A DNA stretch of 64,000 nucleotides, from the NCBI RefSeq assembly GCF_030466625.1, contig NZ_JADEVT010000004.1, forward strand, positions 1-64,000, in the 5' to 3' direction. The translations under genes were made by a program, and so were the position numbers. Below, in pieces: positions 1 to 64,000 of this stretch. Under the pieces are notes generated by a model that was given only the letters and a program-made list of their open reading frames with translations, was not told the origin of the DNA and made no database searches. Each line of letters begins with the position of its first letter. Position 1 is the stretch's first letter. This DNA comes from Nocardioides sp. ChNu-153. Lineage in GTDB: Bacteria > Actinomycetota > Actinomycetes > Propionibacteriales > Nocardioidaceae.

Positions 1-196
1 TCACGCCGTCACGCTCGTTGTCCCGGTACAGGTCCGTCTCCGACAGCAGCACGGGGTTCGGCCCGCAGCAGCCCGCAGCAGACTGCGACGACCGTGCCGC
101 CTCGGCGTACCGAGCCCGCACGGTCTCCCGCAGCTCCTCCGCACCAGCTCCCTCCTCATCGGTGCGCGACGTCGAGATGGTCTGCCCCCCACTCAT
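1..196 (-). CDS. arsM: Arsenite methyltransferase, N-terminal part (cut by window edge)
   Basis: The reverse strand is open from an ATG at 196 to the window edge (65 codons, no stop). A strong ribosome binding site, GGAGGG, lies 5 bases before the ATG. The translation has a helical segment EELRETVRARYAEAARS, then a vicinal cysteine pair (AAGCCGPNP) and ETDLYRDNERDGV. That order, VRxRYxxAA then Cys-Cys-Gly then a LY...GVP-like stretch, is how the ArsM family of SAM-dependent arsenite methyltransferases begins, before the methyltransferase fold. The family methylates As(III) in the cytoplasm using conserved cysteines; the first of these would be in this piece. The methyltransferase core lies outside the window, so the call rests on the N-terminus only. 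Another class I methyltransferase is the main alternative. Confidence 0.68.
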   Translation of the reverse strand, partial: MSGGQTISTSRTDEEGAGAEELRETVRARYAEAARSSQSAAGCCGPNPVLLSETDLYRDNERDGV

Positions 197-314
197 CCGT
201 GCCCTCCATAGGTGCGGCGGACGGCCGTTGATCGGCCCATAGATAGGACGAACGCTGGTTAGACGGTCGTCGATGCAACGAACCCTGTCGCACTGATTCG
301 ACGTCTGTCAATAT
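197..314. promoter_or_regulatory. AT-richer upstream region of arsM
   Basis: This 118-base gap is much less GC-rich than the rest of the window, for example TGTCAATATATGTCG near 306-320. It lies directly upstream of the leftward arsM start. Arsenic genes are commonly controlled by ArsR repressors that bind AT-rich imperfect palindromes, so an operator here is plausible, but no clean palindrome or sigma promoter can be assigned by eye. No ArsR gene is visible in the window. Confidence 0.3.
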
Positions 315-638
315 ATGTCGGGTGAACACCATCGCACCCGCCGTCGACGAGGCCCCGACGCGCACCGCAGCCGGCTCGGACCCCCCGACCGGTGCGCACG
401 TCCCGGATGCCCCAGCCCGGCCGAGGGCGCGTTCTCAGTCGTGCAATACATCTTCTTCTGCCCGTGGTGCGGACAACCCCTTCCGACGGGTCTGCGAGAT
501 CAGTTGTACGACGAACTCGAGGAGCTGTTTCCTTCTGAGGACCTGGACTCCTGGGAGCGGCAGCGCCGGGCGCCCGCAAGGTTCCACAGCGGCGAGTGGT
601 GGTACGGACGATACGACGACTCGGGGCGGCGTCTGTGA
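315..638 (+). CDS. DUF6980-like small zinc-ribbon protein, N-terminus uncertain
   Basis: The C-terminal two thirds of this 107-residue frame look like a real protein: YIFFCPWCGQPLP followed by LRDQLYDELEEL and a Trp-rich end (FHSGEWWYGRYDD). The FCPWCGxxLP signature followed by an RDxxxDELE helix is typical of the DUF6980 family, small proteins with a CxxC zinc-ribbon-like element and no known function. Two more cysteines (CARPGC) precede it. The first 30 residues are Arg-rich and unlike the family, and a second frame starting GTG at 322 is also open there, so the true start is unclear. The gene may be a truncated remnant joined to foreign upstream sequence. It lies downstream of the arsM promoter region on the opposite strand. 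Confidence 0.42.
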   Translation: MSGEHHRTRRRRGPDAHRSRLGPPDRCARPGCPSPAEGAFSVVQYIFFCPWCGQPLPTGLRDQLYDELEELFPSEDLDSWERQRRAPARFHSGEWWYGRYDDSGRRL

Positions 639-1093
639 CCCGACAAGGGGCATCGCCTCAGGCCACGACCGACCGGTTCGTTGAAGACAGCTGCCGCCAT
701 CACGCTCGAGTTTGGCACGCTGTTGACGCGCTGACCCACGACAGGTCGAGGGGCGGCTTCCGCTTGCGTCGAGGGGCCTCCGGCACGCCCGGTGCATCCA
801 GCCAAGCGTCCGCCGCGGGGAGCCGCCGCGCGCGGGCGGGCTGTTCACGAGCCATGCTCAGAACCCCACCATGAGCCGCCTCGCTTGGCGCCCCGCCAGG
901 CGATGAGCAGTCCGACGCGGGCGCAGTCGCCGCCCGACCGCGCGGCGGGATCGACCCACAGGTGTCCGGCTCCGCCGCCATCCACACAGGCTGGAACCAG
1001 ACGTTGGATTCGAGGGTGGCGTGCCCTGCTCAGCTCGAGCGGCCCCATCGTGCGCACCCCCTGTTGCAACTCCACGCACTACTCCCCCGCCTC
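639..1093. other. Stretch without a recognisable gene
   Basis: Several frames are open on both strands, as expected at this GC content, but none gives a protein with recognisable motifs, hydrophobic pattern or plausible ribosome binding site. No tRNA, repeat family or terminator is evident. The segment may be decayed sequence next to the arsM region. Confidence 0.4.
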
Positions 1094-1130
1094 CTGAACG
1101 CGCCTTCAGGAGCGTTCAGCAAGGCTTCAG
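1094..1130 (+). promoter_or_regulatory. Phased TTCAG direct repeats, probable response-regulator box
   Basis: TTCAG occurs at 1105-1109, 1115-1119 and 1126-1130, a spacing of 10 and 11 bases, so all three copies face the same side of the helix. A CTGAA at 1094-1098 makes an inverted pair with the first. Phased direct repeats are the usual binding sites of OmpR/PhoB-type response regulators, and PepSY-domain genes in Actinobacteria are often targets of envelope-stress two-component systems. The array ends about 90 bases before the PepSY gene. The regulator is not in the window. Confidence 0.45.
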
Positions 1131-1220
1131 CGGCCCCGGGCGACGGTGGTGCCACCACCGGGCACACGACCCGGCCCGCCGCCGCAGCGGCGTGCGGGAC
1201 ACCGAGAGGAAGGCACCACC

Positions 1221-1862
1221 ATGAGCATCCGCGACACCGTCCGCACGAAGCGCGTCGTCGTCCCCACCATCGCCGCGATCGCCCTGGTCGGGGCCGGCGG
1301 CCTCACCTGGGCCGCCGTCGCCGGCGACGACGACACCCTGTCGGACAGCCAGCGCACCAGCGCCGAGGAGGTGGCGCTCGAGGAGGTCGGCGGCGGCCGC
1401 GTGCTCGACGTGGACGTCGACGACGAGACCGACGAGAGCGGCGTCCGCGTCTACGAGCTCGAGGTCGTCGACGCGGACGGCGCGCGCTGGGACGTCGTGC
1501 TCGACGAGGACTTCTCGGTCCTCACCACCGCGGCGGACCGTGACGAGGACCACAGCGACGACGACCGGGGCGACCGCGACGACACGACCGGCGCCGGTAC
1601 GACGGACGCCCCCGGCGCGGCGGGCACCGACGGGGCCGGCTCTGCGGCCGGGGTCGGTGACGACGCCCCGATCGCCGAGGAGGAGCGCACCCGCGTCGTC
1701 ACCGCCGCCGAGGCGGCCGTCGAGGGCGGCACGGCGGTCGACGTCGACCGCAGCGACGACGCCGGTGAGGCCTTCGAGGTGGAGGTCGTCGACGTGCAGG
1801 GCCAGGACTGGGACGTCACGCTCGACGCCGACCTGCAGGTGGTCGCCGCGGTCCGCGACTGA
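1221..1862 (+). CDS. Membrane-anchored protein with two PepSY-like repeats
   Basis: Start is the ATG at 1221, preceded by GAGAGGAAGG; 213 residues. A short basic N-terminus is followed by one hydrophobic segment (about residues 12-35), giving an N-in signal anchor. The rest is extracytoplasmic and very acidic. Two PepSY-type units are visible: residues 45-105 (EEVALEEVGGG...VYELEVVDADG..WDVVLDEDF) and 155-213 (AAEAAVEGG...FEVEVVDVQGQDWDVTLDAD), separated by an Asp/Gly/Ala-rich linker of roughly 50 residues. PepSY domains are thought to inhibit proteases or act as envelope-stress modules. It stands alone, convergent with the phosphodiesterase gene that ends 21 bases further on, and has the phased repeats described upstream. 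Confidence 0.8.
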   Translation: MSIRDTVRTKRVVVPTIAAIALVGAGGLTWAAVAGDDDTLSDSQRTSAEEVALEEVGGGRVLDVDVDDETDESGVRVYELEVVDADGARWDVVLDEDFSVLTTAADRDEDHSDDDRGDRDDTTGAGTTDAPGAAGTDGAGSAAGVGDDAPIAEEERTRVVTAAEAAVEGGTAVDVDRSDDAGEAFEVEVVDVQGQDWDVTLDADLQVVAAVRD

Positions 1863-1883
1863 CGTCGTACCCGGCTTCAGGCG

Positions 1884-3011
1884 TCAGGCGACGAGGACCG
1901 GGATGAGCATCTCGTCGGGGGTCAGCGACCCGTGCAGGCCGACGAGCTCGGCCTCGTACCCGAACCGCCGCGTGGACACGACGGCGGTGTCCCCGGTGCA
2001 GGCGACCACCACGTCGCCGAGCCGGGGACGCACCGCATCGGCGGTGGCGCCGAACCAGCCCCGCCCGATGGCGTCCTCGCGCTCGAGCACCAGCGCCCGC
2101 TCCCCCAGCGTGCCGCGCCAGGCGGCGAGGACGTCGGGGACCGACCGGGTCGCGCAGTAGAGGTGGCGCAGGCGGGCCTCCCCGCCGAGGAGCCACACGC
2201 CCTCGAGCAGCTCGGGGTGCGCGTCCACGTCGACGCGCGCCTCTGGCCGCGTGTCGACCATGCCGTGGTCGGCCACGACCACCATGCGCACCTCGGGCGG
2301 CAGGGCGCCGCGCAGTCGCTCCGCGTCGGCGTCGACCATCGCCAGCTCCTGCAGCCAGGCGGCGGAGGCGACGCCGTGCTGGTGGCCCGTCGCGTCGAGC
2401 TCGGACTCGTAGACGTAGGTGAGCGAGGGCCGGCGGCGGGTCGCCTCCTGCACCGCCGCGACGCGGTCGCGCACCCGGTCCACCCCGACGTACCTCGCGC
2501 CGCGGTGCGCGGCACGGGTGAGGCCCGAGCCTTCGAAGGCCGCCTTCGCGACGCTCGTCACCGCGACCCCGGCGGCCGCGAGGCGCTGGAAGAGCGTGTC
2601 GTGCGGCTGCCACTGCAACGGGTCGACCCGGTCGTCCCAGGCGAGGGCCTGCAGCAGCCGGTCGGTGCCGGGCACCCGCGAGGTGAACCCGACGAGCCCG
2701 TGGGCGCCCGGGGTCAGCCCGGTGCCGAGCGAGGTCAGGCTCGTCGCGGTCGTCGACGGCACCCCGGCGGTGGCCGCCTCCGCCCCCGACGCGAGCGCGG
2801 AGAGGAACGGGGCGTCGCGGGCGTGCCGCGCCAGCAGGTTGGCGCCCAGCCCGTCGATGAGCAGCACGACGTACGCCGGTGCGTCCGGCAGCACGAGGTC
2901 GCTCGGGGCGGGGCCGACGACGTCGCCCCGGCCCAGCGCGTGGGCCACGGCGGGCACGACGTCGCCGAGCGAGCGCGCGCCGTACGCCGGGGGGACGAGC
3001 ACGTCGGCCAC
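1884..3011 (-). CDS. Nucleotide pyrophosphatase/alkaline-phosphatase-superfamily phosphodiesterase
   Basis: The 375-residue protein begins at GTG 3011. Metal-binding and nucleophile motifs of the type I phosphodiesterase/nucleotide pyrophosphatase family are all present: LIDGLGANLL near residue 52, the nucleophile threonine in GVPSTTATSLTSLGTG near 83, DATGHQHG near 205, VVVADHGMVD near 245, and a C-terminal LHGSLTPDEM with the last histidine. These ligate two zinc ions in the superfamily. No signal peptide is seen, so it is probably cytoplasmic. The gene lies 4 bases after the DUF5998 stop and is surely co-transcribed with it. Its natural substrate cannot be told from sequence; nucleotide or phosphonate esters are possible. 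Confidence 0.88.
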   Translation of the reverse strand: MADVLVPPAYGARSLGDVVPAVAHALGRGDVVGPAPSDLVLPDAPAYVVLLIDGLGANLLARHARDAPFLSALASGAEAATAGVPSTTATSLTSLGTGLTPGAHGLVGFTSRVPGTDRLLQALAWDDRVDPLQWQPHDTLFQRLAAAGVAVTSVAKAAFEGSGLTRAAHRGARYVGVDRVRDRVAAVQEATRRRPSLTYVYESELDATGHQHGVASAAWLQELAMVDADAERLRGALPPEVRMVVVADHGMVDTRPEARVDVDAHPELLEGVWLLGGEARLRHLYCATRSVPDVLAAWRGTLGERALVLEREDAIGRGWFGATADAVRPRLGDVVVACTGDTAVVSTRRFGYEAELVGLHGSLTPDEMLIPVLVA

Positions 3012-3015
3012 GGGG

Positions 3016-3603
3016 TCAGGCCGGCCGGGTGAGCGCCGACAGCGCGTCGGCGAAGGCCAGCAGGCCCAGCACCGCGTCCTTGCCGTCGGCGGCCGACGAG
3101 ACCCGCAGCGAGAAGTCGTCGCCCAGCAGCTCGCCGGTGTAGCCGTGGTCGGCGTCGCAGTCCGGGTCGTCGCAGGCGGCGGGCATGAGCTCGATGCGGC
3201 TCACGCCGCCCCAGCCGATGGTGAGCACGGCCTCGGCCGGCAGGCTCGGGCCCTTGGTGGGGTTGGTCGTCATGCGGGTGACGACGACGGAGCGGACGGC
3301 CGAGAGGGCCACGGCCTCGGACGACGTGGACGTGTAGGGCTGCGGCAGCAGCTGGTCGCCCGCGTGCTCGTCGGTGTGCACCTGGATGAGCCGCGACGGC
3401 GTCAGCACGGCCACGGTGATGTGGCGGCGCACCTCGTCGCGCTCGATCGTCGGCTCGTGGTGCACGTAGTAGGCGAGCACCTCCTCGCCGCCGACGGCCC
3501 CCTGGACGCCGTCGACGACCACCTCGGGGTAGTACCCGGTGCGCTCGATCGCGGTCCGGAGCTCGGCGGTGCGGTCGGTCGGGCGGGCGGAGCGGCTCTG
3601 CAT
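3016..3603 (-). CDS. DUF5998 family protein
   Basis: 195 residues from ATG 3603. The sequence has the features of the actinobacterial DUF5998 family: an N-terminal helix (RTAELRTAIERTGYYPEVV), then a mostly beta-strand body that includes VRRHITVAVLTPSRLIQVHTDE and a short acidic cysteine segment, CDDPDCDADHGYTG, which could bind metal, and a C-terminal helix ending in LSALTRPA. No membrane segment or signal peptide is visible. The function is unknown. It is conserved upstream of the phosphodiesterase gene in relatives, and here the two form a two-gene operon with a 4-base gap. Confidence 0.85.
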   Translation of the reverse strand: MQSRSARPTDRTAELRTAIERTGYYPEVVVDGVQGAVGGEEVLAYYVHHEPTIERDEVRRHITVAVLTPSRLIQVHTDEHAGDQLLPQPYTSTSSEAVALSAVRSVVVTRMTTNPTKGPSLPAEAVLTIGWGGVSRIELMPAACDDPDCDADHGYTGELLGDDFSLRVSSAADGKDAVLGLLAFADALSALTRPA

Positions 3604-3636
3604 GGACCGAAGTGTGGCACGCGCGGGCGGGGGCCC

Positions 3637-6357
3637 TCACTCCGGCAGCGTGTCCCCCACCATCGCGTTGAGGCGGCGCACGAACCAGTCGGAGCGGGCG
3701 TCGGCGACCGGCTCGACGCGCGCGGCCGCGTTGAGCACGGTCGCGCCCTCCGCCCCGGCGAGCACCAGGGAGAGGTCGAGCATCCGCACCTGGGGGATGT
3801 CGTTCTGCAGCTGGGCGACCCGGCGCACCAGTCGCTCGACGTCGCCGACGTCGGCCACGTCGCCGCCGCGGTAGCCGAACAGCAGTGGCGCGGCCTTGAT
3901 CTCGCGCACCATCTCGGCGGCGTCGACCCTGCTCAGCGGCGGGATCCGGTAGACGCGGTCGCCCAGCAGCTCGGTCAGCGGCCCGGAGACGCCGAAGGAG
4001 ATGACGGGCCCGAAGAGCGGGTCCTCGACCGAGCCGATGGAGACCGGCACGCCGGGCCGCGCGACCTTCTGCACGACGAAGCCGGCGGAGGCCGGGTCGG
4101 TGATGACGCCGCCGAGGAACTCCCAGGCGTCGGTCATCTCGCGCTCGTCGTCGATGTTGCGCCACACGTGTGCCTGGTCGGGACGCTCGCGCAGCCGCTC
4201 GGCCGTGGCCTTGAGCACCACGCCCCAGCCGAGCCGCTCGCCGGCGGCGACCGCCTCCTCGCAGGTGGTCACGGGCACGGCCGGCCACAGCTCGACGCCG
4301 TAGCTGGCCAGCAGCTGCACGAGCTCGTCCGTCTGGAGCACGTGCCCGTCGGGGTGGCGCAGCAGCAGCTCGTTGACGAACCGCTTCGCCTCGGTGGGGT
4401 CGACCTCGTCGTCCTCCTCCTCGGCGCCCTGCTTGCCGAGCCACACGGAGTAGCCGACGACCCGGGCCAGGGCGCGCACCGCGGCCTCCACGGCCGGGTA
4501 CGACGGCACGGAGCCGCGACCGGCGGTCGCGCCGGCGACGTCGGGCACGCGCAGCAGCTCGGGGATGCCCTCGGAGCCGAGGAAGGTGGTGACCAGGGGC
4601 TTGTCGGACTGCTCCCCCACCGCCGCCAGCACGTTCGCGACGTCCTCGCCCGAGACGTCGAGCGGGGGGATGTAGACCGCGACGACCGCGTCGACGTCCG
4701 GGTCGTCGATGGCGGCGTCGAGCGCGTCCTCGAAGTCCTCCGCACCGGCGTCGGCGCCCAGCTGCACCGACTTGTTGACCACGAGGCCGACCGAGACGGC
4801 GGCGTCGGTCGCGAGGAGCCCGAGGGCGTCGGAGTTGCCGACGACGGCGACGCGGCGCCCGCGGGGCAGCGGCTGGTGGGCGAGCAGCTGCGCGACGTCG
4901 AACATCTCGTCGAGCGTGTCGACCTGGATCACGCCGGACTGCGCGAACATCGCGTCGACCGCCTCCGGCGGCGCGCCGATGGTGCGCACCGCGTGGCCCA
5001 TGGGCACGCCCTGGGTGTTGCGGCCCGAGCGCACCGCCACGATGGGCTTGCGGCGCGAGACCCTCCGCGTGATGCGCGAGAACTTGCGCGGGTTGCCGAT
5101 GGACTCCAGGTAGAGCAGGACGACCTCGGTGGACTCGTCCTCCTCCCAGTACTGCAGGAGGTCGTTGCCCGAGACGTCGGCGCGGTTGCCCGCCGACACG
5201 AAGGTCGACAGGCCCAGGCCGCGGTTCTGCACCTTCTCGAGGATGGCCGAGCCCAGCGCGCCCGACTGGCAGAAGAAGCCGGCGCGGCCGCGGGGCGGCA
5301 TGACCGTCGACAGCGACGCGTTGAGCTGGCGCGACGGGTCGGTGTTGATGATGCCCAGGCAGTTGGGCCCGATGAGGCGCAGGCCGTAGCTGCGGGCCAG
5401 GCCGACCAGCCGGCGCTGGCGCTGGCGCCCTTCCTCACCCGTCTCGGCGAAGCCCGAGGAGATGACGATGAGGCCGTGCACGCCCTTGGCGGCGCAGTCG
5501 AGCACCACGTCCTGCACGGCCTCGGCCGGGACCGCCACGATCGCGACGTCCACGTCGCCGGGGATGTCGGCGACCGAGGCGTACGACGGCAGCCCGGCCA
5601 CCGCCTCGGTCGAGGGGTTCACGACGTACACCCGGCCCGTGTAGTCGCCGGTGACGAGGTTGCGCACCAGCGTGCGGCCCACGGTCTCCTGGCGGCGGCT
5701 GGCGCCGATGATCGCGACCGAGCGGGCGTCGAAGAACGCCTCGATGGACGCGGACTCGGCCCGGTGCTCGCGCTGCTGCATGACGCCGATGGCGGTCTCG
5801 GTCGGGTCGATGTCGAACTCGAGGGTGACGACGCCGTCCTCGAAGCCGGAGGCGACGTGGTAGCCCGCGTCCTGGAAGGTCTGGATCATGCGGCGGTTGT
5901 CGGGCAGCACGTCGGCGGTGAAGACCTGGATGCCGCGCTCGCGGCCGGCCTGCGCGAGGTGCTCGAGCAGCACCTGGGCGATGCCGCGGCCCTGGTGGGC
6001 GTCCTGCACCAGGAAGGCGACCTCGGCCTTCGCGTCCTGGTAGGCGTCGTAGCGGCCCACGGCGATCATGTCGCCGCCGACGGTGAGTACGAAGGCGACG
6101 CGGCGCACGTGGTCGACGTTGGTGAAGCGCAGCACGTCGCGCTCGGAGAGCCGCGGCATGGGGGTGAAGAACCGGTAGTACTTGCTCTCGTCGGAGACCC
6201 GCGCGTAGAAGTCGACGAGCAGCTCGGCGTCGCCGGGGCCGATCGGCCGGATGTGCGCCGTGCGCCCGTCCCGCAGCAGGACGTCGGCCTCCCAGTGGCG
6301 GGGCGGCTCGGGCACCTCGGGGGCCTCGGGCACCCCGTCGTCGGCGGTCGCGGTCAC
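3637..6357 (-). CDS. Pat-type lysine acetyltransferase: GNAT fused to ADP-forming acyl-CoA synthetase-like domains
   Basis: GTG 6357 begins VTATADDG; 906 residues. Domain order: GNAT acetyltransferase (about 25-185, acetyl-CoA loop HQGRGIAQVLLEHL), CoA-binding Rossmann domain (about 205-330, VAIIGASRRQETVG), succinyl-CoA-ligase-like domain (330-480, FFCQSGALGSAILE, SAGNRADVSGNDLLQYW, histidine in GVPMGHAVRTIG), then ATP-grasp (about 640-890). This is the family of bacterial protein acetyltransferases that control acyl-CoA synthetases. The GNAT is N-terminal, as described for Streptomyces enzymes, the reverse of Salmonella Pat. In Pat proteins the synthetase part is usually regulatory rather than catalytic. 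The gene is divergent from topoisomerase subunit A with a 147-base gap. Confidence 0.9.
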   Translation of the reverse strand: MTATADDGVPEAPEVPEPPRHWEADVLLRDGRTAHIRPIGPGDAELLVDFYARVSDESKYYRFFTPMPRLSERDVLRFTNVDHVRRVAFVLTVGGDMIAVGRYDAYQDAKAEVAFLVQDAHQGRGIAQVLLEHLAQAGRERGIQVFTADVLPDNRRMIQTFQDAGYHVASGFEDGVVTLEFDIDPTETAIGVMQQREHRAESASIEAFFDARSVAIIGASRRQETVGRTLVRNLVTGDYTGRVYVVNPSTEAVAGLPSYASVADIPGDVDVAIVAVPAEAVQDVVLDCAAKGVHGLIVISSGFAETGEEGRQRQRRLVGLARSYGLRLIGPNCLGIINTDPSRQLNASLSTVMPPRGRAGFFCQSGALGSAILEKVQNRGLGLSTFVSAGNRADVSGNDLLQYWEEDESTEVVLLYLESIGNPRKFSRITRRVSRRKPIVAVRSGRNTQGVPMGHAVRTIGAPPEAVDAMFAQSGVIQVDTLDEMFDVAQLLAHQPLPRGRRVAVVGNSDALGLLATDAAVSVGLVVNKSVQLGADAGAEDFEDALDAAIDDPDVDAVVAVYIPPLDVSGEDVANVLAAVGEQSDKPLVTTFLGSEGIPELLRVPDVAGATAGRGSVPSYPAVEAAVRALARVVGYSVWLGKQGAEEEDDEVDPTEAKRFVNELLLRHPDGHVLQTDELVQLLASYGVELWPAVPVTTCEEAVAAGERLGWGVVLKATAERLRERPDQAHVWRNIDDEREMTDAWEFLGGVITDPASAGFVVQKVARPGVPVSIGSVEDPLFGPVISFGVSGPLTELLGDRVYRIPPLSRVDAAEMVREIKAAPLLFGYRGGDVADVGDVERLVRRVAQLQNDIPQVRMLDLSLVLAGAEGATVLNAAARVEPVADARSDWFVRRLNAMVGDTLPE

Positions 6358-6504
6358 GGGGTCCAACCTATCGCCTGCGCACCCGCCCGCGTGCGGGTCC
6401 CGGGCGGTCCGCGAGGTGCGCCGACCGGGCGTCGGCCCGACGACGGCGGCCCCGGACGGCGAGCCGGGCGCGGCGCCCGGGACCCGGGCGGCGACAATGC
6501 GCCC

Positions 6505-9030
6505 ATGGCACGACGCACGCCACCCCCGCCCGCCGACGACGTCGAGGAGCACATCCTCGACATCGACGTCTCCGACGAGATGCGCACCTCCTTCCTGGAG
6601 TACGCCTACTCGGTCATCTACTCGCGCGCCCTGCCGGACGCCCGCGACGGCCTCAAGCCGGTGCAGCGCCGCATCCTGCACACGATGAACGACATGGGCC
6701 TGCGCCCCGACCGCGGGCACGTGAAGTCGGCCCGCGTCGTGGGCGAGGTGATGGGCCGCCTGCACCCGCACGGCGACGGCGCGATCTACGACGCCCTCGT
6801 GCGCCAGGCCCAGCCCTGGGCGGTGCGGCTGCCGATGATCGACGGGCACGGCAACTTCGGCTCGCCCGACGACCCGCCCGCCGCGATGCGCTACACCGAG
6901 TGCCGCATGGCGCCCGCCGCGGTGGCGATGACCGACTCCATCGAGGAGGAGACGGTCGACTTCCGCCCGAACTACGACTCCCGCGAGCTGGAGCCGGTCG
7001 TGCTGCCGGCGGCCATCCCGAGCCTCGTCGTCAACGGCACCACCGGCATCGCGGTCGGCATGGCGACCAACTGCGCGCCGCACAACCTCGGCGAGACGGT
7101 CGCGGCGCTGCGTCACCTCATCGAGCACCCCGAGGCCGACGTCGAGGCGATCATGCGCTTCATGCCGGGCCCCGACCTGCCGACCGGCGGCAAGATCGTC
7201 GGGCTCGCGGGCATCCGCGACGCCTACGAGACGGGCCGCGGCTCCTTCAAGATGCGCGCCACCGCCCGCATCGAGACCATCGGACGCCGCAAGGGCATCA
7301 TCGTCACCGAGCTGCCCTACGGCGTCGGCACCGAGAAGGTCGTCGAGCGGATCAAGACGCTGGTGCAGGGCAAGAAGCTGCAGGGCATCGCCGACATCAA
7401 GGACCTCACCGACCGGGAGAAGGGGCTCCACCTCGTCATCGAGGTGAAGAACGGCTTCCACCCCGAGGCGCTGCTGGAGCAGCTCTACAAGCAGACGCCG
7501 ATGGAGGACTCGTTCGGCATCAACGCCGTCGCCCTCGTCGACGGGCAGCCCCGCACCCTGGGGCTGAAGGAGATGCTCGAGGTCTTCCTCGCCCACCGGT
7601 ACGACGTGGTGCGGCGCCGCTCGACCTTCCGCCGCGGCAAGGCGGCCGACCGGCTGCACCTCGTCGAGGGCCTCCTGCTCGCGCTCGTCGACATCGACGA
7701 GGTCATCCAGGTCATCCGCACCAGCGACGACGCCGGCGCGGCGCGCGAGCGCCTCATGACGGTCTTCGACCTCTCCGAGGCCCAGGCGCAGTACATCCTC
7801 GAGATGCAGCTGCGCCGCCTGACCCGCTTCAGCAAGCTGGAGCTGGAGAAGGAGTCCGAGGAGCTGCGCCGCACCATCGAGGAGCTCGACGCGATCCTCG
7901 CCGACGAGCGCCGCCTGCGGGCCGTCGTCTCCGACGAGCTGGCCGCCGTGGCCCGCGAGCACGGCACCCCCCGCCGTACCGTCCTGCTGGAGTCGGCGTC
8001 GCTGCCGGCCACGGCGGCGGTGCCGCTCGAGGTCGCCGACGACCCGTGCTTCGTGCTCCTGTCCTCCACCGGGCTGCTCGCCCGCACCCGTACGGCGGAG
8101 CCGGCCAGCACGAGCGCCGAGCCCGGCGCCCGGGTGCAGCACGACGTCGTGGTCTCCGCGGTGCGGACCACGGCGCGCGGCGAGATCGGCGTGGTGACGA
8201 GCGCCGGGCGCGTGCTGCGGCTCGGAGTGCTCGACCTGCCGTCGCTGCCCGACACCGCCAACGACCCCCACCTGGCGGGCGGCCACCCCGTCAGCGAGTT
8301 CGTGGCCCTCGAGGGCGGGGAGCGCGTCCTGTGCCTCACCGCGCTGCGCGAGGACGGGCCGGGCCTGGCTCTCGGCACCCGTCAGGGCGTCGTGAAGCGG
8401 GTCAACCCCGAGGTGCCGAACCGCGACGACTGGGAGGTCGTCCGCCTCGCCGACGGCGACGAGGTGGTCGGGGCCGTCGAGCTGGCCACCGGCCGCGAGG
8501 AGCTCTGCTTCACCACCTCCGACGCCCAGCTGCTGCACTTCCCGGCCGACGCGGTCCGGCCGCAGGGGCGTGCCGGCGGCGGCGTCGCCGGTATCAAACT
8601 CGGCGCCGGCGCCCACGTCGTGCACTTCACGGCGTTCGACCCCGACGGCCCGCCCGGCCTGGAGGGCCACGAGCCGGTGGTCGTCACGGTCGCCGGATCC
8701 TCCACCGCGCTGCCCGGCACCGACGTCGGCACCGTCAAGGTCACCCCGTTCAGCGAGTACCCCGGCAAGGGGCGCGCCACGGGCGGCGTGCGTTGCCACC
8801 GCTTCCTGCGGGGCGAGGACGCGCTGGTCCTCGCCTGGGCCGGTCCCGGGCCGGCCCGGGCCGCCGCCGCCTCGGGCGCGCCCGTGGACCTCCCGCCCGC
8901 CACCGGGCGCCGCGACGGCTCCGGCGTCGCGGTCGCGCAGCCCGTCGCGGGCTGCGGCGCCCCGGTCCTCGTCACCCAGGTCGGGCTCGGCGCGGACCCG
9001 CTCCCGACGCGACCCGATGTGGAAGGCTGA
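6505..9030 (+). CDS. parC: Type IIA DNA topoisomerase subunit A (topoisomerase IV / second gyrase A)
   Basis: 841 residues from ATG 6505. The winged-helix breakage-reunion domain is clear: [56 protein letters not shown], with the active-site tyrosine at residue 130. [15 protein letters not shown] and the coiled-coil exit gate ([14 protein letters not shown]) follow. The C-terminal beta-pinwheel (about 510-800) lacks a clear GyrA box, which favours the decatenase-type second enzyme rather than the supercoiling gyrase near oriC. Together with subunit B 3.7 kb away and the principal sigma factor close by, it repeats the arrangement of the extra topoisomerase in Streptomyces. The parC/parE naming is by that analogy. 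Confidence 0.93.
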
Positions 9031-9035
9031 GTCGC

Positions 9036-9806
9036 ATGGACTCCCCCTCGACCTCCCCCGCCGGCGACGGTGGCGAGCGGCCGCGCCCGAGCCGGCGCGG
9101 ATGGATCATCGGCGGCATCATCGTGGTGGTCCTGCTGGTGGCCACGCTCGTGCCGGCGCTCCTCTTCGGTGACGACGACGACGGCCTGGACTTCTCCCGT
9201 CCCGACACGACGCCGGAGGACGTGCTGAAGGAGGCGAAGGAGAAGCTCGACGAGACCGAGGGCGTGGAGATCGCGCTGACCTCGCAGGGTCTCACCGACG
9301 ACGTCTCGACGGCCCTGGTCAGCGCCCAGGGCACGGCCGTGCGTCCCGACGGGTTCTCCGGCGCGTTCGCGCTGCGGGCGTTCAGCCTGCCGGTCGACGT
9401 GGACATCGTGGCGACGGAGGGCACGACGTACGCCCGAGCGGCGCTGCTCGGGCCCGGCTGGCGCGAGGTCGAGCCCGAGGACTACAACGCGCCGGACCCC
9501 GGCACGCTGCTCGACCCGGACGCCGGCGTCTCCGGCATCCTCACCGCCACGCAGGACCCGGTCGAGGACGGCGAGGAGCGCTGCGGCGAGGCCACGGCCA
9601 CCCGCTACACCGGCACCGTCCCCGCCGAGACCGTGCGCAACATCATCCCGGGCGCCGACGGCGACTTCGACGCGGTGTACCTCGTCGACGAGGGCGGCTT
9701 CCTGTGTCGGGCCGACCTCACCGGCGAGTTCTACACCGACGTCTCGCTGACCTACGAGATCGGGTTCAGCAACTACGGCGAGACGATCGAGATCACCGCG
9801 CCGTGA
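9036..9806 (+). CDS. LprG/LppX-type lipid-carrier protein with a transmembrane anchor
   Basis: 256 residues from ATG 9036, five bases after the topoisomerase stop. One transmembrane segment at about residues 23-44 (WIIGGIIVVVLLVATLVPA) leads to an extracytoplasmic domain with TTPEDVLKEAKEKLDETEGVEIALTSQGL, DVDIVATEGTTYARAALLGPGWREV and the terminal SLTYEIGFSNYGETIEI. This matches the LppX/LprA/LprF/LprG fold that carries acylated lipids. Mycobacterial members are lipoproteins with a lipobox cysteine; here no N-terminal cysteine exists, so the anchor is a helix. Two cysteines (EERCGE, FLCRAD) probably form a disulfide. The next gene, overlapping by 4 bases, is a P55-like exporter, the classic LprG partner. 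Confidence 0.82.
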   Translation: MDSPSTSPAGDGGERPRPSRRGWIIGGIIVVVLLVATLVPALLFGDDDDGLDFSRPDTTPEDVLKEAKEKLDETEGVEIALTSQGLTDDVSTALVSAQGTAVRPDGFSGAFALRAFSLPVDVDIVATEGTTYARAALLGPGWREVEPEDYNAPDPGTLLDPDAGVSGILTATQDPVEDGEERCGEATATRYTGTVPAETVRNIIPGADGDFDAVYLVDEGGFLCRADLTGEFYTDVSLTYEIGFSNYGETIEITAP

Positions 9807-11596
9807 CGCTGCGGGCGGCTGACCGGGCCCTGCTGGTCGTGGCGGCGGTCGCGGTCGCGATCGCCGCCGCCGACACCTACGTGGTGGTGCTGGCGCTGCC
9901 CGAGATGAGCGCCGCGGCCGGCATCGAGGCGATCGACCTGCAGCGGGCGGCGCCGATCATCTCGGGCTTCCTGCTGGGGTACGTCGCGATGCTGCCCCTC
10001 ATCGGGCGCGTCGCCGACCTCGAGGGCCGGGTGCCCGTGCTCGTCCTCTCCCTGGCCGTCTTCGCGGTCGGCTCCGGCGTCACGGCGCTCGCCTACGACC
10101 TGCCCGGCATGGTCGCCGGGCGCTTCCTGCAGGGCGTCGGCGGCGGCGGGCTCGTGCCGGCGACGATGGCCCTGGTCGCCGACCTCTACCCGGTGCACCG
10201 CCGCGGGCTGCCCCTGGGCCTCGTGTCCGCGGTGCAGGAGCTGGGCAGCGTCCTCGGCCCGGTGCTGGGCGCCGCGGTGCTCGCCGTCGCCACGTGGCGT
10301 GGGATCTTCGCCCTCAACCTCGCCGCCGGTGTCGTCCTGCTGCTGGCCACCCAACGGCTGGCCCGCCGCTCGGCCATGGCGGACGCGCGCACCGCTGCCG
10401 GCGACGCGGCTCCGGTCGCCGCCGGCCCGGCCCCGCCACGACGCCACCTCGACGCCGTCTCCGTCATGCTCGCGCTGCTCGTCGCGGTGGCCGGGGCCCT
10501 CACCGCGCTGCAGCCCTCCGGGCTGGTGCGCCACGTCGTGTGGGGCGAGCTGTTCGCGCCGTACGTCGGGGAGAGCCGCTGGCTCGCTCCCGTCGGTCTG
10601 CTCGCGGTGCTGGGCCTCGTCGCCCTGCTCGCGTGGTCGCTGCTCGCCCCGGCGCCGCTGCTCGACCTGCGGCGCTGGGGGCGGGCGCTCGTCGCGGCCG
10701 ACCTCCCGGGAGCGCTGCTGCTCGCCGTCGCGCTCGGCGGCGTGATCCTGGCCTTCGGCACGGGTGACCCCGAGATCCAGGTGTTCTCCGACCAGGGCCA
10801 CTGGTACCTGCTCGGCTCCGCCATCGCCCTCGGGTGGCTCGTGGTGCACCTGCGCCGGTCGGCCCGGCCCCTCGTCCCGCGCGGGGCGCTGGCCGCCCGG
10901 GGCGCCTGGGGCGGGCTGCTGGTGAGCCTCTTCGTCGGCGCCGCCCTCATCGCGGCCGTGGTCGCGCTGCCGATCTTCGCCCGCACGACGGTCTACCCCG
11001 ACTCCCAGCTGCTCGCCTCGCTGGTGCTGGTGCGGCTGCTCGCCGCCCTCCCGGTCGGCGCCGTGCTGGGAGGCCTGCTGCTGCGGCACGTGCCGGCGGG
11101 CGTGGTGGCCGGCGCCGGGATGGCGGCCGCCGCGGTGGGCTTCGTCGTGATGGCCCGGTGGGACGCCTCGGCGCTGGAGGGCTGGGGCGCCAACGTGCCC
11201 CTCCTGCTGACCGGTCTGGGCTTCGGCCTCGCGCTGGCCCCCGTCAACGCCGTCGTGCTCGCGTCGACCGACGACACGGTGCACGGCCTGGCCTCCGCCA
11301 TGGTGGTCGTCGCTCGGATGGTCGGCATGCTCGTCGGCATCTCGGCGCTCACGACCCTCGGCCTGCGCGCCTTCTACGCCGAGCGGGACGCACTGCCGGC
11401 CATCGACGAGGTCTGCGGTCGCGTCGGCACCTGCGACGCGTACAAGGACCTCCTGCGCGACGCCGCCCTCACCCAGGAGCAGGTGGTCTTCGCGGGGGCA
11501 GCCGTGTGCGCCGCGATCGCGGCGCTGCTGGCGCTCGCCCTGTTCCGCGGTGCCGACACCCGCGGCGCCCAGCGGCCCGGCCTGCTGGTGGGCTGA
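9803..11596 (+). CDS. MFS transporter of the P55 (Rv1410c-like) family
   Basis: The GTG at 9803 overlaps the previous stop as GTGA, so translation is coupled. 597 residues with about 14 hydrophobic segments. The first helix carries an aspartate (AAADTYVVVLALPEM, Asp24), followed by the MFS motif A variant LIGRVADLEGRVPVL and the motif C-like region AVQELGSVLGPVLGAA. A long external loop (around residues 230-255, VRHVVWGELFAPYVGESRW) and the terminal cysteine-containing segment before the last helix match P55-type exporters. In mycobacteria P55 and LprG act together to export triacylglycerides and maintain envelope and drug tolerance; the same pairing here implies lipid export. Confidence 0.88.
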   Translation: MTLRAADRALLVVAAVAVAIAAADTYVVVLALPEMSAAAGIEAIDLQRAAPIISGFLLGYVAMLPLIGRVADLEGRVPVLVLSLAVFAVGSGVTALAYDLPGMVAGRFLQGVGGGGLVPATMALVADLYPVHRRGLPLGLVSAVQELGSVLGPVLGAAVLAVATWRGIFALNLAAGVVLLLATQRLARRSAMADARTAAGDAAPVAAGPAPPRRHLDAVSVMLALLVAVAGALTALQPSGLVRHVVWGELFAPYVGESRWLAPVGLLAVLGLVALLAWSLLAPAPLLDLRRWGRALVAADLPGALLLAVALGGVILAFGTGDPEIQVFSDQGHWYLLGSAIALGWLVVHLRRSARPLVPRGALAARGAWGGLLVSLFVGAALIAAVVALPIFARTTVYPDSQLLASLVLVRLLAALPVGAVLGGLLLRHVPAGVVAGAGMAAAAVGFVVMARWDASALEGWGANVPLLLTGLGFGLALAPVNAVVLASTDDTVHGLASAMVVVARMVGMLVGISALTTLGLRAFYAERDALPAIDEVCGRVGTCDAYKDLLRDAALTQEQVVFAGAAVCAAIAALLALALFRGADTRGAQRPGLLVG

Positions 11597-11657
11597 GCCC
11601 TCCCGGGGGTCGGACCCGTGCGGCGCGCCGCCGGTCCCGTCCGCTACCTTGCCGTCC

Positions 11658-12152
11658 GTGAGCGACTTCGACGACCTCCTGGAAGCGAACCGCACGTTCT
11701 CCGAGACGTTCGAGTTCGGTGGCTTCGACGGCATCGCCCGCGCGGGCGTCGCCATCGTCACCTGCATGGACAGCCGCATCGACCCCCTCGGGATGGTCGG
11801 GCTGAAGCCGGGTGACGCCAAGATCTTCCGCAACCCGGGCGGCCGGGTGACCCCCCAGGCCCTCGAGGCCCTCGTGCTGGGCGTGCACCTGCTCAACGTG
11901 GACCGCATCCTCGTGGTGCCCCACACCCGCTGCGCGGTGGCGTCGAGCACCGAGGAGGAGCTGCACGAGCGGGTCACCGCCTCGGCCGGCGTCGACTCCA
12001 CCTGGCAGACGTTCAACGTGGTGCGCGACCAGCGCGCGACGCTGGCCGCCGACGTGAACAAGGTGCGCTCGCACCCGCTCGTGCCGGAGTCCGTCAAGAT
12101 CGGCGGGTTCGTGTACGACGTGGACTCCGGCCTGCTGGAGCCGGTGGCCTGA
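11658..12152 (+). CDS. Beta-class carbonic anhydrase (small Rv1284-like type)
   Basis: GTG 11658 gives 164 residues, close to the 163 of the mycobacterial Rv1284 enzyme. Zinc and catalytic residues appear at the family positions: Cys36, Asp38 and Arg40 in TCMDSRIDP, then His89 and Cys92 in VVPHTRCAVA. The segment IFRNPGGRVTPQALEALVLG is the conserved dimer/active-site region. The enzyme interconverts CO2 and bicarbonate in the cytoplasm. It is a single gene 61 bases after the transporter, and converges on the next gene with a 2-base gap and no visible terminator between them. Confidence 0.93.
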   Translation: MSDFDDLLEANRTFSETFEFGGFDGIARAGVAIVTCMDSRIDPLGMVGLKPGDAKIFRNPGGRVTPQALEALVLGVHLLNVDRILVVPHTRCAVASSTEEELHERVTASAGVDSTWQTFNVVRDQRATLAADVNKVRSHPLVPESVKIGGFVYDVDSGLLEPVA

Positions 12153-12154
12153 CC

Positions 12155-12625
12155 TCAGCGGGCGGCGGTCGAGCCGTCGACGAGGGTCCGGTCGCCGACC
12201 GGCTCGTCGAGCTCGACCGTCGTCTGCCGCACCTGTCCGGGCGACGAGCACAACGCGGGACGGGGCACCTCGCGCACGACGAGCACGACCTCGTCGGCGC
12301 TCTCCTCGACGGACGTGACGCCCTCGTCGGCGCACGGGCTGGCGTCCCAGGTCACGGTGACGGAGCTGCCGTCCACCACCGCGTCGCGCCAGGCGACCGG
12401 GGTGCCGGGGTCCTCCCCGCCGACGGCGGCGCGCACGGCCGCCACCCCGCCGGCCAGGGAGCCCAGCAGCAGCACGACCGCGCCCACGAGCACCAGCCAC
12501 TGGCGCCGGCCGGCCGGCGCCACCGGAGCGGTCGCGGCCCCGTCCGCCTCCGCCGCGGCGCGATCGCCGGCGGGGTGGTCGTGGGTCAACAGGTCCTCGA
12601 ACAGCGACGTGTCATCTCCTCGCAT
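12155..12625 (-). CDS. Single-pass membrane protein of unknown function
   Basis: 156 residues from ATG 12625. Residues 1-40 are hydrophilic and acidic (MRGDDTSLFEDLLTHDHP), then one transmembrane helix at about 45-68 (WLVLVGAVVLLLGSLAGGVAAV). The extracytoplasmic C-terminal half is beta-rich (AVVDGSSVTVTWDASPCADEGVTSVE...VVLVVREV) with two cysteines (SPCADE, PALCSS) that could form a disulfide. I do not recognise the family. It lies downstream of topoisomerase subunit B on the same strand (107 bases away) and may be co-transcribed. Confidence 0.72.
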   Translation of the reverse strand: MRGDDTSLFEDLLTHDHPAGDRAAAEADGAATAPVAPAGRRQWLVLVGAVVLLLGSLAGGVAAVRAAVGGEDPGTPVAWRDAVVDGSSVTVTWDASPCADEGVTSVEESADEVVLVVREVPRPALCSSPGQVRQTTVELDEPVGDRTLVDGSTAAR

Positions 12626-12732
12626 AGCCCGTCCACCTTCGCACACCCGCCGGGCGTGCCCGAGGCGACGGCGGCGTGGCCCGGGCCACGCCGTACCCGG
12701 CCCGCCCGGCCCCGCCGGGCCCCCGCCGGGCC

Positions 12733-14796
<2,064 letters not shown>

Positions 14797-14985
14797 GACG
14801 GTGCTCCCTCTGCGTGCTGCCGGCGGCGTCGTACGACGTCGCGCGAGCCGCAATCTACCGGCGGGCGCCGACGGTCCCGGGGACCCGGTGCCGCCCCGCG
14901 TCGAGGGAGCGGCCCGCGCCGGACACGCCCGCGGGCGACGTACGACGAAATGCCCCCCGGCGACCCGCCCAGGCGGGAGGATGGC

Positions 14986-15013
14986 GTCGCCCCCTCGACG
15001 GCGAGGGGGCGAC
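14986..15013. other. Perfect 12-bp hairpin between divergent genes
   Basis: GTCGCCCCCTCG at 14986-14997 pairs perfectly with CGAGGGGGCGAC at 15002-15013 around a four-base loop. It is terminator-like but sits between two genes transcribed away from each other (parE left, DUF7455 right), where a terminator is not expected, and no T-tract follows on either strand. It could be a 5'-leader structure, a protein site, or a terminator for antisense transcription. The rest of 14797-15130 shows no gene. Confidence 0.45.
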
Positions 15014-15130
15014 AGCCAGCACGGCACCACCGTGTGCACGTCCGCGGAGCACCTCCCCCGTCTCAGGAGTGGGGCGCACCGTCGGCGGGTAGAGCGGGTC
15101 GTGATGGGATCCAGGTGTCACCCCGGCCAC

Positions 15131-15160
15131 AGCCCCAGGGGAATGTTTTCCCCCGGGGCT
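15131..15160 (+). promoter_or_regulatory. 30-bp inverted repeat upstream of DUF7455 gene
   Basis: AGCCCCAGGGGAA (15131-15143) and TTCCCCCGGGGCT (15148-15160) pair at 12 of 13 positions around the loop TGTT. The repeat ends 5 bases before the GGAGG ribosome binding site of the following gene, so as RNA it would be a leader stem-loop immediately before the ribosome site, and as DNA it could be an operator overlapping the promoter. Confidence 0.55.
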
Positions 15161-15178
15161 AGGTTGGAGGTGGCACCG

Positions 15179-15427
15179 ATGAAGAGAAATGAGGCCGATG
15201 TGACCACTGCAGTTGCCCCCAACTCCGCGGCACTGACCGCGACGGACCGCTGCGACCGCTGCGGCGCCCAGGCCTACCTGCGTGTCGAGCTGGCCAGCGG
15301 CGGCGAGCTCCTGTTCTGCGCGCACCACGCGCGTCAGCACGGGGACGCCCTCCGATCCGTCGCGAGCAACGTCCAGGACGAGACCCACCGACTCCAGGGC
15401 ACGCCCGGCGCGGGATCCGCCGAGTAA
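15179..15427 (+). CDS. DUF7455 small zinc-ribbon-like protein
   Basis: 82 residues from ATG 15179, with GGAGG 8 bases upstream; a GTG at 15200 with GAGG five bases before it is an alternative start that would remove 7 residues. The core LTATDRCDRCGAQAYLRVELASGGELLFCAHH has the CxxC...CxxH pattern of a small metal-binding protein and a conserved C-terminal helix (VQDETHRLQ). The DUF7455 family is widespread in Actinobacteria next to the principal sigma factor and topoisomerase B genes, as here. Its role is unknown. A strong terminator follows. Confidence 0.85.
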   Translation: MKRNEADVTTAVAPNSAALTATDRCDRCGAQAYLRVELASGGELLFCAHHARQHGDALRSVASNVQDETHRLQGTPGAGSAE

Positions 15428-15464
15428 CGCCCAGGGCGCGCACCGCGCCCCCCGACGACCGACC

Positions 15465-15500
15465 ACGACGGCCCCGGACCACCAGGTCCGGGGCCGTCGT
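15465..15500 (+). terminator. Strong hairpin terminator after DUF7455 gene
   Basis: A perfect 16-bp stem: ACGACGGCCCCGGACC (15465-15480), loop ACCA, and its exact complement at 15485-15500. It begins 37 bases after the stop codon. No T-tract follows, as is usual for terminators in this GC range. Confidence 0.8.
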
Positions 15501-15537
15501 GCGTCCCGTCCCTCCGCGACCTGCGAGGATGACGGCC

Positions 15538-16011
15538 GTGACCTGGACCGACGCCCTCGTGGCGCTGCTCGTGGCCGTCGGCATCGTCGGCATCGTCGTG
15601 CCGGTGCTCCCCGGCACCCTGCTCATCGGGGCGACCTTCCTCGGCTGGGCCGCGCTCACCGGCGGCGCCGCCTGGGGGTGGTTCGCCGCCATCGCCACCA
15701 TCCTCGTCGTGGGCACCGTCGTGCAGTACGCGCTCCCCGGGCAGCGCCTCAAGGCCGCCGGCGTGCCCGGCCGCACGCTCCTGCTGGGAGGCCTCGCCGG
15801 TGTCGTCGGGTTCTTCGTGATCCCCTTCGTCGGCCTGTTCGTCGGGTTCGTGGCGGGCGTGTACGCCGCGGAGGTGCAGCGCGTCGGGTCCGTCGCCGCC
15901 CGGCCGTCGACCGTCGCGGCGCTCAAGGCGGTCGCGATGAGCATCGCCATCGAGGCCACCGCGGCGGTCGTCGCCTCCCTCGTGTGGTTCGTGGCCGTCC
16001 TCCAGCTCTGA
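15538..16011 (+). CDS. DUF456 family membrane protein
   Basis: Start taken as GTG 15538 because GAGG lies 9 bases upstream; an ATG at 15529 is too close to that site. 157 residues, nearly all hydrophobic, with about five transmembrane segments. The family hallmark GIVGIVVPVLPGTLLIGATF is at the N-terminus, followed by the glycine-rich segment VVGFFVIPFVGLFVGFVAGVY and a final helix. DUF456 proteins are small inner-membrane proteins of unknown function that contain glycine-zipper-like repeats. A lipoprotein gene follows after 27 bases on the same strand and may share the transcript. Confidence 0.87.
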   Translation: MTWTDALVALLVAVGIVGIVVPVLPGTLLIGATFLGWAALTGGAAWGWFAAIATILVVGTVVQYALPGQRLKAAGVPGRTLLLGGLAGVVGFFVIPFVGLFVGFVAGVYAAEVQRVGSVAARPSTVAALKAVAMSIAIEATAAVVASLVWFVAVLQL

Positions 16012-16038
16012 GGCCGGCCACCGGGGTACCGGGGGCAC

Positions 16039-16506
16039 ATGCGCCGCCACCTGCTCGCCGTACCCGCCCTGCTCCTGCTCCCCGCCCTCGCCGCCTGCTC
16101 GGCGAGCGACGAGGAGTCCCCCGACAACGTCGCGCCCGAGGCCAGCTCGAGCGTGGGCACCGGCATGACCGAGAGCGGCTCGCCGTCGGCGAGCTCCACC
16201 TCCTCCGGCAGCGCGGACTCGGGGGCGAGCTCCGACGCGTCCGGCGCCCCCGCCGACGCGCCGGCCTGCACCGAGGTGTGGGTCGCCGGCGGCAGCATCC
16301 CCGCCGACTACGCGGGCTGCCTCGCCGAGGACGGGAGCCTCGAGGTCGCCGAGACCACCGAGTGCGCGGACGGCCGCCAGCTGCTCACCGGACCGTCCGG
16401 CTTCGGCTTCGCGGGCGAGACCGCCACCCCGACCCCCGCCGGGCTCGACGAGCCCGACCCCGCCAGCCCCGAGTACGCCGCCGCGCTCGCGGACTGCACG
16501 GGCTGA
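16039..16506 (+). CDS. Ser/Thr/Asp-rich lipoprotein, unknown function
   Basis: 155 residues from ATG 16039. A signal peptide with lipobox (LLLLPALAAC, modified cysteine at 19) marks it as an exported lipoprotein. Residues 20-75 form a low-complexity Ser/Gly/Ala/Asp linker (ESGSPSASSTSSGSADSG). The folded part contains four cysteines, in ACTEVWVAGGSIPADYAGC, TECADG and the terminal ADCTG, which probably form two disulfides. No known family is recognised; similar small lipoproteins with CTEVWV...YAGC are seen in related Actinobacteria. It precedes a hairpin shared with the convergent sigma factor gene. Confidence 0.75.
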   Translation: MRRHLLAVPALLLLPALAACSASDEESPDNVAPEASSSVGTGMTESGSPSASSTSSGSADSGASSDASGAPADAPACTEVWVAGGSIPADYAGCLAEDGSLEVAETTECADGRQLLTGPSGFGFAGETATPTPAGLDEPDPASPEYAAALADCTG

Positions 16507-16547
16507 CCGCGCGCCCGGCACGACAGCCGGCTCCCGCAGCCGGTACG

Positions 16548-16588
16548 ACGACGGCCCGCCACCGAGGATCTCGGTGACGGGCCGTCGT
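16548..16588. terminator. Bidirectional terminator between lipoprotein and rpoD
   Basis: ACGACGGCCCGCCACCGAG (16548-16566), a 3-base loop, and the complementary arm at 16570-16588 form a 19-bp stem with one mismatch. It sits between convergent genes and can serve both. Confidence 0.8.
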
Positions 16589-16602
16589 GGTGACGCGGGC
16601 GC

Positions 16603-18171
<1,569 letters not shown>

Positions 18172-18301
18172 GAACACCTCTCGTCAACTACATCAGGGCG
18201 CGGCAGAGCCAGGTACTGTCAAGAGCCGCGTGCACCATGATGCCACGGGCCCCCAGCCGTCGCCGACCTGACCCGCGTGACGCCCCGCGTCTCGTCCCGC
18301 G

Positions 18302-18718
18302 TCACGCTCCGGCGGCGTCGCCCAGGAAGCTGAGCCGCACCTCGCGCTCGGTGTTGTCCACGTTGAGGTCGACGAGGCAGATGCTCTGCCAGGTGCCGAG
18401 CGCGAGCCGGCCGCCCAGCACCGGCACGGTGGCGTACGGCGGGACGAGCGCCGGCATCACGTGGGAGCGCCCGTGCCCCCGGCTGCCGTGCCGGTGGCGC
18501 CACCGGTCGTCCGCGGGCAGCAGGTCCCCGAGCGCGGCCAGCAGGTCGTCGTCGCTGCCCGCGCCGGTCTCCAGGATGGCGATGCCCGCCGTCGCGTGGG
18601 GCACGAACACGTGGAGCAGGCCGTCGCCGCGCCCCGCGGCGTACTCCCGGCAGTCCTCGGTCAGGTCGAGCACGACCTCGCGGTCGCCGGTGCGGTAGGT
18701 CCGGGTCTGGCTGTCCAT
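18302..18718 (-). CDS. YjbQ family protein (UPF0047; secondary thiamine-phosphate synthase type)
   Basis: 138 residues from ATG 18718. The family pattern is clear: GLLHVFVPHATAGIAILE near residue 35, HRHGSRGHGRSHVMPALV near 75-92 with the histidines thought to bind metal, then GRLALGTWQSICLVDLNVD and REVRLSFLG at the end. Members form trimers; some have weak thiamine-phosphate synthase activity, but the physiological reaction is not settled. It lies downstream of the PGPGW membrane protein gene on the same strand, with 39 bases between. Confidence 0.88.
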   Translation of the reverse strand: MDSQTRTYRTGDREVVLDLTEDCREYAAGRGDGLLHVFVPHATAGIAILETGAGSDDDLLAALGDLLPADDRWRHRHGSRGHGRSHVMPALVPPYATVPVLGGRLALGTWQSICLVDLNVDNTEREVRLSFLGDAAGA

Positions 18719-18757
18719 CCTGCGATCGTGCCAGGCGGGCCCGCGTCGCACCCGCCC

Positions 18758-19219
18758 CTAGGCACGACCCGCGTCCCGGACCGCCGCCTCCATGCGCGCG
18801 AGCTCGTCGGGGCGTCCGTGGTAGCGCCGGTAGCTGTGGACGACGAGGGCGAGGCTGACGAGCCCGGAGAGCACCTGGCTCAGGCCCGCGGTCAGGCCGC
18901 CGGGCAGCCAGGTCCAGCCGGGGAGCACCCACCACGACGGCTGGTCCGGCGCCCAGATCCAGAGGACGCCCGAGGCGGCGAGCAGCGTCGTACCGACGAT
19001 CGAGGCCCATGCCTGGGGGTGGGTGCGCACGCCGCGGGCGGCCGCGAGCTCGACCTGCGCGCGCAGCCGGTCGACGCGACGGGCCGCCCAGTCCTGGTGG
19101 CGCGCCAGGATGCCGAGGCCGATGACGCCGACGAGCAGTCCCGGGCCCGGCAGGGGGAACAGCGCGACCCCGAGGAGCAGCAGCACCCAGCCGACCGTGA
19201 TCGCCCCCAGCCGACGCAT
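18758..19219 (-). CDS. PGPGW-motif transmembrane protein (TIGR02611 family)
   Basis: 153 residues from ATG 19219. Three or four hydrophobic segments. The first, ITVGWVLLLLGVALFPLPGPGLLVGVIGLGIL, carries the PLPGPG hairpin that names the family; a basic amphipathic segment (RHQDWAARRVDRLRAQVE) follows, then two more transmembrane helices around residues 70-125 and a basic C-terminus. Function unknown. It is followed closely by yjbQ on the same strand. Confidence 0.82.
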   Translation of the reverse strand: MRRLGAITVGWVLLLLGVALFPLPGPGLLVGVIGLGILARHQDWAARRVDRLRAQVELAAARGVRTHPQAWASIVGTTLLAASGVLWIWAPDQPSWWVLPGWTWLPGGLTAGLSQVLSGLVSLALVVHSYRRYHGRPDELARMEAAVRDAGRA

Positions 19220-19318
19220 GCGGACGAGGGTGACCGCCCTCCGCGACCGGCAGGTGAACGCGCGACCACGAGAGCCACCGGCCGTCCGGATCCGGCCGTC
19301 GAGATCCGGCCGCCGCGC

Positions 19319-20920
19319 TCAGGCCGGCTCGAGCAGGCCCTGCTCGTCGACCAGCCGGGTCGCCAGGGTCTTGTAACCGTTCTCCTCGAACAGCACCGTC
19401 ACCTGGTGCTCGTCGGCCGCGACGACCACCCCGGTGCCGAACTCGGCGTGCACCACGCGCTCGCCCCGGCGCTCGTCGTCGACCTCGGGCGCCTCCTCGG
19501 CCCGGCCCGAGCGGCAGTTGTCGCAGAGCCCGCAGACGTCGGCGGACTGGCCGTAGTAGCCCAGCAACCACGCGGCGCGGCAGCGACCCGTCTCGGCGTA
19601 CTCCCGCATCATCTCCACGCGCGACTGCTCCAGACGGCGACGCTCGCGCGCGACCTCCAGCACGGCGTCGACGTCCGCGTCGGGGCCCGCGAGCTCGGCC
19701 AGGTTGAGCACGCGGGTGGCGGCCGCCGTACCGACACCGGCCGCCTCGGCGACCGCGCGCGGCTCCTCGGGGGCACCGTCGCCGTGCCGCCGGGCGGCGT
19801 CCAGCACCGAGCGGACGGTGCCGCGGCGCGGCACCCCGGCGGAGAAGAAGCGGCCGAGGGCACGGTCCTCCGGCCGGTGCACGAGCACGACGTCGGCCGG
19901 GTCGCCGTCGCGCCCGGCGCGGCCGATCTCCTGGAAGTAGTCGTCGACCGACGCCGGTGCGCCGGCGTGGACGACGAGACGCACGTCGGGCTTGTCGATG
20001 CCCATCCCGAACGCCGACGTCGCCACCAGCACGTCGAGGTCGCCCGCGTCGAACCGGGTGTGCACCTCCTCGCGGTCCGCGCGACGCAGGCCGGCGTGGT
20101 ACGCCGCGCTGCGGCGGCCGCGGGCGGCGAGATCGCCCGCCAGCTGCTCGGCGTGCTTGCGGGTACGCACGTAGACCAGTGACATCCCGGTCCCCGCAGC
20201 GTCGTCGGCGGAGCGGTCGGCCAGGTCGAGCACGCGCTCGTCGAGCCGGTCGCCGTCGGGCACCTGCTCCACCGCGAGCCGCAGGTTGGGGCGGGACAGG
20301 TCGGCGGTGACCACTGCGGGGTCCTCGAGACCCAGGCGGGAGGTGAGGGACGCGAGCACCGGGGCGGCCGCGGTGGCGGTCGTCGCCACGCGCCGCGCGC
20401 GACCGCTCGTCTGGTCGAGCCGGTCGAGCAGGGACCCCAGACGCAGATAGTCGGGGCGGAAGTCGTGGCCCCACTCCGAGACGCAGTGCGCCTCGTCGAC
20501 GGCCACGAGCCCGGGCGGGCAGGCGGCGAGCGCCTCGGCGACCTCGGCGTTGGCCAGCTGCTCGGGGGCCAGGAACACGAGGTCGACCTCGCCCCGGCCG
20601 ACCGCCGCGAGCACCTCGGCGCGGCGCCCCTTGGCCAGCGTCGAGTCGAGCCGCTCGACCCGTACGTCGGTCTCCTCGAGGTGGGCGACCTGGTCGCGCT
20701 GGAGGGCGAGCAGCGGTGAGACGACGAGCGTCCACCCGTCGACGAGGCGCCCGGCCGCCAGGTAGACCAGCGACTTGCCCGAGCCGGTCGGCGCGAGCAC
20801 CACGGTGTCCGTGCCCTCGACCACCGAGCGCAGCGCCTCCCGCTGCCAGTCGGTCATGTCGTCGACACCGAAGACGGCGGCTGCCGCGTCGATGCGCTCG
20901 TCCGTCGTCTGCTCCGCCAT
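19319..20920 (-). CDS. recQ: RecQ-family ATP-dependent DNA helicase with UvrD-like C-terminal tail
   Basis: 533 residues from ATG 20920. SF2 helicase motifs: aromatic/Q motif DWQREAL near 25, Walker A LAPTGSGKS at 42-50, DEAH at 142-145 within VAVDEAHCVSEWGHDFRPDYL, motif V/VI ATSAFGMGIDKPDVRLVVH and QEIGRAGRDG. The RecQ zinc site follows (CRAAWLLGYYGQ, CGLCDNCRSG). No HRDC domain is present. Instead the last 45 residues, VVHAEFGTGVVVAADEHQVTVLFEENGYKTLA, resemble the Tudor-like tail at the end of UvrD/PcrA helicases. It unwinds DNA 3' to 5' in recombination and repair. The downstream HhH-GPD gene in the opposite coordinate direction shares the strand. Confidence 0.92.
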   Translation of the reverse strand: MAEQTTDERIDAAAAVFGVDDMTDWQREALRSVVEGTDTVVLAPTGSGKSLVYLAAGRLVDGWTLVVSPLLALQRDQVAHLEETDVRVERLDSTLAKGRRAEVLAAVGRGEVDLVFLAPEQLANAEVAEALAACPPGLVAVDEAHCVSEWGHDFRPDYLRLGSLLDRLDQTSGRARRVATTATAAAPVLASLTSRLGLEDPAVVTADLSRPNLRLAVEQVPDGDRLDERVLDLADRSADDAAGTGMSLVYVRTRKHAEQLAGDLAARGRRSAAYHAGLRRADREEVHTRFDAGDLDVLVATSAFGMGIDKPDVRLVVHAGAPASVDDYFQEIGRAGRDGDPADVVLVHRPEDRALGRFFSAGVPRRGTVRSVLDAARRHGDGAPEEPRAVAEAAGVGTAAATRVLNLAELAGPDADVDAVLEVARERRRLEQSRVEMMREYAETGRCRAAWLLGYYGQSADVCGLCDNCRSGRAEEAPEVDDERRGERVVHAEFGTGVVVAADEHQVTVLFEENGYKTLATRLVDEQGLLEPA

Positions 20921-20972
20921 GCGCAGAGACTGGCAGCGCCCTCCAAGCGCGTCGCCCGGCCGGCACAGCGCC

Positions 20973-21533
20973 CTACTTCTTCGCCGCGGCCTTCTTCATC
21001 TTCTTGTAGTCGCGCACCTTCTGCAGCGACGCGCCGTCGACGACGTCGGCGACCGAGCGGTAGCCGGGCTCGGCGTAGTCGCCGACCGCCAGCTCCCAGC
21101 CGTCGGGGCGCACGTTGCGCTGCTTGGCCAGCAGGGCCACGAAGATCTGGGCCTTCTGCTTGCCGAAGCCCGGCAGGGCCATGACCCGCTTCAGCAGGTC
21201 CTTCCCGCTCGTCGCCTCGGTCCACAGCCGGGCGGCGTCCCCGTCGTGCTCGTCGACGACGATGCGGGCCAGCTCCTGCAGCCGCGCGGCCATCGAGCCG
21301 GGGAAGCGGTGGATGGCCGGCGGCGTGGCGCACAGGGCGGCGAACTCCTCCGGGTCGGCCGCGGCGATGCGCGCCGGGTCCAACGTGCCGAACCGGTCGA
21401 GCACCTTCGCGGGGCCGCGGAACGCGTGCTCCATCGGGTACTGCTGGTCGAGCATCATGCCGACGAGGAGCGCGAAGGGGTCGGACTCGAGAACGGCGTC
21501 GGCGGCCGCGTCACCGGTGATCTGGATGGCCAT
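20973..21533 (-). CDS. HhH-GPD base-excision repair family protein (TIGR03252 type)
   Basis: 186 residues from ATG 21533. The N-terminal half (DPFALLVGMMLDQQYPMEHAF) corresponds to the first helices of the HhH-GPD glycosylase fold, and KRVMALPGFGKQKAQIFVALL is the helix-hairpin-helix DNA-binding motif. The following segment, VRPDGWELAVGDYAEPGYRS, departs from canonical Nth/MutY enzymes, and no iron-sulfur cysteine cluster is present, so glycosylase activity is not certain. The C-terminus is lysine-rich (DYKKMKKAAAKK). This small family is common in Actinobacteria and its substrate is undetermined. Confidence 0.85.
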   Translation of the reverse strand: MAIQITGDAAADAVLESDPFALLVGMMLDQQYPMEHAFRGPAKVLDRFGTLDPARIAAADPEEFAALCATPPAIHRFPGSMAARLQELARIVVDEHDGDAARLWTEATSGKDLLKRVMALPGFGKQKAQIFVALLAKQRNVRPDGWELAVGDYAEPGYRSVADVVDGASLQKVRDYKKMKKAAAKK

Positions 21534-21580
21534 GGGCCCATCCTGCCGCAGCAGGCGCCCCGCAGCGCCCGGCAGCGCGC

Positions 21581-21964
21581 TCAGCCGGCCGCGGGCACCT
21601 TGACGGCGAGCACGGGGGTGCGGGCGTCGAGCAGGATCCGCTGCGCGTTGCTGCCGAGCAGCAGCTTGCCGACCGGGGTGCGGCGCCGCAGCCCGATGAC
21701 GATGAGGTCGGCGTCGAGCTCGTCGGCGACCGCCAGCAGGTCCTCGGCCGGGTCGAACGCGCCGGTCGTCACGCGCACCTCGTGGGGCAGGCCGGCGGCG
21801 GCGAGCAGCTCGCGGGCCGGCTCGAGCCCCTCGACGGTGTCCTCGCCGCGGGTCGCACTCACCAGCACGACGCGGGCCTCGCGCAGCCGGGCCTCCTCGA
21901 TCGCCTTGTGCAGGGCCGCCTCACCCTCCGGCTTGGTCACGTATCCCACGACGATCGTCGTCAC
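21581..21964 (-). CDS. Universal stress protein (UspA domain)
   Basis: 127 residues from GTG 21964, with GAGGGGGAG just upstream. A single Usp domain: N-terminal strand TTIVVGYVTKPEGEAAL, helix ALHKAIEEARLREARVVLVSA, and the C-terminal nucleotide-binding signature G-2x-G-9x-G(S/T), seen as GLRRRTPVGKLLLGSNAQRIL followed by TPVLAVK. The intact signature suggests ATP binding. Such proteins respond to stress or redox state. It is divergent from the next conserved hypothetical gene. Confidence 0.9.
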   Translation of the reverse strand: MTTIVVGYVTKPEGEAALHKAIEEARLREARVVLVSATRGEDTVEGLEPARELLAAAGLPHEVRVTTGAFDPAEDLLAVADELDADLIVIGLRRRTPVGKLLLGSNAQRILLDARTPVLAVKVPAAG

Positions 21965-22105
21965 GCTCTCCCCCTCGCTGCCCCAGCCGCTCCGGCCGCA
22001 CCGGTCACGGCGGGCCCTCCCGGGCACGCTAGCCGATGCGTCCGCCCGGCGCGCTCTGTGGAGAGCCGCTCGCCCCGGACGGTGCCACGGGCCAGGCTGG
22101 CGGTC

Positions 22106-22549
22106 GTGACGATCCCGGTCCCCTGCCCCGCGCACCCGGTCGGCGACGGCCCGCCGGCCGGCACGTCGTACGACGAGCTGCGCGCCGCCGTCCGGGCCCT
22201 CCTGGCCGAGGGGCGTCGCACCCGCTTCGCGCCGCGGGTGCACGCGGGGCGGCCGGGCGGCACGACGCACAGCGTGGAGGCCACGCCGTACGACGACCAG
22301 GCGCTGCGGGCCGACGTGCTGACCGTGATGGTCGAGGCCCTGGGCGCGACCGTGCCGCCCCTCGTGTGGGTCACCCGGCCGGGAGGGGCGGGCGCGCCGG
22401 AGGTGGCGGACCTCGACCTGTCGTGGCTGCGCGCCACCCGGGCGGCGTCGGGCGAGCTCGGCCTGCCGCTGGCCTTCGCCGTCGTCACCCGGCACGGGTG
22501 GTGGGACCCGCTGGGCGGGCAGAGCCGCACGTGGCGCCGGCTGCGGTGA
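22106..22549 (+). CDS. Conserved hypothetical protein
   Basis: 147 residues from GTG 22106. The protein is soluble, with no signal peptide or membrane helix. Recognisable stretches are SYDELRAAVRALLAEGRRTRFAPRVH, LRADVLTVMVEALGATVPPLVWVTRPG, DLDLSWLRATRAAS and the closing AFAVVTRHGWWDPLGGQSRTW. The codon pattern and the continuity of structured segments support a real gene, and similar proteins occur in related Actinobacteria, but I assign no function. It converges with the glutamate-cysteine ligase gene, 24 bases away. Confidence 0.7.
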   Translation: MTIPVPCPAHPVGDGPPAGTSYDELRAAVRALLAEGRRTRFAPRVHAGRPGGTTHSVEATPYDDQALRADVLTVMVEALGATVPPLVWVTRPGGAGAPEVADLDLSWLRATRAASGELGLPLAFAVVTRHGWWDPLGGQSRTWRRLR

Positions 22550-22573
22550 GCGACGGCCGGCGCTCCTCGGGGC

Positions 22574-24061
22574 TCAGACGTCCCAGGTGTGCACGGGCTC
22601 GTTGGTGTGCATCCGCTGGCGGTAGTCGCCGGACGCCCGGCGCAGCGCCTCCTCGCGGGGCACGCCGTCACCCTCCGCCCGCACCCGCCGCACGAGCCAG
22701 TCGGCACCGTTGGTGCCGCGCAGGCAGCGCTGCTCCACCACCCCGAGGAGCCGGTCGATCTCGTCGGTGCCCACGCCCCAGGCGAGCAGGCCGCTGCGGG
22801 CCTGCGGCAGCAGGCGGCGCAGCACCAGCTCGGTGACGGGCACCTGGCCGACGCCGGGCCAGTACACCTGGGCGTCGATGCCGTGCTGGGCGGCGGTGTG
22901 GAAGTTCTCCTCCGCCGCGCTGAACGACATCTGCGACCACAGCGGCCGCTCGTCGGTGGCGAGCTCGCGCACGAGCCCGAAGTAGAACGCCGCGTTGGCG
23001 ATGGTGTCGACCACCGTGGGCCCGGCGGCCAGCACCCGGTTCTCGACCCGCAGGTGCGGCCGGCCGTCGGCGATGTCGTAGACCGGCCGGTTCCACCGGT
23101 AGACGGTGCCGTTGTGCAGCCGCAGCTCGGTGAGCTCCGGCACCCCGCCGTCTTCCAGCACGGCCAGCGGGTCCTCCCCCTCGGTGACGGGCAGGAGGGC
23201 CGGGAAGTAACGGACGTTCTCCTCGAACAGGTCGAACACCGACGTCACCCACCGCTCGCCGAACCACACCCGCGGCCGCACGCCCTGCACCTTGAGCTCC
23301 TCGCTGCGGGTGTCGGTGGCCTGCTCGAAGAGCGGGATGCGGGTCTCGCGCCACGCCTCCTTCCCGAACAGGTACGGCGCGTTCGCCCCCACCGCGACCT
23401 GCACCCCGGCGATGGCCTGGGAGGCGTTCCAGTACGCCGCGAAGTCCTCCGGCGCGGTCTGCACGTGCAGCTGCGTGCTCGTGCAGGCGGCCTCCGGCAC
23501 GATCGAGTCGGTGCGGCTGCGCACCCGCTCCACGCCGCGCACGTCGATCTCGATGTCCTCGCCGCGGGCCGCGAGGATCTGCTCCGACAGCAGGGCGTAG
23601 CGCGGGTTCGGGCTCAAGGAGGCGGGTCGCATGTGGCCCTCGCCGAGCGTCGGCAGGATGCCGACCATCACCAGGTGGGCACCCACGGCCGCGCTGGCCG
23701 CCTCGGCGTCGTTGAGGCTGCGGCGCAGCCCCTCCTCGAACGTGGTCAACCCGCCGGGGCCCCCGGCGACCTCGGGCGCGAGCCGGGCGGGCGGCACGTT
23801 GATCTCGATGTTGAACTGGCCCAGCTCGGTCTGGAAGTCGGGGTGCGCGATGGCCTCGAGGACCTCGGCGTTCCGCAGCGCGGGGCGCTCCTCGGCGTCC
23901 ACGAGGTTCAGCTCCACCTCGAGCCCGGTGCGCGGGTCGTCGGCCTCGAACGCGTCCTCGCGGAGCATGCGGGCGAGCGCGTCGAGGGAGTGCCGGACCT
24001 TCTCGCGGTGCCGCGTGCGGTCGGCACGGGTGAACTGCTGGTGATCGACCTCGTCGCCCAT
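22574..24061 (-). CDS. Glutamate--cysteine ligase family protein (GCS2-like)
   Basis: 495 residues from ATG 24061. The protein begins with a helical segment, then GLEVELNLVDAEERPALRN near residue 46, the metal/ATP-binding acidic strand of the carboxylate-amine ligase fold. TELGQFNIEINVPP, HLVMVGILPTLGEGHM, ACTSTQLHVQTAPEDFAAYWNASQAIAG and HLRVENRVLAAGPTVVD carry the other conserved residues. The family joins glutamate to cysteine or other amines; actinobacterial members of this length are distinct from mycothiol MshC, and the true product is uncertain. It is a single gene between convergent and co-directional neighbours. Confidence 0.85.
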   Translation of the reverse strand: MGDEVDHQQFTRADRTRHREKVRHSLDALARMLREDAFEADDPRTGLEVELNLVDAEERPALRNAEVLEAIAHPDFQTELGQFNIEINVPPARLAPEVAGGPGGLTTFEEGLRRSLNDAEAASAAVGAHLVMVGILPTLGEGHMRPASLSPNPRYALLSEQILAARGEDIEIDVRGVERVRSRTDSIVPEAACTSTQLHVQTAPEDFAAYWNASQAIAGVQVAVGANAPYLFGKEAWRETRIPLFEQATDTRSEELKVQGVRPRVWFGERWVTSVFDLFEENVRYFPALLPVTEGEDPLAVLEDGGVPELTELRLHNGTVYRWNRPVYDIADGRPHLRVENRVLAAGPTVVDTIANAAFYFGLVRELATDERPLWSQMSFSAAEENFHTAAQHGIDAQVYWPGVGQVPVTELVLRRLLPQARSGLLAWGVGTDEIDRLLGVVEQRCLRGTNGADWLVRRVRAEGDGVPREEALRRASGDYRQRMHTNEPVHTWDV

Positions 24062-24102
24062 GGCCGCGAGCGTAGTGGGCGCCCGCGCAGGGGCACCTGC
24101 AC

Positions 24103-25161
24103 TCAGGCGGGCGAGGGCAGCTCCCCCGCGCCGACCTCCTCCCACCAGTCCGGCGGCGTCGCCGTGAGCAGCAGGTCCCGCACGAGGCAGCCGAGGCCGT
24201 GGTCGGCCACCTCGGCCAGGCACACGTCGACCGCGCACCAGGCCAGGGCGCCGTCACCGTGCAGCCAGGCGCACAGCCCCACGAGGGCCGCCACGCCCGA
24301 CCGAGCCCCCTCCGGCGCGCGGCGCAGGGCGGGCACCCAGAGGTCGAGGTGCGCCAGGGCGTCCGGGCGGGTCATCCCCGCCCACGCGGCGTCGCGGTTC
24401 ACCCCGACGTCCAGGGCGACGAGCAGCCGGGCCAGGTCGGCCGCAGCCGGCTCGACCCCCGACTCCAGCGCCCGCAGCACGGTGCGCCGTACCCACGCCG
24501 CCTCCTCGCCGCGACGCACCCGGCGGCGCTCGCGCACGACCGCGGCGGCGACGTCACGTCGCCGGTCGGGGGGCAGCGGGGCCAGCTGCGCCGCCATCGC
24601 CGCCCGGGAGCGATGCACGACCCGGCCGTCGACCACGGCCCGGGTCCGCACCGGGTGGGTGTCGTTGCGGTACGGCGTGCCCGCCCCGGTGGGGACGGAC
24701 CCGGCGCCCGCGTCGTACCAGCGCCGCCCGTCCGCCCGGACGGCGACCGCGAGACCCAGCCCCTCCTGCCAGCAGCGGTCGCGCAGCGCGTCGGCGACGG
24801 CGGTGGCGAGCGGGGCGTCGTCGGTGTAGAGGACGGCGGCGAGCACACCGACACCGTGCCGCACGCAGGGAGCGACGACCGCGTCGACGACGAGGTTGGC
24901 GTCGCGGGGGTCGGCCGGCAGGTCGATGCGCAGGTGCATGCCACTGCGGCCCGGCGCACCCGGGCGCCCGGACGCGCCGTCCGCCCCGAAGGTCAGCACG
25001 GCCAGCGAGTCGGCGGGCTCGAAGCCGAGCACGACCGGCACGGCGGCCAGGACGTCGGCGGGCGTGCGCAGGCGTACGACGGGCGGGTCGGTGGCGGGCG
25101 GGCTGGCGCTCGCGGGGACGGAGCGGAGGGGTCGGGGGCCGGTACGGCGTTGTTCGGTCAT
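24103..25161 (-). CDS. DUF4192 domain-containing protein
   Basis: 352 residues from ATG 25161. After a disordered N-terminus the family signature appears: VRLRTPADVLAAVPVVLGFEPADSLAVLTF, then a conserved strand-helix unit with MHLRIDLPADPRDANLVVDAVV and VGVLAAVLYTDD. The C-terminal half is helical with SRAAMAAQLAPLPPDRR and VGLCAWLHGDGALAWCAVDVCL. DUF4192 is an actinobacterial family of unknown function; no membrane segment or catalytic motif is evident. It is divergent from dinB across a 100-base gap. Confidence 0.88.
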   Translation of the reverse strand: MTEQRRTGPRPLRSVPASASPPATDPPVVRLRTPADVLAAVPVVLGFEPADSLAVLTFGADGASGRPGAPGRSGMHLRIDLPADPRDANLVVDAVVAPCVRHGVGVLAAVLYTDDAPLATAVADALRDRCWQEGLGLAVAVRADGRRWYDAGAGSVPTGAGTPYRNDTHPVRTRAVVDGRVVHRSRAAMAAQLAPLPPDRRRDVAAAVVRERRRVRRGEEAAWVRRTVLRALESGVEPAAADLARLLVALDVGVNRDAAWAGMTRPDALAHLDLWVPALRRAPEGARSGVAALVGLCAWLHGDGALAWCAVDVCLAEVADHGLGCLVRDLLLTATPPDWWEEVGAGELPSPA

Positions 25162-25261
25162 GCCTCCCGGGGTCCCCGGCCCGCGGGACGCCCACCCCGG
25201 GGATCGTCGGCCTGTGGAGGAGCGGCGGCTGACGCCGGGCTGTGGACGAGGAACGGCTAGC

Positions 25262-26776
25262 GTGCCCTGCGTGTCGCCGTCCGTGCCGCCTCCGCCCGGG
25301 CCCGTCGTCCGACGGCCCCACGCGTCGGTGCTGCACCTCGACCTCGACGCCTTCTTCGCCGCCGTCGAGCAGCGGGACAAGCCCTCCCTGCGCGGCAAGC
25401 CCGTCGTCGTGGGCGGCACCGGCGGGCGCGGCGTCGTGGCCACCGCGTCGTACGAGGCCCGCGTGTTCGGCGTGCGGTCGGCCATGTCGACCCGGGAGGC
25501 GCGCGCCCGGTGCCCGCACGCGGCGTACCTCCGGGGGCGCTTCGACGCCTACCGCGAGGCCAGCGGCGTCGTCATGGGACTGCTGCGCGAGGTCTCCCCG
25601 CTCGTCGAGCCCCTGTCGATGGACGAGGCGTTCGTCGACCTCGCCGCCGCCACGGACCCCGCGCTGCGGGACCTGTCGACGCCGGCCGTCACGGAGTTCG
25701 CCGAGGAGCTGCGCACCCGGGTGCGGGAGGCCACCGGCGGGCTGACGGCGTCGGTCGGTCTCGGCACCTCCAAGTTCGTCGCCAAGGTCGCGAGCGACCT
25801 CGACAAGCCCGACGGCCTCGTCGTCGTGGCGCCGGGGACCGAGCAGGAGCTGCTGCGTCCCATGCCCGTCTCCGTCATCCCCGGCGTCGGGCCCGCCACC
25901 GCCGAGCGTCTGCGCCGCGCGGGCGTGCGCACCGTCGCCGACCTCGAGGGGCTCGGCCTCGACGAGCTGGTGCGCCAGGTCGGCAACGCCCACGGCCGCT
26001 CGCTGCACGACCTGGCCCGCGCCCACGACCCGCGGCCGGTCGTCGCCGAGCGGGAGGCGAAGTCGGTGAGCGCCGAGGGCACCTACGAGACCGACCTGCG
26101 TGACACCGCCGTCATGGCCGACCTCCTCGCCCGGCAGGCCGGCGGCGTCGCGCGCCGCCTGGCCGACGCGGGGCTGTCGGGGCGCACCGTGACGATCAAG
26201 GTGCGCCTGCACGACTTCACCACGCTCAACCGCTCCGCGACCCTGCCGTCGCCGGTCGACGACGCCGCGAGCATCGCGCGCGTCGCCCGTCGGCTGCTGG
26301 CCGAGCTCGCGACCACCACCGACCTGCGCGACGGCGTGCGCCTGCTCGGCGTCGGCGTCTCGGGACTGGCCGACTGGGTGCAGGAGGACCTCTTCGGCAC
26401 CCTGCTGCCCGGCCCCGACGACCCCGACGAGCCGGCCGCGGCCGCCGACCCCCACGCCGCCCCTGGCGCGGACCCGGAGGCGGGGGCCGGCCCGGCCGAC
26501 GACCCCGCCGGCGCGGGCGCCCGCAGCGACACGACGTACGCGCCCGGCACCGACGTGGAGCACGACGAGCACGGCCGGGGCTGGGTGTGGGGCTCGGGCC
26601 GCGGCGTCGTCACCGTGCGTTTCGAGACCGCCGCGACGCCGCCCGGGCCCGTCCGCTCGTTCCGCGTCGACGACCCGGCGCTGCGGCCCTGGGTGCGGCC
26701 GACGTCCCCCGCCCGCGACCGGGACGCGGAGGACGGCGGGGAGGACGGCGGCGGCGCCGTCGTACCCCGCGACTAG
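25262..26776 (+). CDS. dinB: DNA polymerase IV (Y-family translesion polymerase)
   Basis: Start chosen at GTG 25262 because GAGGAA lies 8 bases upstream; 504 residues. Catalytic acidic residues are in VLHLDLDAFFAAVEQ near residue 24 and PLSMDEAFVDLA near 120. The steric-gate and fingers region RGVVATASYEARVFGVRSAM, thumb HhH segment (ISVIPGVGPATAERLRRAG-like) and little-finger domain (VTIKVRLHDFTTLNRS) are all present. The C-terminal 120 residues are an acidic Ala/Pro-rich linker and a small module (DVEHDEHGRGWVWGSGRGVV, VTVRFE) seen in some actinobacterial DinB proteins. It copies past DNA lesions with low fidelity. No SOS box was recognised upstream. Confidence 0.93.
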   Translation: MPCVSPSVPPPPGPVVRRPHASVLHLDLDAFFAAVEQRDKPSLRGKPVVVGGTGGRGVVATASYEARVFGVRSAMSTREARARCPHAAYLRGRFDAYREASGVVMGLLREVSPLVEPLSMDEAFVDLAAATDPALRDLSTPAVTEFAEELRTRVREATGGLTASVGLGTSKFVAKVASDLDKPDGLVVVAPGTEQELLRPMPVSVIPGVGPATAERLRRAGVRTVADLEGLGLDELVRQVGNAHGRSLHDLARAHDPRPVVAEREAKSVSAEGTYETDLRDTAVMADLLARQAGGVARRLADAGLSGRTVTIKVRLHDFTTLNRSATLPSPVDDAASIARVARRLLAELATTTDLRDGVRLLGVGVSGLADWVQEDLFGTLLPGPDDPDEPAAAADPHAAPGADPEAGAGPADDPAGAGARSDTTYAPGTDVEHDEHGRGWVWGSGRGVVTVRFETAATPPGPVRSFRVDDPALRPWVRPTSPARDRDAEDGGEDGGGAVVPRD

Positions 26777-26786
26777 CCTCGGGCCC

Positions 26787-28964
26787 ATGACCTCGAGCGT
26801 CCCCGAGCACCCGCCCGTCGCCGAGCCCCGGCCCGTGACGACCACCCACCACGGCCACGAGCGCAGGGACGAGTACGACTGGCTGCGGGCCAAGGACGAC
26901 CCGGAGGTCCTCGCCCACCTCGAGGCCGAGAACGCGTGGACCGAGGCCCGCACCGCGCACCTCGCCGACCTGCGGGCGACGATCTTCGAGGAGATCAAGG
27001 CCCGCACCCGGGAGACCGACCTGTCGGTGCCGACCCGCAACCGCGGCTACTGGTACTACTCGCGCTCCTTCGAGGGCAAGGAGTACGGCGCGAGCTGCCG
27101 TGTCGCGGTCACGGACCCCGACGACTGGACACCCCCGCAGCCGGCGGCCGACAGCGCTCCCGACCAGCCCGCGCTGCCCGGCGAGGAGCTGCTGCTCGAC
27201 CTCGACGAGCTGGCGGAGGGCCACGAGTTCTTCTCCCTCGGCGGCTCCTCGATCAGCCCCAGCACGACGCTGCTCGCCCACGCCACCGACACGGTGGGCG
27301 ACGAGCGCTACACGGTGCGGGTCAAGGACCTCGCGACCGGCGACCTGCTCGCCGACGAGCTGACCGGCGTGCTGGGCGGCGTCACCTGGAACCGGGACTC
27401 CGACGCCTTCTACTACACGACGGTCGACGACACCTGGCGCCCCGACAAGGTCTGGCGCCACGTGCTGGGCACCGACCAGGCCGACGACGAGCTGGTCTTC
27501 CACGAGACCGACGCCCGCTACTGGACCGGCATCGGCCGCTCCCGCACCGACCGGTTCCTCCTCGTCTTCACCGGGTCGAAGACGACGAGCGAGGTGCGCT
27601 TCCTCGACTTCGACGACCCCGCGGCCGGTCTCCAGCTGTTCGCCCCCCGCGTCGAGGGTGTCGAGTACGGCGTGGAGCACGCCCGCCTGCGCGGCGAGGA
27701 CGTGTTCCTGGTGCTGCACAACGCCGACGGGCCCGACTTCGCGGTCGCGACCGCGCCGGTGGCGCCGACCCCGCGCGCCGCGTGGCGCCCGCTGCTCGCC
27801 CACGACGCGGCGGTGCGGCTCGAGGCCGTCGAGGCCTTCGCCGGGCATCTCGTCGTCCACCAGCGCAGCGAGGGCCTCACCCAGCTGCGCATCCTCGAGC
27901 TCGACGACGCCGCGCCGAGCGGCGTCGGGGACGACTACCTCGTCGCGTTCGACGAGGCGGTCCACACCATCGACACGGGCAGCAACCCGGCGTTCGACCA
28001 GCCGGTGGTGCGGCTGGGCTACACGACGTTGGCCGTGCCGGCGTCGGTCTACGACTACGACGTCCGCACCCGCGAGCGGCACCTGCTGCGCCGCACCCCG
28101 GTGCTCGGCGGCTACGACCCGTCCGACTACGTCGAGCAGCGCCTGTGGGCCACCTCCGACGACGGCGAGCAGGTGCCGATCTCGCTGGTGGCGCGGCGCG
28201 AGGTCGCCGACGCCGTCGCCGCGGGCACGCCCGCGCCGCTGCACCTCTACGGGTACGGCTCCTACGAGGTGTCAGTGGACCCGTACTTCTCGGTGGCGCG
28301 CCTCTCGGTGCTCGACCGCGGCGCGGTCTTCGCCATCGCGCACGTGCGCGGCGGCGGCGAGATGGGCCGGCGGTGGTACGACGCCGGGAAGATGGAGCAC
28401 AAGCAGAACACCTTCACCGACTTCATCGCCTGCGGCCGCCACCTGGTCGCCGAGGGCTGGACGACCCCCGACCGGATGGTCGCCGAGGGCGGCAGCGCCG
28501 GCGGGCTGCTCATGGGCGCGGTCGCCAACCAGGCGCCCGAGCTGTGGGCCGGGATCGTGGCCGACGTGCCGTTCGTCGACGCGCTCACCTCCATGCTCGA
28601 CTCGTCGCTGCCCCTGACCGTGGGCGAGTACGAGGAGTGGGGCAACCCGGAGGACGACCCGGAGGCCTACGCCCGGATGGCGGGCTACGCCCCGTACGAC
28701 AACGTCGCCGCCGTCGACTACCCGCCGATCCTCGCGGAGACGTCGCTCAACGACACGCGGGTGCTGTACGTCGAGCCCGCGAAGTGGGTCGCCCGCCTGC
28801 GGGCGACCGCCGTGGGCCGCCGCGACTTCCTCCTGCGCACCGAGATGTCGGCCGGCCACGGCGGGGTCTCGGGCCGCTACAAGTCGTGGCACGACCGGGC
28901 CTTCAGCCTGGCCTGGATCCTCGACCGGATGGGCCTCGCGGAGCGTGCTCCCCTCGAAGACTGA
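26787..28964 (+). CDS. S9A family serine peptidase (oligopeptidase B type)
   Basis: 725 residues from ATG 26787, ten bases after dinB, so probably co-transcribed. The N-terminus (HGHERRDEYDWLRAKDDPEV) is the start typical of prolyl oligopeptidase/oligopeptidase B, followed by a seven-bladed propeller (about 75-410) and the alpha/beta-hydrolase domain. The catalytic triad is in place: Ser570 in AEGGSAGGLLMGA, Asp656 in SLNDTRVLYVEP and His691 in MSAGHGGVSGRY. GGGEMGRRWYDAGKM is the conserved region before the nucleophile. It cleaves short peptides after basic residues in the cytoplasm; no signal peptide is seen. Confidence 0.92.
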   Translation: MTSSVPEHPPVAEPRPVTTTHHGHERRDEYDWLRAKDDPEVLAHLEAENAWTEARTAHLADLRATIFEEIKARTRETDLSVPTRNRGYWYYSRSFEGKEYGASCRVAVTDPDDWTPPQPAADSAPDQPALPGEELLLDLDELAEGHEFFSLGGSSISPSTTLLAHATDTVGDERYTVRVKDLATGDLLADELTGVLGGVTWNRDSDAFYYTTVDDTWRPDKVWRHVLGTDQADDELVFHETDARYWTGIGRSRTDRFLLVFTGSKTTSEVRFLDFDDPAAGLQLFAPRVEGVEYGVEHARLRGEDVFLVLHNADGPDFAVATAPVAPTPRAAWRPLLAHDAAVRLEAVEAFAGHLVVHQRSEGLTQLRILELDDAAPSGVGDDYLVAFDEAVHTIDTGSNPAFDQPVVRLGYTTLAVPASVYDYDVRTRERHLLRRTPVLGGYDPSDYVEQRLWATSDDGEQVPISLVARREVADAVAAGTPAPLHLYGYGSYEVSVDPYFSVARLSVLDRGAVFAIAHVRGGGEMGRRWYDAGKMEHKQNTFTDFIACGRHLVAEGWTTPDRMVAEGGSAGGLLMGAVANQAPELWAGIVADVPFVDALTSMLDSSLPLTVGEYEEWGNPEDDPEAYARMAGYAPYDNVAAVDYPPILAETSLNDTRVLYVEPAKWVARLRATAVGRRDFLLRTEMSAGHGGVSGRYKSWHDRAFSLAWILDRMGLAERAPLED

Positions 28965-29158
28965 GACCTCCCCGCGAGGACTGAGAAGTCCCTGAGATTA
29001 CTGGTTCTGTGCAACTCGCAGGGATTCCCGCTCGTCGGGTACTGGTGAGACGCGCGGCGGGGGGACCCCATCCCATCGGGAATCCCCGCCGCGCCGAAGC
29101 AGTTACACCACACGTGCGGCGTACCACCCGACGCCGCACCGACGAGGAGGCGGGTCAG

Positions 29159-30130
29159 ATGTCCACACGCACCACGAAGGCAGCAGGACGCGCGACCGGG
29201 GACCGCGACATCGAGGGTCGCGACAGCGTCGGCCTGTACCTGGACGAGATCGCCCGTACGCCGCTGCTCGACGCGATCACCGAGGTCGAGCTGGCCAAGA
29301 CGATCGAGGCGGGCCTGTACGCCGAGCACCTGCTGGCGATCGGCCGGGTCGGCCGCCGCGGCGGCGGCGCACCGAAGTCCGCCAACCGCGAGGAGCTCGA
29401 GTGGCTCGCGGCCGAGGGCCAGCGCGCCATCGACACGTTCATCCAGGCCAACCTGCGCCTGGTCGTCTCGATCGCCCGCAAGTACGGCCGCTCGCAGATG
29501 CCGATGCTCGACCTGATCCAGGAGGGCAACACGGGCCTGATCCGCGCGGTCGAGAAGTTCGACTACGCGAAGGGCTTCAAGTTCTCCACCTACGCCACCT
29601 GGTGGGTGCGCCAGGCCATCACCCGCGGCATCGCGCAGCAGGCCCGTGTCGTGCGGCTGCCCGTGCACGTGGTCGAGGAGCTCAACCAGGTCAGCGGCGC
29701 CCGCCGCACCCTGGAGCGCCAGCTGGGCCGCGACCCCGAGCCCGAGGAGATCGCCACCGAGCTCGGCATGACGATGGAGCGCGTCACCGACCTGCTCTCG
29801 TGGGGCCGCGAGCACGTGAGCCTCGACTCCCCCGTCGACGAGGACGGCGACACCTCGCTCGGCGACCTCATGGCGCAGGAGACCTCGCCCGGCCCCGACC
29901 TGACGGTGCTCGACGTGGAGTCCCGCGACCGGCTCAACACGCTGGTCGCGCTGCTCGACGACCGCTCCGCCGACATCATCCGCTCGCGCTACGGCCTGGC
30001 CGACGGCCGCCAGCACAAGCTGGCCGACATCGGCACCAAGCACGGCATCTCGGCCGAGCGCGTGCGCCAGCTCGAGCGGGAGGCCCTGCAGAAGCTGCGC
30101 GGCTTCGCGGACCCCGACCTGGCTGCCTGA
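29159..30130 (+). CDS. Group 2 (HrdB-paralogous) RNA polymerase sigma factor
   Basis: 323 residues from ATG 29159, with GAGGAGG about 9 bases upstream. Region 1.2 is DSVGLYLDEIARTPLLDAITEVELAKTIEAGL; region 2 [43 protein letters not shown]... continues into the -10 recognition helix ([19 protein letters not shown]). Region 3 has VEELNQVSGARRTLERQLGRDP, and region 4 ends with ISAERVRQLEREALQKLRG. The long N-terminal extension of principal sigma factors is missing, so this is a non-essential or stress-type paralogue like actinobacterial HrdD or SigB of group 2. The 194 bases upstream hold no gene. Confidence 0.92.
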   Translation: MSTRTTKAAGRATGDRDIEGRDSVGLYLDEIARTPLLDAITEVELAKTIEAGLYAEHLLAIGRVGRRGGGAPKSANREELEWLAAEGQRAIDTFIQANLRLVVSIARKYGRSQMPMLDLIQEGNTGLIRAVEKFDYAKGFKFSTYATWWVRQAITRGIAQQARVVRLPVHVVEELNQVSGARRTLERQLGRDPEPEEIATELGMTMERVTDLLSWGREHVSLDSPVDEDGDTSLGDLMAQETSPGPDLTVLDVESRDRLNTLVALLDDRSADIIRSRYGLADGRQHKLADIGTKHGISAERVRQLEREALQKLRGFADPDLAA

Positions 30131-30144
30131 CCCCGGCCCGGTCC

Positions 30145-30167
30145 GCCCGGGTCCTCAAGACCCGGGC
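30145..30167. terminator. Terminator hairpin between sigma factor and coaE
   Basis: GCCCGGGTC (30145-30153), loop CTCAA, GACCCGGGC (30159-30167): a perfect 9-bp stem between convergent genes. It overlaps the last codons of coaE. Confidence 0.6.
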
Positions 30168-30751
30168 ACCCGCCCCAGCTCGCCGACGACCTCCACCACA
30201 CGCTGGTGGAGGTCGTCGCGCGTCCCGGTGTTGTCGATGACGTGGGTGGCGACCGCGAGCCGCTCCTCCCGCGTCGCCTGCGCGGCGATGCGGGCGCGGG
30301 CGTCGGCCTCCGTCCAGCCCCGGTCGCCCGTCATCCGCCTGACCTGCACCTCGACGGGGACGTCGACCACGACCACGGCGTCGAAGCGACCCTGCTGCCC
30401 CGTCTCCACCAGGAGCGGGATGTCGTGCACGACGAGCGTCCCCGGCCCGGCCGCGGCCTCGACCTCGGCGGCGGCCGCCCGGATGAGCGGGTGCAGGATC
30501 CCCTCGAGGGCGACCCGCCGGTCGGGATCGGCGAAGACGATCGCGCCCAGCGCGGCCCGGTCCAGCGTGCCGTCGTCGGCGAGCACGGACGGGCCGAACT
30601 CCTCGACGACGGCGGCGAGCCCCGGCGTACCCGGCTCGACGACCTGGCGGGCGAGCAGGTCGGAGTCCACGACCACCGCCCCCAGCTCGCGCAGCACGGC
30701 GGCCACGGTGCTCTTGCCGGAGGCGACTCCCCCGGTCAGCCCGATCCTCAT
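30155..30751 (-). CDS. coaE: Dephospho-CoA kinase
   Basis: 198 residues from ATG 30751. The P-loop IGLTGGVASGKST is at residues 3-15; DSDLLARQVVEPG is the substrate-binding stretch; HPLIRAAAAEVEAA and VVHDIPLLVETGQQGRFDAVVVVDVP follow, with the family's conserved lid RMTGDRGWTEADARARIAAQ and VIDNTGTRDDLHQRV. It phosphorylates dephospho-CoA, the last step of coenzyme A synthesis. Mycobacteria carry a longer CoaE with a C-terminal GrpB-like domain; this one lacks it. The neighbouring rpsA and polA genes reproduce the mycobacterial order coaE-rpsA-polA, with insertions. Confidence 0.95.
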   Translation of the reverse strand: MRIGLTGGVASGKSTVAAVLRELGAVVVDSDLLARQVVEPGTPGLAAVVEEFGPSVLADDGTLDRAALGAIVFADPDRRVALEGILHPLIRAAAAEVEAAAGPGTLVVHDIPLLVETGQQGRFDAVVVVDVPVEVQVRRMTGDRGWTEADARARIAAQATREERLAVATHVIDNTGTRDDLHQRVVEVVGELGRVPGS

Positions 30752-30774
30752 GCGTCCTCCCTCATGCGTCCTCC
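30747..30774. repeat. 14-bp tandem duplication of the coaE ribosome site and start codon
   Basis: CTCATGCGTCCTCC occurs twice in tandem. On the coding strand each copy reads GGAGGACGCATGAG, a ribosome binding site plus ATG. The upstream copy supplies the last codons and stop (GCA TGA) of the SIMPL gene; the other starts coaE. The upstream ATG would open only a five-codon frame. Confidence 0.85.
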
Positions 30775-31427
30775 TCGGTGGCGGTGAACCGCGCGTGCAC
30801 GCGGACGGTGAGCTCGACGGGGGCCGGGGAGACGGGCGCCTGCGCGAAGCCCGGGCCCGCGCCGGGGACGCTGCTCATGGCCCGCCACGCACCGCGCTCA
30901 CCCGCCTGGTCCAGCAGTCCCGCGTCGGCGAGCGCGGCGAACCGGGGCGTGCCGAGGCCGGCCGCGGCGGCGTACCCCTCGGCGCGGTCGCGGGCGTCGG
31001 CGACCGCGGCGCGCCGCAACCGGGCCAGGACCTCCGCCCGGTGCTCCGGCACCAGGGTCCACGCGACGTGGGCGACCTCGAACCCGTCGACGTCGGAGGC
31101 CCGCGCGACCCACCGGGCGAGAGCGGCCGCGTCGTCCAGCTCGACGCGGATCGCGACGAGGGCGTAGCGCACCGGCGCGTCGCCCGCACCGCGACCCTCG
31201 CGCTCCCAGCGGTCCTCCCGGCCGGACACGACGGCGTCGACCGAGCGCGACCGGACGGGCCCGTCCGCCGGCAGGAGAGCCACGACCTGCTCCGCCGCTC
31301 GCGCGACCTCGGCGTGCACCTGCGCGCCGTCGGGGCCGGTACGGCGGACCCGGGCGTGCACCGTGGCCCGGTCGGGCGGGACCGCGGCGTGCGCCACGCC
31401 CTCGACGGTGATCTCGACCTGCGTCAC
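30762..31427 (-). CDS. SIMPL domain (DUF541) protein
   Basis: 221 residues from GTG 31427. It fits the SIMPL/DUF541 family: a beta-alpha repeat protein starting TQVEITVEGVAHAAVPPDRATVHARVRRTG, a central helix with ARAAEQVVALLP, a variable strand segment (VRYALVAIRVELDD) and RAAVADARDRAEGYAAAAGL near residue 145, ending PVELTVRVHARFTA. Most SIMPL proteins are periplasmic, yet no signal peptide is visible here, so this one is likely cytoplasmic. Function unknown. It precedes coaE with 10 bases between and is probably co-transcribed. Confidence 0.83.
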   Translation of the reverse strand: MTQVEITVEGVAHAAVPPDRATVHARVRRTGPDGAQVHAEVARAAEQVVALLPADGPVRSRSVDAVVSGREDRWEREGRGAGDAPVRYALVAIRVELDDAAALARWVARASDVDGFEVAHVAWTLVPEHRAEVLARLRRAAVADARDRAEGYAAAAGLGTPRFAALADAGLLDQAGERGAWRAMSSVPGAGPGFAQAPVSPAPVELTVRVHARFTATEEDA

Positions 31428-31437
31428 GCCGCCGACC

Positions 31438-32367
31438 CTACTGGCCGGCCAGGGCCGCCTCCGCGCTCGCGCGGCACACCTCGTCCCAGGGCGTGGGCGC
31501 CAGCCCCAGCTCGGTCTCGGCGGCGGTCGAGTCCAGCACGTAGGGACGCTCGAACTGGTGGACCGTCTCGCGCAGCTCGCGGAGCAGCGGCACGACGGTG
31601 CCACCGACGGTGAGGAGCGCGCGCGGCCACGGCCGCACGCGCACGGGCGGGCGGCCCACTGCCCGGCACAGGTCGGCGATGGTCTCGGCCTGCGTGCGCG
31701 CCGGGTTGGTCGGCACGTGCCAGACGCGACCCTGGGCCTCGGGCTGGTCGACGACGGCCACCAGCGTGCGCGCGACGTCGCGCACGTCCGTCATGGAGTG
31801 GGGCACGTCCGTGCGGCCGAAGACGCGCACCGGCCGGCCCGCCAGCGCCCGGGGCGCCACCTGGGCGACGTGCGCCGTGCCGACGCCGGGCCCGACGTAG
31901 TCGGACCCCCGCACCTCGAACCCGCGCAGCCGGCCGGTCTCGTGCGCCTCGCGGACGTCGGCCCACATCCGGGCCCGCAGCGCGCCCTTGGCGCCCGTCG
32001 CCGCGTCGGGCATCCCCTCGACCATCGGGGCGTCGACCTCCCCGTACGGGTAGAGGTTGCCGGTCACCGCCAGCACCGCGCCCGTCTCCTCGGCCGCCCG
32101 CAGGAACGCCGCGGCCGCAGGGGGCCACCACGTCGACCACACGTCGTACGACGGGGGGTTGATGCAGTTGTAGAGGGCGACGGCGCCGTCGGTCTCGCGC
32201 ACGAGCGCCTCCCCGTCCGCGACGTCGAGCGCGACGCGACACGCCCCCGGCACCTCGGGTCCGGTCCCCGACCGGCTGACGAGCCGGACCTCCTCGCCCC
32301 GCGCCGCCAGCTGCGCCGCGACCGCGCGCCCGACCGCCCCGGCGCCCACCACCACGTGTCCCGCCAC
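31438..32367 (-). CDS. NAD-dependent epimerase/dehydratase (extended SDR)
   Basis: 309 residues from GTG 32367, preceded by GGAGG 6 bases away. The Rossmann start HVVVGAGAVGRAVAAQLAARG binds NAD(P). ALYNCINPPSYDVWSTWWP and AVTGNLYPYGEVDAPMVEGMPD hold the substrate region; the YxxxK-type motif is not obvious, so catalysis may differ from typical SDR enzymes. FGRTDVPHSMTDVRDVARTLV and VWHVPTNPARTQAETIADL match the atypical SDR subgroup. It is divergent from a TetR gene with two identical operators between them, so that TetR is the probable repressor. Confidence 0.88.
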   Translation of the reverse strand: MAGHVVVGAGAVGRAVAAQLAARGEEVRLVSRSGTGPEVPGACRVALDVADGEALVRETDGAVALYNCINPPSYDVWSTWWPPAAAAFLRAAEETGAVLAVTGNLYPYGEVDAPMVEGMPDAATGAKGALRARMWADVREAHETGRLRGFEVRGSDYVGPGVGTAHVAQVAPRALAGRPVRVFGRTDVPHSMTDVRDVARTLVAVVDQPEAQGRVWHVPTNPARTQAETIADLCRAVGRPPVRVRPWPRALLTVGGTVVPLLRELRETVHQFERPYVLDSTAAETELGLAPTPWDEVCRASAEAALAGQ

Positions 32368-32399
32368 CGTCCCACCTCCGTGATCACCGATCCAGGTCG

Positions 32400-32412
32400 A
32401 GAGCAGTGCTCT
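32400..32412. promoter_or_regulatory. TetR operator, copy 1
   Basis: AGAGCAGTGCTCT, a 13-bp palindrome with six-base arms around a central G, 33 bases upstream of the SDR start. An identical copy lies 53 bases further on. AGAGCA-type palindromes are known operators for actinobacterial TetR regulators. Confidence 0.75.
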
Positions 32413-32452
32413 GCCCTCACTGGAACGGTCCCACGGTCGGCGACCTCGCGCA

Positions 32453-32465
32453 AGAGCAGTGCTCT
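32453..32465. promoter_or_regulatory. TetR operator, copy 2
   Basis: The same 13 bases, AGAGCAGTGCTCT, 41 bases before the TetR start. With copy 1 the two sites are five helical turns apart and flank the shared divergent promoter region, which suggests repression of SDR and autorepression of the TetR gene. Confidence 0.75.
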
Positions 32466-32505
32466 CGTCGTGGTCGGGCGCTCCGAGGACCGCTACGCTG
32501 CCGGG

Positions 32506-33243
32506 GTGCCCCCGCTCCCCACCGACCAGTCCGAGCAGAGCGACCGGCCCGCGCCCTCGGCCGGCCGCACCGCCCGCGCCCTCGCCCGGGCCGAGCTGAC
32601 CCGCGCCATCCTCGACAGCGCGCGTCACCAGCTCGCCGAGGTGGGGCCGGCCGGCCTGTCGCTGCGGGCGGTGGCGCGCGACCTCGACATGGCCTCCTCG
32701 GCCGTCTACCGCTACTTCGCGAACCGGGACACGCTGCTGACCGCGCTCCTCGTGCGGACGTACGACGACCTGGGCGCCGCCGCCGAGGAGGCCGACGCCG
32801 GCCCGGGGGTCGACCCCGGCACGCGCCTCGTCGCCGTCGGGCGCGCCTTCCGCGCCTGGGCGCGGGCGCACCCGCACGAGTACGCGCTGCTCTACGGCAG
32901 CCCCGTCCCGGGGTACGTCGCACCCGCCGACACCGTGGCGCCCGCCACCCGGATCACCCGGGTGCTGCTCGACATCGCGGCCTCCGTGCCGGGAGCGGCC
33001 GACCGCCCCGCCGATCCCGCGGCGCACCTCGACGCGGTCACCGCGGCGGCCATCGCCCCCGTGGCGACCCTGACGGACCGGCCGCTGGCACCGGAGAGCG
33101 TCGCCCGGTCGCTGCACGCCTGGGCGACGCTCGTCGGCGCCGTCTCGCTGGAGCTGTTCGGGCACCTGCACCGCGCGGTGCTCGACCACGACGCCCACTT
33201 CGAGCACGTGCTGCGGCAGGTCGTGACCGACCTCGGCGCCTGA
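32506..33243 (+). CDS. TetR/AcrR family transcriptional regulator
   Basis: 245 residues from GTG 32506. After a Ser/Pro-rich lead, the HTH is ILDSARHQLAEVGPAGLSLRAVARDLDMASSAVYRYFANRDTLLTAL (spread over residues 40-87), the standard TetR DNA-binding domain. The C-terminal ligand/dimer domain contains FRAWARAHPHEYALLYGSPVPGY, which belongs to the WHG-type (TetR_C_33) C-terminal group. The two palindromes upstream are its probable sites, and the divergent SDR gene its probable target. It converges on the AraC-type gene with a 3-base gap. Confidence 0.9.
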   Translation: MPPLPTDQSEQSDRPAPSAGRTARALARAELTRAILDSARHQLAEVGPAGLSLRAVARDLDMASSAVYRYFANRDTLLTALLVRTYDDLGAAAEEADAGPGVDPGTRLVAVGRAFRAWARAHPHEYALLYGSPVPGYVAPADTVAPATRITRVLLDIAASVPGAADRPADPAAHLDAVTAAAIAPVATLTDRPLAPESVARSLHAWATLVGAVSLELFGHLHRAVLDHDAHFEHVLRQVVTDLGA

Positions 33244-33246
33244 GCC

Positions 33247-34221
33247 TCAGGCGGTCGCGGCCCGCTCGCCCTCGTCGCACGCGAACGTGCGGCGGTAGCG
33301 CTGCGGGCTGACCCCGCGCACGCGGGTGAAGTGGTGGCGCAGGGTGGCCGCGTTGACGAAGCCCACGTCGGCGGCGATCCGCTCGACCGGCAGGTTCGTG
33401 CGCTCCAGCAGCTCCTCGGCCAGCCGCACCCGCTGCGCGGTCACCCACGCGTGCGGCGTCGTGCCCGTCTCGTCGCGGAAGCGGCGCGCGAAGGTCCGCG
33501 GCGACATGTGGGCCCGCCGGGCGAGCTCCTCGACCCCGAGGTCGGCGTCCAGGTTCTCGGCCACCCAGGCGAGGAGCGGCCCCAGGGTCTCCGCGGTGCA
33601 CTCCGGCACCGCGCGGGCGATGAACTGCGCCTGCCCGCCCTCGCGCTGCGGCGGGACGACCATGCGGCGCGCGACGACGCCGGCCACGGCCGACCCGAGC
33701 TCCTGGCGCCACACGTGCAGGCAGGCGTCGAGACCGGCCGCCGTACCGGCGCTCGTGACCACCTGGCCCGCGTCGACGTACAGGACCTCCGGGACGACCC
33801 TGGCCCGGGGGAACCGGGACGCCAGCTCGTCGGTGTACATCCAGTGCGTCGTGCACTCGCGGCCGTCGAGCAGACCCGCTGCCCCGAGGACGAACGCACC
33901 GGAGCAGACGGACAGCAGGCGGGCGCCGCGGTCGTGGGCGGCGCGCAGCGCCTCCAGCACGGCCTCCCCCGGCGGCTCGTCGCGCGGGAGCGCGGGGACG
34001 GCGACGAGGTCGGCGGTGGCGAGCCGCTCCAGCCCGTGGTCGACCGTCACGGACAGTCCGGGCACGGTGGTCGCCAGGGGGCCGGTGCGGGGACCGCACA
34101 CGGCGAAGTCGATCGGCGGCAGCCCGTCGTCGGTGCGGTCGACCCCGAAGGCCTCGCACAGCAGGCCCAGCTCGAAGGGGGCGAGCCCGTCGTAGGCCAG
34201 CACGGCCACGTTCGTCAACAC
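33247..34221 (-). CDS. GlxA-type regulator: DJ-1/PfpI domain fused to AraC HTH
   Basis: 324 residues from GTG 34221. The N-terminal domain (1-185) is a class I glutamine-amidotransferase-like fold, VAVLAYDGLAPFELGLLCEAFGV, with the nucleophile-elbow cysteine in ARLLSVCSGAFVLGAAGLL and HWMYTDELASRFP. The C-terminal AraC domain has two HTH units: LGVEELARRAHMSPRTFARRFRDETG... and VERIAADVGFVNAATLRHHFTRVRGVSP. The same architecture is found in AdpA and GlxA, which bind TGGC-containing sites. Two TGCCAC/GTGGC inverted repeats lie just upstream, in the gap shared with the small membrane peptide. Confidence 0.9.
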   Translation of the reverse strand: MLTNVAVLAYDGLAPFELGLLCEAFGVDRTDDGLPPIDFAVCGPRTGPLATTVPGLSVTVDHGLERLATADLVAVPALPRDEPPGEAVLEALRAAHDRGARLLSVCSGAFVLGAAGLLDGRECTTHWMYTDELASRFPRARVVPEVLYVDAGQVVTSAGTAAGLDACLHVWRQELGSAVAGVVARRMVVPPQREGGQAQFIARAVPECTAETLGPLLAWVAENLDADLGVEELARRAHMSPRTFARRFRDETGTTPHAWVTAQRVRLAEELLERTNLPVERIAADVGFVNAATLRHHFTRVRGVSPQRYRRTFACDEGERAATA

Positions 34222-34231
34222 TCCGGCATCG

Positions 34232-34287
34232 TGCCACACGGCGTGGCAGGAAATCACGCTAACCCGGCATGACTGCCACTCGTGGCG
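34232..34287. promoter_or_regulatory. Pair of TGCCAC...GTGGC inverted repeats
   Basis: TGCCAC-N5-GTGGCA at 34232-34248 and TGCCAC-N2-GTGGCG at 34274-34287, with centres about 40 bases (four turns) apart. They lie between the AraC-type regulator and the divergent 47-residue gene. TGGC is the core recognised by AdpA-like regulators, so autoregulation is likely. Confidence 0.55.
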
Positions 34288-34315
34288 CGATAGTGTCGGT
34301 AGCACGATTCCTGCC

Positions 34316-34459
34316 ATGACCATCGCACTCATCGCCCTCGCCCTGCTGATCCTGCTCGCCGTCGCCCTGGGACGCACCGTCGCGCACGACCGCGGCTGCG
34401 CCCCCCGCTCGCACCCTGCGGACGTCTTCGACCCCACGGGGCCCGGGAGGTGGCGCTGA
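34316..34459 (+). CDS. 47-residue single-pass membrane peptide
   Basis: ATG 34316 opens 47 codons ending at TGA 34457-34459. The first 19 residues are entirely hydrophobic (TIALIALALLILLAVALG), followed by a basic cytoplasmic or external tail (RTVAHDRGCAPRSHPADVFDPTGPGRWR) with one cysteine. Third positions are nearly all G or C and the frame ends in front of a perfect terminator, which argues for a real gene. It is divergent from the GlxA-type regulator and shares its inverted-repeat region, so it may be a target. No known family is recognised. No strong ribosome binding site is evident. Confidence 0.55.
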   Translation: MTIALIALALLILLAVALGRTVAHDRGCAPRSHPADVFDPTGPGRWR

Positions 34460-34497
34460 CGCACCCGCGCACCGCGCCGAGCGCGCCCCGAGACGGA

Positions 34498-34535
34498 CGA
34501 AGGGCGTCCACCCCCGTGGGGGTGGACGCCCTTCG
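34498..34535. terminator. Perfect 18-bp terminator stem
   Basis: CGAAGGGCGTCCACCCCC (34498-34515) and its exact complement at 34518-34535 around two bases. It lies between the 47-residue gene and the convergent rpsA, and can serve both. Confidence 0.85.
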
Positions 34536-34575
34536 CGTCGTTCGGTGCGCCGGTGGCGCGGGCCCTACCTCGGGC

Positions 34576-36057
34576 TCACGCGCCGCCGGTCAGCTTCTCG
34601 CGGAGCGCCTGGAGCGCCTCGTCGGAGGCGAGCGAACCGCCGCCGGTGCCCTCGGTCGCGCCCTCGACGACGTCGCCGCCGCTGGAGTACGACGTCGCCT
34701 CGCCGGCCTCGGCGTCGGCCTGCTTGGCCTCGGCCTGCTGCTTGACGTGGGCCTCCCAGCGAGCGTGCGCCTTGGCGTACTGCTCCTCCCAGGTCGCGCG
34801 CTGCTCGTCGAAGCCCTCGAGCCACTCACCCGTCTCGGAGTCGAAGCCCTCCGGGTAGATGTAGTTGCCCTGCTCGTCGTACGACGCGGTCATGCCGTAG
34901 AGCGTCGGGTCGAAGTCGTCGGCGTCGGCCGCGGCAGCCGTCTCGTTCGCCTGCTTCAGCGAGAGCGAGATGCGGCGACGCTCGAGGTCGATGTCGATGA
35001 TCTTGACCATGACGTCGTCGTTGACCTGGACGACCTGCTCCGGGATCTCCACGTGGCGCTCGGCCAGCTCGGAGATGTGCACCAGGCCCTCGATGCCCTC
35101 CTCGACCCGCACGAACGAGCCGAAGGGCACCAGCTTGGTGACCTTGCCCGGCACGATCTGGCCGATCTGGTGGGTGCGGGCGAAGTGCTGCCAGGGGTCC
35201 TCCTGCGTCGCCTTGAGCGACAGCGAGACCCGCTCGCGGTCCATGTCGACGTCGAGCACCTCGACCGTGACCTCGTCGCCGACGGTGACGACCTCGGAGG
35301 GGTGGTCGATGTGCTTCCACGACAGCTCGGAGACGTGGACGAGACCGTCGACGCCGCCGAGGTCCACGAACGCACCGAAGTTGACGATCGAGGAGACGAC
35401 GCCCTTGCGGATCTGGCCCTTCTGCAGCTGCGTCAGGAAGCCCTGGCGGACCTCCGACTGCGTCTGCTCGAGCCAGGCGCGGCGCGACAGGACCACGTTG
35501 TTGCGGTTCTTGTCGAGCTCGATGATCTTCGCCTCGAGCGTCTGGCCGACGTACGGCTGCAGGTCGCGGACGCGACGCATCTCCACCAGCGAGGCGGGGA
35601 GGAAGCCGCGGAGGCCGATGTCGAGGATGAGGCCGCCCTTGACGACCTCGATGACGGTGCCCTCGACGACGCCGTCCTCCTCCTTGACCTTCTCGATCGT
35701 GCCCCAGGCGCGCTCGTACTGCGCGCGCTTCTTGGACAGGATCAGGCGACCCTCCTTGTCCTCCTTCTGGAGGACCAGGGCCTCGACCTGGTCGCCGACC
35801 TTGACGACCTCGGACGGGTCGATGTCGTGCTTGATCGACAGCTCGCGCGAGGGGATGACGCCCTCGGTCTTGTAGCCGATGTCGAGCAGGACCTCGTCCC
35901 GGTCGACCTTCACGATCGTGCCGTCGACGATGTCGCCGTCGTTGAAGTACTTGATGGTCGCGTCGATCGCGGCCAGGAAGTCCTCTTCGGAACCGATGTC
36001 GTTGATCGCGACCTGCGGGGCCTCGGAACCGGGAAGAGTGGAGATGCTGCTCGTCAT
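34576..36057 (-). CDS. rpsA: 30S ribosomal protein S1
   Basis: 493 residues from ATG 36057. Four S1 RNA-binding repeats are visible: about 40-105 (GDIVDGTIVKVDRDEVLLDIGYKTEGVIP), 125-190 (VVEGTVIEVVKGGLILDIGLRGFLPASL), 208-278 (IRKGVVSSIVNFGAFVDLGGVDGLVHVSEL) and 295-365 (PGKVTKLVPFGSFVRVEEGIEGLVHISEL). Gram-negative S1 has six repeats; four is normal for Actinobacteria. The C-terminal 125 residues are acidic and low-complexity (YDEQGNYIYPEGFD...), ending LQALREKLTGGA. It brings mRNA to the 30S subunit. The 232-base divergent upstream gap holds no gene; the ribosome site is weak, as is common for rpsA. Confidence 0.96.
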   Translation of the reverse strand: MTSSISTLPGSEAPQVAINDIGSEEDFLAAIDATIKYFNDGDIVDGTIVKVDRDEVLLDIGYKTEGVIPSRELSIKHDIDPSEVVKVGDQVEALVLQKEDKEGRLILSKKRAQYERAWGTIEKVKEEDGVVEGTVIEVVKGGLILDIGLRGFLPASLVEMRRVRDLQPYVGQTLEAKIIELDKNRNNVVLSRRAWLEQTQSEVRQGFLTQLQKGQIRKGVVSSIVNFGAFVDLGGVDGLVHVSELSWKHIDHPSEVVTVGDEVTVEVLDVDMDRERVSLSLKATQEDPWQHFARTHQIGQIVPGKVTKLVPFGSFVRVEEGIEGLVHISELAERHVEIPEQVVQVNDDVMVKIIDIDLERRRISLSLKQANETAAAADADDFDPTLYGMTASYDEQGNYIYPEGFDSETGEWLEGFDEQRATWEEQYAKAHARWEAHVKQQAEAKQADAEAGEATSYSSGGDVVEGATEGTGGGSLASDEALQALREKLTGGA

Positions 36058-36289
36058 GTGGAAGGGGGAACCTTTGCGGTGGACAGTTGGTCGGTCGGGC
36101 ACGCACAGCGGTCAGTCGTCACTACCGGTGATGACTGCCCCCGGGGCGGCTACGACCACCGCGGGGACGAGTAGCGAGCACGGGTCCACTCCGTCCGGGA
36201 CGCAGGCAGACCTCTGGCGCTCGGAAGAGCCTACGCCCGGGCTCCCCGCGGCGTCCAACCGGGTCCGCAGCGCTGCCTAGGGTGGGACG

Positions 36290-37135
36290 GTGCCCGACCA
36301 GGACCCCCACGAGCCCGACCACGACGCGGTCGTGACCCTCGCCCACCGCCGCCCCGTCGACGACGCGACCAGCCGACGCGCCAACCGCGCGGACTGGGAC
36401 CGCTCCGCCGACGACTACCAGGCCGAGCACGGGGCGTTCCTCGGCGACGACGGCTTCGTCTGGGGTCCGGAGGGCCGCACCGAGGACGAGCTGGCGCTGC
36501 TGGGCGACGTGGTCGACCGCGACGTCCTCGAGATCGGCGCCGGGGCGGCGCAGTGCTCCCGGTGGGTCGCCGCCCGCGGCGGCCGCCCCGTCGCCGTGGA
36601 CCTCTCCTTCCGCCAGCTGCAGCACGCGCGGCGCATCGACGCGGCGTTCGGCTCCGCCGTACCGCTCGTGCAGGCCGGGGCCACCGACCTGCCGTTCGCC
36701 GACCGCAGCTTCGACGTGGCCTTCGCCTCCTACGGCGCGCTGCCGTTCGTCGCCGACGCCGGACGCGCGCTCGCCGAGGTGGCGCGGGTGGTACGCCCGG
36801 GCGGGCGCTTCGTCTTCTCCCTCACCCACCCCGTGCGGTGGGCGTTCCCCGACGTGCCGGGGCCCGCGGGGCTCGTCGCCTCACAGGACTACTGGGACGA
36901 GACGCCGTACGTCGAGGTGGACGAGGCCAGCGGGGAGGTCGGGTACGTCGAGCACCACCGCACGCTCGGCACGTGGGTGCGCCTGCTGCACGCGAGCGGG
37001 CTGGCCCTCGTCGACCTCGTCGAGCCGACCTGGCCCGCGACGAACGACGCGACCTGGGCCGGCTGGTCGCCGCTGCGCGGCCGGGTGCTGCCCGGCACCG
37101 CGATCTTCGTGACGCTCGTCGCCGGGCGCGGCTGA
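36290..37135 (+). CDS. Class I SAM-dependent methyltransferase
   Basis: 281 residues from GTG 36290. Motif I is RDVLEIGAGAAQCSRWVAARGG near residue 78, motif II PVAVDLSFRQLQHAR, then LVQAGATDLPFADRSFDVAFASYGALPFV and the post-motif EVARVVRPGGRFVFSLTHP, all of the UbiE/Methyltransf_11 fold. The stretch ADWDRSADDYQAEHGAFLG near residue 30 is typical of the actinobacterial members. The substrate is unknown. The gene is divergent from rpsA; in mycobacteria a methyltransferase gene occupies the same place between rpsA and polA, which supports orthology. Confidence 0.88.
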   Translation: MPDQDPHEPDHDAVVTLAHRRPVDDATSRRANRADWDRSADDYQAEHGAFLGDDGFVWGPEGRTEDELALLGDVVDRDVLEIGAGAAQCSRWVAARGGRPVAVDLSFRQLQHARRIDAAFGSAVPLVQAGATDLPFADRSFDVAFASYGALPFVADAGRALAEVARVVRPGGRFVFSLTHPVRWAFPDVPGPAGLVASQDYWDETPYVEVDEASGEVGYVEHHRTLGTWVRLLHASGLALVDLVEPTWPATNDATWAGWSPLRGRVLPGTAIFVTLVAGRG

Positions 37136-37170
37136 GGCGCCCGCCGCCGCCGGCCCGGCGCCGGACGCAC

Positions 37171-37204
37171 AGGAGGGCGGCACCGTCGCCGGTGCCGCCC
37201 TCCT
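37171..37204. terminator. Terminator between methyltransferase and DUF3068 gene
   Basis: AGGAGGGCGGCACC (37171-37184), loop GTCGCC, and the exact complementary arm at 37191-37204. A 14-bp stem between convergent genes. Confidence 0.8.
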
Positions 37205-37217
37205 CCTGCTCAGGTGG

Positions 37218-38180
37218 TCACTTGACCAGCGAGGCGCCCCCGGTGTGCCCGGTGGTGCCGGTCGTGCCGTCGTGCCCGTCGCGGGTACGGCGACCGCCCC
37301 CGCGGGCGGTGACGAGCAGGAACGCGCCGGCCAGCAGCAGGATCAGGCCGAGGATGCCGCCCACGAGCGGGATCCACGTGCCGAGCAGCTTCAGCGTGCC
37401 GGCGTTGTCCTCGGCGCTGGCGACGTTCTTCTCCACCGTCTCGTCGGTGTAGGCCAGCTCGATGTCGAGGGCCACGGCCCCGGTCTCCGTCGTGCGGGTC
37501 TCGTCCTGCGTCTGCTTGATGATCGCGCCCGTGGTCGGGTCGATCCAGTAGACCTTGGTCTGGCTGTAGGTGCCGTCGACACCGTCGGCGATCTCGGTCT
37601 CGCGGTCCTGCACCGAGTACTCGAACTTGTAGGTGCGCAGGCCCTCGACCGACTCGGTGCCGACGTACTCCGCCGTCACGGCCTCGCCGAGGACGTCGTC
37701 CCAGACGTCGTAGTCCTTCTGCTCCACGCGGAAGGGCCACTTGTTGACGAGGCCCTCCTTCTGCTCGTAGTCGCCCGGGACGTACTCGCCGTTCTCGACC
37801 GCGACGGCGTCGCTGCGGTCGGTCGCGAACACGTCGGGCTCACCGATGGTGACGATGCGCTCGTCCTCGCCCGTCAGGCAGTACTCGTCCTCGTCGAGGT
37901 CCTGGTCGACCGCGAGGCAGGTGTAGGCCGCGAAGACGATGACGTCGTCGTCCGAGCGCTCGGAGTCGGCCTTCGTGACGTTGAGGGCCTTGACGGGCTG
38001 CGGCTCACCGTCGCCGACCTGCACGACCGCGCCGCTGGCCTCCCCGGACAGCGTGGTGCGGCTGTCGGTGTCGAGCGGCGTCCGCTCGGCGGCCGGCAGG
38101 CCCCACAGACGTGCCACCAAGGCGGCGATGACCAAGAAAGCACCCAGTCCCAGCAGTGCCCACGAACCGAACTTCCGCAT
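37218..38180 (-). CDS. DUF3068 (PorA-type family) envelope protein
   Basis: 320 residues from ATG 38180, with GGGAGGGAAGAG upstream. It has an N-terminal transmembrane helix (ALLGLGAFLVIAALVARLWG, residues 9-28) and a C-terminal one (WIPLVGGILGLILLLAGAFLLV, about 272-294), enclosing a 240-residue extracytoplasmic domain rich in acidic residues with two cysteines (AYTCLAV, EYCLTG). NKWPFRVEQKDYDVWDDVLG and VEGLRTYKFEYSVQDRE are family landmarks. DUF3068 includes mycobacterial Rv0227c, a membrane protein in the aftD region. It sits at the edge of the glycan locus, divergent from the next membrane protein. Confidence 0.88.
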   Translation of the reverse strand: MRKFGSWALLGLGAFLVIAALVARLWGLPAAERTPLDTDSRTTLSGEASGAVVQVGDGEPQPVKALNVTKADSERSDDDVIVFAAYTCLAVDQDLDEDEYCLTGEDERIVTIGEPDVFATDRSDAVAVENGEYVPGDYEQKEGLVNKWPFRVEQKDYDVWDDVLGEAVTAEYVGTESVEGLRTYKFEYSVQDRETEIADGVDGTYSQTKVYWIDPTTGAIIKQTQDETRTTETGAVALDIELAYTDETVEKNVASAEDNAGTLKLLGTWIPLVGGILGLILLLAGAFLLVTARGGGRRTRDGHDGTTGTTGHTGGASLVK

Positions 38181-38297
38181 CTCTTCCCTCCCACAGGAGC
38201 CACGATGGCCGCCGAAGGCTAGCAGCAAGTTACGCACCGGTCACCTCCAACTTGTGAAGTAGACCACGGCCTCTCCGAGCGTGGGAGACTCCCCGTC

Positions 38298-40145
38298 GTG
38301 CCCGGCGCGTCGTACCTCCCGTGGGCTAGACCTCGCACCGTCGCGCGGCTTTCCCTCGTGCTCGTCGCCGCCCACCTGGCGGTCCTGACCTGGGTGCTGC
38401 GCCGCTCCTGGTGGCACGGTCCGGACTACCGGCTCCTGGCCGACGCGCGCGCCGGGGTCGGTGTGCTCGACCCGGTCGACGGGCGTCTGTCGCCCCTCCT
38501 GCGTGGCGCGGCCGAGCTGGTCGCACGGGAGGACCCCGTGCGGTGGCCGCTGGCCGCCGGTCTCCTCGTCGGCGCCCAGCTGCTCGCCTCGCTCGCCGTG
38601 CTCGGGATGCTGCTCGCGGTCTGCGGTCGCCGCCCCCGGGTGGTCGTGCTCCTCGCCCTCTACCTCGCGTCCCCCCTCACCTGGGGCACGGGACCGTGGT
38701 GGGCCGCGGCGCTCACGACGTCCGTCCTCGTCGCCCTCGTGGCTGCGGCCCTGGCCGCGCGTTGGCGCGCGCTGCGCTCGGGCCGGCGCCGTTGGGACCT
38801 CGTCGCGGCGGCGTGCGCGGTGGTGGCCGTCCTCTGCTCCCCCGCCGCGCTCGCCCTCCCCGTGCTGCTGGGCGGCCTGGCCCTGGTCGCCCCGCGACCC
38901 CCCGGCGGAACGGACGGGACCGGCGGCGGGACCGACGGCGGGTGGCGTCGTACGGGCCTGGCGGCCGCGGCCGGGCTGCTCGTCGCCGTCGCGACCGCGG
39001 TGGCCCACGTCCTCCTCGTCCCCGGCAGCGCCCTGGGCGCGCCGACCGGGGCCGCGGGGCGGGTGGCGCTGACGGCCGTGGCGCACGCCTGGCTGCCCGG
39101 GCTCCTGGGCGGTCCGTGGACCTGGAGCGGCGCCGCCGCCACCCGCGTGCCCGACCCGCCGGTGGCGGTGGTCGTCGTCGCGGCGTCGCTCGTCGCCGCG
39201 GTCGTCGCTGGGCTGCTGCGCCGGCCCGGGCGCCGCGCCGCCGTCATCCTGCTGATCGGCTGGGTGGTCGCCGTGGCGGTGGTCGGCACCTTCCTGGGCG
39301 CCCCCACGGCGACCGCGCGGATCGAGGTGCCCGCCCAGCTCGTCGCCGTCCTCGTGCCCCCGACGCTCCTGACGGTCGGGGCGCTCCTCGGCGCCCGGCC
39401 GGCTCGGCACCCGGTCACCGCCCCGCACCTCCGGCCGGACCCCCGGCCGGACCCCCGGCCGGACCCCCGTGGCCGCCACCTGCTCAGCCACCTCGAGGAG
39501 CTGCGCCCCCTCGCGCCGTACGTCGTGCCCGCCGTCGCCACCCTCCTCGTCGTCGCGGCCCTCCTGTCCTCCGTGGCGTCGGTGCACGCCCGGCTCGCCG
39601 ACGACGAGGCCGTGGACTGGGCGCGCACCGCCCGCCAGGTGGCCGAGGAGCGTCCCGTCGTCGACCTCGCCGACGCCCCTGTCCCCCCGTTCGTCGACGT
39701 CCCCGCCGGCGACGGGCCGTTGCGGACGGCCACCGTGCTCGACCTGGTCACCGACAACGTCCGCGAGGCGGCGACCACGTCGAACCTCGTGGTCGTCACC
39801 GAGGACGGGGTGCTCCGGCCCGCCCGAGTCGTCGGCGTCGCGGCGTACCCCGTGCTGACGGGCACCTGCGGGTCCCTGGTCGCCGACGCACCGGTGCGGG
39901 TGCGGCTCCCGGAGGCCACGGGCCCGGGCACGCACTGGGTGGCGATCGGCTACCTGTCCGGCGCGAACCGCACCCTCGTCGTCCGCGCCGGCGACACCGA
40001 GGCCCAGGTGTCCATGCGGTCCGGCGCCAAGACCGTCTACGTTCGGGTCGAGGGCGACGTCCGTACGGTCGTGCTCGACCCCGTCACCCGCGAGGGCGGG
40101 CCCGCCACCTGCGTGGTCGGCCTGGACGTCGGGGACGCGGAGTGA
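38298..40145 (+). CDS. Polytopic membrane protein, probable GT-C-like envelope protein
   Basis: 615 residues from GTG 38298. About nine to eleven transmembrane segments span residues 15-430, followed by a C-terminal extracytoplasmic beta-rich domain (about 440-615) that includes LDLVTDNVREAATTSNLVVVTEDG and TLVVRAGDTEAQVSM, with two disulfide-capable cysteines (TGTCGS, ATCVVG). The first external loop contains WHGPDYRLLADARAG, acidic as in GT-C glycosyltransferases. A threefold RPDP repeat (39432-39467, 12 bases each) lies in a cytoplasmic loop. I do not recognise a named family. It is upstream of the acyltransferase gene by 14 bases, so the two form an operon. Confidence 0.72.
   Translation: MPGASYLPWARPRTVARLSLVLVAAHLAVLTWVLRRSWWHGPDYRLLADARAGVGVLDPVDGRLSPLLRGAAELVAREDPVRWPLAAGLLVGAQLLASLAVLGMLLAVCGRRPRVVVLLALYLASPLTWGTGPWWAAALTTSVLVALVAAALAARWRALRSGRRRWDLVAAACAVVAVLCSPAALALPVLLGGLALVAPRPPGGTDGTGGGTDGGWRRTGLAAAAGLLVAVATAVAHVLLVPGSALGAPTGAAGRVALTAVAHAWLPGLLGGPWTWSGAAATRVPDPPVAVVVVAASLVAAVVAGLLRRPGRRAAVILLIGWVVAVAVVGTFLGAPTATARIEVPAQLVAVLVPPTLLTVGALLGARPARHPVTAPHLRPDPRPDPRPDPRGRHLLSHLEELRPLAPYVVPAVATLLVVAALLSSVASVHARLADDEAVDWARTARQVAEERPVVDLADAPVPPFVDVPAGDGPLRTATVLDLVTDNVREAATTSNLVVVTEDGVLRPARVVGVAAYPVLTGTCGSLVADAPVRVRLPEATGPGTHWVAIGYLSGANRTLVVRAGDTEAQVSMRSGAKTVYVRVEGDVRTVVLDPVTREGGPATCVVGLDVGDAE
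39432..39467 (+). repeat. Three tandem copies of a 12-bp repeat
   Basis: CGGCCGGACCCC is repeated three times and encodes repeated Arg-Pro-Asp-Pro in the loop of the polytopic protein. Such in-frame repeats change length by slippage without breaking the gene. Confidence 0.8.
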
Positions 40146-40159
40146 GCAGGAGGACCCCC

Positions 40160-41374
40160 ATGACGACGAGCAGCACCGACCCCGTCACGACGACGGCGGC
40201 CGCGGCACCCGACCCGACGACGACCACGCCCGGCCGCGACTGGTTCCCGCTGCTCGACACGCTGCGGGCCGTCGGCGCCGTCGCGGTCATGACGACGCAC
40301 GTCGCGTTCCTGACGGGCTCGTACGGCGGGCAGGGGTACGACGGATGGCTGCTGGCCCGCCTCGACGTGGGCGTCGCCCTGTTCTTCGTGCTCTCCGGGT
40401 TCCTGCTCTCGCGCCCCTACCTCGCCACCGCCGTCGCGGGTCGACCCGCGCCGTCCCTCGCGCGCTACGCCCGCCGGCGCGTCTGGCGCGTGCTGCCCCT
40501 TGCGGTCGTGACGGTGGTCCTCGCCCTCGCTCTCCTCGAGACGAACCGCGGCGCCTCCTGGTACGACCGGCTGAGCGCCCTCACGCTGACCAGCACCTAC
40601 CTGCGCTCCTCGTTCCCCGCGGGCCTGACCCACCTGTGGAGCCTGGCCACCGAGATCACGTTCTACGTCGCGCTCCCCGCCCTCATGGTGCTCGTGGTGG
40701 GCCGCGGCCGACGGGCGCTGCGGGTCGGGCGGGTGGTGGCGCTCCTCGTCGGCAGCCTCGCGCTCTCCGTCGTGTGGTTCGCCCTGGCCGTCCCGGCGCT
40801 CGAGGGCGTGGGGGTGCCCTCGACCTGGCTCCCCGGCTACCTCGCCTGGTTCGCCGTGGGCATCGCCCTGGCCGCCGCGCGCGAGGCGGCCACGGCCGGG
40901 GCGGACGGCCGGGTGCTCAATGGGCTGCGGACGCTCGCCCTCCAGCCCGGCGCCTGCTGGACCGTGGCCGGCGGCCTGCTCCTGCTGTCGTCGACCCCGA
41001 TCGCCGGTCCCGCCACGCTGGCCCCCGTCGACCCGGAGCAGCACGTGGTGAAGGTCGTGCTCTACGCCGTCGCGGCCGGCCTCGTCGTCCTCACCGGCGT
41101 CTTCCCGACCACGACCCGCTACGCCGCCGCGATGGGCCACGCGGCGCCGCGCCGGCTCGGCGCCATCTCCTACGCCGTGTTCTGCCTCCACCTGCCCGTC
41201 ATCCACCTCGTCTTCTTCGCGACGGGCTGGGAGTTCTTCGGTGGGCGGTTCCTCGCCGTCTGGGTGTTGACGGCCGGGCTCACCTGGGTGGCCTCCGAGG
41301 CGGCGTACCGGTGGATCGAGGTGCCGGCCCAGCGGATCGGGCACGGGCGGCCCGTCAGGTCGCCCGGGTCCTGA
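40160..41374 (+). CDS. Acyltransferase family 3 membrane protein
   Basis: 404 residues from ATG 40160, preceded by AGGAGG. Ten or so transmembrane helices. The family motifs are FPLLDTLRAVGAVAVMTTHVAFL (the catalytic histidine at about 47), GVALFFVLSGFLLSRPYL, HLWSLATEITFYVALPALMVLV and ISYAVFCLHLPVIHLVFF. Enzymes of this family move acyl groups such as acetyl or succinyl onto glycans on the outer face of the membrane. In mycobacteria an acyltransferase (Rv0228) occupies the same neighbourhood. Its 3' end overlaps that of the convergent aftD by 20 bases. Confidence 0.88.
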   Translation: MTTSSTDPVTTTAAAAPDPTTTTPGRDWFPLLDTLRAVGAVAVMTTHVAFLTGSYGGQGYDGWLLARLDVGVALFFVLSGFLLSRPYLATAVAGRPAPSLARYARRRVWRVLPLAVVTVVLALALLETNRGASWYDRLSALTLTSTYLRSSFPAGLTHLWSLATEITFYVALPALMVLVVGRGRRALRVGRVVALLVGSLALSVVWFALAVPALEGVGVPSTWLPGYLAWFAVGIALAAAREAATAGADGRVLNGLRTLALQPGACWTVAGGLLLLSSTPIAGPATLAPVDPEQHVVKVVLYAVAAGLVVLTGVFPTTTRYAAAMGHAAPRRLGAISYAVFCLHLPVIHLVFFATGWEFFGGRFLAVWVLTAGLTWVASEAAYRWIEVPAQRIGHGRPVRSPGS

Positions 41375-44300
41375 CGGGCTCGTCGTCCGCGGGTGCGTCC
41401 GGCTCCAACGCCGTGCGCAGGAGGATCCCGGCCAGGGTGACGAGGGCGGCGTGCTGGGGCCACGCCGAGGCCCCGGCCCACCCGGAGGCCGAGCCCCAGG
41501 GCTGCAGCGCGTAGCCGACGGCGTCCGCGAACAGCGGGAGGGCCAGGACCCACGGGACCACCTCGTCCGCCTGCTCCCGCAGCACGACGGCAGCGACGGC
41601 GAGCGCGACGCCGACGGCCGCGCCGACCAGGACGGCGCCGGTGCCGGCCACGACACCGAGCAGGAGGAGCACCAGGGCGGCCGCCGCCCACCGGTGGTGG
41701 CCGCGCGGGCGCAGGGGTGCCGACGACGTCCGGGACGCGCGCCCGGCCCGCCGGCGCCAGGCCGGGAGGGAGCCCAGGACGACGATCCCCACCAGCACCA
41801 GCAGTGCGACGCCGCCCACCGCCATGCCGGCGCGGTAGGTCGTGTCGGGGGCGTAGCGGACCACGACGGCACCGGAGCCGTCCTCGGGCAACGCCCAGCC
41901 CTGCTGCCAGCCGTCGACGACGACGGGCTCCAGCGCATCGCCGCCCTGCGTGGCCGACCACCCCGGGTTGACGTTCTCCCGGACGACCGCCAGGCGGTCG
42001 CCGTCCCGGACGTCGAGGGTGCGCGTCGCGGAGTCCGCGCTGATCCCCCCGGCTGACGGGACGGGGCTGGTGGAGGCGGTGCGGGCGCCGACCCGCGTCA
42101 GCACCACGCCGTCGACGGCGAAGGCCGCACCGTCCTCGACGACCACCTCGTTGCGGCCGGCGGTGAGGACCACCCGCGCGTCGTCGCCGCAGGGCAGCGC
42201 CTCGGCGGTCCGGGCGCCGGCGGCGTCCGCCCCCGACGTGACGACCTCGGTCGGGACGCGCACGTCGCCGACGACGAGGGTCGGGCCGGTGCCGCAGCCC
42301 AGTGCCCGGGGGGTCGTGGGCAGTGCGACGGGCAGGTCGGGGGCACCCTCCAGCCGCAGCTCGCTGATGCCGATGGACGGGCCGTCGTCCCCCGCCCCCG
42401 GGGCGCTGACGTCGCTCTCGGCCCGGACGACGGCGACGGTCAGCCGCTCGGCCGAGACAGGCGGGAACGTGGCCCGTCCGTCACGGAGCTCGACCGTGGT
42501 GCGTCCGCCGGGCCACGTGAGCGCCAGCTCCGTCGGCGCCCGGGCCGCGACACCGTCGTCGAGGCGCACCTCGACCTCCGTGACGACGCGCGGGCCGAGG
42601 AAGGTCAGGTCGAGCTCCGGGCGGAGGTCCTCGGGGTCGGCCAGCCAGGTGGTGCCGCGGAGGCCGTCGACGGCGGCGAGCGCCGACGCCCGGGGGTCCG
42701 GGACCGCCAGCGAGGACGCGGAGACCTGGACCGTGCCGTCGTCGCGCGTCAGCGCACCCAGGACGTCGCCGGCCCGGGGGCGGACGGTGAGACGCGGCAC
42801 GTACTCGTCGGTCGTGGGGACGGTGACGACCCGGCGCACGGCACCGGGCTCCTCGTCGGCCACGACGGCCTCGGCAGCACACCGCACGGCGCTGCCGACC
42901 TCGGCGCAGCCGTCGCGGGCGTCCCGGTCGGCGCGCAGCGCCACCTGGTCGGGGGCACCCCAGGCGCCGGGGAGCTCGGGCAGCTCGTACCACCGCTCGA
43001 CGACCGTGCCGGGCACCACGACCTCCGCCAGCGAGATGTCCTGCTCCCCCGCCGGCGAGGCGTCCTCGACGCGCAGCCAGCCGACGGGACCGTCGGCGTC
43101 GACCCGCACGTCGACGCTGTCGCCCGGGGGCAGGGGGATCTCCTCCGACGCCCCGCCCGGCCACCGCAGGCGCACGACCTGCTCGGGCGCGGCGTCGGCC
43201 CCGCCGGTCAGGCGCACCTCGGCGACCCGGGACGTCGACAGCGGCTCCTCGAGGTCGACCTGCCACCACGCACGGCCCGCGGTGCCCGCGTCCGCCGTCC
43301 ACGACGACCCCGGATCACCGTCGAGCGCCGCGAAGGGCAGCGCGCCGCGCCGCGCCGCCCCGAACCCGCCCGCGTCGGAGACGGACGACGACGCCGACAC
43401 GCGGGCCGCCCCGGTGAGGGACGCGGTCGTCGACCAGCGGTCGTCGGTGTCGAGGACGTAGTCGCGGGTCGGGCTCGTGGTGGTGCGCGGCTCGTCCCCC
43501 GTCAGCACGGGCGACGAGGCGTCGTCGATGCGCGCGAAGTCGCGCTCCCGGGCCCGCAGGCCGTCGGTCAGCACGACGCGGGAGCCGGCGAGCGCGCCGT
43601 CCAGCTCCTGCTCGGTCTCCTGCGGCACGTCGGCCGCCAGCACGGTGGGGCGGTCGCCGACGACTCCCAGGTCGAGGAGGTCCGGCAGGTCCTCCGGGCC
43701 ACCGACGACCACGTCGGGCGCCGCAGCACTGGTGAGGGTGGTGGCGACGTCGGGGACCTCGAACACCTCGATGGCCGGGTGGAACTCCCGCCAGCCCCGG
43801 TCGAGGACGAGCCGGTCGCCGTCGTCGGCCTCGAGCACCGTCTCACCGCCGCGGTCGGGTCCGAACGTCGCGACCACCTCGAGACCGGGCGACGACTCGA
43901 GGGCCTGGTGCACCAGCGCGGTCGGCGGCTGGTCGCCGTCGGGCACCAGGTCGTTGCGCACGACCACGTGGCGCACGCCGGCCCGCTGCAGGTACGCCGT
44001 CAGTCCGGCGCCGCCCTCACCCTGGGCCAGGCGCTGCTCGACGCCGTCGAGCATGCGGATCGTGCCCGGCGGGGTCAGCGGGATGACGTTGCGCACCGCC
44101 CACCGCGAGTCGGCCTGGAACTGCAGTGGCTCGTCGCGCGGGCTGCCCCAGTCGTAGTCGGCGAAGCGGGACCCCGGCGCCAGCAGGGCCACCGCACCGC
44201 CGTCCGGGCCGGAGCCGTCGTCCTGCTCGGCGAGCCAGGCGGCGGCCTCCCCCCAGTAGTCGGGGACCCCGAACGTCTCCCCCGTCGGTGCGAGCCGGCC

Positions 44301-45572
44301 CAGCAGGGCCGGCATGGCCGCACCGAGGACCACGACCACCGTGGTCACCAGCACCGCGCTCCGCTCGACGACCCGGCCGGAGCCCGCCGAGCGGGGGGCG
44401 CGGCGTACCGCGTGGTCGAGGAGGAACGCCAGGCCGACGACCAGCGGGAGGCGGACGAGCGGGTCGAACTTGTGCACGTTGCGCAGGGGCGCGAGGGCGC
44501 CGTCGAGGGCCTGGGCGAGGTCGCCGGCGAACCAGCCCGACACCGCGCCGGCGTGGCCGGCGGTGACCATGAGGAGGCCCAGCGCCAGCCCGCTCGCCAG
44601 GAACGTGCGGTGCGGCGTGCGCCGGTCGAGGAGGCCGGCGGCGCCCACGAGCAGCACCACGCCGCTGTTGAGCGCGAGGTAGGACGTGGTCACGAGGTCG
44701 TTGCCCGCCCGGGACCGGACGTCGAGGTAGGGCACCCAGTTGGAGGTGCCGCGCAACGCGTCGAAGACGGTCGTCGGGAACGTGGTCGCGCCGCTCGTCT
44801 CGATGAAGTCGAGGAACGGCGGGCTGTAGGCGCCCATGAGGAAGAGCGGCACCAGCCACCACAGCGTGCCGAGCAGGGTGAACAGCGGCCACCAGAGCAT
44901 GAGCGCGCGACGACGCGGTCCCGGCGCCCGGGTGAGCAGCCAGAGCGCGCCGAGCGGGATGACCGCGAAGGTCGCCGCGGCGTTGACGCCGCCGACCATC
45001 GCCACCCCGAGGGCGGCCAGCGCCGCGGCCCGGCGGGGGCTGCCGCGCTCGCTGCCGACCACCAGCGCGAGCAGCACCCAGGGCGCGAGCGCGCTCGGCC
45101 AGCCCTCGATGGAGATGGGCCCGAGCACGGTGAGCAGGCGCGGGGACAGGGCGTACGCCGTCGCACCGAGGAGCACCGCGAGGTCCGAGCGGACCCCCAG
45201 CGCGCGCAGCAGGAGCGCCGTACCGACCAGGGCGGTGCACAGCACGAGCGCCCACCACAGGCGCTGCACGACCCAGCCGTCGAGACCGATCGCGTCGCCC
45301 AGCCAGAAGAAGGGGCCCATCGGCCACAGGTAGCCGTAGGCCTGGTTCTGCAGCTGCCCGAACGTGCCCTCCGCGTCCCACAGGTGCAGCGCCCGGGCGA
45401 GGAACCCGCCCGGGTCCGCGACGAGGTCGAACTTGGTGTCCGAGACCAGCAGCCCCGGTGACTGCACGAACGCGAGACCCGTGAGCAGCACGCAGGCGGC
45501 GACGAGCCGCAGCCGCAGGCGGGAACCGGCGCGCCCTGCGGGGCCCGCCTCCCCCGGTACGGCGGTGCTCAC
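41355..45572 (-). CDS. aftD: Alpha-(1->3)-arabinofuranosyltransferase AftD
   Basis: 1405 residues from GTG 45572, which overlaps the upstream methyltransferase stop as GTGA. The N-terminal half is a GT-C membrane enzyme with about eleven helices. Its first external loop carries the catalytic acidic pair in LLVSDTKFDLVADPGGFL. The long extracytoplasmic part (about 480-1290) contains discoidin/F5-8-type carbohydrate-binding modules, e.g. FAALDGDPGSSWTADAG...WWQVDLEEP and ALAAVDGLRGTTWLADPEDLRPELDLTF. A final set of four helices follows. In mycobacteria AftD adds arabinose from decaprenyl-phosphoarabinose to arabinogalactan and lipoarabinomannan. The length and order match that enzyme. Confidence 0.92.
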   Translation of the reverse strand: MSTAVPGEAGPAGRAGSRLRLRLVAACVLLTGLAFVQSPGLLVSDTKFDLVADPGGFLARALHLWDAEGTFGQLQNQAYGYLWPMGPFFWLGDAIGLDGWVVQRLWWALVLCTALVGTALLLRALGVRSDLAVLLGATAYALSPRLLTVLGPISIEGWPSALAPWVLLALVVGSERGSPRRAAALAALGVAMVGGVNAAATFAVIPLGALWLLTRAPGPRRRALMLWWPLFTLLGTLWWLVPLFLMGAYSPPFLDFIETSGATTFPTTVFDALRGTSNWVPYLDVRSRAGNDLVTTSYLALNSGVVLLVGAAGLLDRRTPHRTFLASGLALGLLMVTAGHAGAVSGWFAGDLAQALDGALAPLRNVHKFDPLVRLPLVVGLAFLLDHAVRRAPRSAGSGRVVERSAVLVTTVVVVLGAAMPALLGRLAPTGETFGVPDYWGEAAAWLAEQDDGSGPDGGAVALLAPGSRFADYDWGSPRDEPLQFQADSRWAVRNVIPLTPPGTIRMLDGVEQRLAQGEGGAGLTAYLQRAGVRHVVVRNDLVPDGDQPPTALVHQALESSPGLEVVATFGPDRGGETVLEADDGDRLVLDRGWREFHPAIEVFEVPDVATTLTSAAAPDVVVGGPEDLPDLLDLGVVGDRPTVLAADVPQETEQELDGALAGSRVVLTDGLRARERDFARIDDASSPVLTGDEPRTTTSPTRDYVLDTDDRWSTTASLTGAARVSASSSVSDAGGFGAARRGALPFAALDGDPGSSWTADAGTAGRAWWQVDLEEPLSTSRVAEVRLTGGADAAPEQVVRLRWPGGASEEIPLPPGDSVDVRVDADGPVGWLRVEDASPAGEQDISLAEVVVPGTVVERWYELPELPGAWGAPDQVALRADRDARDGCAEVGSAVRCAAEAVVADEEPGAVRRVVTVPTTDEYVPRLTVRPRAGDVLGALTRDDGTVQVSASSLAVPDPRASALAAVDGLRGTTWLADPEDLRPELDLTFLGPRVVTEVEVRLDDGVAARAPTELALTWPGGRTTVELRDGRATFPPVSAERLTVAVVRAESDVSAPGAGDDGPSIGISELRLEGAPDLPVALPTTPRALGCGTGPTLVVGDVRVPTEVVTSGADAAGARTAEALPCGDDARVVLTAGRNEVVVEDGAAFAVDGVVLTRVGARTASTSPVPSAGGISADSATRTLDVRDGDRLAVVRENVNPGWSATQGGDALEPVVVDGWQQGWALPEDGSGAVVVRYAPDTTYRAGMAVGGVALLVLVGIVVLGSLPAWRRRAGRASRTSSAPLRPRGHHRWAAAALVLLLLGVVAGTGAVLVGAAVGVALAVAAVVLREQADEVVPWVLALPLFADAVGYALQPWGSASGWAGASAWPQHAALVTLAGILLRTALEPDAPADDEPVRTRAT

Positions 45573-46318
45573 CGCTTGCGCAGCACGATCACGAGGTTCC
45601 ACGTGACCACCTCCCGCAGCACGGGCACGCGGACGATCCAGCGGGCCCACCACGGGTGGTAGCGCGGCAGGATCGCGAGGACCTCGCCGGCCTCCTGGCG
45701 CGCCGCCCACCGCAGGCCCTGCGCGACGGTCACGGCGAAGAGCGACTCGCCGTACTTGTTCTTGGGCTCGTGGCCGTGGGTACGGCGGTAGCGCCGCCGC
45801 GCCCGGGTGCCGCCGAGGTAGTGCCACGGCGCGGTCTCGTGGCCGCCCCAGGGGCCCCACCACACCGTCCACGACAGGAAGACGACCCCGCCGGGGCGCG
45901 TCACGCGCAGCATCTCGTCGGCCATCGTCCACGGCTCCGGCACGTGCTCGAGCACGTTGGAGGAGTAGCAGACGTCGACGACGCCGTCGCCGAACGGCAG
46001 GTCCATCCCGCTGCCGATCACCGTGCGGGGGTGGATGTCACCCGCGCCGGCCAGCTCGCCGACGTCGGCGTCGAGGGCGACGTACGTCGCTCCCGCCCCC
46101 TCGAAGGCCCGGCGGAAGTAGCCGGGCCCGCCGCCGACGTCGAGCAGCACGGCACCGTCGAGGTCGGCGTGCTCGGCGAGCTGGGCCACCGAGTCCTCCG
46201 CCAGCGCGGTGTAGAAGCGGGCCGGGTCGGGCTGCTCGTAGCGGAACTCGCGCAGCAGCCGCACCGAGCGCCGCAGCGTCGCGCGACGGGGACCGGGGCG
46301 GTGCGGGGGCCTGGGCAC
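45569..46318 (-). CDS. Class I SAM-dependent methyltransferase (Rv0224c-like)
   Basis: 249 residues from GTG 46318; a GTG at 46348 is an alternative. Begins with a basic stretch, then LREFRYEQPDPARFYTALAEDSV. Motif I is GAVLLDVGGGPGYFRRAFEGAG; VIGSGMDLPFGDGVVDVCYSSNVLEHVPEPW follows. The later segment LSWTVWWGPWGGHETAPWHYLGG and a C-terminal tryptophan-rich helix (YHPWWARWIVRVPVLREVV) suggest a membrane-associated enzyme acting on a lipid or lipid-linked glycan. It is coupled to aftD by a 4-base overlap and is divergent from the GT4 gene, as for Rv0224c and Rv0225. Confidence 0.88.
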   Translation of the reverse strand: MPRPPHRPGPRRATLRRSVRLLREFRYEQPDPARFYTALAEDSVAQLAEHADLDGAVLLDVGGGPGYFRRAFEGAGATYVALDADVGELAGAGDIHPRTVIGSGMDLPFGDGVVDVCYSSNVLEHVPEPWTMADEMLRVTRPGGVVFLSWTVWWGPWGGHETAPWHYLGGTRARRRYRRTHGHEPKNKYGESLFAVTVAQGLRWAARQEAGEVLAILPRYHPWWARWIVRVPVLREVVTWNLVIVLRKR

Positions 46319-46415
46319 CCGCCGGAGACTACCCGTGACGGCCCGCACGTTACCGACCGGTTGGGATAACCTCGCGCGGCGGCCGGGGAGGGTCGCTGAG
46401 AGACGAGGGAGTGCA

Positions 46416-47534
46416 GTGCGCGGACGGCACGTCGTGTTCACCAGCTGGCGGGACACGCTCAACCCGGAGGGGGGCGGCGCCGAGCGCTACCTGGAGCAGG
46501 TGGCGACCGGTCTCGCCGCCCAGGGGGCGCGGGTGACGGTGTTCAGCGCCGCCTACCCCGGCGCCCCGCGGCGCGAGGTCCGCGACGGCGTGCACCACGT
46601 GCACGCGGGCACGAAGACCACGGTCTACCTGTGGGGCTTCTGGCTCCTGCTCACGGGCCGGCTCGGTCGTCCCGACGTGGTCGTCGACGTGCAGAACGGG
46701 CTGCCGTTCCTCACCCGCCTCGCGGTGCGCTGCCCGGTCGTCGTGCTGGTGCACCACGTGCACCGCGAGCAGTGGCCGGTCGTCTACCCCGGCGTGACGG
46801 GGCGCTTCGGGTGGTGGGTCGAGCGCTGGCTCGCGCCGCGGGTCTACCGCCGCTCCCGCTACGTCGCCGTCTCCGAGGCCACCCGCGACGAGCTCGCCCA
46901 GCTGGGCGTCGACCGCGAGCGGGTGACGGTGGTGCACAACGGCACCGACACGGCCCCGCCGACCGAGGTGCAGCGCGCGGACGTCCCCACGATCTGCGTC
47001 GTGGGCCGGCTCGTGCCGCACAAGCAGGTGGAGCACGCCATCGACGCGGTCGCCCTGCTGCGGGCCGCCCTGCCCGACCTGCGCCTGGTCGTCGTCGGCT
47101 CCGGCTGGTGGAGCGACGAGCTGGTCGACCACGCGGAGGCCCGTGGCGTCGCCGACGCGGTCGTGTTCGAGGGCCAGGTCGACGAGCAGCGCAAGCACGA
47201 GCTCTACGCGTCGTCGTGGGTCATGGCGGTGCCCTCGCTCAAGGAGGGCTGGGGCCTCGTCATCGTCGAGGCCGGGTCGCACGGGGTGCCGACGGTGGCC
47301 TACGCGGCCGCGGGGGGCACGCGGGAGTCCGTGCTGGACGGCGAGTCGGGCCTGCTCGTCGACACCTTCGACGAGTTCACCGAGGCGCTACGCCGGGTGC
47401 TGACGGACGAGCAGCTGCGGGGACGGCTGGGCGCCGGCGCGCGCCTGCGCGCCGGCGAGTTCACCTGGGAGCACGCGCAGTCGACGTTCGCGCGCGTGCT
47501 CGCCGGTGAGATCAGTTGTCGCCGTACTCGATGA
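46416..47534 (+). CDS. GT4 family glycosyltransferase
   Basis: 372 residues from GTG 46416, with GAGGGA a few bases upstream. A GT-B fold: N-terminal GGGAERYLEQVATGLAAQG binds the acceptor side, and the C-terminal donor site has VGRLVPHKQVEHAIDAVALL and the EX7E signature in LKEGWGLVIVEAGSHGVPTVAY. The enzyme is cytoplasmic and probably acts on a lipid-linked sugar early in glycan assembly. A mycobacterial homologue (Rv0225) neighbours the same methyltransferase. The 3' end overlaps the convergent DUF2613 gene by 23 bases. Confidence 0.9.
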   Translation: MRGRHVVFTSWRDTLNPEGGGAERYLEQVATGLAAQGARVTVFSAAYPGAPRREVRDGVHHVHAGTKTTVYLWGFWLLLTGRLGRPDVVVDVQNGLPFLTRLAVRCPVVVLVHHVHREQWPVVYPGVTGRFGWWVERWLAPRVYRRSRYVAVSEATRDELAQLGVDRERVTVVHNGTDTAPPTEVQRADVPTICVVGRLVPHKQVEHAIDAVALLRAALPDLRLVVVGSGWWSDELVDHAEARGVADAVVFEGQVDEQRKHELYASSWVMAVPSLKEGWGLVIVEAGSHGVPTVAYAAAGGTRESVLDGESGLLVDTFDEFTEALRRVLTDEQLRGRLGAGARLRAGEFTWEHAQSTFARVLAGEISCRRTR

Positions 47535-47676
47535 TCGAGCTGGTCGGAGCCTGCGAGTCGACCGGAGAGTCCTCCGGCGCCGCCGTCTGCGAGTTGACCA
47601 CGCCGACGACCGTGACTGCTGCCACCGAACCGCCGACCACGAGCGACACGATCGTGCCGATGATTCCCGTACCCAT
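47512..47676 (-). CDS. DUF2613-type small membrane protein (Rv0236A-like)
   Basis: 54 residues from ATG 47676, with a perfect GAGGGAGG site 6 bases upstream; ends at TGA 47512-47514. A single hydrophobic segment (IIGTIVSLVVGGSVAAVTVVGVV, residues 5-27) is followed by a short acidic external tail (QTAAPEDSPVDSQAPTSSIIEYGDN). DUF2613 proteins are tiny membrane proteins encoded beside aftD in mycobacteria; this position and shape match. Function unknown; a role as partner of the glycan enzymes is inferred from context alone. Confidence 0.8.
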   Translation of the reverse strand: MGTGIIGTIVSLVVGGSVAAVTVVGVVNSQTAAPEDSPVDSQAPTSSIIEYGDN

Positions 47677-47748
47677 GTGAGACCTCCCTCGTCCGTCGGG
47701 GACTGTACCAGCGAGTAGAGCGCGCGTCCTGATCCTCAGCGAGGTTCG

Positions 47749-49566
47749 TCACACGTCGCGGGGCCGGACCGCGGGGCGCTCGTCGCGCCGGTCTCGGACG
47801 GCCCGTGCCGCGGCGCGCGCCCCGGCCCCGGCGGCGAGCAGCGGCAGCGCACCGAAGGCGGTCCAGGCCACCGCGAGCGCGGCCGTCGCCACCGGCCCCG
47901 GTGCGTCGTCGGGCCGCGCGGCCACCGCGCCGTCGAGCCGCGCCAGCACCAGCTCGTCACCGGCGGCGACCACGGTCTCCTCCAGCGTCGGCGCCAGGCG
48001 CTCGGGCGCGGCGTCGACGTCGGGCCCGCGGGCGCGCAGGACGTAGGCGACGCCGAGCTCCCGCAGGGCGGTGGTCCGGTGCGCGGCGCCGTCGAGCGCC
48101 AGGGCCGCCGCCACCCGGGCCGCCCGGGGGTCCTCCCCCGCGACCGTCCGCCCGCCCACCACGAGCGCGTCGTCGGTGACGACGTCGGCGCCCCCCACCA
48201 CCCGGGGGACCGGGTCCAGCACGGTGCGCCCGCCGTTCCACGCGGGGGCCCGGAAGGCGGCGAACGGCAGGCTGACGACGAGCCCGTCCTCCAGGTCGCG
48301 GGCGGCCGCGTCGGTGCGCCAGGCCTGCGCCGCCGCGGGGTACGCCGCGGGGTAGCGCTGGCCGCGCAGGTCCCCGGTCGCTCCCCCGGCCAGCCCCGGC
48401 AGCAGCGCGACGGGCAGGAGCGCCGCAGCGACCGTCAGCGCCACCCGACCCGGTACGGCGGGACGCACCCGCGCGAGCCCCTCGCCCGCGGCGGCCGCGA
48501 GACCCACCACCGCCGCCGGCACGACGAGCCCGAGCAGCCGGGCCCCGTCCCGGGCGACACCGCCGCCCGGCACGTGCGTCGCCAGCCACGCGTTCACCCC
48601 CGGCGCCGCCCACGACACGAGCGCGACGGCCCACGCCACGCCGGCTGCGCCGACCAGGGCCCAGCGCTCCGCGGCCGGGACACCGGCCCGTCCGGCGAGC
48701 ACCACGGCCACGCCCCCGAGCACCACGGCGGCCCACAGCACCGAGGCCACGAGGCCCAGGCCCTGCGGGACGACGGCGGTGTTCCAGATGCCGCCCAGGC
48801 CGGCCACGGCCAGGGGTGTCGGCACGTCGTCACCGCGGGCGGCGAAGACCTCCGCCGCGACGCGCGCCGCGACCGGGTCGCTGCGCGTCACCCCGCCGGC
48901 GAGCCCCCCCGCGACCACCCACGGCGCGTTGGCCGCGACGACCACCGCGACCAGCCCCGCCCACGCCCGTCGACCGGCGCGGCCCGCCACCCCCACGAGG
49001 AGGGCGAGGGCGACCGCCGTACCCAGCCCGGCCGACGCGCTCAGCGACCCGACCGCCGCCAGGGCGGCCACGTGGGGCGGCAGGCCACCGCCCTCCGCGC
49101 GCAGGCGCCGACCGGCGAGCAGCAGCCAGGGCAGCACGCCGTACCCGAGCAGCACGGGCCAGTGCCCGACCAGCAGGCGCTCGGCGACGAAGGGGTTCCA
49201 GGTGGCGACTCCGGCGACCAGCAGCCGGGCGGCCAGGGGGGCGTCGCGCGCCAGCCGGTGCGCACCCGCGCCCGCGGCGACGAGCGCACCCAGCAGCACG
49301 ACGCGCTGCAGCACGGCCCCGGGCACCAGCTCGTCGAGCAGCGCCACCACCTGGTCCGACGGCACGGCCCGCGGCACGCCCTCCACCCACCCCCACCCCG
49401 CGGAGGTCACCGCGAGGTCGGGCATCCAGACCATGTCGTAGGAGAGGACGAACCCCGGGGCGAGCGCGGGCCCCAGCGCCAGCAGCGCGAGCGCGAGCAC
49501 GACGGTGTCGAGCAGCACGGCGGCGGGAGGTGCCGCACGTCCTCGCCCCGCTCCGCGCAGCGCCAC
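47749..49566 (-). CDS. Large polytopic membrane protein, GT-C-like
   Basis: 605 residues from GTG 49566, with GGAGG 9 bases upstream. Twelve or so hydrophobic segments. The first external loop has LAPGFVLSYDMVWMPDLAV, acidic and aromatic as in GT-C enzymes such as AftD; GVATWNPFVAERLLVGHWP is the next conserved segment. A soluble C-terminal part (about 430-560) includes LVVSLPFAAFRAPAWNGGRT. The arrangement and neighbours match the mycobacterial membrane protein Rv0226c. A glycosyltransferase role is inferred from fold resemblance, not demonstrated. It is divergent from the flippase gene across 38 bases. Confidence 0.75.
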   Translation of the reverse strand: MALRGAGRGRAAPPAAVLLDTVVLALALLALGPALAPGFVLSYDMVWMPDLAVTSAGWGWVEGVPRAVPSDQVVALLDELVPGAVLQRVVLLGALVAAGAGAHRLARDAPLAARLLVAGVATWNPFVAERLLVGHWPVLLGYGVLPWLLLAGRRLRAEGGGLPPHVAALAAVGSLSASAGLGTAVALALLVGVAGRAGRRAWAGLVAVVVAANAPWVVAGGLAGGVTRSDPVAARVAAEVFAARGDDVPTPLAVAGLGGIWNTAVVPQGLGLVASVLWAAVVLGGVAVVLAGRAGVPAAERWALVGAAGVAWAVALVSWAAPGVNAWLATHVPGGGVARDGARLLGLVVPAAVVGLAAAAGEGLARVRPAVPGRVALTVAAALLPVALLPGLAGGATGDLRGQRYPAAYPAAAQAWRTDAAARDLEDGLVVSLPFAAFRAPAWNGGRTVLDPVPRVVGGADVVTDDALVVGGRTVAGEDPRAARVAAALALDGAAHRTTALRELGVAYVLRARGPDVDAAPERLAPTLEETVVAAGDELVLARLDGAVAARPDDAPGPVATAALAVAWTAFGALPLLAAGAGARAAARAVRDRRDERPAVRPRDV

Positions 49567-49604
49567 GTGCCCGCACCTCCACCTCGTCCTCTAGGCTCCG
49601 CCGG

Positions 49605-50927
49605 GTGAGCGGATCGAGGGGCACGCTACGGGAGCTGCTGCGCACCGGCGCCGGCGTGGCGATCGCCATGGCGGTGATGAACGTCGGCACGTACGGGTTC
49701 ACGCTCGTCGCCGCCCGCGTGCTCGGCCCGCGGGAGTACAGCGCCGTCGCCGCCCTCATGGGCATCCTGCTCATCGTCAACGTGCTGTCCGTCGGCCTGC
49801 AGGCCACGGGGGCCCGGCAGGTGGCCGCCTCCCCCGACGACCGCGCCACCATCGAGAACCGCGTGCTGCGCACCACCGACCGTTCCGCGTGGGCGCTCGG
49901 GGCCGTGTGCCTGCTGCTGAGCCCGGTGGCGACCGTGCTGCTCGACCTCGACTCGTGGCTGCCCGCCGTGCTCGTGGCCCTCACGGCGGTGCCGCTGACC
50001 AAGATGGGCGGGCAGGCCGGCATCTTCCAGGGCGAGAAGGAGTGGGCGCCGCTCGCCGGGATCTACCTCGGCATGGGGCTCGGCCGCCTCGTGTTCGGCT
50101 GCCTCGGGCTGCTCGTGCAGCCGGACGCCACCGGCGCCATGGCCGGCGTGCTCGTCGGCGCCGTCGTCCCGGTGCTCGTCGGCGGGTGGGCGCTGCGCCG
50201 TCGGCGCGGCGCGCGGCCGGGCCCGGCCGACGTGCGCTCGGTGCTGCGCGAGGTCTCGCACAACTCCCACGCCCTGCTGGCCTTCTTCGCCCTCACCAAC
50301 GCCGACGTCGTGCTCGCCCGCGTCACCCTCGACTCCCACGAGGCCGGCCTGTACGCCGGTGGCCTCATCCTCACCAAGGCCGTGCTGTTCCTGCCGCAGT
50401 TCGTCGTCGTCATCGCGTTCCCGTCGATGGCCGCCGAGGGCGCGCGCCGGATGTACCTCAAGGGCATCGGGCTGGTCTTCGTCATGGGCGTGCTCGCCAC
50501 CGCCGGCGCCTTCGTGCTCGACGGCCTGGCCGTGACGTTCGTCGGCGGCGCCGAGTACGCCGAGATCCGCTCGACCGTCTGGATCTTCGCGGCGCTCGGC
50601 ACCGTGCTGGCGATGACGCAGGTGATGGTCTACGAGGTCGTCGCCCGCCAGCACCGCCGCGCCGTGTACGTCGTGTGGGCGGGCCTGCTCGTGCTGGGCG
50701 GGCTCGCGCCCCTGGCCGAGCACGGCACGGCGCTGCTCGAGATCGTGCTCGCCGTCAACGTCGTCGTGCTGTTGGCCCTGCTCGCCGTCGCGCTGCTGCG
50801 CCCCGCGGACGGGGACGCAGCAGCGGACGGGGACGCAGCCGCGCCGGACGCAGCCGCGCCGGGCTCAGTGGGCGGCGGCGTGCCAGCTGACGCCGGTGCC
50901 GACCGAGACGTCGAGCGGCACCCGTAG
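49605..50927 (+). CDS. Polysaccharide/lipid-linked oligosaccharide flippase (Wzx-like, MOP superfamily)
   Basis: 440 residues from GTG 49605. About 12 transmembrane helices: TLRELLRTGAGVAIAMAVMNVGTYGFTLVAARVLGPREYSAVAAL at the start is the characteristic first-helix pair of polysaccharide flippases. ALLAFFALTNADVVLARVTLDSHEAGLYAGGLILTKAVLFLPQFVV is the typical helix 7 region. It is expected to move lipid-linked glycan across the membrane for extension by the GT-C enzymes here. Its low-complexity end (DGDAAADGDAAAPDAAAPGS) overlaps the 3' end of polA by 63 bases. Confidence 0.87.
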   Translation: MSGSRGTLRELLRTGAGVAIAMAVMNVGTYGFTLVAARVLGPREYSAVAALMGILLIVNVLSVGLQATGARQVAASPDDRATIENRVLRTTDRSAWALGAVCLLLSPVATVLLDLDSWLPAVLVALTAVPLTKMGGQAGIFQGEKEWAPLAGIYLGMGLGRLVFGCLGLLVQPDATGAMAGVLVGAVVPVLVGGWALRRRRGARPGPADVRSVLREVSHNSHALLAFFALTNADVVLARVTLDSHEAGLYAGGLILTKAVLFLPQFVVVIAFPSMAAEGARRMYLKGIGLVFVMGVLATAGAFVLDGLAVTFVGGAEYAEIRSTVWIFAALGTVLAMTQVMVYEVVARQHRRAVYVVWAGLLVLGGLAPLAEHGTALLEIVLAVNVVVLLALLAVALLRPADGDAAADGDAAAPDAAAPGSVGGGVPADAGADRDVERHP

Positions 50928-53591
50928 GTCGGCCGCCGCGCCCATCCGGGTGCGGACCAGCTGCTCGAGCGCCTCCGCCTCGCCCGGCGCGACCTCGAGC
51001 ACGAGCTCGTCGTGGACCTGCAGCAGCAGCTGCGAGGTCAGGCCCTCGGCCTCGATCGCCCGCTGCACCTCGAGCATCGCGACCTTGATGAGGTCCGCCG
51101 CCGAGCCCTGGATGGGCGCGTTCAGCGCCATCCGCTCGGCCGCCTCGCGGCGCATCCGGTTGTCGCTCGTCAGGTCGGGCAGCTGGCGGCGCCGACCCAT
51201 GATGGTCTCGGTGTAGCCGCTCTTGCGGGCCTCGACGACGACGCCCGCCAGGTAGTCGCGGATGCCGCCGAACGTCTCGAAGTACTCGTCCATCAGGCCC
51301 TGGGCCTCGCCCGGGGTGATGCGCAGCTGCTGGGAGAGGCCGAACGCCGAGAGCCCGTAGGCGAGCCCGTAGTTCATCGCCTTGATCTTGGCCCGCATCT
51401 CGCTGGTCACCGCGTCGGGCTCCACGTCGAACACGCGCGCAGCGGTGGTGGAGTGGAAGTCCTGGCCCGAGCGGAACGCCTCGGTCAGGCCCTCGTCCTC
51501 GGAGAGGTGGGCCATGATCCGCATCTCGATCTGGCTGTAGTCGGCCGTCATCAGCGACTCGCCCCCGGGGCCGACGACGAAGGCCTCGCGGATGCGGCGG
51601 CCCTCCTCGGTGCGCACCGGGATGTTCTGGAGGTTCGGGTCGGTGCTCGAGAGCCGGCCCGTCGCCGCGATCATCTGGTTGAACGTGGTGTGGATGCGGC
51701 CGTCGGGCTGGACCGTCTTGAGCAGGCCCTCGATGGTCTGGCGCAGCCGCGCCACGTCGCGGTGGCGCAGCAGGTGCAGCAGGAACGGGTGCTCGGTCTT
51801 GACGTAGAGGGCCTGCAGCGCGTCCGCGTCCGTGGTGTAGCCCGTCTTGGTGCGCTTGGTCTTCGGCATCCCCAGCTCGTCGAACAGGACAACCTGGAGC
51901 TGCTTCGGCGAGCCCAGGTTGATCTCCTTGCCGATCACGGCGAACGCGTCGTCGGCCGCGCGGCGCACCTCGTCGGCGAAGTGGGCCTCGAGCTCCTCGA
52001 GCCGCCCGGTGTCGACCGCGACCCCGGTGCGCTCGATCCGGCCGAGCAGCTGGATGAGCGGGAGCTCGACCTCGGCGAGCAGCTGCGCGCCCCCGACGGC
52101 CTCGACCTCGCCGTCGAGCGCCTCGGCGAGGTCGATGACCGCCCGGGCGTGGAGCATCGCCGTGTCGGCCACCTCGTCGCCGGCGTCGAACAGTGCCTCC
52201 TGCGCGTCGTCGCTCTCGCTGCGCAGCTCCCGGCGCAGGTAGCGCAGCGTCAGGTCGCCCAGCACGTAGGAGCGCTGGTCCGGCTGCACGAGGTACGCCG
52301 CCAGGGCGGTGTCGCTGACGAGGCCGGCCAGGGTCCACCCGTGGGCGGCGAGGGCGTGCTGCGGCCCCTTCGCGTCGTGCAGCACCTTCGGGCGGTCGGG
52401 GTCCGCGAGCCAGGCGGCGAGCGCGGCCTCGTCCTCGGCGGTGAGGCTCGGCACGTCGACGTACGCCGCGAGCCCGGTCGCGTCGGCGAGGGCGATGCCG
52501 TCGACGACACCGGTGCCGGAGCCCCAGGTGCCGCGGACGTGGACGCCGACGTGCTGTCCGCCCAGCCCCCCGAGGAACGCGGCGACCTCGCCGGCCGCGA
52601 GCTGGCGGCCCGTGAGCTGGAAGCCGCCCTCCTCGACCAGGACCTCCTCCTCGACGCTCAGGGTGTCGATCGTGCGCTGCCGCAGCTCGCCCCGGAACTC
52701 GAGCTCGTCGAAGAGGGTCAGCGCGGCCGCCCGGTCCCACGGGGCCAGCAGCAGGTCCTCCGGCGCCAGCTCGAGGTCGAGGTCGCGCACGAGCGCGTTG
52801 AGCTGGCGGTTGCGGATGACGTCGCCGAGGTGCTCGCGCAGCGCCTCGCCCTTCTTGCCGGTGATCTTGTCGGCGTTCGCGATGACGTTGTCGAGCCCGT
52901 CGTACGCGTTGATCCACTTGGCTGCGAAGCCCTGTCCGACGCCCGGCACGCCGGGCAGGTTGTCGGAGGTCTCCCCGACGATCGCCGCGAGCTCGGGGTA
53001 GCGGTGCGGGGGCACGCCGTACTTCTCCTGGACCGCCGCCGGGGTCATCCGCGCGAGGTCGGAGACGCCGCGCATGGGGTAGAGCACCGTGGAGCGGTCG
53101 GAGACCAGCTGCAGCGAGTCGCGGTCGCCGGTGAGGATCAGCACGTCCATCTCCGGGTCCTCCGCGAGCGCGCGCGTCACCCAGGTGGCGATGATGTCGT
53201 CGGCCTCGTAGCCCTCCTTGGTCGCAAACCGGATGCCCATCGCCCCCAGCACCTGCTGGATGAGGGGCAGCTGGCTGGAGAACTCCCCCGGCGTCTTGTT
53301 GCGCTTCGCCTTGTACTCCGCGTACTGCTCCAGGCGGAACGTCTGGCGGGACAGGTCGAACGCGACGCCCACGTGCGTCGGCTGCTCGTCGCGCAGCACG
53401 TTGACGAGCATCGAGGTGAAGCCGTAGACGGCGTTCGTGTGCTGCCCCGTGGTCGTCGAGAAGTTCTCCACCGGCAGCGCGAAGAACGCGCGGTAGGCGA
53501 GCGAGTGGCCGTCCAGCAGCAGCAGGCGCCTGCGCCCGCCGCCGGCGGTCGTGGCGGACGCGGACACGGGGGCGCTGCTCGGCTCGGGCAC
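50865..53591 (-). CDS. polA: DNA polymerase I
   Basis: 908 residues from GTG 53591. N-terminal 5'-3' exonuclease domain (LLLLDGHSLAYRAFFALP, EGYEADDIIATW, TGDRDSLQLV, IVGETSDNLPGVPGVG). The middle domain (about 320-500) keeps the 3'-5' exonuclease fold but its DxE acidic residues are not seen (KVLHDAKGPQHALAAHGW), as is usual in Actinobacteria, so proofreading is probably absent. The polymerase domain has motif A MTADYSQIEMRIMAHLS, motif B RAKIKAMNYGLAYGLS, and motif C LLQVHDELVLEVA. It joins Okazaki fragments and fills repair gaps. Confidence 0.96.
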   Translation of the reverse strand: MPEPSSAPVSASATTAGGGRRRLLLLDGHSLAYRAFFALPVENFSTTTGQHTNAVYGFTSMLVNVLRDEQPTHVGVAFDLSRQTFRLEQYAEYKAKRNKTPGEFSSQLPLIQQVLGAMGIRFATKEGYEADDIIATWVTRALAEDPEMDVLILTGDRDSLQLVSDRSTVLYPMRGVSDLARMTPAAVQEKYGVPPHRYPELAAIVGETSDNLPGVPGVGQGFAAKWINAYDGLDNVIANADKITGKKGEALREHLGDVIRNRQLNALVRDLDLELAPEDLLLAPWDRAAALTLFDELEFRGELRQRTIDTLSVEEEVLVEEGGFQLTGRQLAAGEVAAFLGGLGGQHVGVHVRGTWGSGTGVVDGIALADATGLAAYVDVPSLTAEDEAALAAWLADPDRPKVLHDAKGPQHALAAHGWTLAGLVSDTALAAYLVQPDQRSYVLGDLTLRYLRRELRSESDDAQEALFDAGDEVADTAMLHARAVIDLAEALDGEVEAVGGAQLLAEVELPLIQLLGRIERTGVAVDTGRLEELEAHFADEVRRAADDAFAVIGKEINLGSPKQLQVVLFDELGMPKTKRTKTGYTTDADALQALYVKTEHPFLLHLLRHRDVARLRQTIEGLLKTVQPDGRIHTTFNQMIAATGRLSSTDPNLQNIPVRTEEGRRIREAFVVGPGGESLMTADYSQIEMRIMAHLSEDEGLTEAFRSGQDFHSTTAARVFDVEPDAVTSEMRAKIKAMNYGLAYGLSAFGLSQQLRITPGEAQGLMDEYFETFGGIRDYLAGVVVEARKSGYTETIMGRRRQLPDLTSDNRMRREAAERMALNAPIQGSAADLIKVAMLEVQRAIEAEGLTSQLLLQVHDELVLEVAPGEAEALEQLVRTRMGAAADLRVPLDVSVGTGVSWHAAAH

Positions 53592-53662
53592 GCCCGCGAC
53601 CCTACCGCCGCGCGCCGACCACCCCACGCGGGCGGGCGCCGGAGCACCGGCATGATGAACCC

Positions 53663-54109
53663 ATGAGCGACGACGCCACGACCCCCGCCACGCCCGCCGA
53701 GGACATCCTCGCCGCCATGCCGCACGGCATGGGGAGCCTCAACGAGAAGATGGGCATCGAGCTGGTGGAGGTCGCCGCCGACCGCATCGTCGCCACCATG
53801 CCGGTCGAGGGGAACACGCAGCCCTACGGCCTGCTGCACGGCGGCGCGTCGGTCGTGCTCGCCGAGACGCTCGGCTCCATCGGCTCCGCGCTGCACGCCT
53901 ACCCCGACCGCCTGGCCGTCGGCGTCGACATCAACGCCACGCACCACCGCTCGGCCAGCAGCGGCACCGTCACCGCCGTCGCGACGCCCGCCCACCTGGG
54001 GCGCACGTCCACCTGCTTCGAGGTCGTCGTCACCGACGAGCGCGACCGCCGGGTCTGCACGGCGCGCATCACCTGCGCGCTGATCCCGGCCGACCGGCTC
54101 GGTCACTGA
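53663..54109 (+). CDS. PaaI-type hotdog thioesterase
   Basis: 148 residues from ATG 53663. A single hotdog domain: LNEKMGIELVEVAADRIVATMPVEGNTQPYGLLHGGASVVLAETLGS holds the conserved HGG and the catalytic-side glutamate/asparagine region (NTQPYGLLHGG), then VGVDINATHHRSASSGTVTAVATPAHLG and WxVV-like strand TCFEVVVTDERDRRVC. The enzyme hydrolyses acyl-CoA thioesters, perhaps phenylacetyl- or hydroxybenzoyl-CoA; no substrate can be inferred. It is divergent from polA and convergent with the GNAT gene. Confidence 0.92.
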   Translation: MSDDATTPATPAEDILAAMPHGMGSLNEKMGIELVEVAADRIVATMPVEGNTQPYGLLHGGASVVLAETLGSIGSALHAYPDRLAVGVDINATHHRSASSGTVTAVATPAHLGRTSTCFEVVVTDERDRRVCTARITCALIPADRLGH

Positions 54110-54132
54110 CCCGGGTACGGCGGGAGCCCCCC

Positions 54133-54169
54133 GGCCGCCGGTCCTGTCCGCCGGTCCTGTCCGGCGGCC
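54133..54169. terminator. Probable bidirectional terminator
   Basis: GGCCGCCGG (54133-54141) pairs with CCGGCGGCC (54161-54169) around a 19-base loop that contains a duplicated CCGGTCCTGTCCG. It separates the convergent thioesterase and GNAT genes. Confidence 0.5.
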
Positions 54170-54172
54170 CGG

Positions 54173-54742
54173 TCAGCCGGCGCGCGGCGTGGGGGCCTGA
54201 CGGCGCGCGGAGCGCCGGGCGGCGAGCACGTGCGTCAGCTGCTGACGCCCGGCGGGCCGGGTCATCGTGGGGCGCATCGCGTTGATGCGGGCGCGCACCG
54301 CCGTGGTCGGCGCGAGGCGCAGCGAGGCGCGCGTGGCGAGCCCGAGGCGGGCCATGAAGCGGTTCGCGTCGCGGGAGGTGCTGAGCGAGGCGGTCGAGAC
54401 CTGCGGGACGTCGTTCTCCTCCGCGAACGCGACCCCGGCCTCGATGAGCGAGCGGCCGACCCCGCGGCGGCGGAACTCCTCGCGCACCGTCGGCGACACG
54501 ATGTGCACGACCGGCGTGAGGTTGAGCGGCGAGATGGTCGTCAGCTGCAGCAGCACGGCACCGGCGAAGTCGCCGTCGTGCTCGGCCACCACGACGCGGG
54601 TGGGACCGCCCGCCAGGGAACGCTCGACCACCTCGCCGAGGTCGACCTGGCCGTCCTCGGGCCGCACGGCGTCGCCCCACAGCTCGAGCAGGAGCGGCAC
54701 GTCGTCCGGACCGGCGGCGCGGAGCAGGAGCGGTGCGGCCAT
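54173..54742 (-). CDS. GNAT family N-acetyltransferase
   Basis: 189 residues from ATG 54742 (a GTG directly before it is also possible). The acetyl-CoA site VSPTVREEFRRRGVGRSLIEAGVAFAEENDV is the R/QxxGxG/A signature after a beta-bulge strand (LTTISPLNLTPVVHIV). The fold begins LLLRAAGPDDVPLLLELWGDAV. SLSTSRDANRFMARLGLATRASLRLAP completes the domain; the tail is basic. The acceptor is unknown. It stands between convergent and divergent neighbours as a single gene. Confidence 0.85.
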   Translation of the reverse strand: MAAPLLLRAAGPDDVPLLLELWGDAVRPEDGQVDLGEVVERSLAGGPTRVVVAEHDGDFAGAVLLQLTTISPLNLTPVVHIVSPTVREEFRRRGVGRSLIEAGVAFAEENDVPQVSTASLSTSRDANRFMARLGLATRASLRLAPTTAVRARINAMRPTMTRPAGRQQLTHVLAARRSARRQAPTPRAG

Positions 54743-54945
54743 CACGCGATCACCCAAGCCATCCAGTGCCTCCCAGCGATCCGGCCCGCGGCGCGGGCGG
54801 TGACGTGCGCGCATCCTCGCGCGGCACCCGTCGCGAGCCGGACGCCGGGGCCACCCTACGCTCGCCCGTGGCCGCCCGTCAGGGCGGCCGGTCAGACGCA
54901 GGAACCCCCACGGACCGCCCACGGTCCCATCCCGGAGGAGGCGCC

Positions 54946-55719
54946 GTGTTCACCGGCAGCGGCACGGCGGTCAACATCGTCACGGTCCTCGTGGGGTCGG
55001 GTATCGGCGTCGCCCTGGGCCACCGCCTCCCCGAGCGGGTACGCCGCGTGGTCACCGACGGTCTCGGGCTGGTCACGCTGCTGGTCGCGGGGACGGCCGC
55101 CGTCGACGTGCTCGACCCCGACCTGAGCGCGGCCACGGGCAGCGGTGCGCCGATGCTCGTCGTGCTCGGCGCCGTCCTCGTGGGCGGGATCGTCGGGGCG
55201 GCGCTCGACCTCGACGGCCGCCTCCTGGCGCTCGGCCACCTCGCGCAGCGCCGGCTCACCCGTCGTACCGCTCCCCCGGCCGGCGGGCCTGCCGACGCCC
55301 CGGAGGACGCGGACCGGTTCGCGGCGGGGTTCGTCGCCGCCTCGATCCTGTTCTGCACGGGGCCGCTCACCGTGCTCGGCTCCCTCAACGACGGGCTCGG
55401 GGCCGGCGCGGACCAGCTCTACCTCAAGGCCGTCCTGGACGGGTTCGCCGCGATCGCGTTCGCGGCGACGTTCGGCTGGGGCGTCGCGGCCAGCGCCCTC
55501 ACCGTCCTCGTCGTCCAGGGCGGCCTGACGCTCGTCGGCGTGGTCGCCGGCGACGTCCTGCCCGCCGCGCACGTGGCGGCCCTCGGCGCGGTGGGCGGGG
55601 TGCTGCTCATCGGCGTCGCCCTGCGCCTGCTCGACGTCAAGCAGGTCGCGGTGGCCTCGCTGCTGCCCGCGCTCGTGGTGGCCCCCGCCCTGGTCGAGCT
55701 GGTCGTGCGGCTGCGCTGA
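54946..55719 (+). CDS. DUF554 family membrane protein
   Basis: 257 residues from GTG 54946, with GGAGGAGG upstream. The family hallmarks are GTAVNIVTVLVGSGIGVALGHRLPERVRR at the start, DGLGLVTLLVAGTAAVDV, then FVAASILFCTGPLTVLGSLNDGL and YLKAVLDGFAAIAFAATFGWGVAASALTV, and finally LRLLDVKQVAVASLLPALVVAPAL. About seven transmembrane helices. DUF554 proteins (YdfK-type) are thought to be transporters, but the substrate is unknown. It lies alone, 217 bases before the substrate-binding gene. Confidence 0.9.
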   Translation: MFTGSGTAVNIVTVLVGSGIGVALGHRLPERVRRVVTDGLGLVTLLVAGTAAVDVLDPDLSAATGSGAPMLVVLGAVLVGGIVGAALDLDGRLLALGHLAQRRLTRRTAPPAGGPADAPEDADRFAAGFVAASILFCTGPLTVLGSLNDGLGAGADQLYLKAVLDGFAAIAFAATFGWGVAASALTVLVVQGGLTLVGVVAGDVLPAAHVAALGAVGGVLLIGVALRLLDVKQVAVASLLPALVVAPALVELVVRLR

Positions 55720-55936
55720 CGCCGTACCGGTCCGCCGTACCGGTCCGCCCTTCCTGCCGCCGCCCGGCCGGCCGGTCTGGTCCGCTTCGTCGCCCGCAGG
55801 CCGCCGGATGGTCACGAAACGGCCACAAATGACGGGACGTCGCGGACTCCCCCCCGCGGGCCGGTGCCGAGGGCTACCTTCCCTCCAGACCCCGGCGGTT
55901 CCCGCCGGGCGGATCCCGAGAATCCACGGAGGATTG
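55720..55936 (+). promoter_or_regulatory. Upstream region of solute-binding gene with repeat and leader hairpin
   Basis: GCCGTACCGGTCC is present twice in tandem at 55721-55746. A hairpin CCCGGCGG-TTC-CCGCCGGG lies at 55891-55909, about 20 bases before the GGAGG site (55928-55932) of the next gene, so it would sit in the mRNA leader. The AT-richer patch at 55809-55830 could hold the promoter, but no clear sigma sites can be assigned. Confidence 0.45.
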
Positions 55937-57238
55937 ATGAAGAGCAGGTCCACCACCTTCCGCCTCGCCGCGGTCGTGTCCGCCGGCGTGCTCGCCCTGT
56001 CCGCATGCGGCGGCAGCGACGAGGAGAACGCCGACGAGGGCAGCTCGAACGGCGGGGACAACTCCTCGGAGTCGCCCGCCGCCGAGGGCGACGGCACCCT
56101 GACCTTCGGGTCCCTGCTGCCCGAGACCGGCAGCCTCGCGTTCCTCGGCCCGCCGGAGTTCGCCGGCGTCGACCTGGCTGTCCAGGAGATCAACGAGGCC
56201 GGCGGCGTGCTCGGCCAGGACGTCGTGCACGTCCGCGGCGACTCGGGCGACGCCGACTCGGGCATCGCGCCCGCCGAGGTCGACTCGCTGCTGTCGGCCA
56301 ACTCCGACGTCATCGTGGGTGCGGCCTCCTCGGGCGTCTCCATGACGGTCATCGACCAGATCATGGACGCCGGCGCGGTCATGTACTCCCCGGCCAACAC
56401 CTCGACCGACTTCGACGAGGGCGACTACGCGGAGCCGGACCTCTACTTCCGCACCGCCCCCTCCGACATCCTCCAGGGTGCGGTCATGGCCAACCTCCTC
56501 ATCGAGGACGGCCGCTCGAACGTCGCGATCCTGGCCCGCCAGGACGCGTACGGCGAGACGCTGGCCGAGCAGGTCCAGACCAACCTCGAGAACGCCGGCA
56601 GCTCCGTCGCCGCGACCGTGTTCTACGGCGAGAACGCCCAGTCGTTCGACTCGCAGGTCGAGGAGATCGCGGCCGCCGGCGGCGACGCGCTCCTGCTCAT
56701 CGGCTTCGAGGAGACGGCCACGATCATCCCGCAGCTGATCACCGCCGGCGCCGGCCCGCAGGACCTGCCGACGTACTTCGTCGACGGCAACACGGCCGAC
56801 TACTCCGCCGACTCCGACCCGTCGCTCCCCCCGGGCGTGCTCACCGGCACGAAGGGCACCATCCCCGGCGCGGACACCGCGGGCGAGTTCCAGGAGCGCC
56901 TGCTGGCGATCGACCCGGAGCTGACGTCGTTCGCGTACGCCGCCGAGTCCTACGACGCGGTCATCACCTCGGCGCTCGCCGCCATCGCCGCGGAGAGCGA
57001 CGCCGGTGAGGCCATCGCCGACGCGCTCGTCGACGTGACGAAGGAGGGCACGAAGTGCATGACCTTCGCCGAGTGCGCCGAGCTCCTCGCGTCCGGCGAG
57101 GACATCGACTACGACGGTGCCTCCGGCCCCATCGAGCTCGGTGAGACGGGCAGCCCGACCGCTGCCTCGATCGGCATCTACGAGTACGACGCCGAGAACC
57201 GCAACGCCCCCGTCGACTACATCGCCGGCGAGATCTGA
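55937..57238 (+). CDS. Branched-chain amino-acid-type ABC transporter substrate-binding lipoprotein
   Basis: 433 residues from ATG 55937. Signal peptide with lipobox VLALSAC (lipidated Cys24) and an acidic Ser/Asn-rich linker to about residue 55. The periplasmic-binding fold type I (Peripla_BP_6) follows: LTFGSLLPETGSLAFLGPPEFAGVDLAVQEINEAGGV, VIVGAASSGVSMTVIDQIMDAGAVMYSPANTS, RQDAYGETLAEQVQTNLENAG, and AYAAESYDAVITSALAAIAAES near the end. It captures an amino acid or related compound outside the cell and hands it to the LivHMGF transporter encoded convergently at 57.9-62.3 kb. The ligand cannot be told from sequence. Confidence 0.92.
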   Translation: MKSRSTTFRLAAVVSAGVLALSACGGSDEENADEGSSNGGDNSSESPAAEGDGTLTFGSLLPETGSLAFLGPPEFAGVDLAVQEINEAGGVLGQDVVHVRGDSGDADSGIAPAEVDSLLSANSDVIVGAASSGVSMTVIDQIMDAGAVMYSPANTSTDFDEGDYAEPDLYFRTAPSDILQGAVMANLLIEDGRSNVAILARQDAYGETLAEQVQTNLENAGSSVAATVFYGENAQSFDSQVEEIAAAGGDALLLIGFEETATIIPQLITAGAGPQDLPTYFVDGNTADYSADSDPSLPPGVLTGTKGTIPGADTAGEFQERLLAIDPELTSFAYAAESYDAVITSALAAIAAESDAGEAIADALVDVTKEGTKCMTFAECAELLASGEDIDYDGASGPIELGETGSPTAASIGIYEYDAENRNAPVDYIAGEI

Positions 57239-57270
57239 GCCGGTTCGACACCACGCACCACACCCCTGAG

Positions 57271-57300
57271 CGGGCCCGGGACCAGCTGGTCCCGGGCCCG
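57271..57300 (+). terminator. 30-bp perfect palindrome terminator after the solute-binding gene
   Basis: CGGGCCCGGGACCAG (57271-57285) is immediately followed by its exact complement CTGGTCCCGGGCCCG (57286-57300), 33 bases after the stop codon, followed by TTCTG. Confidence 0.82.
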
Positions 57301-57333
57301 TTCTGCGTCTGCGCCCGCAGGCCCCGCGCCGTG

Positions 57334-57723
57334 CGTCCTGCGGAGCGTGGGCCCGGGCGCACGGTCCGCATGACGTCCCGGCGCCCGGCGAGACGCCGCG
57401 TGCCCCGCGGCGGCGCCCCGCGCCGTACGTCATGCGGAGGGTGGGCCCGGGCGCACGGTCGGCATGACGTCTCGCGCCCACCCCGCGACCCGACAGCCCG
57501 CGCCGTGCGTCATGCGGAGGGTGGGCCCGGGCGCACGGTCGGCATGACGTCTCGCGCCCACCCCGCGACCCGACAGCCCGCGCCGTGCGTCATGCGGAGG
57601 GTGGGCCCGGGCGCACGGTCTGCATGACGTCCCGGCACCCAGCGCGACGCCGCGTGACCTGCAGCGGCGTCGTACGCCGTACGTCATGCGGAGGGTGGGC
57701 CAGGGCGCACGATGCGCATGACG
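57334..57723. repeat. Array of five 42-bp imperfect palindromes
   Basis: Elements lie at 57334-57375, 57428-57469, 57508-57549, 57588-57629 and 57682-57723, with starts 94, 80, 80 and 94 bases apart. Each begins CGTC(A/C)TGC and ends GCATGACG with a central GCCCGGGC. Arms pair at 17 of 21 positions in the consensus copy; the mismatches are all G-G or C-C. The unit 57428-57507 is repeated exactly as 57508-57587, an 80-bp tandem duplication. The array fills the gap between convergent liv genes. It encodes no convincing protein. Confidence 0.85.
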
Positions 57724-57814
57724 TCCCGCGCACCCCGCGCGCTCCCCCGCCGCCGCCCTACCCCCGCCGCCGCCCCACCCCCGCGCCCCCACACCCGCTC
57801 CCCCACCTCCAGGT

Positions 57815-57861
57815 ACGACGGAGGGCCCCGGTCCGCTGGTGCGGTCCGGGGCCCTCGTCGT
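57815..57861 (-). terminator. Terminator after livF
   Basis: An arm beginning ACGACGGAGGGCCCCGG at 57815 pairs with one ending CCGGGGCCCTCGTCGT at 57861, with a short loop near 57837-57840 and a single-base bulge. It is 12 bases past the end of livF on the reverse strand. Confidence 0.75.
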
Positions 57862-57872
57862 GCGGGGTCGCG

Positions 57873-58676
57873 TCAGGCGGGGGTGGTGCCCTCGTCCTTC
57901 GTCTCGGCGGCGCCGAGCGTGCCCAGGTAGAGCTGGATGACCTTCGGGTCGTTCGCGAGCGAGCGGCCCGTGCCCGTGTAGGCGTTGCGGCCGTGGTCGA
58001 GCACGTAGCCGCGGTCGCAGATCTGCAGGCAGCGGCGGGCGTTCTGCTCGACCATGATCACGGAGACGCCGGCGCGGTTGATGTTGCGCGTCTGCACGAA
58101 CACCTCGTCCTGCAGCACCGGCGAGAGGCCGGCCGACGGCTCGTCGAGCAGCAGCACCGACGGGGCCATCATGAGCGCGCGGCCCATGGCCACCATCTGG
58201 CGCTCGCCACCCGACAGGGAGCCGGCGCGCTGCTTCCGGCGCTCGCCGAGGCGCGGGAAGATGTCGGTCACGAAGTCGAAGCGCTCGGTGAACTTCTTCG
58301 GCGCCTGGTAGCAGCCCATCTCGAGGTTCTCCTCGATGGTCAGGCTGGGGAACACGTTGTTCGTCTGCGGGACGAAGCCGATGCCCGCCGTGACGAGCTG
58401 GTCGGCGCGCTTGTTGGTGATGTCGCGGCCCTCGAGGGTGACGGAACCGCTGCGCACGTTGACCAGGCCGAAGAGCGCCTTGAGCAGCGTCGACTTGCCG
58501 GCGCCGTTCGGGCCGATGATGCCGACGAGCTCGCCCTTGTTGCAGTAGAGGTCGGCCCCGTTGAGGATGTTGACGCCCGGCAGGTAGCCGCCGGTGAGGT
58601 CGTCGGCGCGGAGGATCGCGTCGCCCGCCGCGGCGAGGTGCGCCTCGCGCTCCGGCGTCGTGGTCGCAGCGGTCAT
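57873..58676 (-). CDS. livF: Branched-chain amino-acid-type ABC transporter ATP-binding protein
   Basis: 267 residues from ATG 58676, which overlaps the livG stop by one base (TGATG). Walker A is IIGPNGAGKSTLLKALFG near residue 52, Q-loop VPQTNNVFPSLTIEENLEMG, signature SLSGGERQMVAMGRALM near 155, Walker B PSVLLLDEPSAGLSP and H-loop VIMVEQNARRCL. LivF-type proteins lack the long extension of LivG, as here. It powers import in the cytoplasm as a heterodimer with LivG. Last gene of the livHMGF operon, followed by a terminator. Confidence 0.93.
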   Translation of the reverse strand: MTAATTTPEREAHLAAAGDAILRADDLTGGYLPGVNILNGADLYCNKGELVGIIGPNGAGKSTLLKALFGLVNVRSGSVTLEGRDITNKRADQLVTAGIGFVPQTNNVFPSLTIEENLEMGCYQAPKKFTERFDFVTDIFPRLGERRKQRAGSLSGGERQMVAMGRALMMAPSVLLLDEPSAGLSPVLQDEVFVQTRNINRAGVSVIMVEQNARRCLQICDRGYVLDHGRNAYTGTGRSLANDPKVIQLYLGTLGAAETKDEGTTPA

Positions 58677-59611
58677 CAGTGCTTCTCCTCCTCGTTGACG
58701 GCCTCGATCTCCGCGTTGGCCTCGGCCTCGAGCGCGGCCTCGTCCATCTCGCTGAGGTCGGTGTCGTGGTGGGCGCCGAGGTAGGCGTCGATCACGGCCT
58801 GGTTCTGCATGACCCGGTCGGGCGTGCCCTCGGCGACGATCCGGCCCTGCGCCATGACGATGACCCAGTCGGAGATGTCGCGGACCATGTCCATGTCGTG
58901 CTCGACGAACAGCACGGTGCGGCCCTCGTCGCGCAGCGACTTCACGTGGCCGAGCAGCGACTGCTTGAGGGCCGGGTTCACGCCGGCCATGGGCTCGTCG
59001 AGCATGATCAGCTCGGGGTCGACCATGAGGGCGCGGGCCATCTCGAGCAGCTTGCGCTGGCCGCCCGAGAGCGAGCCCGCGAAGTCCTCGCGCTTGGCGT
59101 CGAGCTTGAACCGGCGCAGCAGGTCGTCGGCCCGCACCGTGTTCTCCGCCTCCTGCTTCTTCCACAGGAAGGGGAACGCCGCCTGCCACATGCGCTCACC
59201 GCGCTGGCCCGTCGCGCCGAGGCGCATGTTCTCGATCACGGTCAGCTTGGCGAGCACCTTCGTGAGCTGGAAGGTGCGCACCATCCCGAGCCGCGCGACC
59301 TTGTACGGCGCCACGCGCTGCAGGGAGCGCCCGTTGAAGCTCCACTTGCCCTCGTCGGGCACGTCGAAGCCGGTGAGCAGGTTGAACAGCGTCGTCTTGC
59401 CCGCGCCGTTGGGCCCGATGAGGGCCGTGATCGCGCCGCGCTGGATCTCGATGTGGTCGACGTCGACGGCCTTCAGGCCGCCGAACTGACGCGTGATGCT
59501 GTCCCCGACGATGATCGGGTCCGGCTTGGGCGAGCCCGGCTCGCTGCCGACGCCCGACAGGTCGGGGCGCGGGCGCGGCTGGACGGAGGTGCTGGCGAGT
59601 TCAGCGGCCAT
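58676..59611 (-). CDS. livG: Branched-chain amino-acid-type ABC transporter ATP-binding protein
   Basis: 311 residues from ATG 59611, with GGGAG about 9 bases upstream; the start lies inside livM, an 11-base overlap. Begins with a 35-residue Pro/Ser-rich extension. Walker A ALIGPNGAGKTTLFNLLTG near residue 72, SLSGGQRKLLEMARALM signature near 180, Walker B PELIMLDEPMAGVNPAL, and H-loop VLFVEHDMDMV. The LivG-specific segment GMVRTFQLTKVLAKLTVIENM is present. The acidic C-terminal tail (AALEAEANAEIEAVNEEEKH) is longer than usual. It forms the ATPase pair with LivF. Confidence 0.93.
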   Translation of the reverse strand: MAAELASTSVQPRPRPDLSGVGSEPGSPKPDPIIVGDSITRQFGGLKAVDVDHIEIQRGAITALIGPNGAGKTTLFNLLTGFDVPDEGKWSFNGRSLQRVAPYKVARLGMVRTFQLTKVLAKLTVIENMRLGATGQRGERMWQAAFPFLWKKQEAENTVRADDLLRRFKLDAKREDFAGSLSGGQRKLLEMARALMVDPELIMLDEPMAGVNPALKQSLLGHVKSLRDEGRTVLFVEHDMDMVRDISDWVIVMAQGRIVAEGTPDRVMQNQAVIDAYLGAHHDTDLSEMDEAALEAEANAEIEAVNEEEKH

Positions 59612-60887
59612 CGATCGCGATCTCCCTTCGGTCACCGAAGATCCCCTGGGGACGGAAGATCATCAGCAGCATGAGTCCGAGGCCCGTCGCGATGAAGCGC
59701 ACGAGGCTCGCCTGGGTGTTGTCCATGAACCAGTCCGGCATGAGCGGGCTGGGGCCCGACGTCGCCTGGTCGAAGAAGTCGCCGAGACCGGCGATGAGGA
59801 ACCAGAGGATCATCGCGCCGACGACCGGGCCGAGCACACGAGCGGCCCCGCCGATCAGCAGCGCGGTGAACGCCAGGAACGTCATGTTGGTGGAGTAGTC
59901 GCTCGGCACGACCGAGGCCTGCTTGAGGGCCAGGAACAGACCCGCCAGACCACCGAAGACACCACCGAGGACCAGCGCCTGCATCTTGTAGGCGAAGACG
60001 TTCTTGCCGAGCGAGCGCACGGCCTCCTCGTCCTCGCGGATGGAGCGGAGCACGCGGCCCCAGGGGCTGCGCATGAGCGCCCACACGAGGAGGCAGCACA
60101 GGGCGACGAGCGTCCAGCCGACGACCATGGACCACAGGTCGCGGGCGCTGAACGAGACGATGCCGAGGTCGAGCCGCTCGCTGAACGGGTTCATGTCCTG
60201 GTAGGTGCCGGCGAAGCCGTTGAGGCCGTTCGAGCCGCCGAACACGTCCTTGGTCTCGACCGCGCCGAACACGAGCCGCAGGATCTCGGCCGTCGCGATG
60301 GTGGCGATGGCGAGGTAGTCGGCCCGCAACCTCAGTGTCGGCAGGCCGAGCACGATCGCGAGGGCCACGGGCGCGAGCAGGGCGATGAGGACGCCCATCC
60401 AGAACGGCAGGTCCCACGTCACGACGCTGACCGCGAGGCCGTAGGCACCCACGGCCATGAAGCCGGCCTGGCCGAAGTTCAGCAGGCCCGTGTAGCCGAA
60501 GTGGACGTTGAGGCCGATGGCCGCGAGCGCGTAGACGATCGCGTTGGGGCCGAACGCCTGGTTGAGGGCCGTGCGGAACACCCCGGTCAGCTCGACGTCG
60601 GAGATCCCGGCGGTGAAGCCGATGATCAGCCAGAGCACGAGGTAGACGGTGCCGATGACGCCGAGGACCTGGCCGGCGATCGCGAGGCCGCGCCCGCCCT
60701 GCCTGCCGTCGGACGCCTCGATCTCGCGCACGGCCTTGCGGCCGGCGAGCCAGGCGAAGGGCGAGGTGAAGCCGAACGCGAGGGTGATGCCGAGGATGCC
60801 GAGGACCACGGAGGTCACGGCACCGCGGTTGTTCTGCTGCGCCACGACCGGGGCAGCGGGCTTCGCCGTGGTCGAGGTGTCGCTCAT
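59601..60887 (-). CDS. livM: ABC transporter permease LivM with N-terminal DUF4190-like domain
   Basis: 428 residues from ATG 60887, with GGAG 6 bases upstream. Residues 20-92 form a DUF4190-like two-helix unit (AVTSVVLGILGITLAFGFTSPFAWLAGRKAVREIEA, then GRGLAIAGQVLGVIGTVYLVLWLII). The LivM permease proper starts near 110 (FRTALNQAFGPNAIVYALAAIGLNVHFGYTGLLNFGQAGFMAVGAYG), with the ATPase-coupling segment RSIREDEEAVRSLGKNVFAYKM and the end LMLLMIFRPQGIFGDRRE. The added domain is not part of typical LivM proteins. It sits directly after a 20-codon mini-cistron that overlaps its ATG. Confidence 0.92.
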   Translation of the reverse strand: MSDTSTTAKPAAPVVAQQNNRGAVTSVVLGILGITLAFGFTSPFAWLAGRKAVREIEASDGRQGGRGLAIAGQVLGVIGTVYLVLWLIIGFTAGISDVELTGVFRTALNQAFGPNAIVYALAAIGLNVHFGYTGLLNFGQAGFMAVGAYGLAVSVVTWDLPFWMGVLIALLAPVALAIVLGLPTLRLRADYLAIATIATAEILRLVFGAVETKDVFGGSNGLNGFAGTYQDMNPFSERLDLGIVSFSARDLWSMVVGWTLVALCCLLVWALMRSPWGRVLRSIREDEEAVRSLGKNVFAYKMQALVLGGVFGGLAGLFLALKQASVVPSDYSTNMTFLAFTALLIGGAARVLGPVVGAMILWFLIAGLGDFFDQATSGPSPLMPDWFMDNTQASLVRFIATGLGLMLLMIFRPQGIFGDRREIAIDGR

Positions 60888-60946
60888 GCGTTGCTCCGAT
60901 CGTGGGCGGCGGGCGAGGGGACGGTCGAGGTGGACATGGCCGTCAC
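60884..60946 (-). CDS. 20-codon mini-cistron bridging livH and livM
   Basis: A frame VTAMSTSTVPSPAAHDRSNA starts at GTG 60946, overlapping the livH stop as GTGA, and ends at a TGA (60886-60884) overlapping the livM ATG as ATGA. An internal ATG at 60937 is a second possible start. The peptide is hydrophilic and unlike any known family; its role may only be to carry ribosomes from livH to livM. Chance is possible because only 55 bases separate the genes. Confidence 0.35.
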   Translation of the reverse strand: MTAMSTSTVPSPAAHDRSNA

Positions 60947-62304
60947 CCGATCCGCTCGCGGCGACCGAGGATGCCCTGCGGCCGGATCAGCAGGACGAGG
61001 ATGAGGACGACGAGCGCGCCGACCTCCTTGATCGACGACGGCACCCCGAACAGCGGGCCGACCTCGACCATGATGCCGATGACCATCGAGCCGAACAGCG
61101 CACCCCAGATGGTGCCGAGGCCGCCGAGGGTGACCGCCGCGAAGACCAGCAGCAGCAGCTTGAAGCCCATGAGGAAGTTGATCTGGCTGTTGATCGCGAG
61201 GAGCACGCCGGCGAGGCCCGTCAGGGCGGTGCCGAGCACCCAGACCGAGCTGATGACCCGGTCGACCTTGAGGCCCGAGGACGCCGACAGCGCGGGGTTG
61301 TCGGAGACCGCCCGCATGGCCTTGCCCATCCGGGTGCGCATCAGGGCGATGCAGACGACCACGATGGTGACGACCGAGATCCCGATGATCGCGATCTCCT
61401 TGTCGGCCAGGCTGACGATGCCGTAGTCGGTGCGCGCCTGGCTCACGTACTCGCTCAGCGACTTGCGCGAGCTGCCGATCGAGTACTGGTAGAGGTTGCG
61501 CAGCAGCAGGCTGAGGCCGATGGAGACGATCATCATGGCGATGAGACCCGTGCCCCGCCGTCGCAGCGGGCGCCACAGGCCCCGGTCCTGCGCCCAGCCG
61601 AACGCCGCGGAGACGACGACCGCCACCACGCCGGCGAGCACGACCGGCATGCCGAGGCCGCGGTTGGCGACGTACGTCGCGAGCGCCCCGAACGTGATGA
61701 GCTCACCGTGCGCGAAGTTCGTCAGCCCCGTGGTGCCGAAGATCAGCGACAGACCCAGGGCCGCCAGCGCCACGATGAGACCGAACTTCACGCCGGAGAC
61801 GAGGCTGGTCGTGAGCCGGTCCGCGAACGAGACCGACTCGACCTCCTGCACGCCGATCGGGAACAGGCCGCCGTTGGCGCCGTTGATGCGGGCGGTGATG
61901 GTGATCTCGGATTTCGTGTCGTCGCCGAGCTCGATGCCGTCGGGCAGGGAGTCCTCGTCGAGCGTCACCGTGTAGGTGCCCAGCTCGGGGATCGGCACGA
62001 TGACGACGCCGTCGGGGTCGGTCTGCGCCGACCCGACCTCCTCGCCGCCCTCCGACTCCACCGTCAGCGTCACGCCGGCGACCGGCTCGTCGGCGGCCTC
62101 GTCGAGCAGACGCACGCGCACGTAGGGGCCCTCGGCCGGCGGCTGGGCCGCCGGGGCCGTGGTCTCGCCGGATCCGGGCTCGCTCGTGGCGCCGGCGCTG
62201 GGGGACGGCGTGGGTGCGTCCGTCTCCTCGGCGGCATGGGCGGCGCTGAGCGGAAGCATCAGCACCACGAGCAGGGCGAGAAGCGCCATGAAACGCATTC
62301 GCAC
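60943..62304 (-). CDS. livH: ABC transporter permease LivH with secreted N-terminal beta domain
   Basis: 453 residues from GTG 62304, chosen because AGGAG lies 7 bases upstream; ATGs at 62298 and 62289 are in frame. Residues 1-24 look like a cleavable signal peptide (LLVVLMLPLSAAHA), followed by a Pro/Ser/Thr linker and a beta-sandwich-like domain at 60-140 (YVRVRLLDEAADEPVAGVTLTVESEGG, VVIVPIPELGTYTVTLDED), similar to carboxypeptidase-regulatory or CNA-B folds. The LivH permease covers 160-453 (GVKFGLIVALAALGLSLIFGTTGLTNFAHGELITFGAL, LIRPQGILGRRERIG). Ordinary LivH lacks the external domain. Confidence 0.92.
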   Translation of the reverse strand: MRMRFMALLALLVVLMLPLSAAHAAEETDAPTPSPSAGATSEPGSGETTAPAAQPPAEGPYVRVRLLDEAADEPVAGVTLTVESEGGEEVGSAQTDPDGVVIVPIPELGTYTVTLDEDSLPDGIELGDDTKSEITITARINGANGGLFPIGVQEVESVSFADRLTTSLVSGVKFGLIVALAALGLSLIFGTTGLTNFAHGELITFGALATYVANRGLGMPVVLAGVVAVVVSAAFGWAQDRGLWRPLRRRGTGLIAMMIVSIGLSLLLRNLYQYSIGSSRKSLSEYVSQARTDYGIVSLADKEIAIIGISVVTIVVVCIALMRTRMGKAMRAVSDNPALSASSGLKVDRVISSVWVLGTALTGLAGVLLAINSQINFLMGFKLLLLVFAAVTLGGLGTIWGALFGSMVIGIMVEVGPLFGVPSSIKEVGALVVLILVLLIRPQGILGRRERIG

Positions 62305-62458
62305 GCGGTGACTCCTGTCGTTGGAGCGCGCTGCGCGCTCGTCGGTCGGGACACCCTAACGGCGCCGACGACGCCTCAACGCGGGTTTCGGACCCCCGGA
62401 GGTAACAGTTCAGTCTCCGACCGTGATCGGTACGGCGGACGCGGCCACCGCGGGCCCG

Positions 62459-63067
62459 CTACGCGGTGCCGGAGGCCCCCGGACCGTGCGCGACGACGCC
62501 CTCGGCCACCTGCCGCATCGACAGGCGCAGGTCCATCGCCGTCTTCTGGATCCACCGGAACGCGTCCGGCTCCGACAGCCCGAGGTCCTTCTGCAGCACA
62601 CCCTTGGCGCGGTCGACGGCCTTGCGGGTCTCGAGCCGCTCCGTGAGGTCGCCGACCTCCTGCTCGAGCTGGCTGAGCTCGGCGAACCGGCTGACGGCCA
62701 TCTCGATCGCCGGCACCAGGTCGGTGGCCGAGAACGGCTTCACGAGGTACGCCATCGCCCCGGCGTCGCGCGCCCGCTCGACCAGCTCACGCTGGGAGAA
62801 CGCGGTGAGGATCACGACCGGGGCGATGCGCTGCGCGGCGATCCGCTCCGCCGCCGCGATGCCGTCGAGCACGGGCATCTTCACGTCGAGCACGACCAGG
62901 TCGGGGCGCAGCTCCTCGGCGAGCTCGATCGCCTTCTGCCCGTCGCCGGCCTCGCCGACGACCTCGTACCCCTCGTCGGCCAGCATCTCGGCGAGGTCCA
63001 TGCGGATGAGCGCCTCGTCCTCGGCGATCACGACGCGTCGGCGGGCACCCGGGGCTTGATCGGTCAC
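62459..63067 (-). CDS. ANTAR-domain response regulator (PdtaR/Rv1626-like)
   Basis: 202 residues from GTG 63067. Receiver domain with acidic pocket Glu16/Asp17 (VVIAEDEALIRMDLAE), phosphoacceptor Asp61 in DLVVLDVKMPVLDG, Thr88 and Lys110 (AYLVKPFSATD). The ANTAR RNA-binding domain (about 137-197) has LETRKAVDRAKGVLQKDLGLSEPDAFRWIQKTAMDLRLSM. ANTAR proteins bind paired hexaloop hairpins in mRNA leaders and prevent termination. In mycobacteria the partner kinase PdtaS is encoded elsewhere, and the gene neighbours polA, as here at 9 kb distance. Confidence 0.93.
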   Translation of the reverse strand: MTDQAPGARRRVVIAEDEALIRMDLAEMLADEGYEVVGEAGDGQKAIELAEELRPDLVVLDVKMPVLDGIAAAERIAAQRIAPVVILTAFSQRELVERARDAGAMAYLVKPFSATDLVPAIEMAVSRFAELSQLEQEVGDLTERLETRKAVDRAKGVLQKDLGLSEPDAFRWIQKTAMDLRLSMRQVAEGVVAHGPGASGTA

Positions 63068-63159
63068 GGGGTGAAGGCTAGCCCTCGGCAGCGGCGTCCG
63101 AGACCGTACGTCTCGCGGAGAGGCGGGGCTCACGCTGCGGTAGGGTCTGCGTCTGCCTG

Positions 63160-63245
63160 GCCGGGTTGGCGGAACGGCAGACGCGATGGTCTCAAACACC
63201 ATTGTCCGAGAGGGCGTGTGGGTTCGAGTCCCACACCCGGCACCA
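63160..63245 (+). tRNA. tRNA-Leu (anticodon CAA)
   Basis: Acceptor arms GCCGGGT (63160-63166) and ACCCGGC (63235-63241) pair fully; anticodon stem ATGGT/ACCAT flanks loop CTCAAAC with anticodon CAA; T-arm GTGGG-TTCGAGT-CCCAC; the long variable arm marks a class II tRNA. The discriminator A is at 63242 and CCA is encoded (63243-63245). Confidence 0.97.
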
Positions 63246-63293
63246 GGCGACACCCGCTCTCGGACGGTCGGCGGTCGCCGACACACTCGTGCC

Positions 63294-64000
63294 GTGCACG
63301 TACGCCCGACCGAGACCGTCGCCTCCGCGCTGGCAGCGATGCGCGCGGGAGTCCCGGACGCGGCGAACGCGCGCAAGCACGGCGTGGCGCCGGGGACGAT
63401 CCGCCGGTGGCGGCGCCTCTACCTCGAGCAAGGGCGTCCCCGCGGCCAGGCCCACCTCACCGCCCGGTGTCCGCGGTGCGACGCCGTCCCCCTGGACGGC
63501 GCTGCGTACGCCGAGCTGTTGGGGTGGTACCTCGGCGACGGTCACGTATCCCGGGGACGCCGCGACGTGTACGCGCTCCACGTGATCAACGACCTCAGCT
63601 ACCCGGTCGCGAACGCGCGGATCCAGGACCTGATGCGGGCCGTCAAGCCCGGGAGCCGACCCCACACCCGGGACCGACCGGGGTCGGTCATCACCACCGT
63701 CTCGTGGAAGCACTGGCCCTGCCTGCTCCCCCAGCACGGCCCGGGGCGGAAGCACGAGCGCCCGATCGTGCTCGAGGCGTGGCAGCGGGAGGTCGTCGAG
63801 CGTCACCCGGGCGACTTCCTGCGGGGTCTGCTGCACTCCGACGGCGCGCGGGTGCGCAACTGGGCGACCCGGGTCGTGGCCGGCGACCAGCGCCGCTACG
63901 ACTACCCGCGCTGGCAGTTCGTCAACGCGTCGGCCGACATCCGCGGGCTCTGCTGCTGGGCGCTGGACCTCGTGGGTGTGGACTGGCGGGCGTCCGGGCC
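63294..64000 (+). CDS. HTH plus LAGLIDADG-like protein (runs off right edge)
   Basis: Open from GTG 63294 to the window end (235 codons, no stop). Residues 8-50 form an HTH (VASALAAMRAGVPDAANARKHGVAPGTIRRWRRLYLEQG), followed by a cysteine pair (ARCPRCDA). Two LAGLIDADG-type motifs follow: AELLGWYLGDGHVS near residue 76 and FLRGLLHSDGARV near 176, each with the acidic residue at the motif end, separated by about 100 residues. KHWPCLLPQHGPGRKHERPI and QFVNASADIRGLCCWALDLVGVDW are landmarks of an actinobacterial family usually annotated as transcriptional regulator. The endonuclease fold is clear; whether it cuts DNA is not. It starts 48 bases after tRNA-Leu. Confidence 0.75.
   Translation, partial: MHVRPTETVASALAAMRAGVPDAANARKHGVAPGTIRRWRRLYLEQGRPRGQAHLTARCPRCDAVPLDGAAYAELLGWYLGDGHVSRGRRDVYALHVINDLSYPVANARIQDLMRAVKPGSRPHTRDRPGSVITTVSWKHWPCLLPQHGPGRKHERPIVLEAWQREVVERHPGDFLRGLLHSDGARVRNWATRVVAGDQRRYDYPRWQFVNASADIRGLCCWALDLVGVDWRASG

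Follow-up and report, generated by a model that had tools for sequence, protein, structure and literature searches.

An AftD-centred candidate envelope-glycan locus outside the mycolate group in Nocardioides sp. ChNu-153

Gene content and organization of the locus

The window, a stretch of 64,000 nucleotides from contig NZ_JADEVT010000004.1 of Nocardioides sp. ChNu-153, contained a block of genes between rpsA and polA (positions 37218 to 50927; Table 1). All genes named for this block in an earlier first-pass annotation were present, which bore out their clustering, although the match of DUF2613 was marginal and the flippase assignment weak. The parallel drawn there with the mycobacterial Rv0224c-Rv0236c genes also held, as counterparts of the aftD-tmaT locus were present. 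Compared with a mycobacterial-type locus (L094), the best segments showed 56, 49, and 34% identity for the methyltransferase, GT4, and acyltransferase-3, respectively. We take Rv0225 to be the GT4 of the mycobacterial set, which presumably also includes a DUF2613 gene. The methyltransferase had been described as a membrane type, but only general SAM methyltransferase models matched it and no sign of a membrane type was seen. The start of the listed AftD open reading frame (ORF) had to be moved inward: with the end of the methyltransferase gene at 45569, the GTG in frame at 45572 gives a protein of about 1,405 residues.

Table 1. Features of the locus and its flanks in the window.
Feature	Position	Strand	Remarks
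rpsA	34576-36102	-	Flank of the locus
PgfA/LmcA-like protein (DUF3068 = Pfam PorA)	37218-38237	-	PF11271, 199 bits; NF053601, 174 bits (cut-off 160); GC3 0.94
P615 (615-residue protein)	38298-40145	+	Family of 17 aligned rows
Acyltransferase-3, positional TmaT/Rv0228 counterpart	40160-41374	+	PF01757, 86.4 bits; start ATG at 40160
AftD, ~1405 residues	41355-45572	-	PF11847, 773.6 bits; PF24607, 38.9 bits
MtrP/Rv0224c-like SAM methyltransferase	45569-46348	-	PF08241, 61.7 bits; start approximate, longest ORF 45569-46462
GT4 glycosyltransferase	46335-47534	+	PF00534, 130.9 bits; PF13439, 92.1 bits
DUF2613 small protein, 54-codon ORF	47512-47676	-	PF11021, 22.2 bits (cut-off 22.1; marginal)
MmpA/GT4 gap	47535-47748	.	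Holds the DUF2613 ORF only; cassette site in three relatives
MmpA/Rv0226c-like protein, 605 residues	47749-49566	-	NF053599, 353 bits (cut-off 210)
Oligosaccharide-flippase-like membrane protein	49623-50927	+	Family A6, 13 rows; start approximate
polA	50865-53627	-	Flank of the locus

The ORFs of PgfA, P615, AftD, the methyltransferase, GT4, and MmpA were open with coding-type third-position GC; this listing omits the acyltransferase, flippase, and DUF2613 genes, which lie within longer ORFs or are too short. By analogy, the PgfA/LmcA-like protein may handle lipids or glycolipids in the periplasm. The flippase assignment of the window copy is weak and comes from its relatives: PF01943 was matched by 4 of the 13 family rows (best 4e-12), the window copy itself had no relevant Pfam match, including PF01943, and a sequence-profile search of the PDB returned nothing at E<=1. 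A flippase-like protein and a GT4 adjoining GT-C enzymes and an acyltransferase would also suit a wall-teichoic or teichuronic-type polymer, with AftD-type enzymes adding side chains. We give this reading a low probability, and against it no teichoic backbone gene was recognized within the block.

Genes for the arabinose donor

The arabinan product proposed in the first-pass annotation was not supported by the genome, which is 99.96% complete and in which DprE1, UbiA, and Emb were all searched for and none was found; this result supplies the genomic half of the case against such a product. Emb (PF04602) had no match in this genome and was present in 27 of the 296 genomes of a class sample, all in a single family (f5). 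Full-length DprE1 was not found, the best profile match in the genome (53.9 bits) covering model positions 61-206 only, nor was decaprenylphosphoryl-5-phosphoribose (DPPR) synthase (UbiA, Rv3806c type), for which the best profile match was 19.1 bits. In a sample of 98 genomes of the genus, full-length DprE1 was matched in 11 (459-652 bits among the matches listed) and DPPR synthase in 15 (155-477 bits), the window genome belonging neither to the 11 nor to the 15. PF04030 was rejected as a test for DprE1: the family was matched in 7/7 genomes searched, and of its 16 matches the seven that were translated all read by eye as lactone/alditol oxidases. It was replaced by a protein plus profile query; three of the rows that this query gave at E<=1e-30 are poor, with 29-36% identity (G047, G135, and G044).

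In three relatives (L078, L079, and L080), a DprE2-DprE1-UbiA cassette occupied the gap between MmpA and GT4, the genes to either side being arranged as in the window, whereas the corresponding gap of the window has no cassette and neither DprE1 nor UbiA was found in its genome. These were three of the six cassette-bearing loci compared; in the others the cassette lay between P615 and PgfA (L091) or adjoined the flippase (L092 and L093). A further relative (L081) carried UbiA alone in the MmpA/GT4 gap, a donor cassette was located far from the locus in G060, and L079 and L080 each had three copies of P615. References for AftA, AftB, and DprE2 gave no match in the window's cassette-free relatives in this locus comparison. 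The locus of N. alkalitolerans DSM 16699, a culturable strain lacking DprE1/UbiA, corresponds to that of the window. Of the 35 non-Emb genomes having both DprE1 and MmpA, 18 encoded DprE1 at no more than 20 kb from AftD or MmpA. Where donor genes do lie near the locus, as in these other non-mycolate genomes, arabinan is plausible as a product.

Conservation of AftD

AftD was homologous from end to end to AftD of M. abscessus (PDB 6w98; 602 bits, query positions 18-1388), and both the PF11847 GT-C domain and the C-terminal carbohydrate-binding modules were matched. In the first outer loop, 29 of 30 rows kept the motif D-T-K and the remaining one (L090) read D-T-R. Between seven rows without and seven rows with the donor genes, 144 common conserved positions (conserved in at least six of seven rows in both groups) were found and none differed; the enzyme thus seems undamaged in genomes that have no donor genes. 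The lack of change would be just as expected if AftD still used decaprenyl-phosphoryl-arabinose (DPA) from another route. In a tree of 19 hand-picked rows, in which donor-plus rows from outside the family were also selected by hand, all seven rows of the window's clade (window included) retained AftD with neither donor gene. Loss of the donor cassette in this clade, as opposed to gain elsewhere, would be the simpler reading on that 19-row tree only.

One alternative is that the locus still makes arabinan in this species, with AftD using decaprenyl-phosphoryl-arabinose from a route not yet known. The full-length orthologue with its unchanged core and the relatives that carry the cassette in or near the locus speak for it, but DprE1, DPPR synthase, and Emb were not found in the genome. 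Moreover, for three Nocardioides strains other than that of the window, which may or may not carry the donor genes, the whole-cell sugars given in PMC12890105 do not include arabinose (two further strains are marked 'ND'). We consider this alternative unlikely.

MmpA and P615

The two large membrane proteins of the block had been taken as unassigned and GT-C-like. For the 605-residue protein the first of these labels did not stand, since NCBIfam names it MmpA, and the second did. The closest match of its model (pLDDT 57.7) was AftD 6w98 (VIA Z 17.4, rmsd 4.9 over 495 residues), followed by OST, PMT, AftA, ArnT, AftB, Emb, PimE, and similar chains, and hhalign gave 98.8% between MmpA and AftD. 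Foldseek returned one match at E<=0.001, the oligosaccharyltransferase 8agb, with AftA next (2.2e-3); a PDB sequence-profile search with MmpA returned nothing at E<=10. On this low-confidence model, MmpA has a GT-C fold. The aspartate D44 in its first outer loop was conserved in 30/30 rows (two of them, L002 and L095, being one genome) and may be catalytic. MmpA is probably, as far as the model indicates, a glycosyltransferase rather than a carrier of trehalose lipids.

The names of the NCBIfam models, 'trehalose lipid delivery' for MmpA and 'lipid trafficking' for PgfA, would instead suggest a role of the locus in the transport of lipids, trehalose-linked or similar. Both models exceeded their curated cut-offs, and MmpA of C. 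glutamicum (PMC8698533) and PgfA of M. smegmatis (PMC9678360) have been tied to TMM transport. Against this, besides the modelled GT-C fold of MmpA, the order Propionibacteriales is described with the words 'mycolic acids are absent' (PMC6113628), in line with the earlier placement of the locus outside the mycolate group. In addition, four of the six MMPL-family places of the genome were scanned for MmpL3 and all were rejected, the best scoring 234.9 bits against a cut-off of 1400; one (L101) was taken as part of its ORF, and the two left out start as AcrB-type and SecD-type by eye. No reference mmpL3 was recognized beside the G241 locus in the stretches examined. Lipid transport is accordingly given little weight as the main role of the locus.

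P615 had no Pfam or NCBIfam match, and neither a PDB sequence-profile search (E<=10) nor Foldseek (E<=0.001) returned a match. By hhalign it reached 77% with AftD and 74% with MmpA, whereas two membrane controls gave 0.2% and 2%. In VIA comparisons its model (pLDDT 58.5) scored Z of up to 13.8 against GT-C-type chains and of up to 9.5 against CBM chains. GT-C-type enzymes, or complexes with one, filled the first 33 rows, but helical models can reach scores of 13-14; PIG-U and STT3 chains among these rows we take to be GT-C-like. An acidic motif after the first helix read D-D in 16 of the 17 aligned rows and P-D in the window copy, and D43 was invariant across all 17. From its weak model, P615 probably consists of a GT-C membrane part and a C-terminal carbohydrate-binding-like sandwich domain.

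Distribution in the class and the genus

The class sample comprised 269 non-Emb genomes, and AftD, MmpA, and PorA occurred together in 78 of them; 42 of the 78 had neither DprE1 nor DPPR synthase, 33 had both, and 3 had one. MmpA and PorA were both present in 83 of the non-Emb genomes, MmpA alone in 6, PorA alone in 36, and neither in 144 (Fisher p 7e-33; these related genomes are not independent, which applies to the counts as well). The module is not fixed, as 41 of 150 genomes with AftD had no MmpA and 24 had no PorA. Of 81 non-Emb genomes, 77 encoded MmpA and AftD no more than 16 kb apart (median 4.2 kb) and the other four had them on different contigs; one of the 82 genomes with both genes (G162), for which the place of AftD was not listed, was left out. 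Their clustering is therefore not due to chance. Among the top-ranked papers in searches of the open-licence literature, none dealt with this locus in bacteria other than the mycolate group, and none treated MmpA as a GT-C enzyme.

These data bear on whether the locus is a relic, drifting and productless since the donor cassette was lost. The P-D of the window P615 and the gap that holds a cassette in three relatives would agree with such decay. It is nevertheless very improbable in view of the six open ORFs with coding-type GC, the unchanged core of AftD and its retention across the donor-free clade, and the 42 genomes that keep AftD, MmpA, and PorA without donor genes.

Proposed function of the locus

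We favour, with moderate confidence, an actinobacterial block for envelope-glycan assembly that is independent of mycolates and, in this species, fed by another polyprenyl-phosphate sugar. The product would probably be some other surface glycan, not arabinan, which coincides with the broader wording of the first-pass annotation, an 'other exported glycan not yet described'. In the order of steps that we infer, GT4 and the methyltransferase would help to make a lipid-linked glycan in the cytoplasm, and the flippase would export it. On the outer face, AftD, MmpA, and probably P615, as GT-C proteins, would extend or branch the glycan from a polyprenyl-phosphate sugar, acyltransferase-3 would acylate it, and PgfA would handle the lipid-bearing product. 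As key genes of the known route were not found, the proposal excludes arabinofuranose delivered as decaprenyl-phosphoryl-arabinose by that route. Several points count against the assembly-block reading: the window P615 is without one of the two acidic residues common to the other rows, the models of MmpA and P615 are of low confidence, the unchanged AftD would also suit continued use of DPA, and MmpA or PorA is missing from part of the genomes with AftD.

A wider reading, which we regard as doubtful, is that MmpA is a glycosyltransferase everywhere, that the AftD-MmpA-PgfA set is older than mycolates, and that the true donor of AftD, in mycolate bacteria too, is a polyprenyl-phosphate sugar other than or besides arabinose. 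If so, the arabinan and mycolate phenotypes of Corynebacteriales would be secondary to a common, unrecognized glycan.

Work on MmpA, PgfA, TmaT, and AftD treats them as components of the mycobacterial wall, and only mycolate bacteria have informed the roles given to them. These variables are separated in a genus without mycolates that has kept the set although most sampled members have no arabinose-donor genes. Which donor AftD uses and what MmpA does chemically become directly testable there, in harmless bacteria. Nocardioides species with and without DprE1 (11/98) and DPPR synthase (15/98) offer a natural paired experiment. Caution is needed with a family model that carries the name 'trehalose lipid delivery protein' into genomes without mycolates.

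Comparison with known systems

Compared with AftD of M. abscessus (6w98), the window enzyme stands in a genome that cannot make its assumed donor by the known route. MmpA (NCgl2761/Rv0226c) has been published as having no homology beyond corynebacteria and mycobacteria (PMC8698533), whereas the family model was matched here in 89 of 269 non-Emb genomes and clearly above its cut-off by the window protein. With the aftD-tmaT locus of C. glutamicum, for which PMC7775120 gives the gene list cg3161-cg3168, and with Rv0224c-Rv0236c, the block shares clustered genes for AftD, acyltransferase-3, PgfA/LmcA, MmpA, a glycosyltransferase, and a methyltransferase. It differs from both in that Emb, DprE1, and DPPR synthase were not found and its order is without mycolates, and in having P615 and the flippase-like gene in addition, in a position between polA and rpsA.

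Gene content of the block

The block at 37218-50927 was flanked by rpsA and polA, and its genes were assigned from codon-position GC and family searches, which bore out the clustered glycan-locus gene set of the first-pass annotation. A match to the additional methyltransferase gene was also present near the PgfA gene in several relatives. The source organism is a Nocardioides in the wide sense, of the order Propionibacteriales, whose description states that "mycolic acids are absent" (PMC6113628).

Genes of the block, in order, and related features
Feature	Position	Strand	Remark
Methyltransferase	36290-37135		additional gene, between PgfA and rpsA
PgfA/DUF3068		(-)	
P615	38298-40145	(+)	615 residues
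Acyltransferase-3		(+)	
AftD		(-)	
MtrP-like methyltransferase		(-)	
GT4		(+)	
DUF2613		(-)	marginal
MmpA	47749-49566	(-)	605 residues
Flippase-like protein		(+)	
Three tandem P615-type genes	L079:1804-7450		between PgfA and acyltransferase
Three tandem P615-type genes	L080:12624-18240		between PgfA and acyltransferase
Extra AftD-like genes	L083:1341-8965		adjoining AftD; with L088, from genomes G125 and G161 of the same genus
Extra AftD-like genes	L088:1469-9144		adjoining AftD; see L083

Arabinose donor genes

Emb was not found in the genome of the strain, nor were DprE1 and DPPR synthase (UbiA) by protein and profile searches. Profile scores over 98 genomes of the genus were two-peaked for both DprE1 (11 matches of at least 459 bits, the next from 92.6 bits downward) and UbiA (15 matches of at least 155 bits, the next from 52 downward); the genome under study scored 53.9 and 19.1 bits, respectively. 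By the genomic part of the refuting condition that the first-pass annotation had set, its arabinan reading of the locus fails for this genome.

Six compared loci held DprE2, DprE1 and UbiA in addition to the block genes. This cassette was located between MmpA and GT4 in three family members (L078, L079 and L080), whose neighbour order was identical to that of the window except that P615 was triplicated in L079 and L080. It lay between P615 and PgfA in L091, and next to the flippase gene in L092 and L093. UbiA alone was found in the MmpA/GT4 gap of L081 and elsewhere in L082. Among 35 non-Emb genomes having DprE1 and MmpA, DprE1 was less than 20 kb from AftD or MmpA in 18, and farther off or on another contig in the remaining 17. 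These positions indicate that the known donor genes are part of the block neighbourhood in many lineages, and the genome under study is without them.

DPPR synthase without DprE1 was also observed in G134, G344, G364 and G375 among the 98 genus genomes and in G294 of the class sample, cases with which L081 and L082 belong. Such genomes may produce decaprenyl-phosphoryl-ribose and a ribofuranose-containing glycan.

AftD, MmpA and P615

The alignment of AftD with the solved M. abscessus enzyme spanned both ends. Two hand-picked groups of seven rows, donor-minus and donor-plus, were compared at the positions where six or more rows of each group agree: 144 had the same residue in both groups and none differed. 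In the first outer loop, 29 of 30 rows retained the D-T-K motif (D-T-R in L090). Together, these results argue against decay of AftD. With regard to the donor, they fit either of two readings: arabinose may never have been the sole donor of AftD, or decaprenyl-phosphoryl-arabinose (DPA) may be made by a second route.

The 605-residue protein, previously regarded as unassigned, matched the NCBIfam MmpA model with 353 bits (cut-off, 210). Its structural model, built from 11 sequences (pLDDT 57.7, pTM 0.59), has a predicted GT-C fold; the best match was AftD (Z 17.4, rmsd 4.9, 495 residues), and other GT-C enzymes ranked below. Profile comparison with AftD gave 98.8%, and two membrane-protein controls at most 1%. 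Residues D44 (first outer loop), D71 and E129-R130 were conserved over 30 rows, including the mycobacterial-type row. The simplest reading of the model and the conserved residues is that MmpA would be an active glycosyltransferase.

For P615, the model from four sequences (pLDDT 58.5, pTM 0.52) had a GT-C-like membrane part with a best Z of 13.8, a fold match within chance reach for helical models; P615 is therefore graded as a probable GT-C protein. Profile comparison gave 77% with AftD and 74% with MmpA (controls, 0.2% and 2%). The C-terminal sandwich of this low-confidence model resembled CBM6/35/36 (Z up to 9.5). In 17 aligned rows, an Asp after the first helix and two C-terminal cysteines were invariant; Asp-Asp occurred in 16, and Pro replaced the first Asp in the window copy. 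Three further relatives were found (L008, L010 and L082). Apart from L079 and L080 with their three tandem copies, the gene was single in most loci having the family.

Distribution across the class

In a single class-wide sample of 296 genomes, AftD was detected in 150, PorA (the PgfA family) in 146, DPPR synthase in 109 (E<=1e-20), DprE1 in 106 (E<=1e-30), and Emb in 27, all from one family. MmpA matched in 116 genomes, 112 of them exceeding the NF053599 cut-off. MmpA has been described in print as having no homologue beyond corynebacteria and mycobacteria (PMC8698533), a limit that does not hold given the matches across the sample; with 112 genomes over the cut-off against 27 with Emb, the name "trehalose lipid delivery protein" reaches genomes outside the Emb-bearing family.

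AftD, MmpA and PorA co-occurred in 78 of the 269 non-Emb genomes (both donor genes in 33, neither in 42, one in 3). The MmpA and AftD genes were neighbours, at most 16 kb apart (median 4.2 kb), in 77 of the 81 non-Emb genomes compared; in the other four they were split over contigs. AftD genomes lacked MmpA (41/150) or PorA (24/150), and AftD was missing from PorA genomes (20/146) and MmpA genomes (7/116), which argues against one fixed module. AftD without MmpA was seen in many genomes of families f17 and f18. G196, of the same order, had DprE1 and DPPR synthase matches and no AftD, MmpA or PorA match.

Proposed function

The best explanation for the block is the wider proposal of the first-pass annotation, an undescribed exported glycan. 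GT4 and the methyltransferase would act inside on a lipid-linked glycan, which the flippase-like protein would export. Outside, AftD, MmpA and P615 would lengthen it using a polyprenyl-phosphate sugar, the acyltransferase may decorate it, and PgfA may take care of the lipid product. Loss of the PgfA counterpart changes LM/LAM in C. glutamicum and PgfA binds TMM in M. smegmatis (PMC9678360), while MmpL3 binding partners include AftD, TmaT and Rv0227c, the last of which also pairs with TmaT and AftD (PMC6656915). These published roles are compatible with a shared glycan/lipid step.
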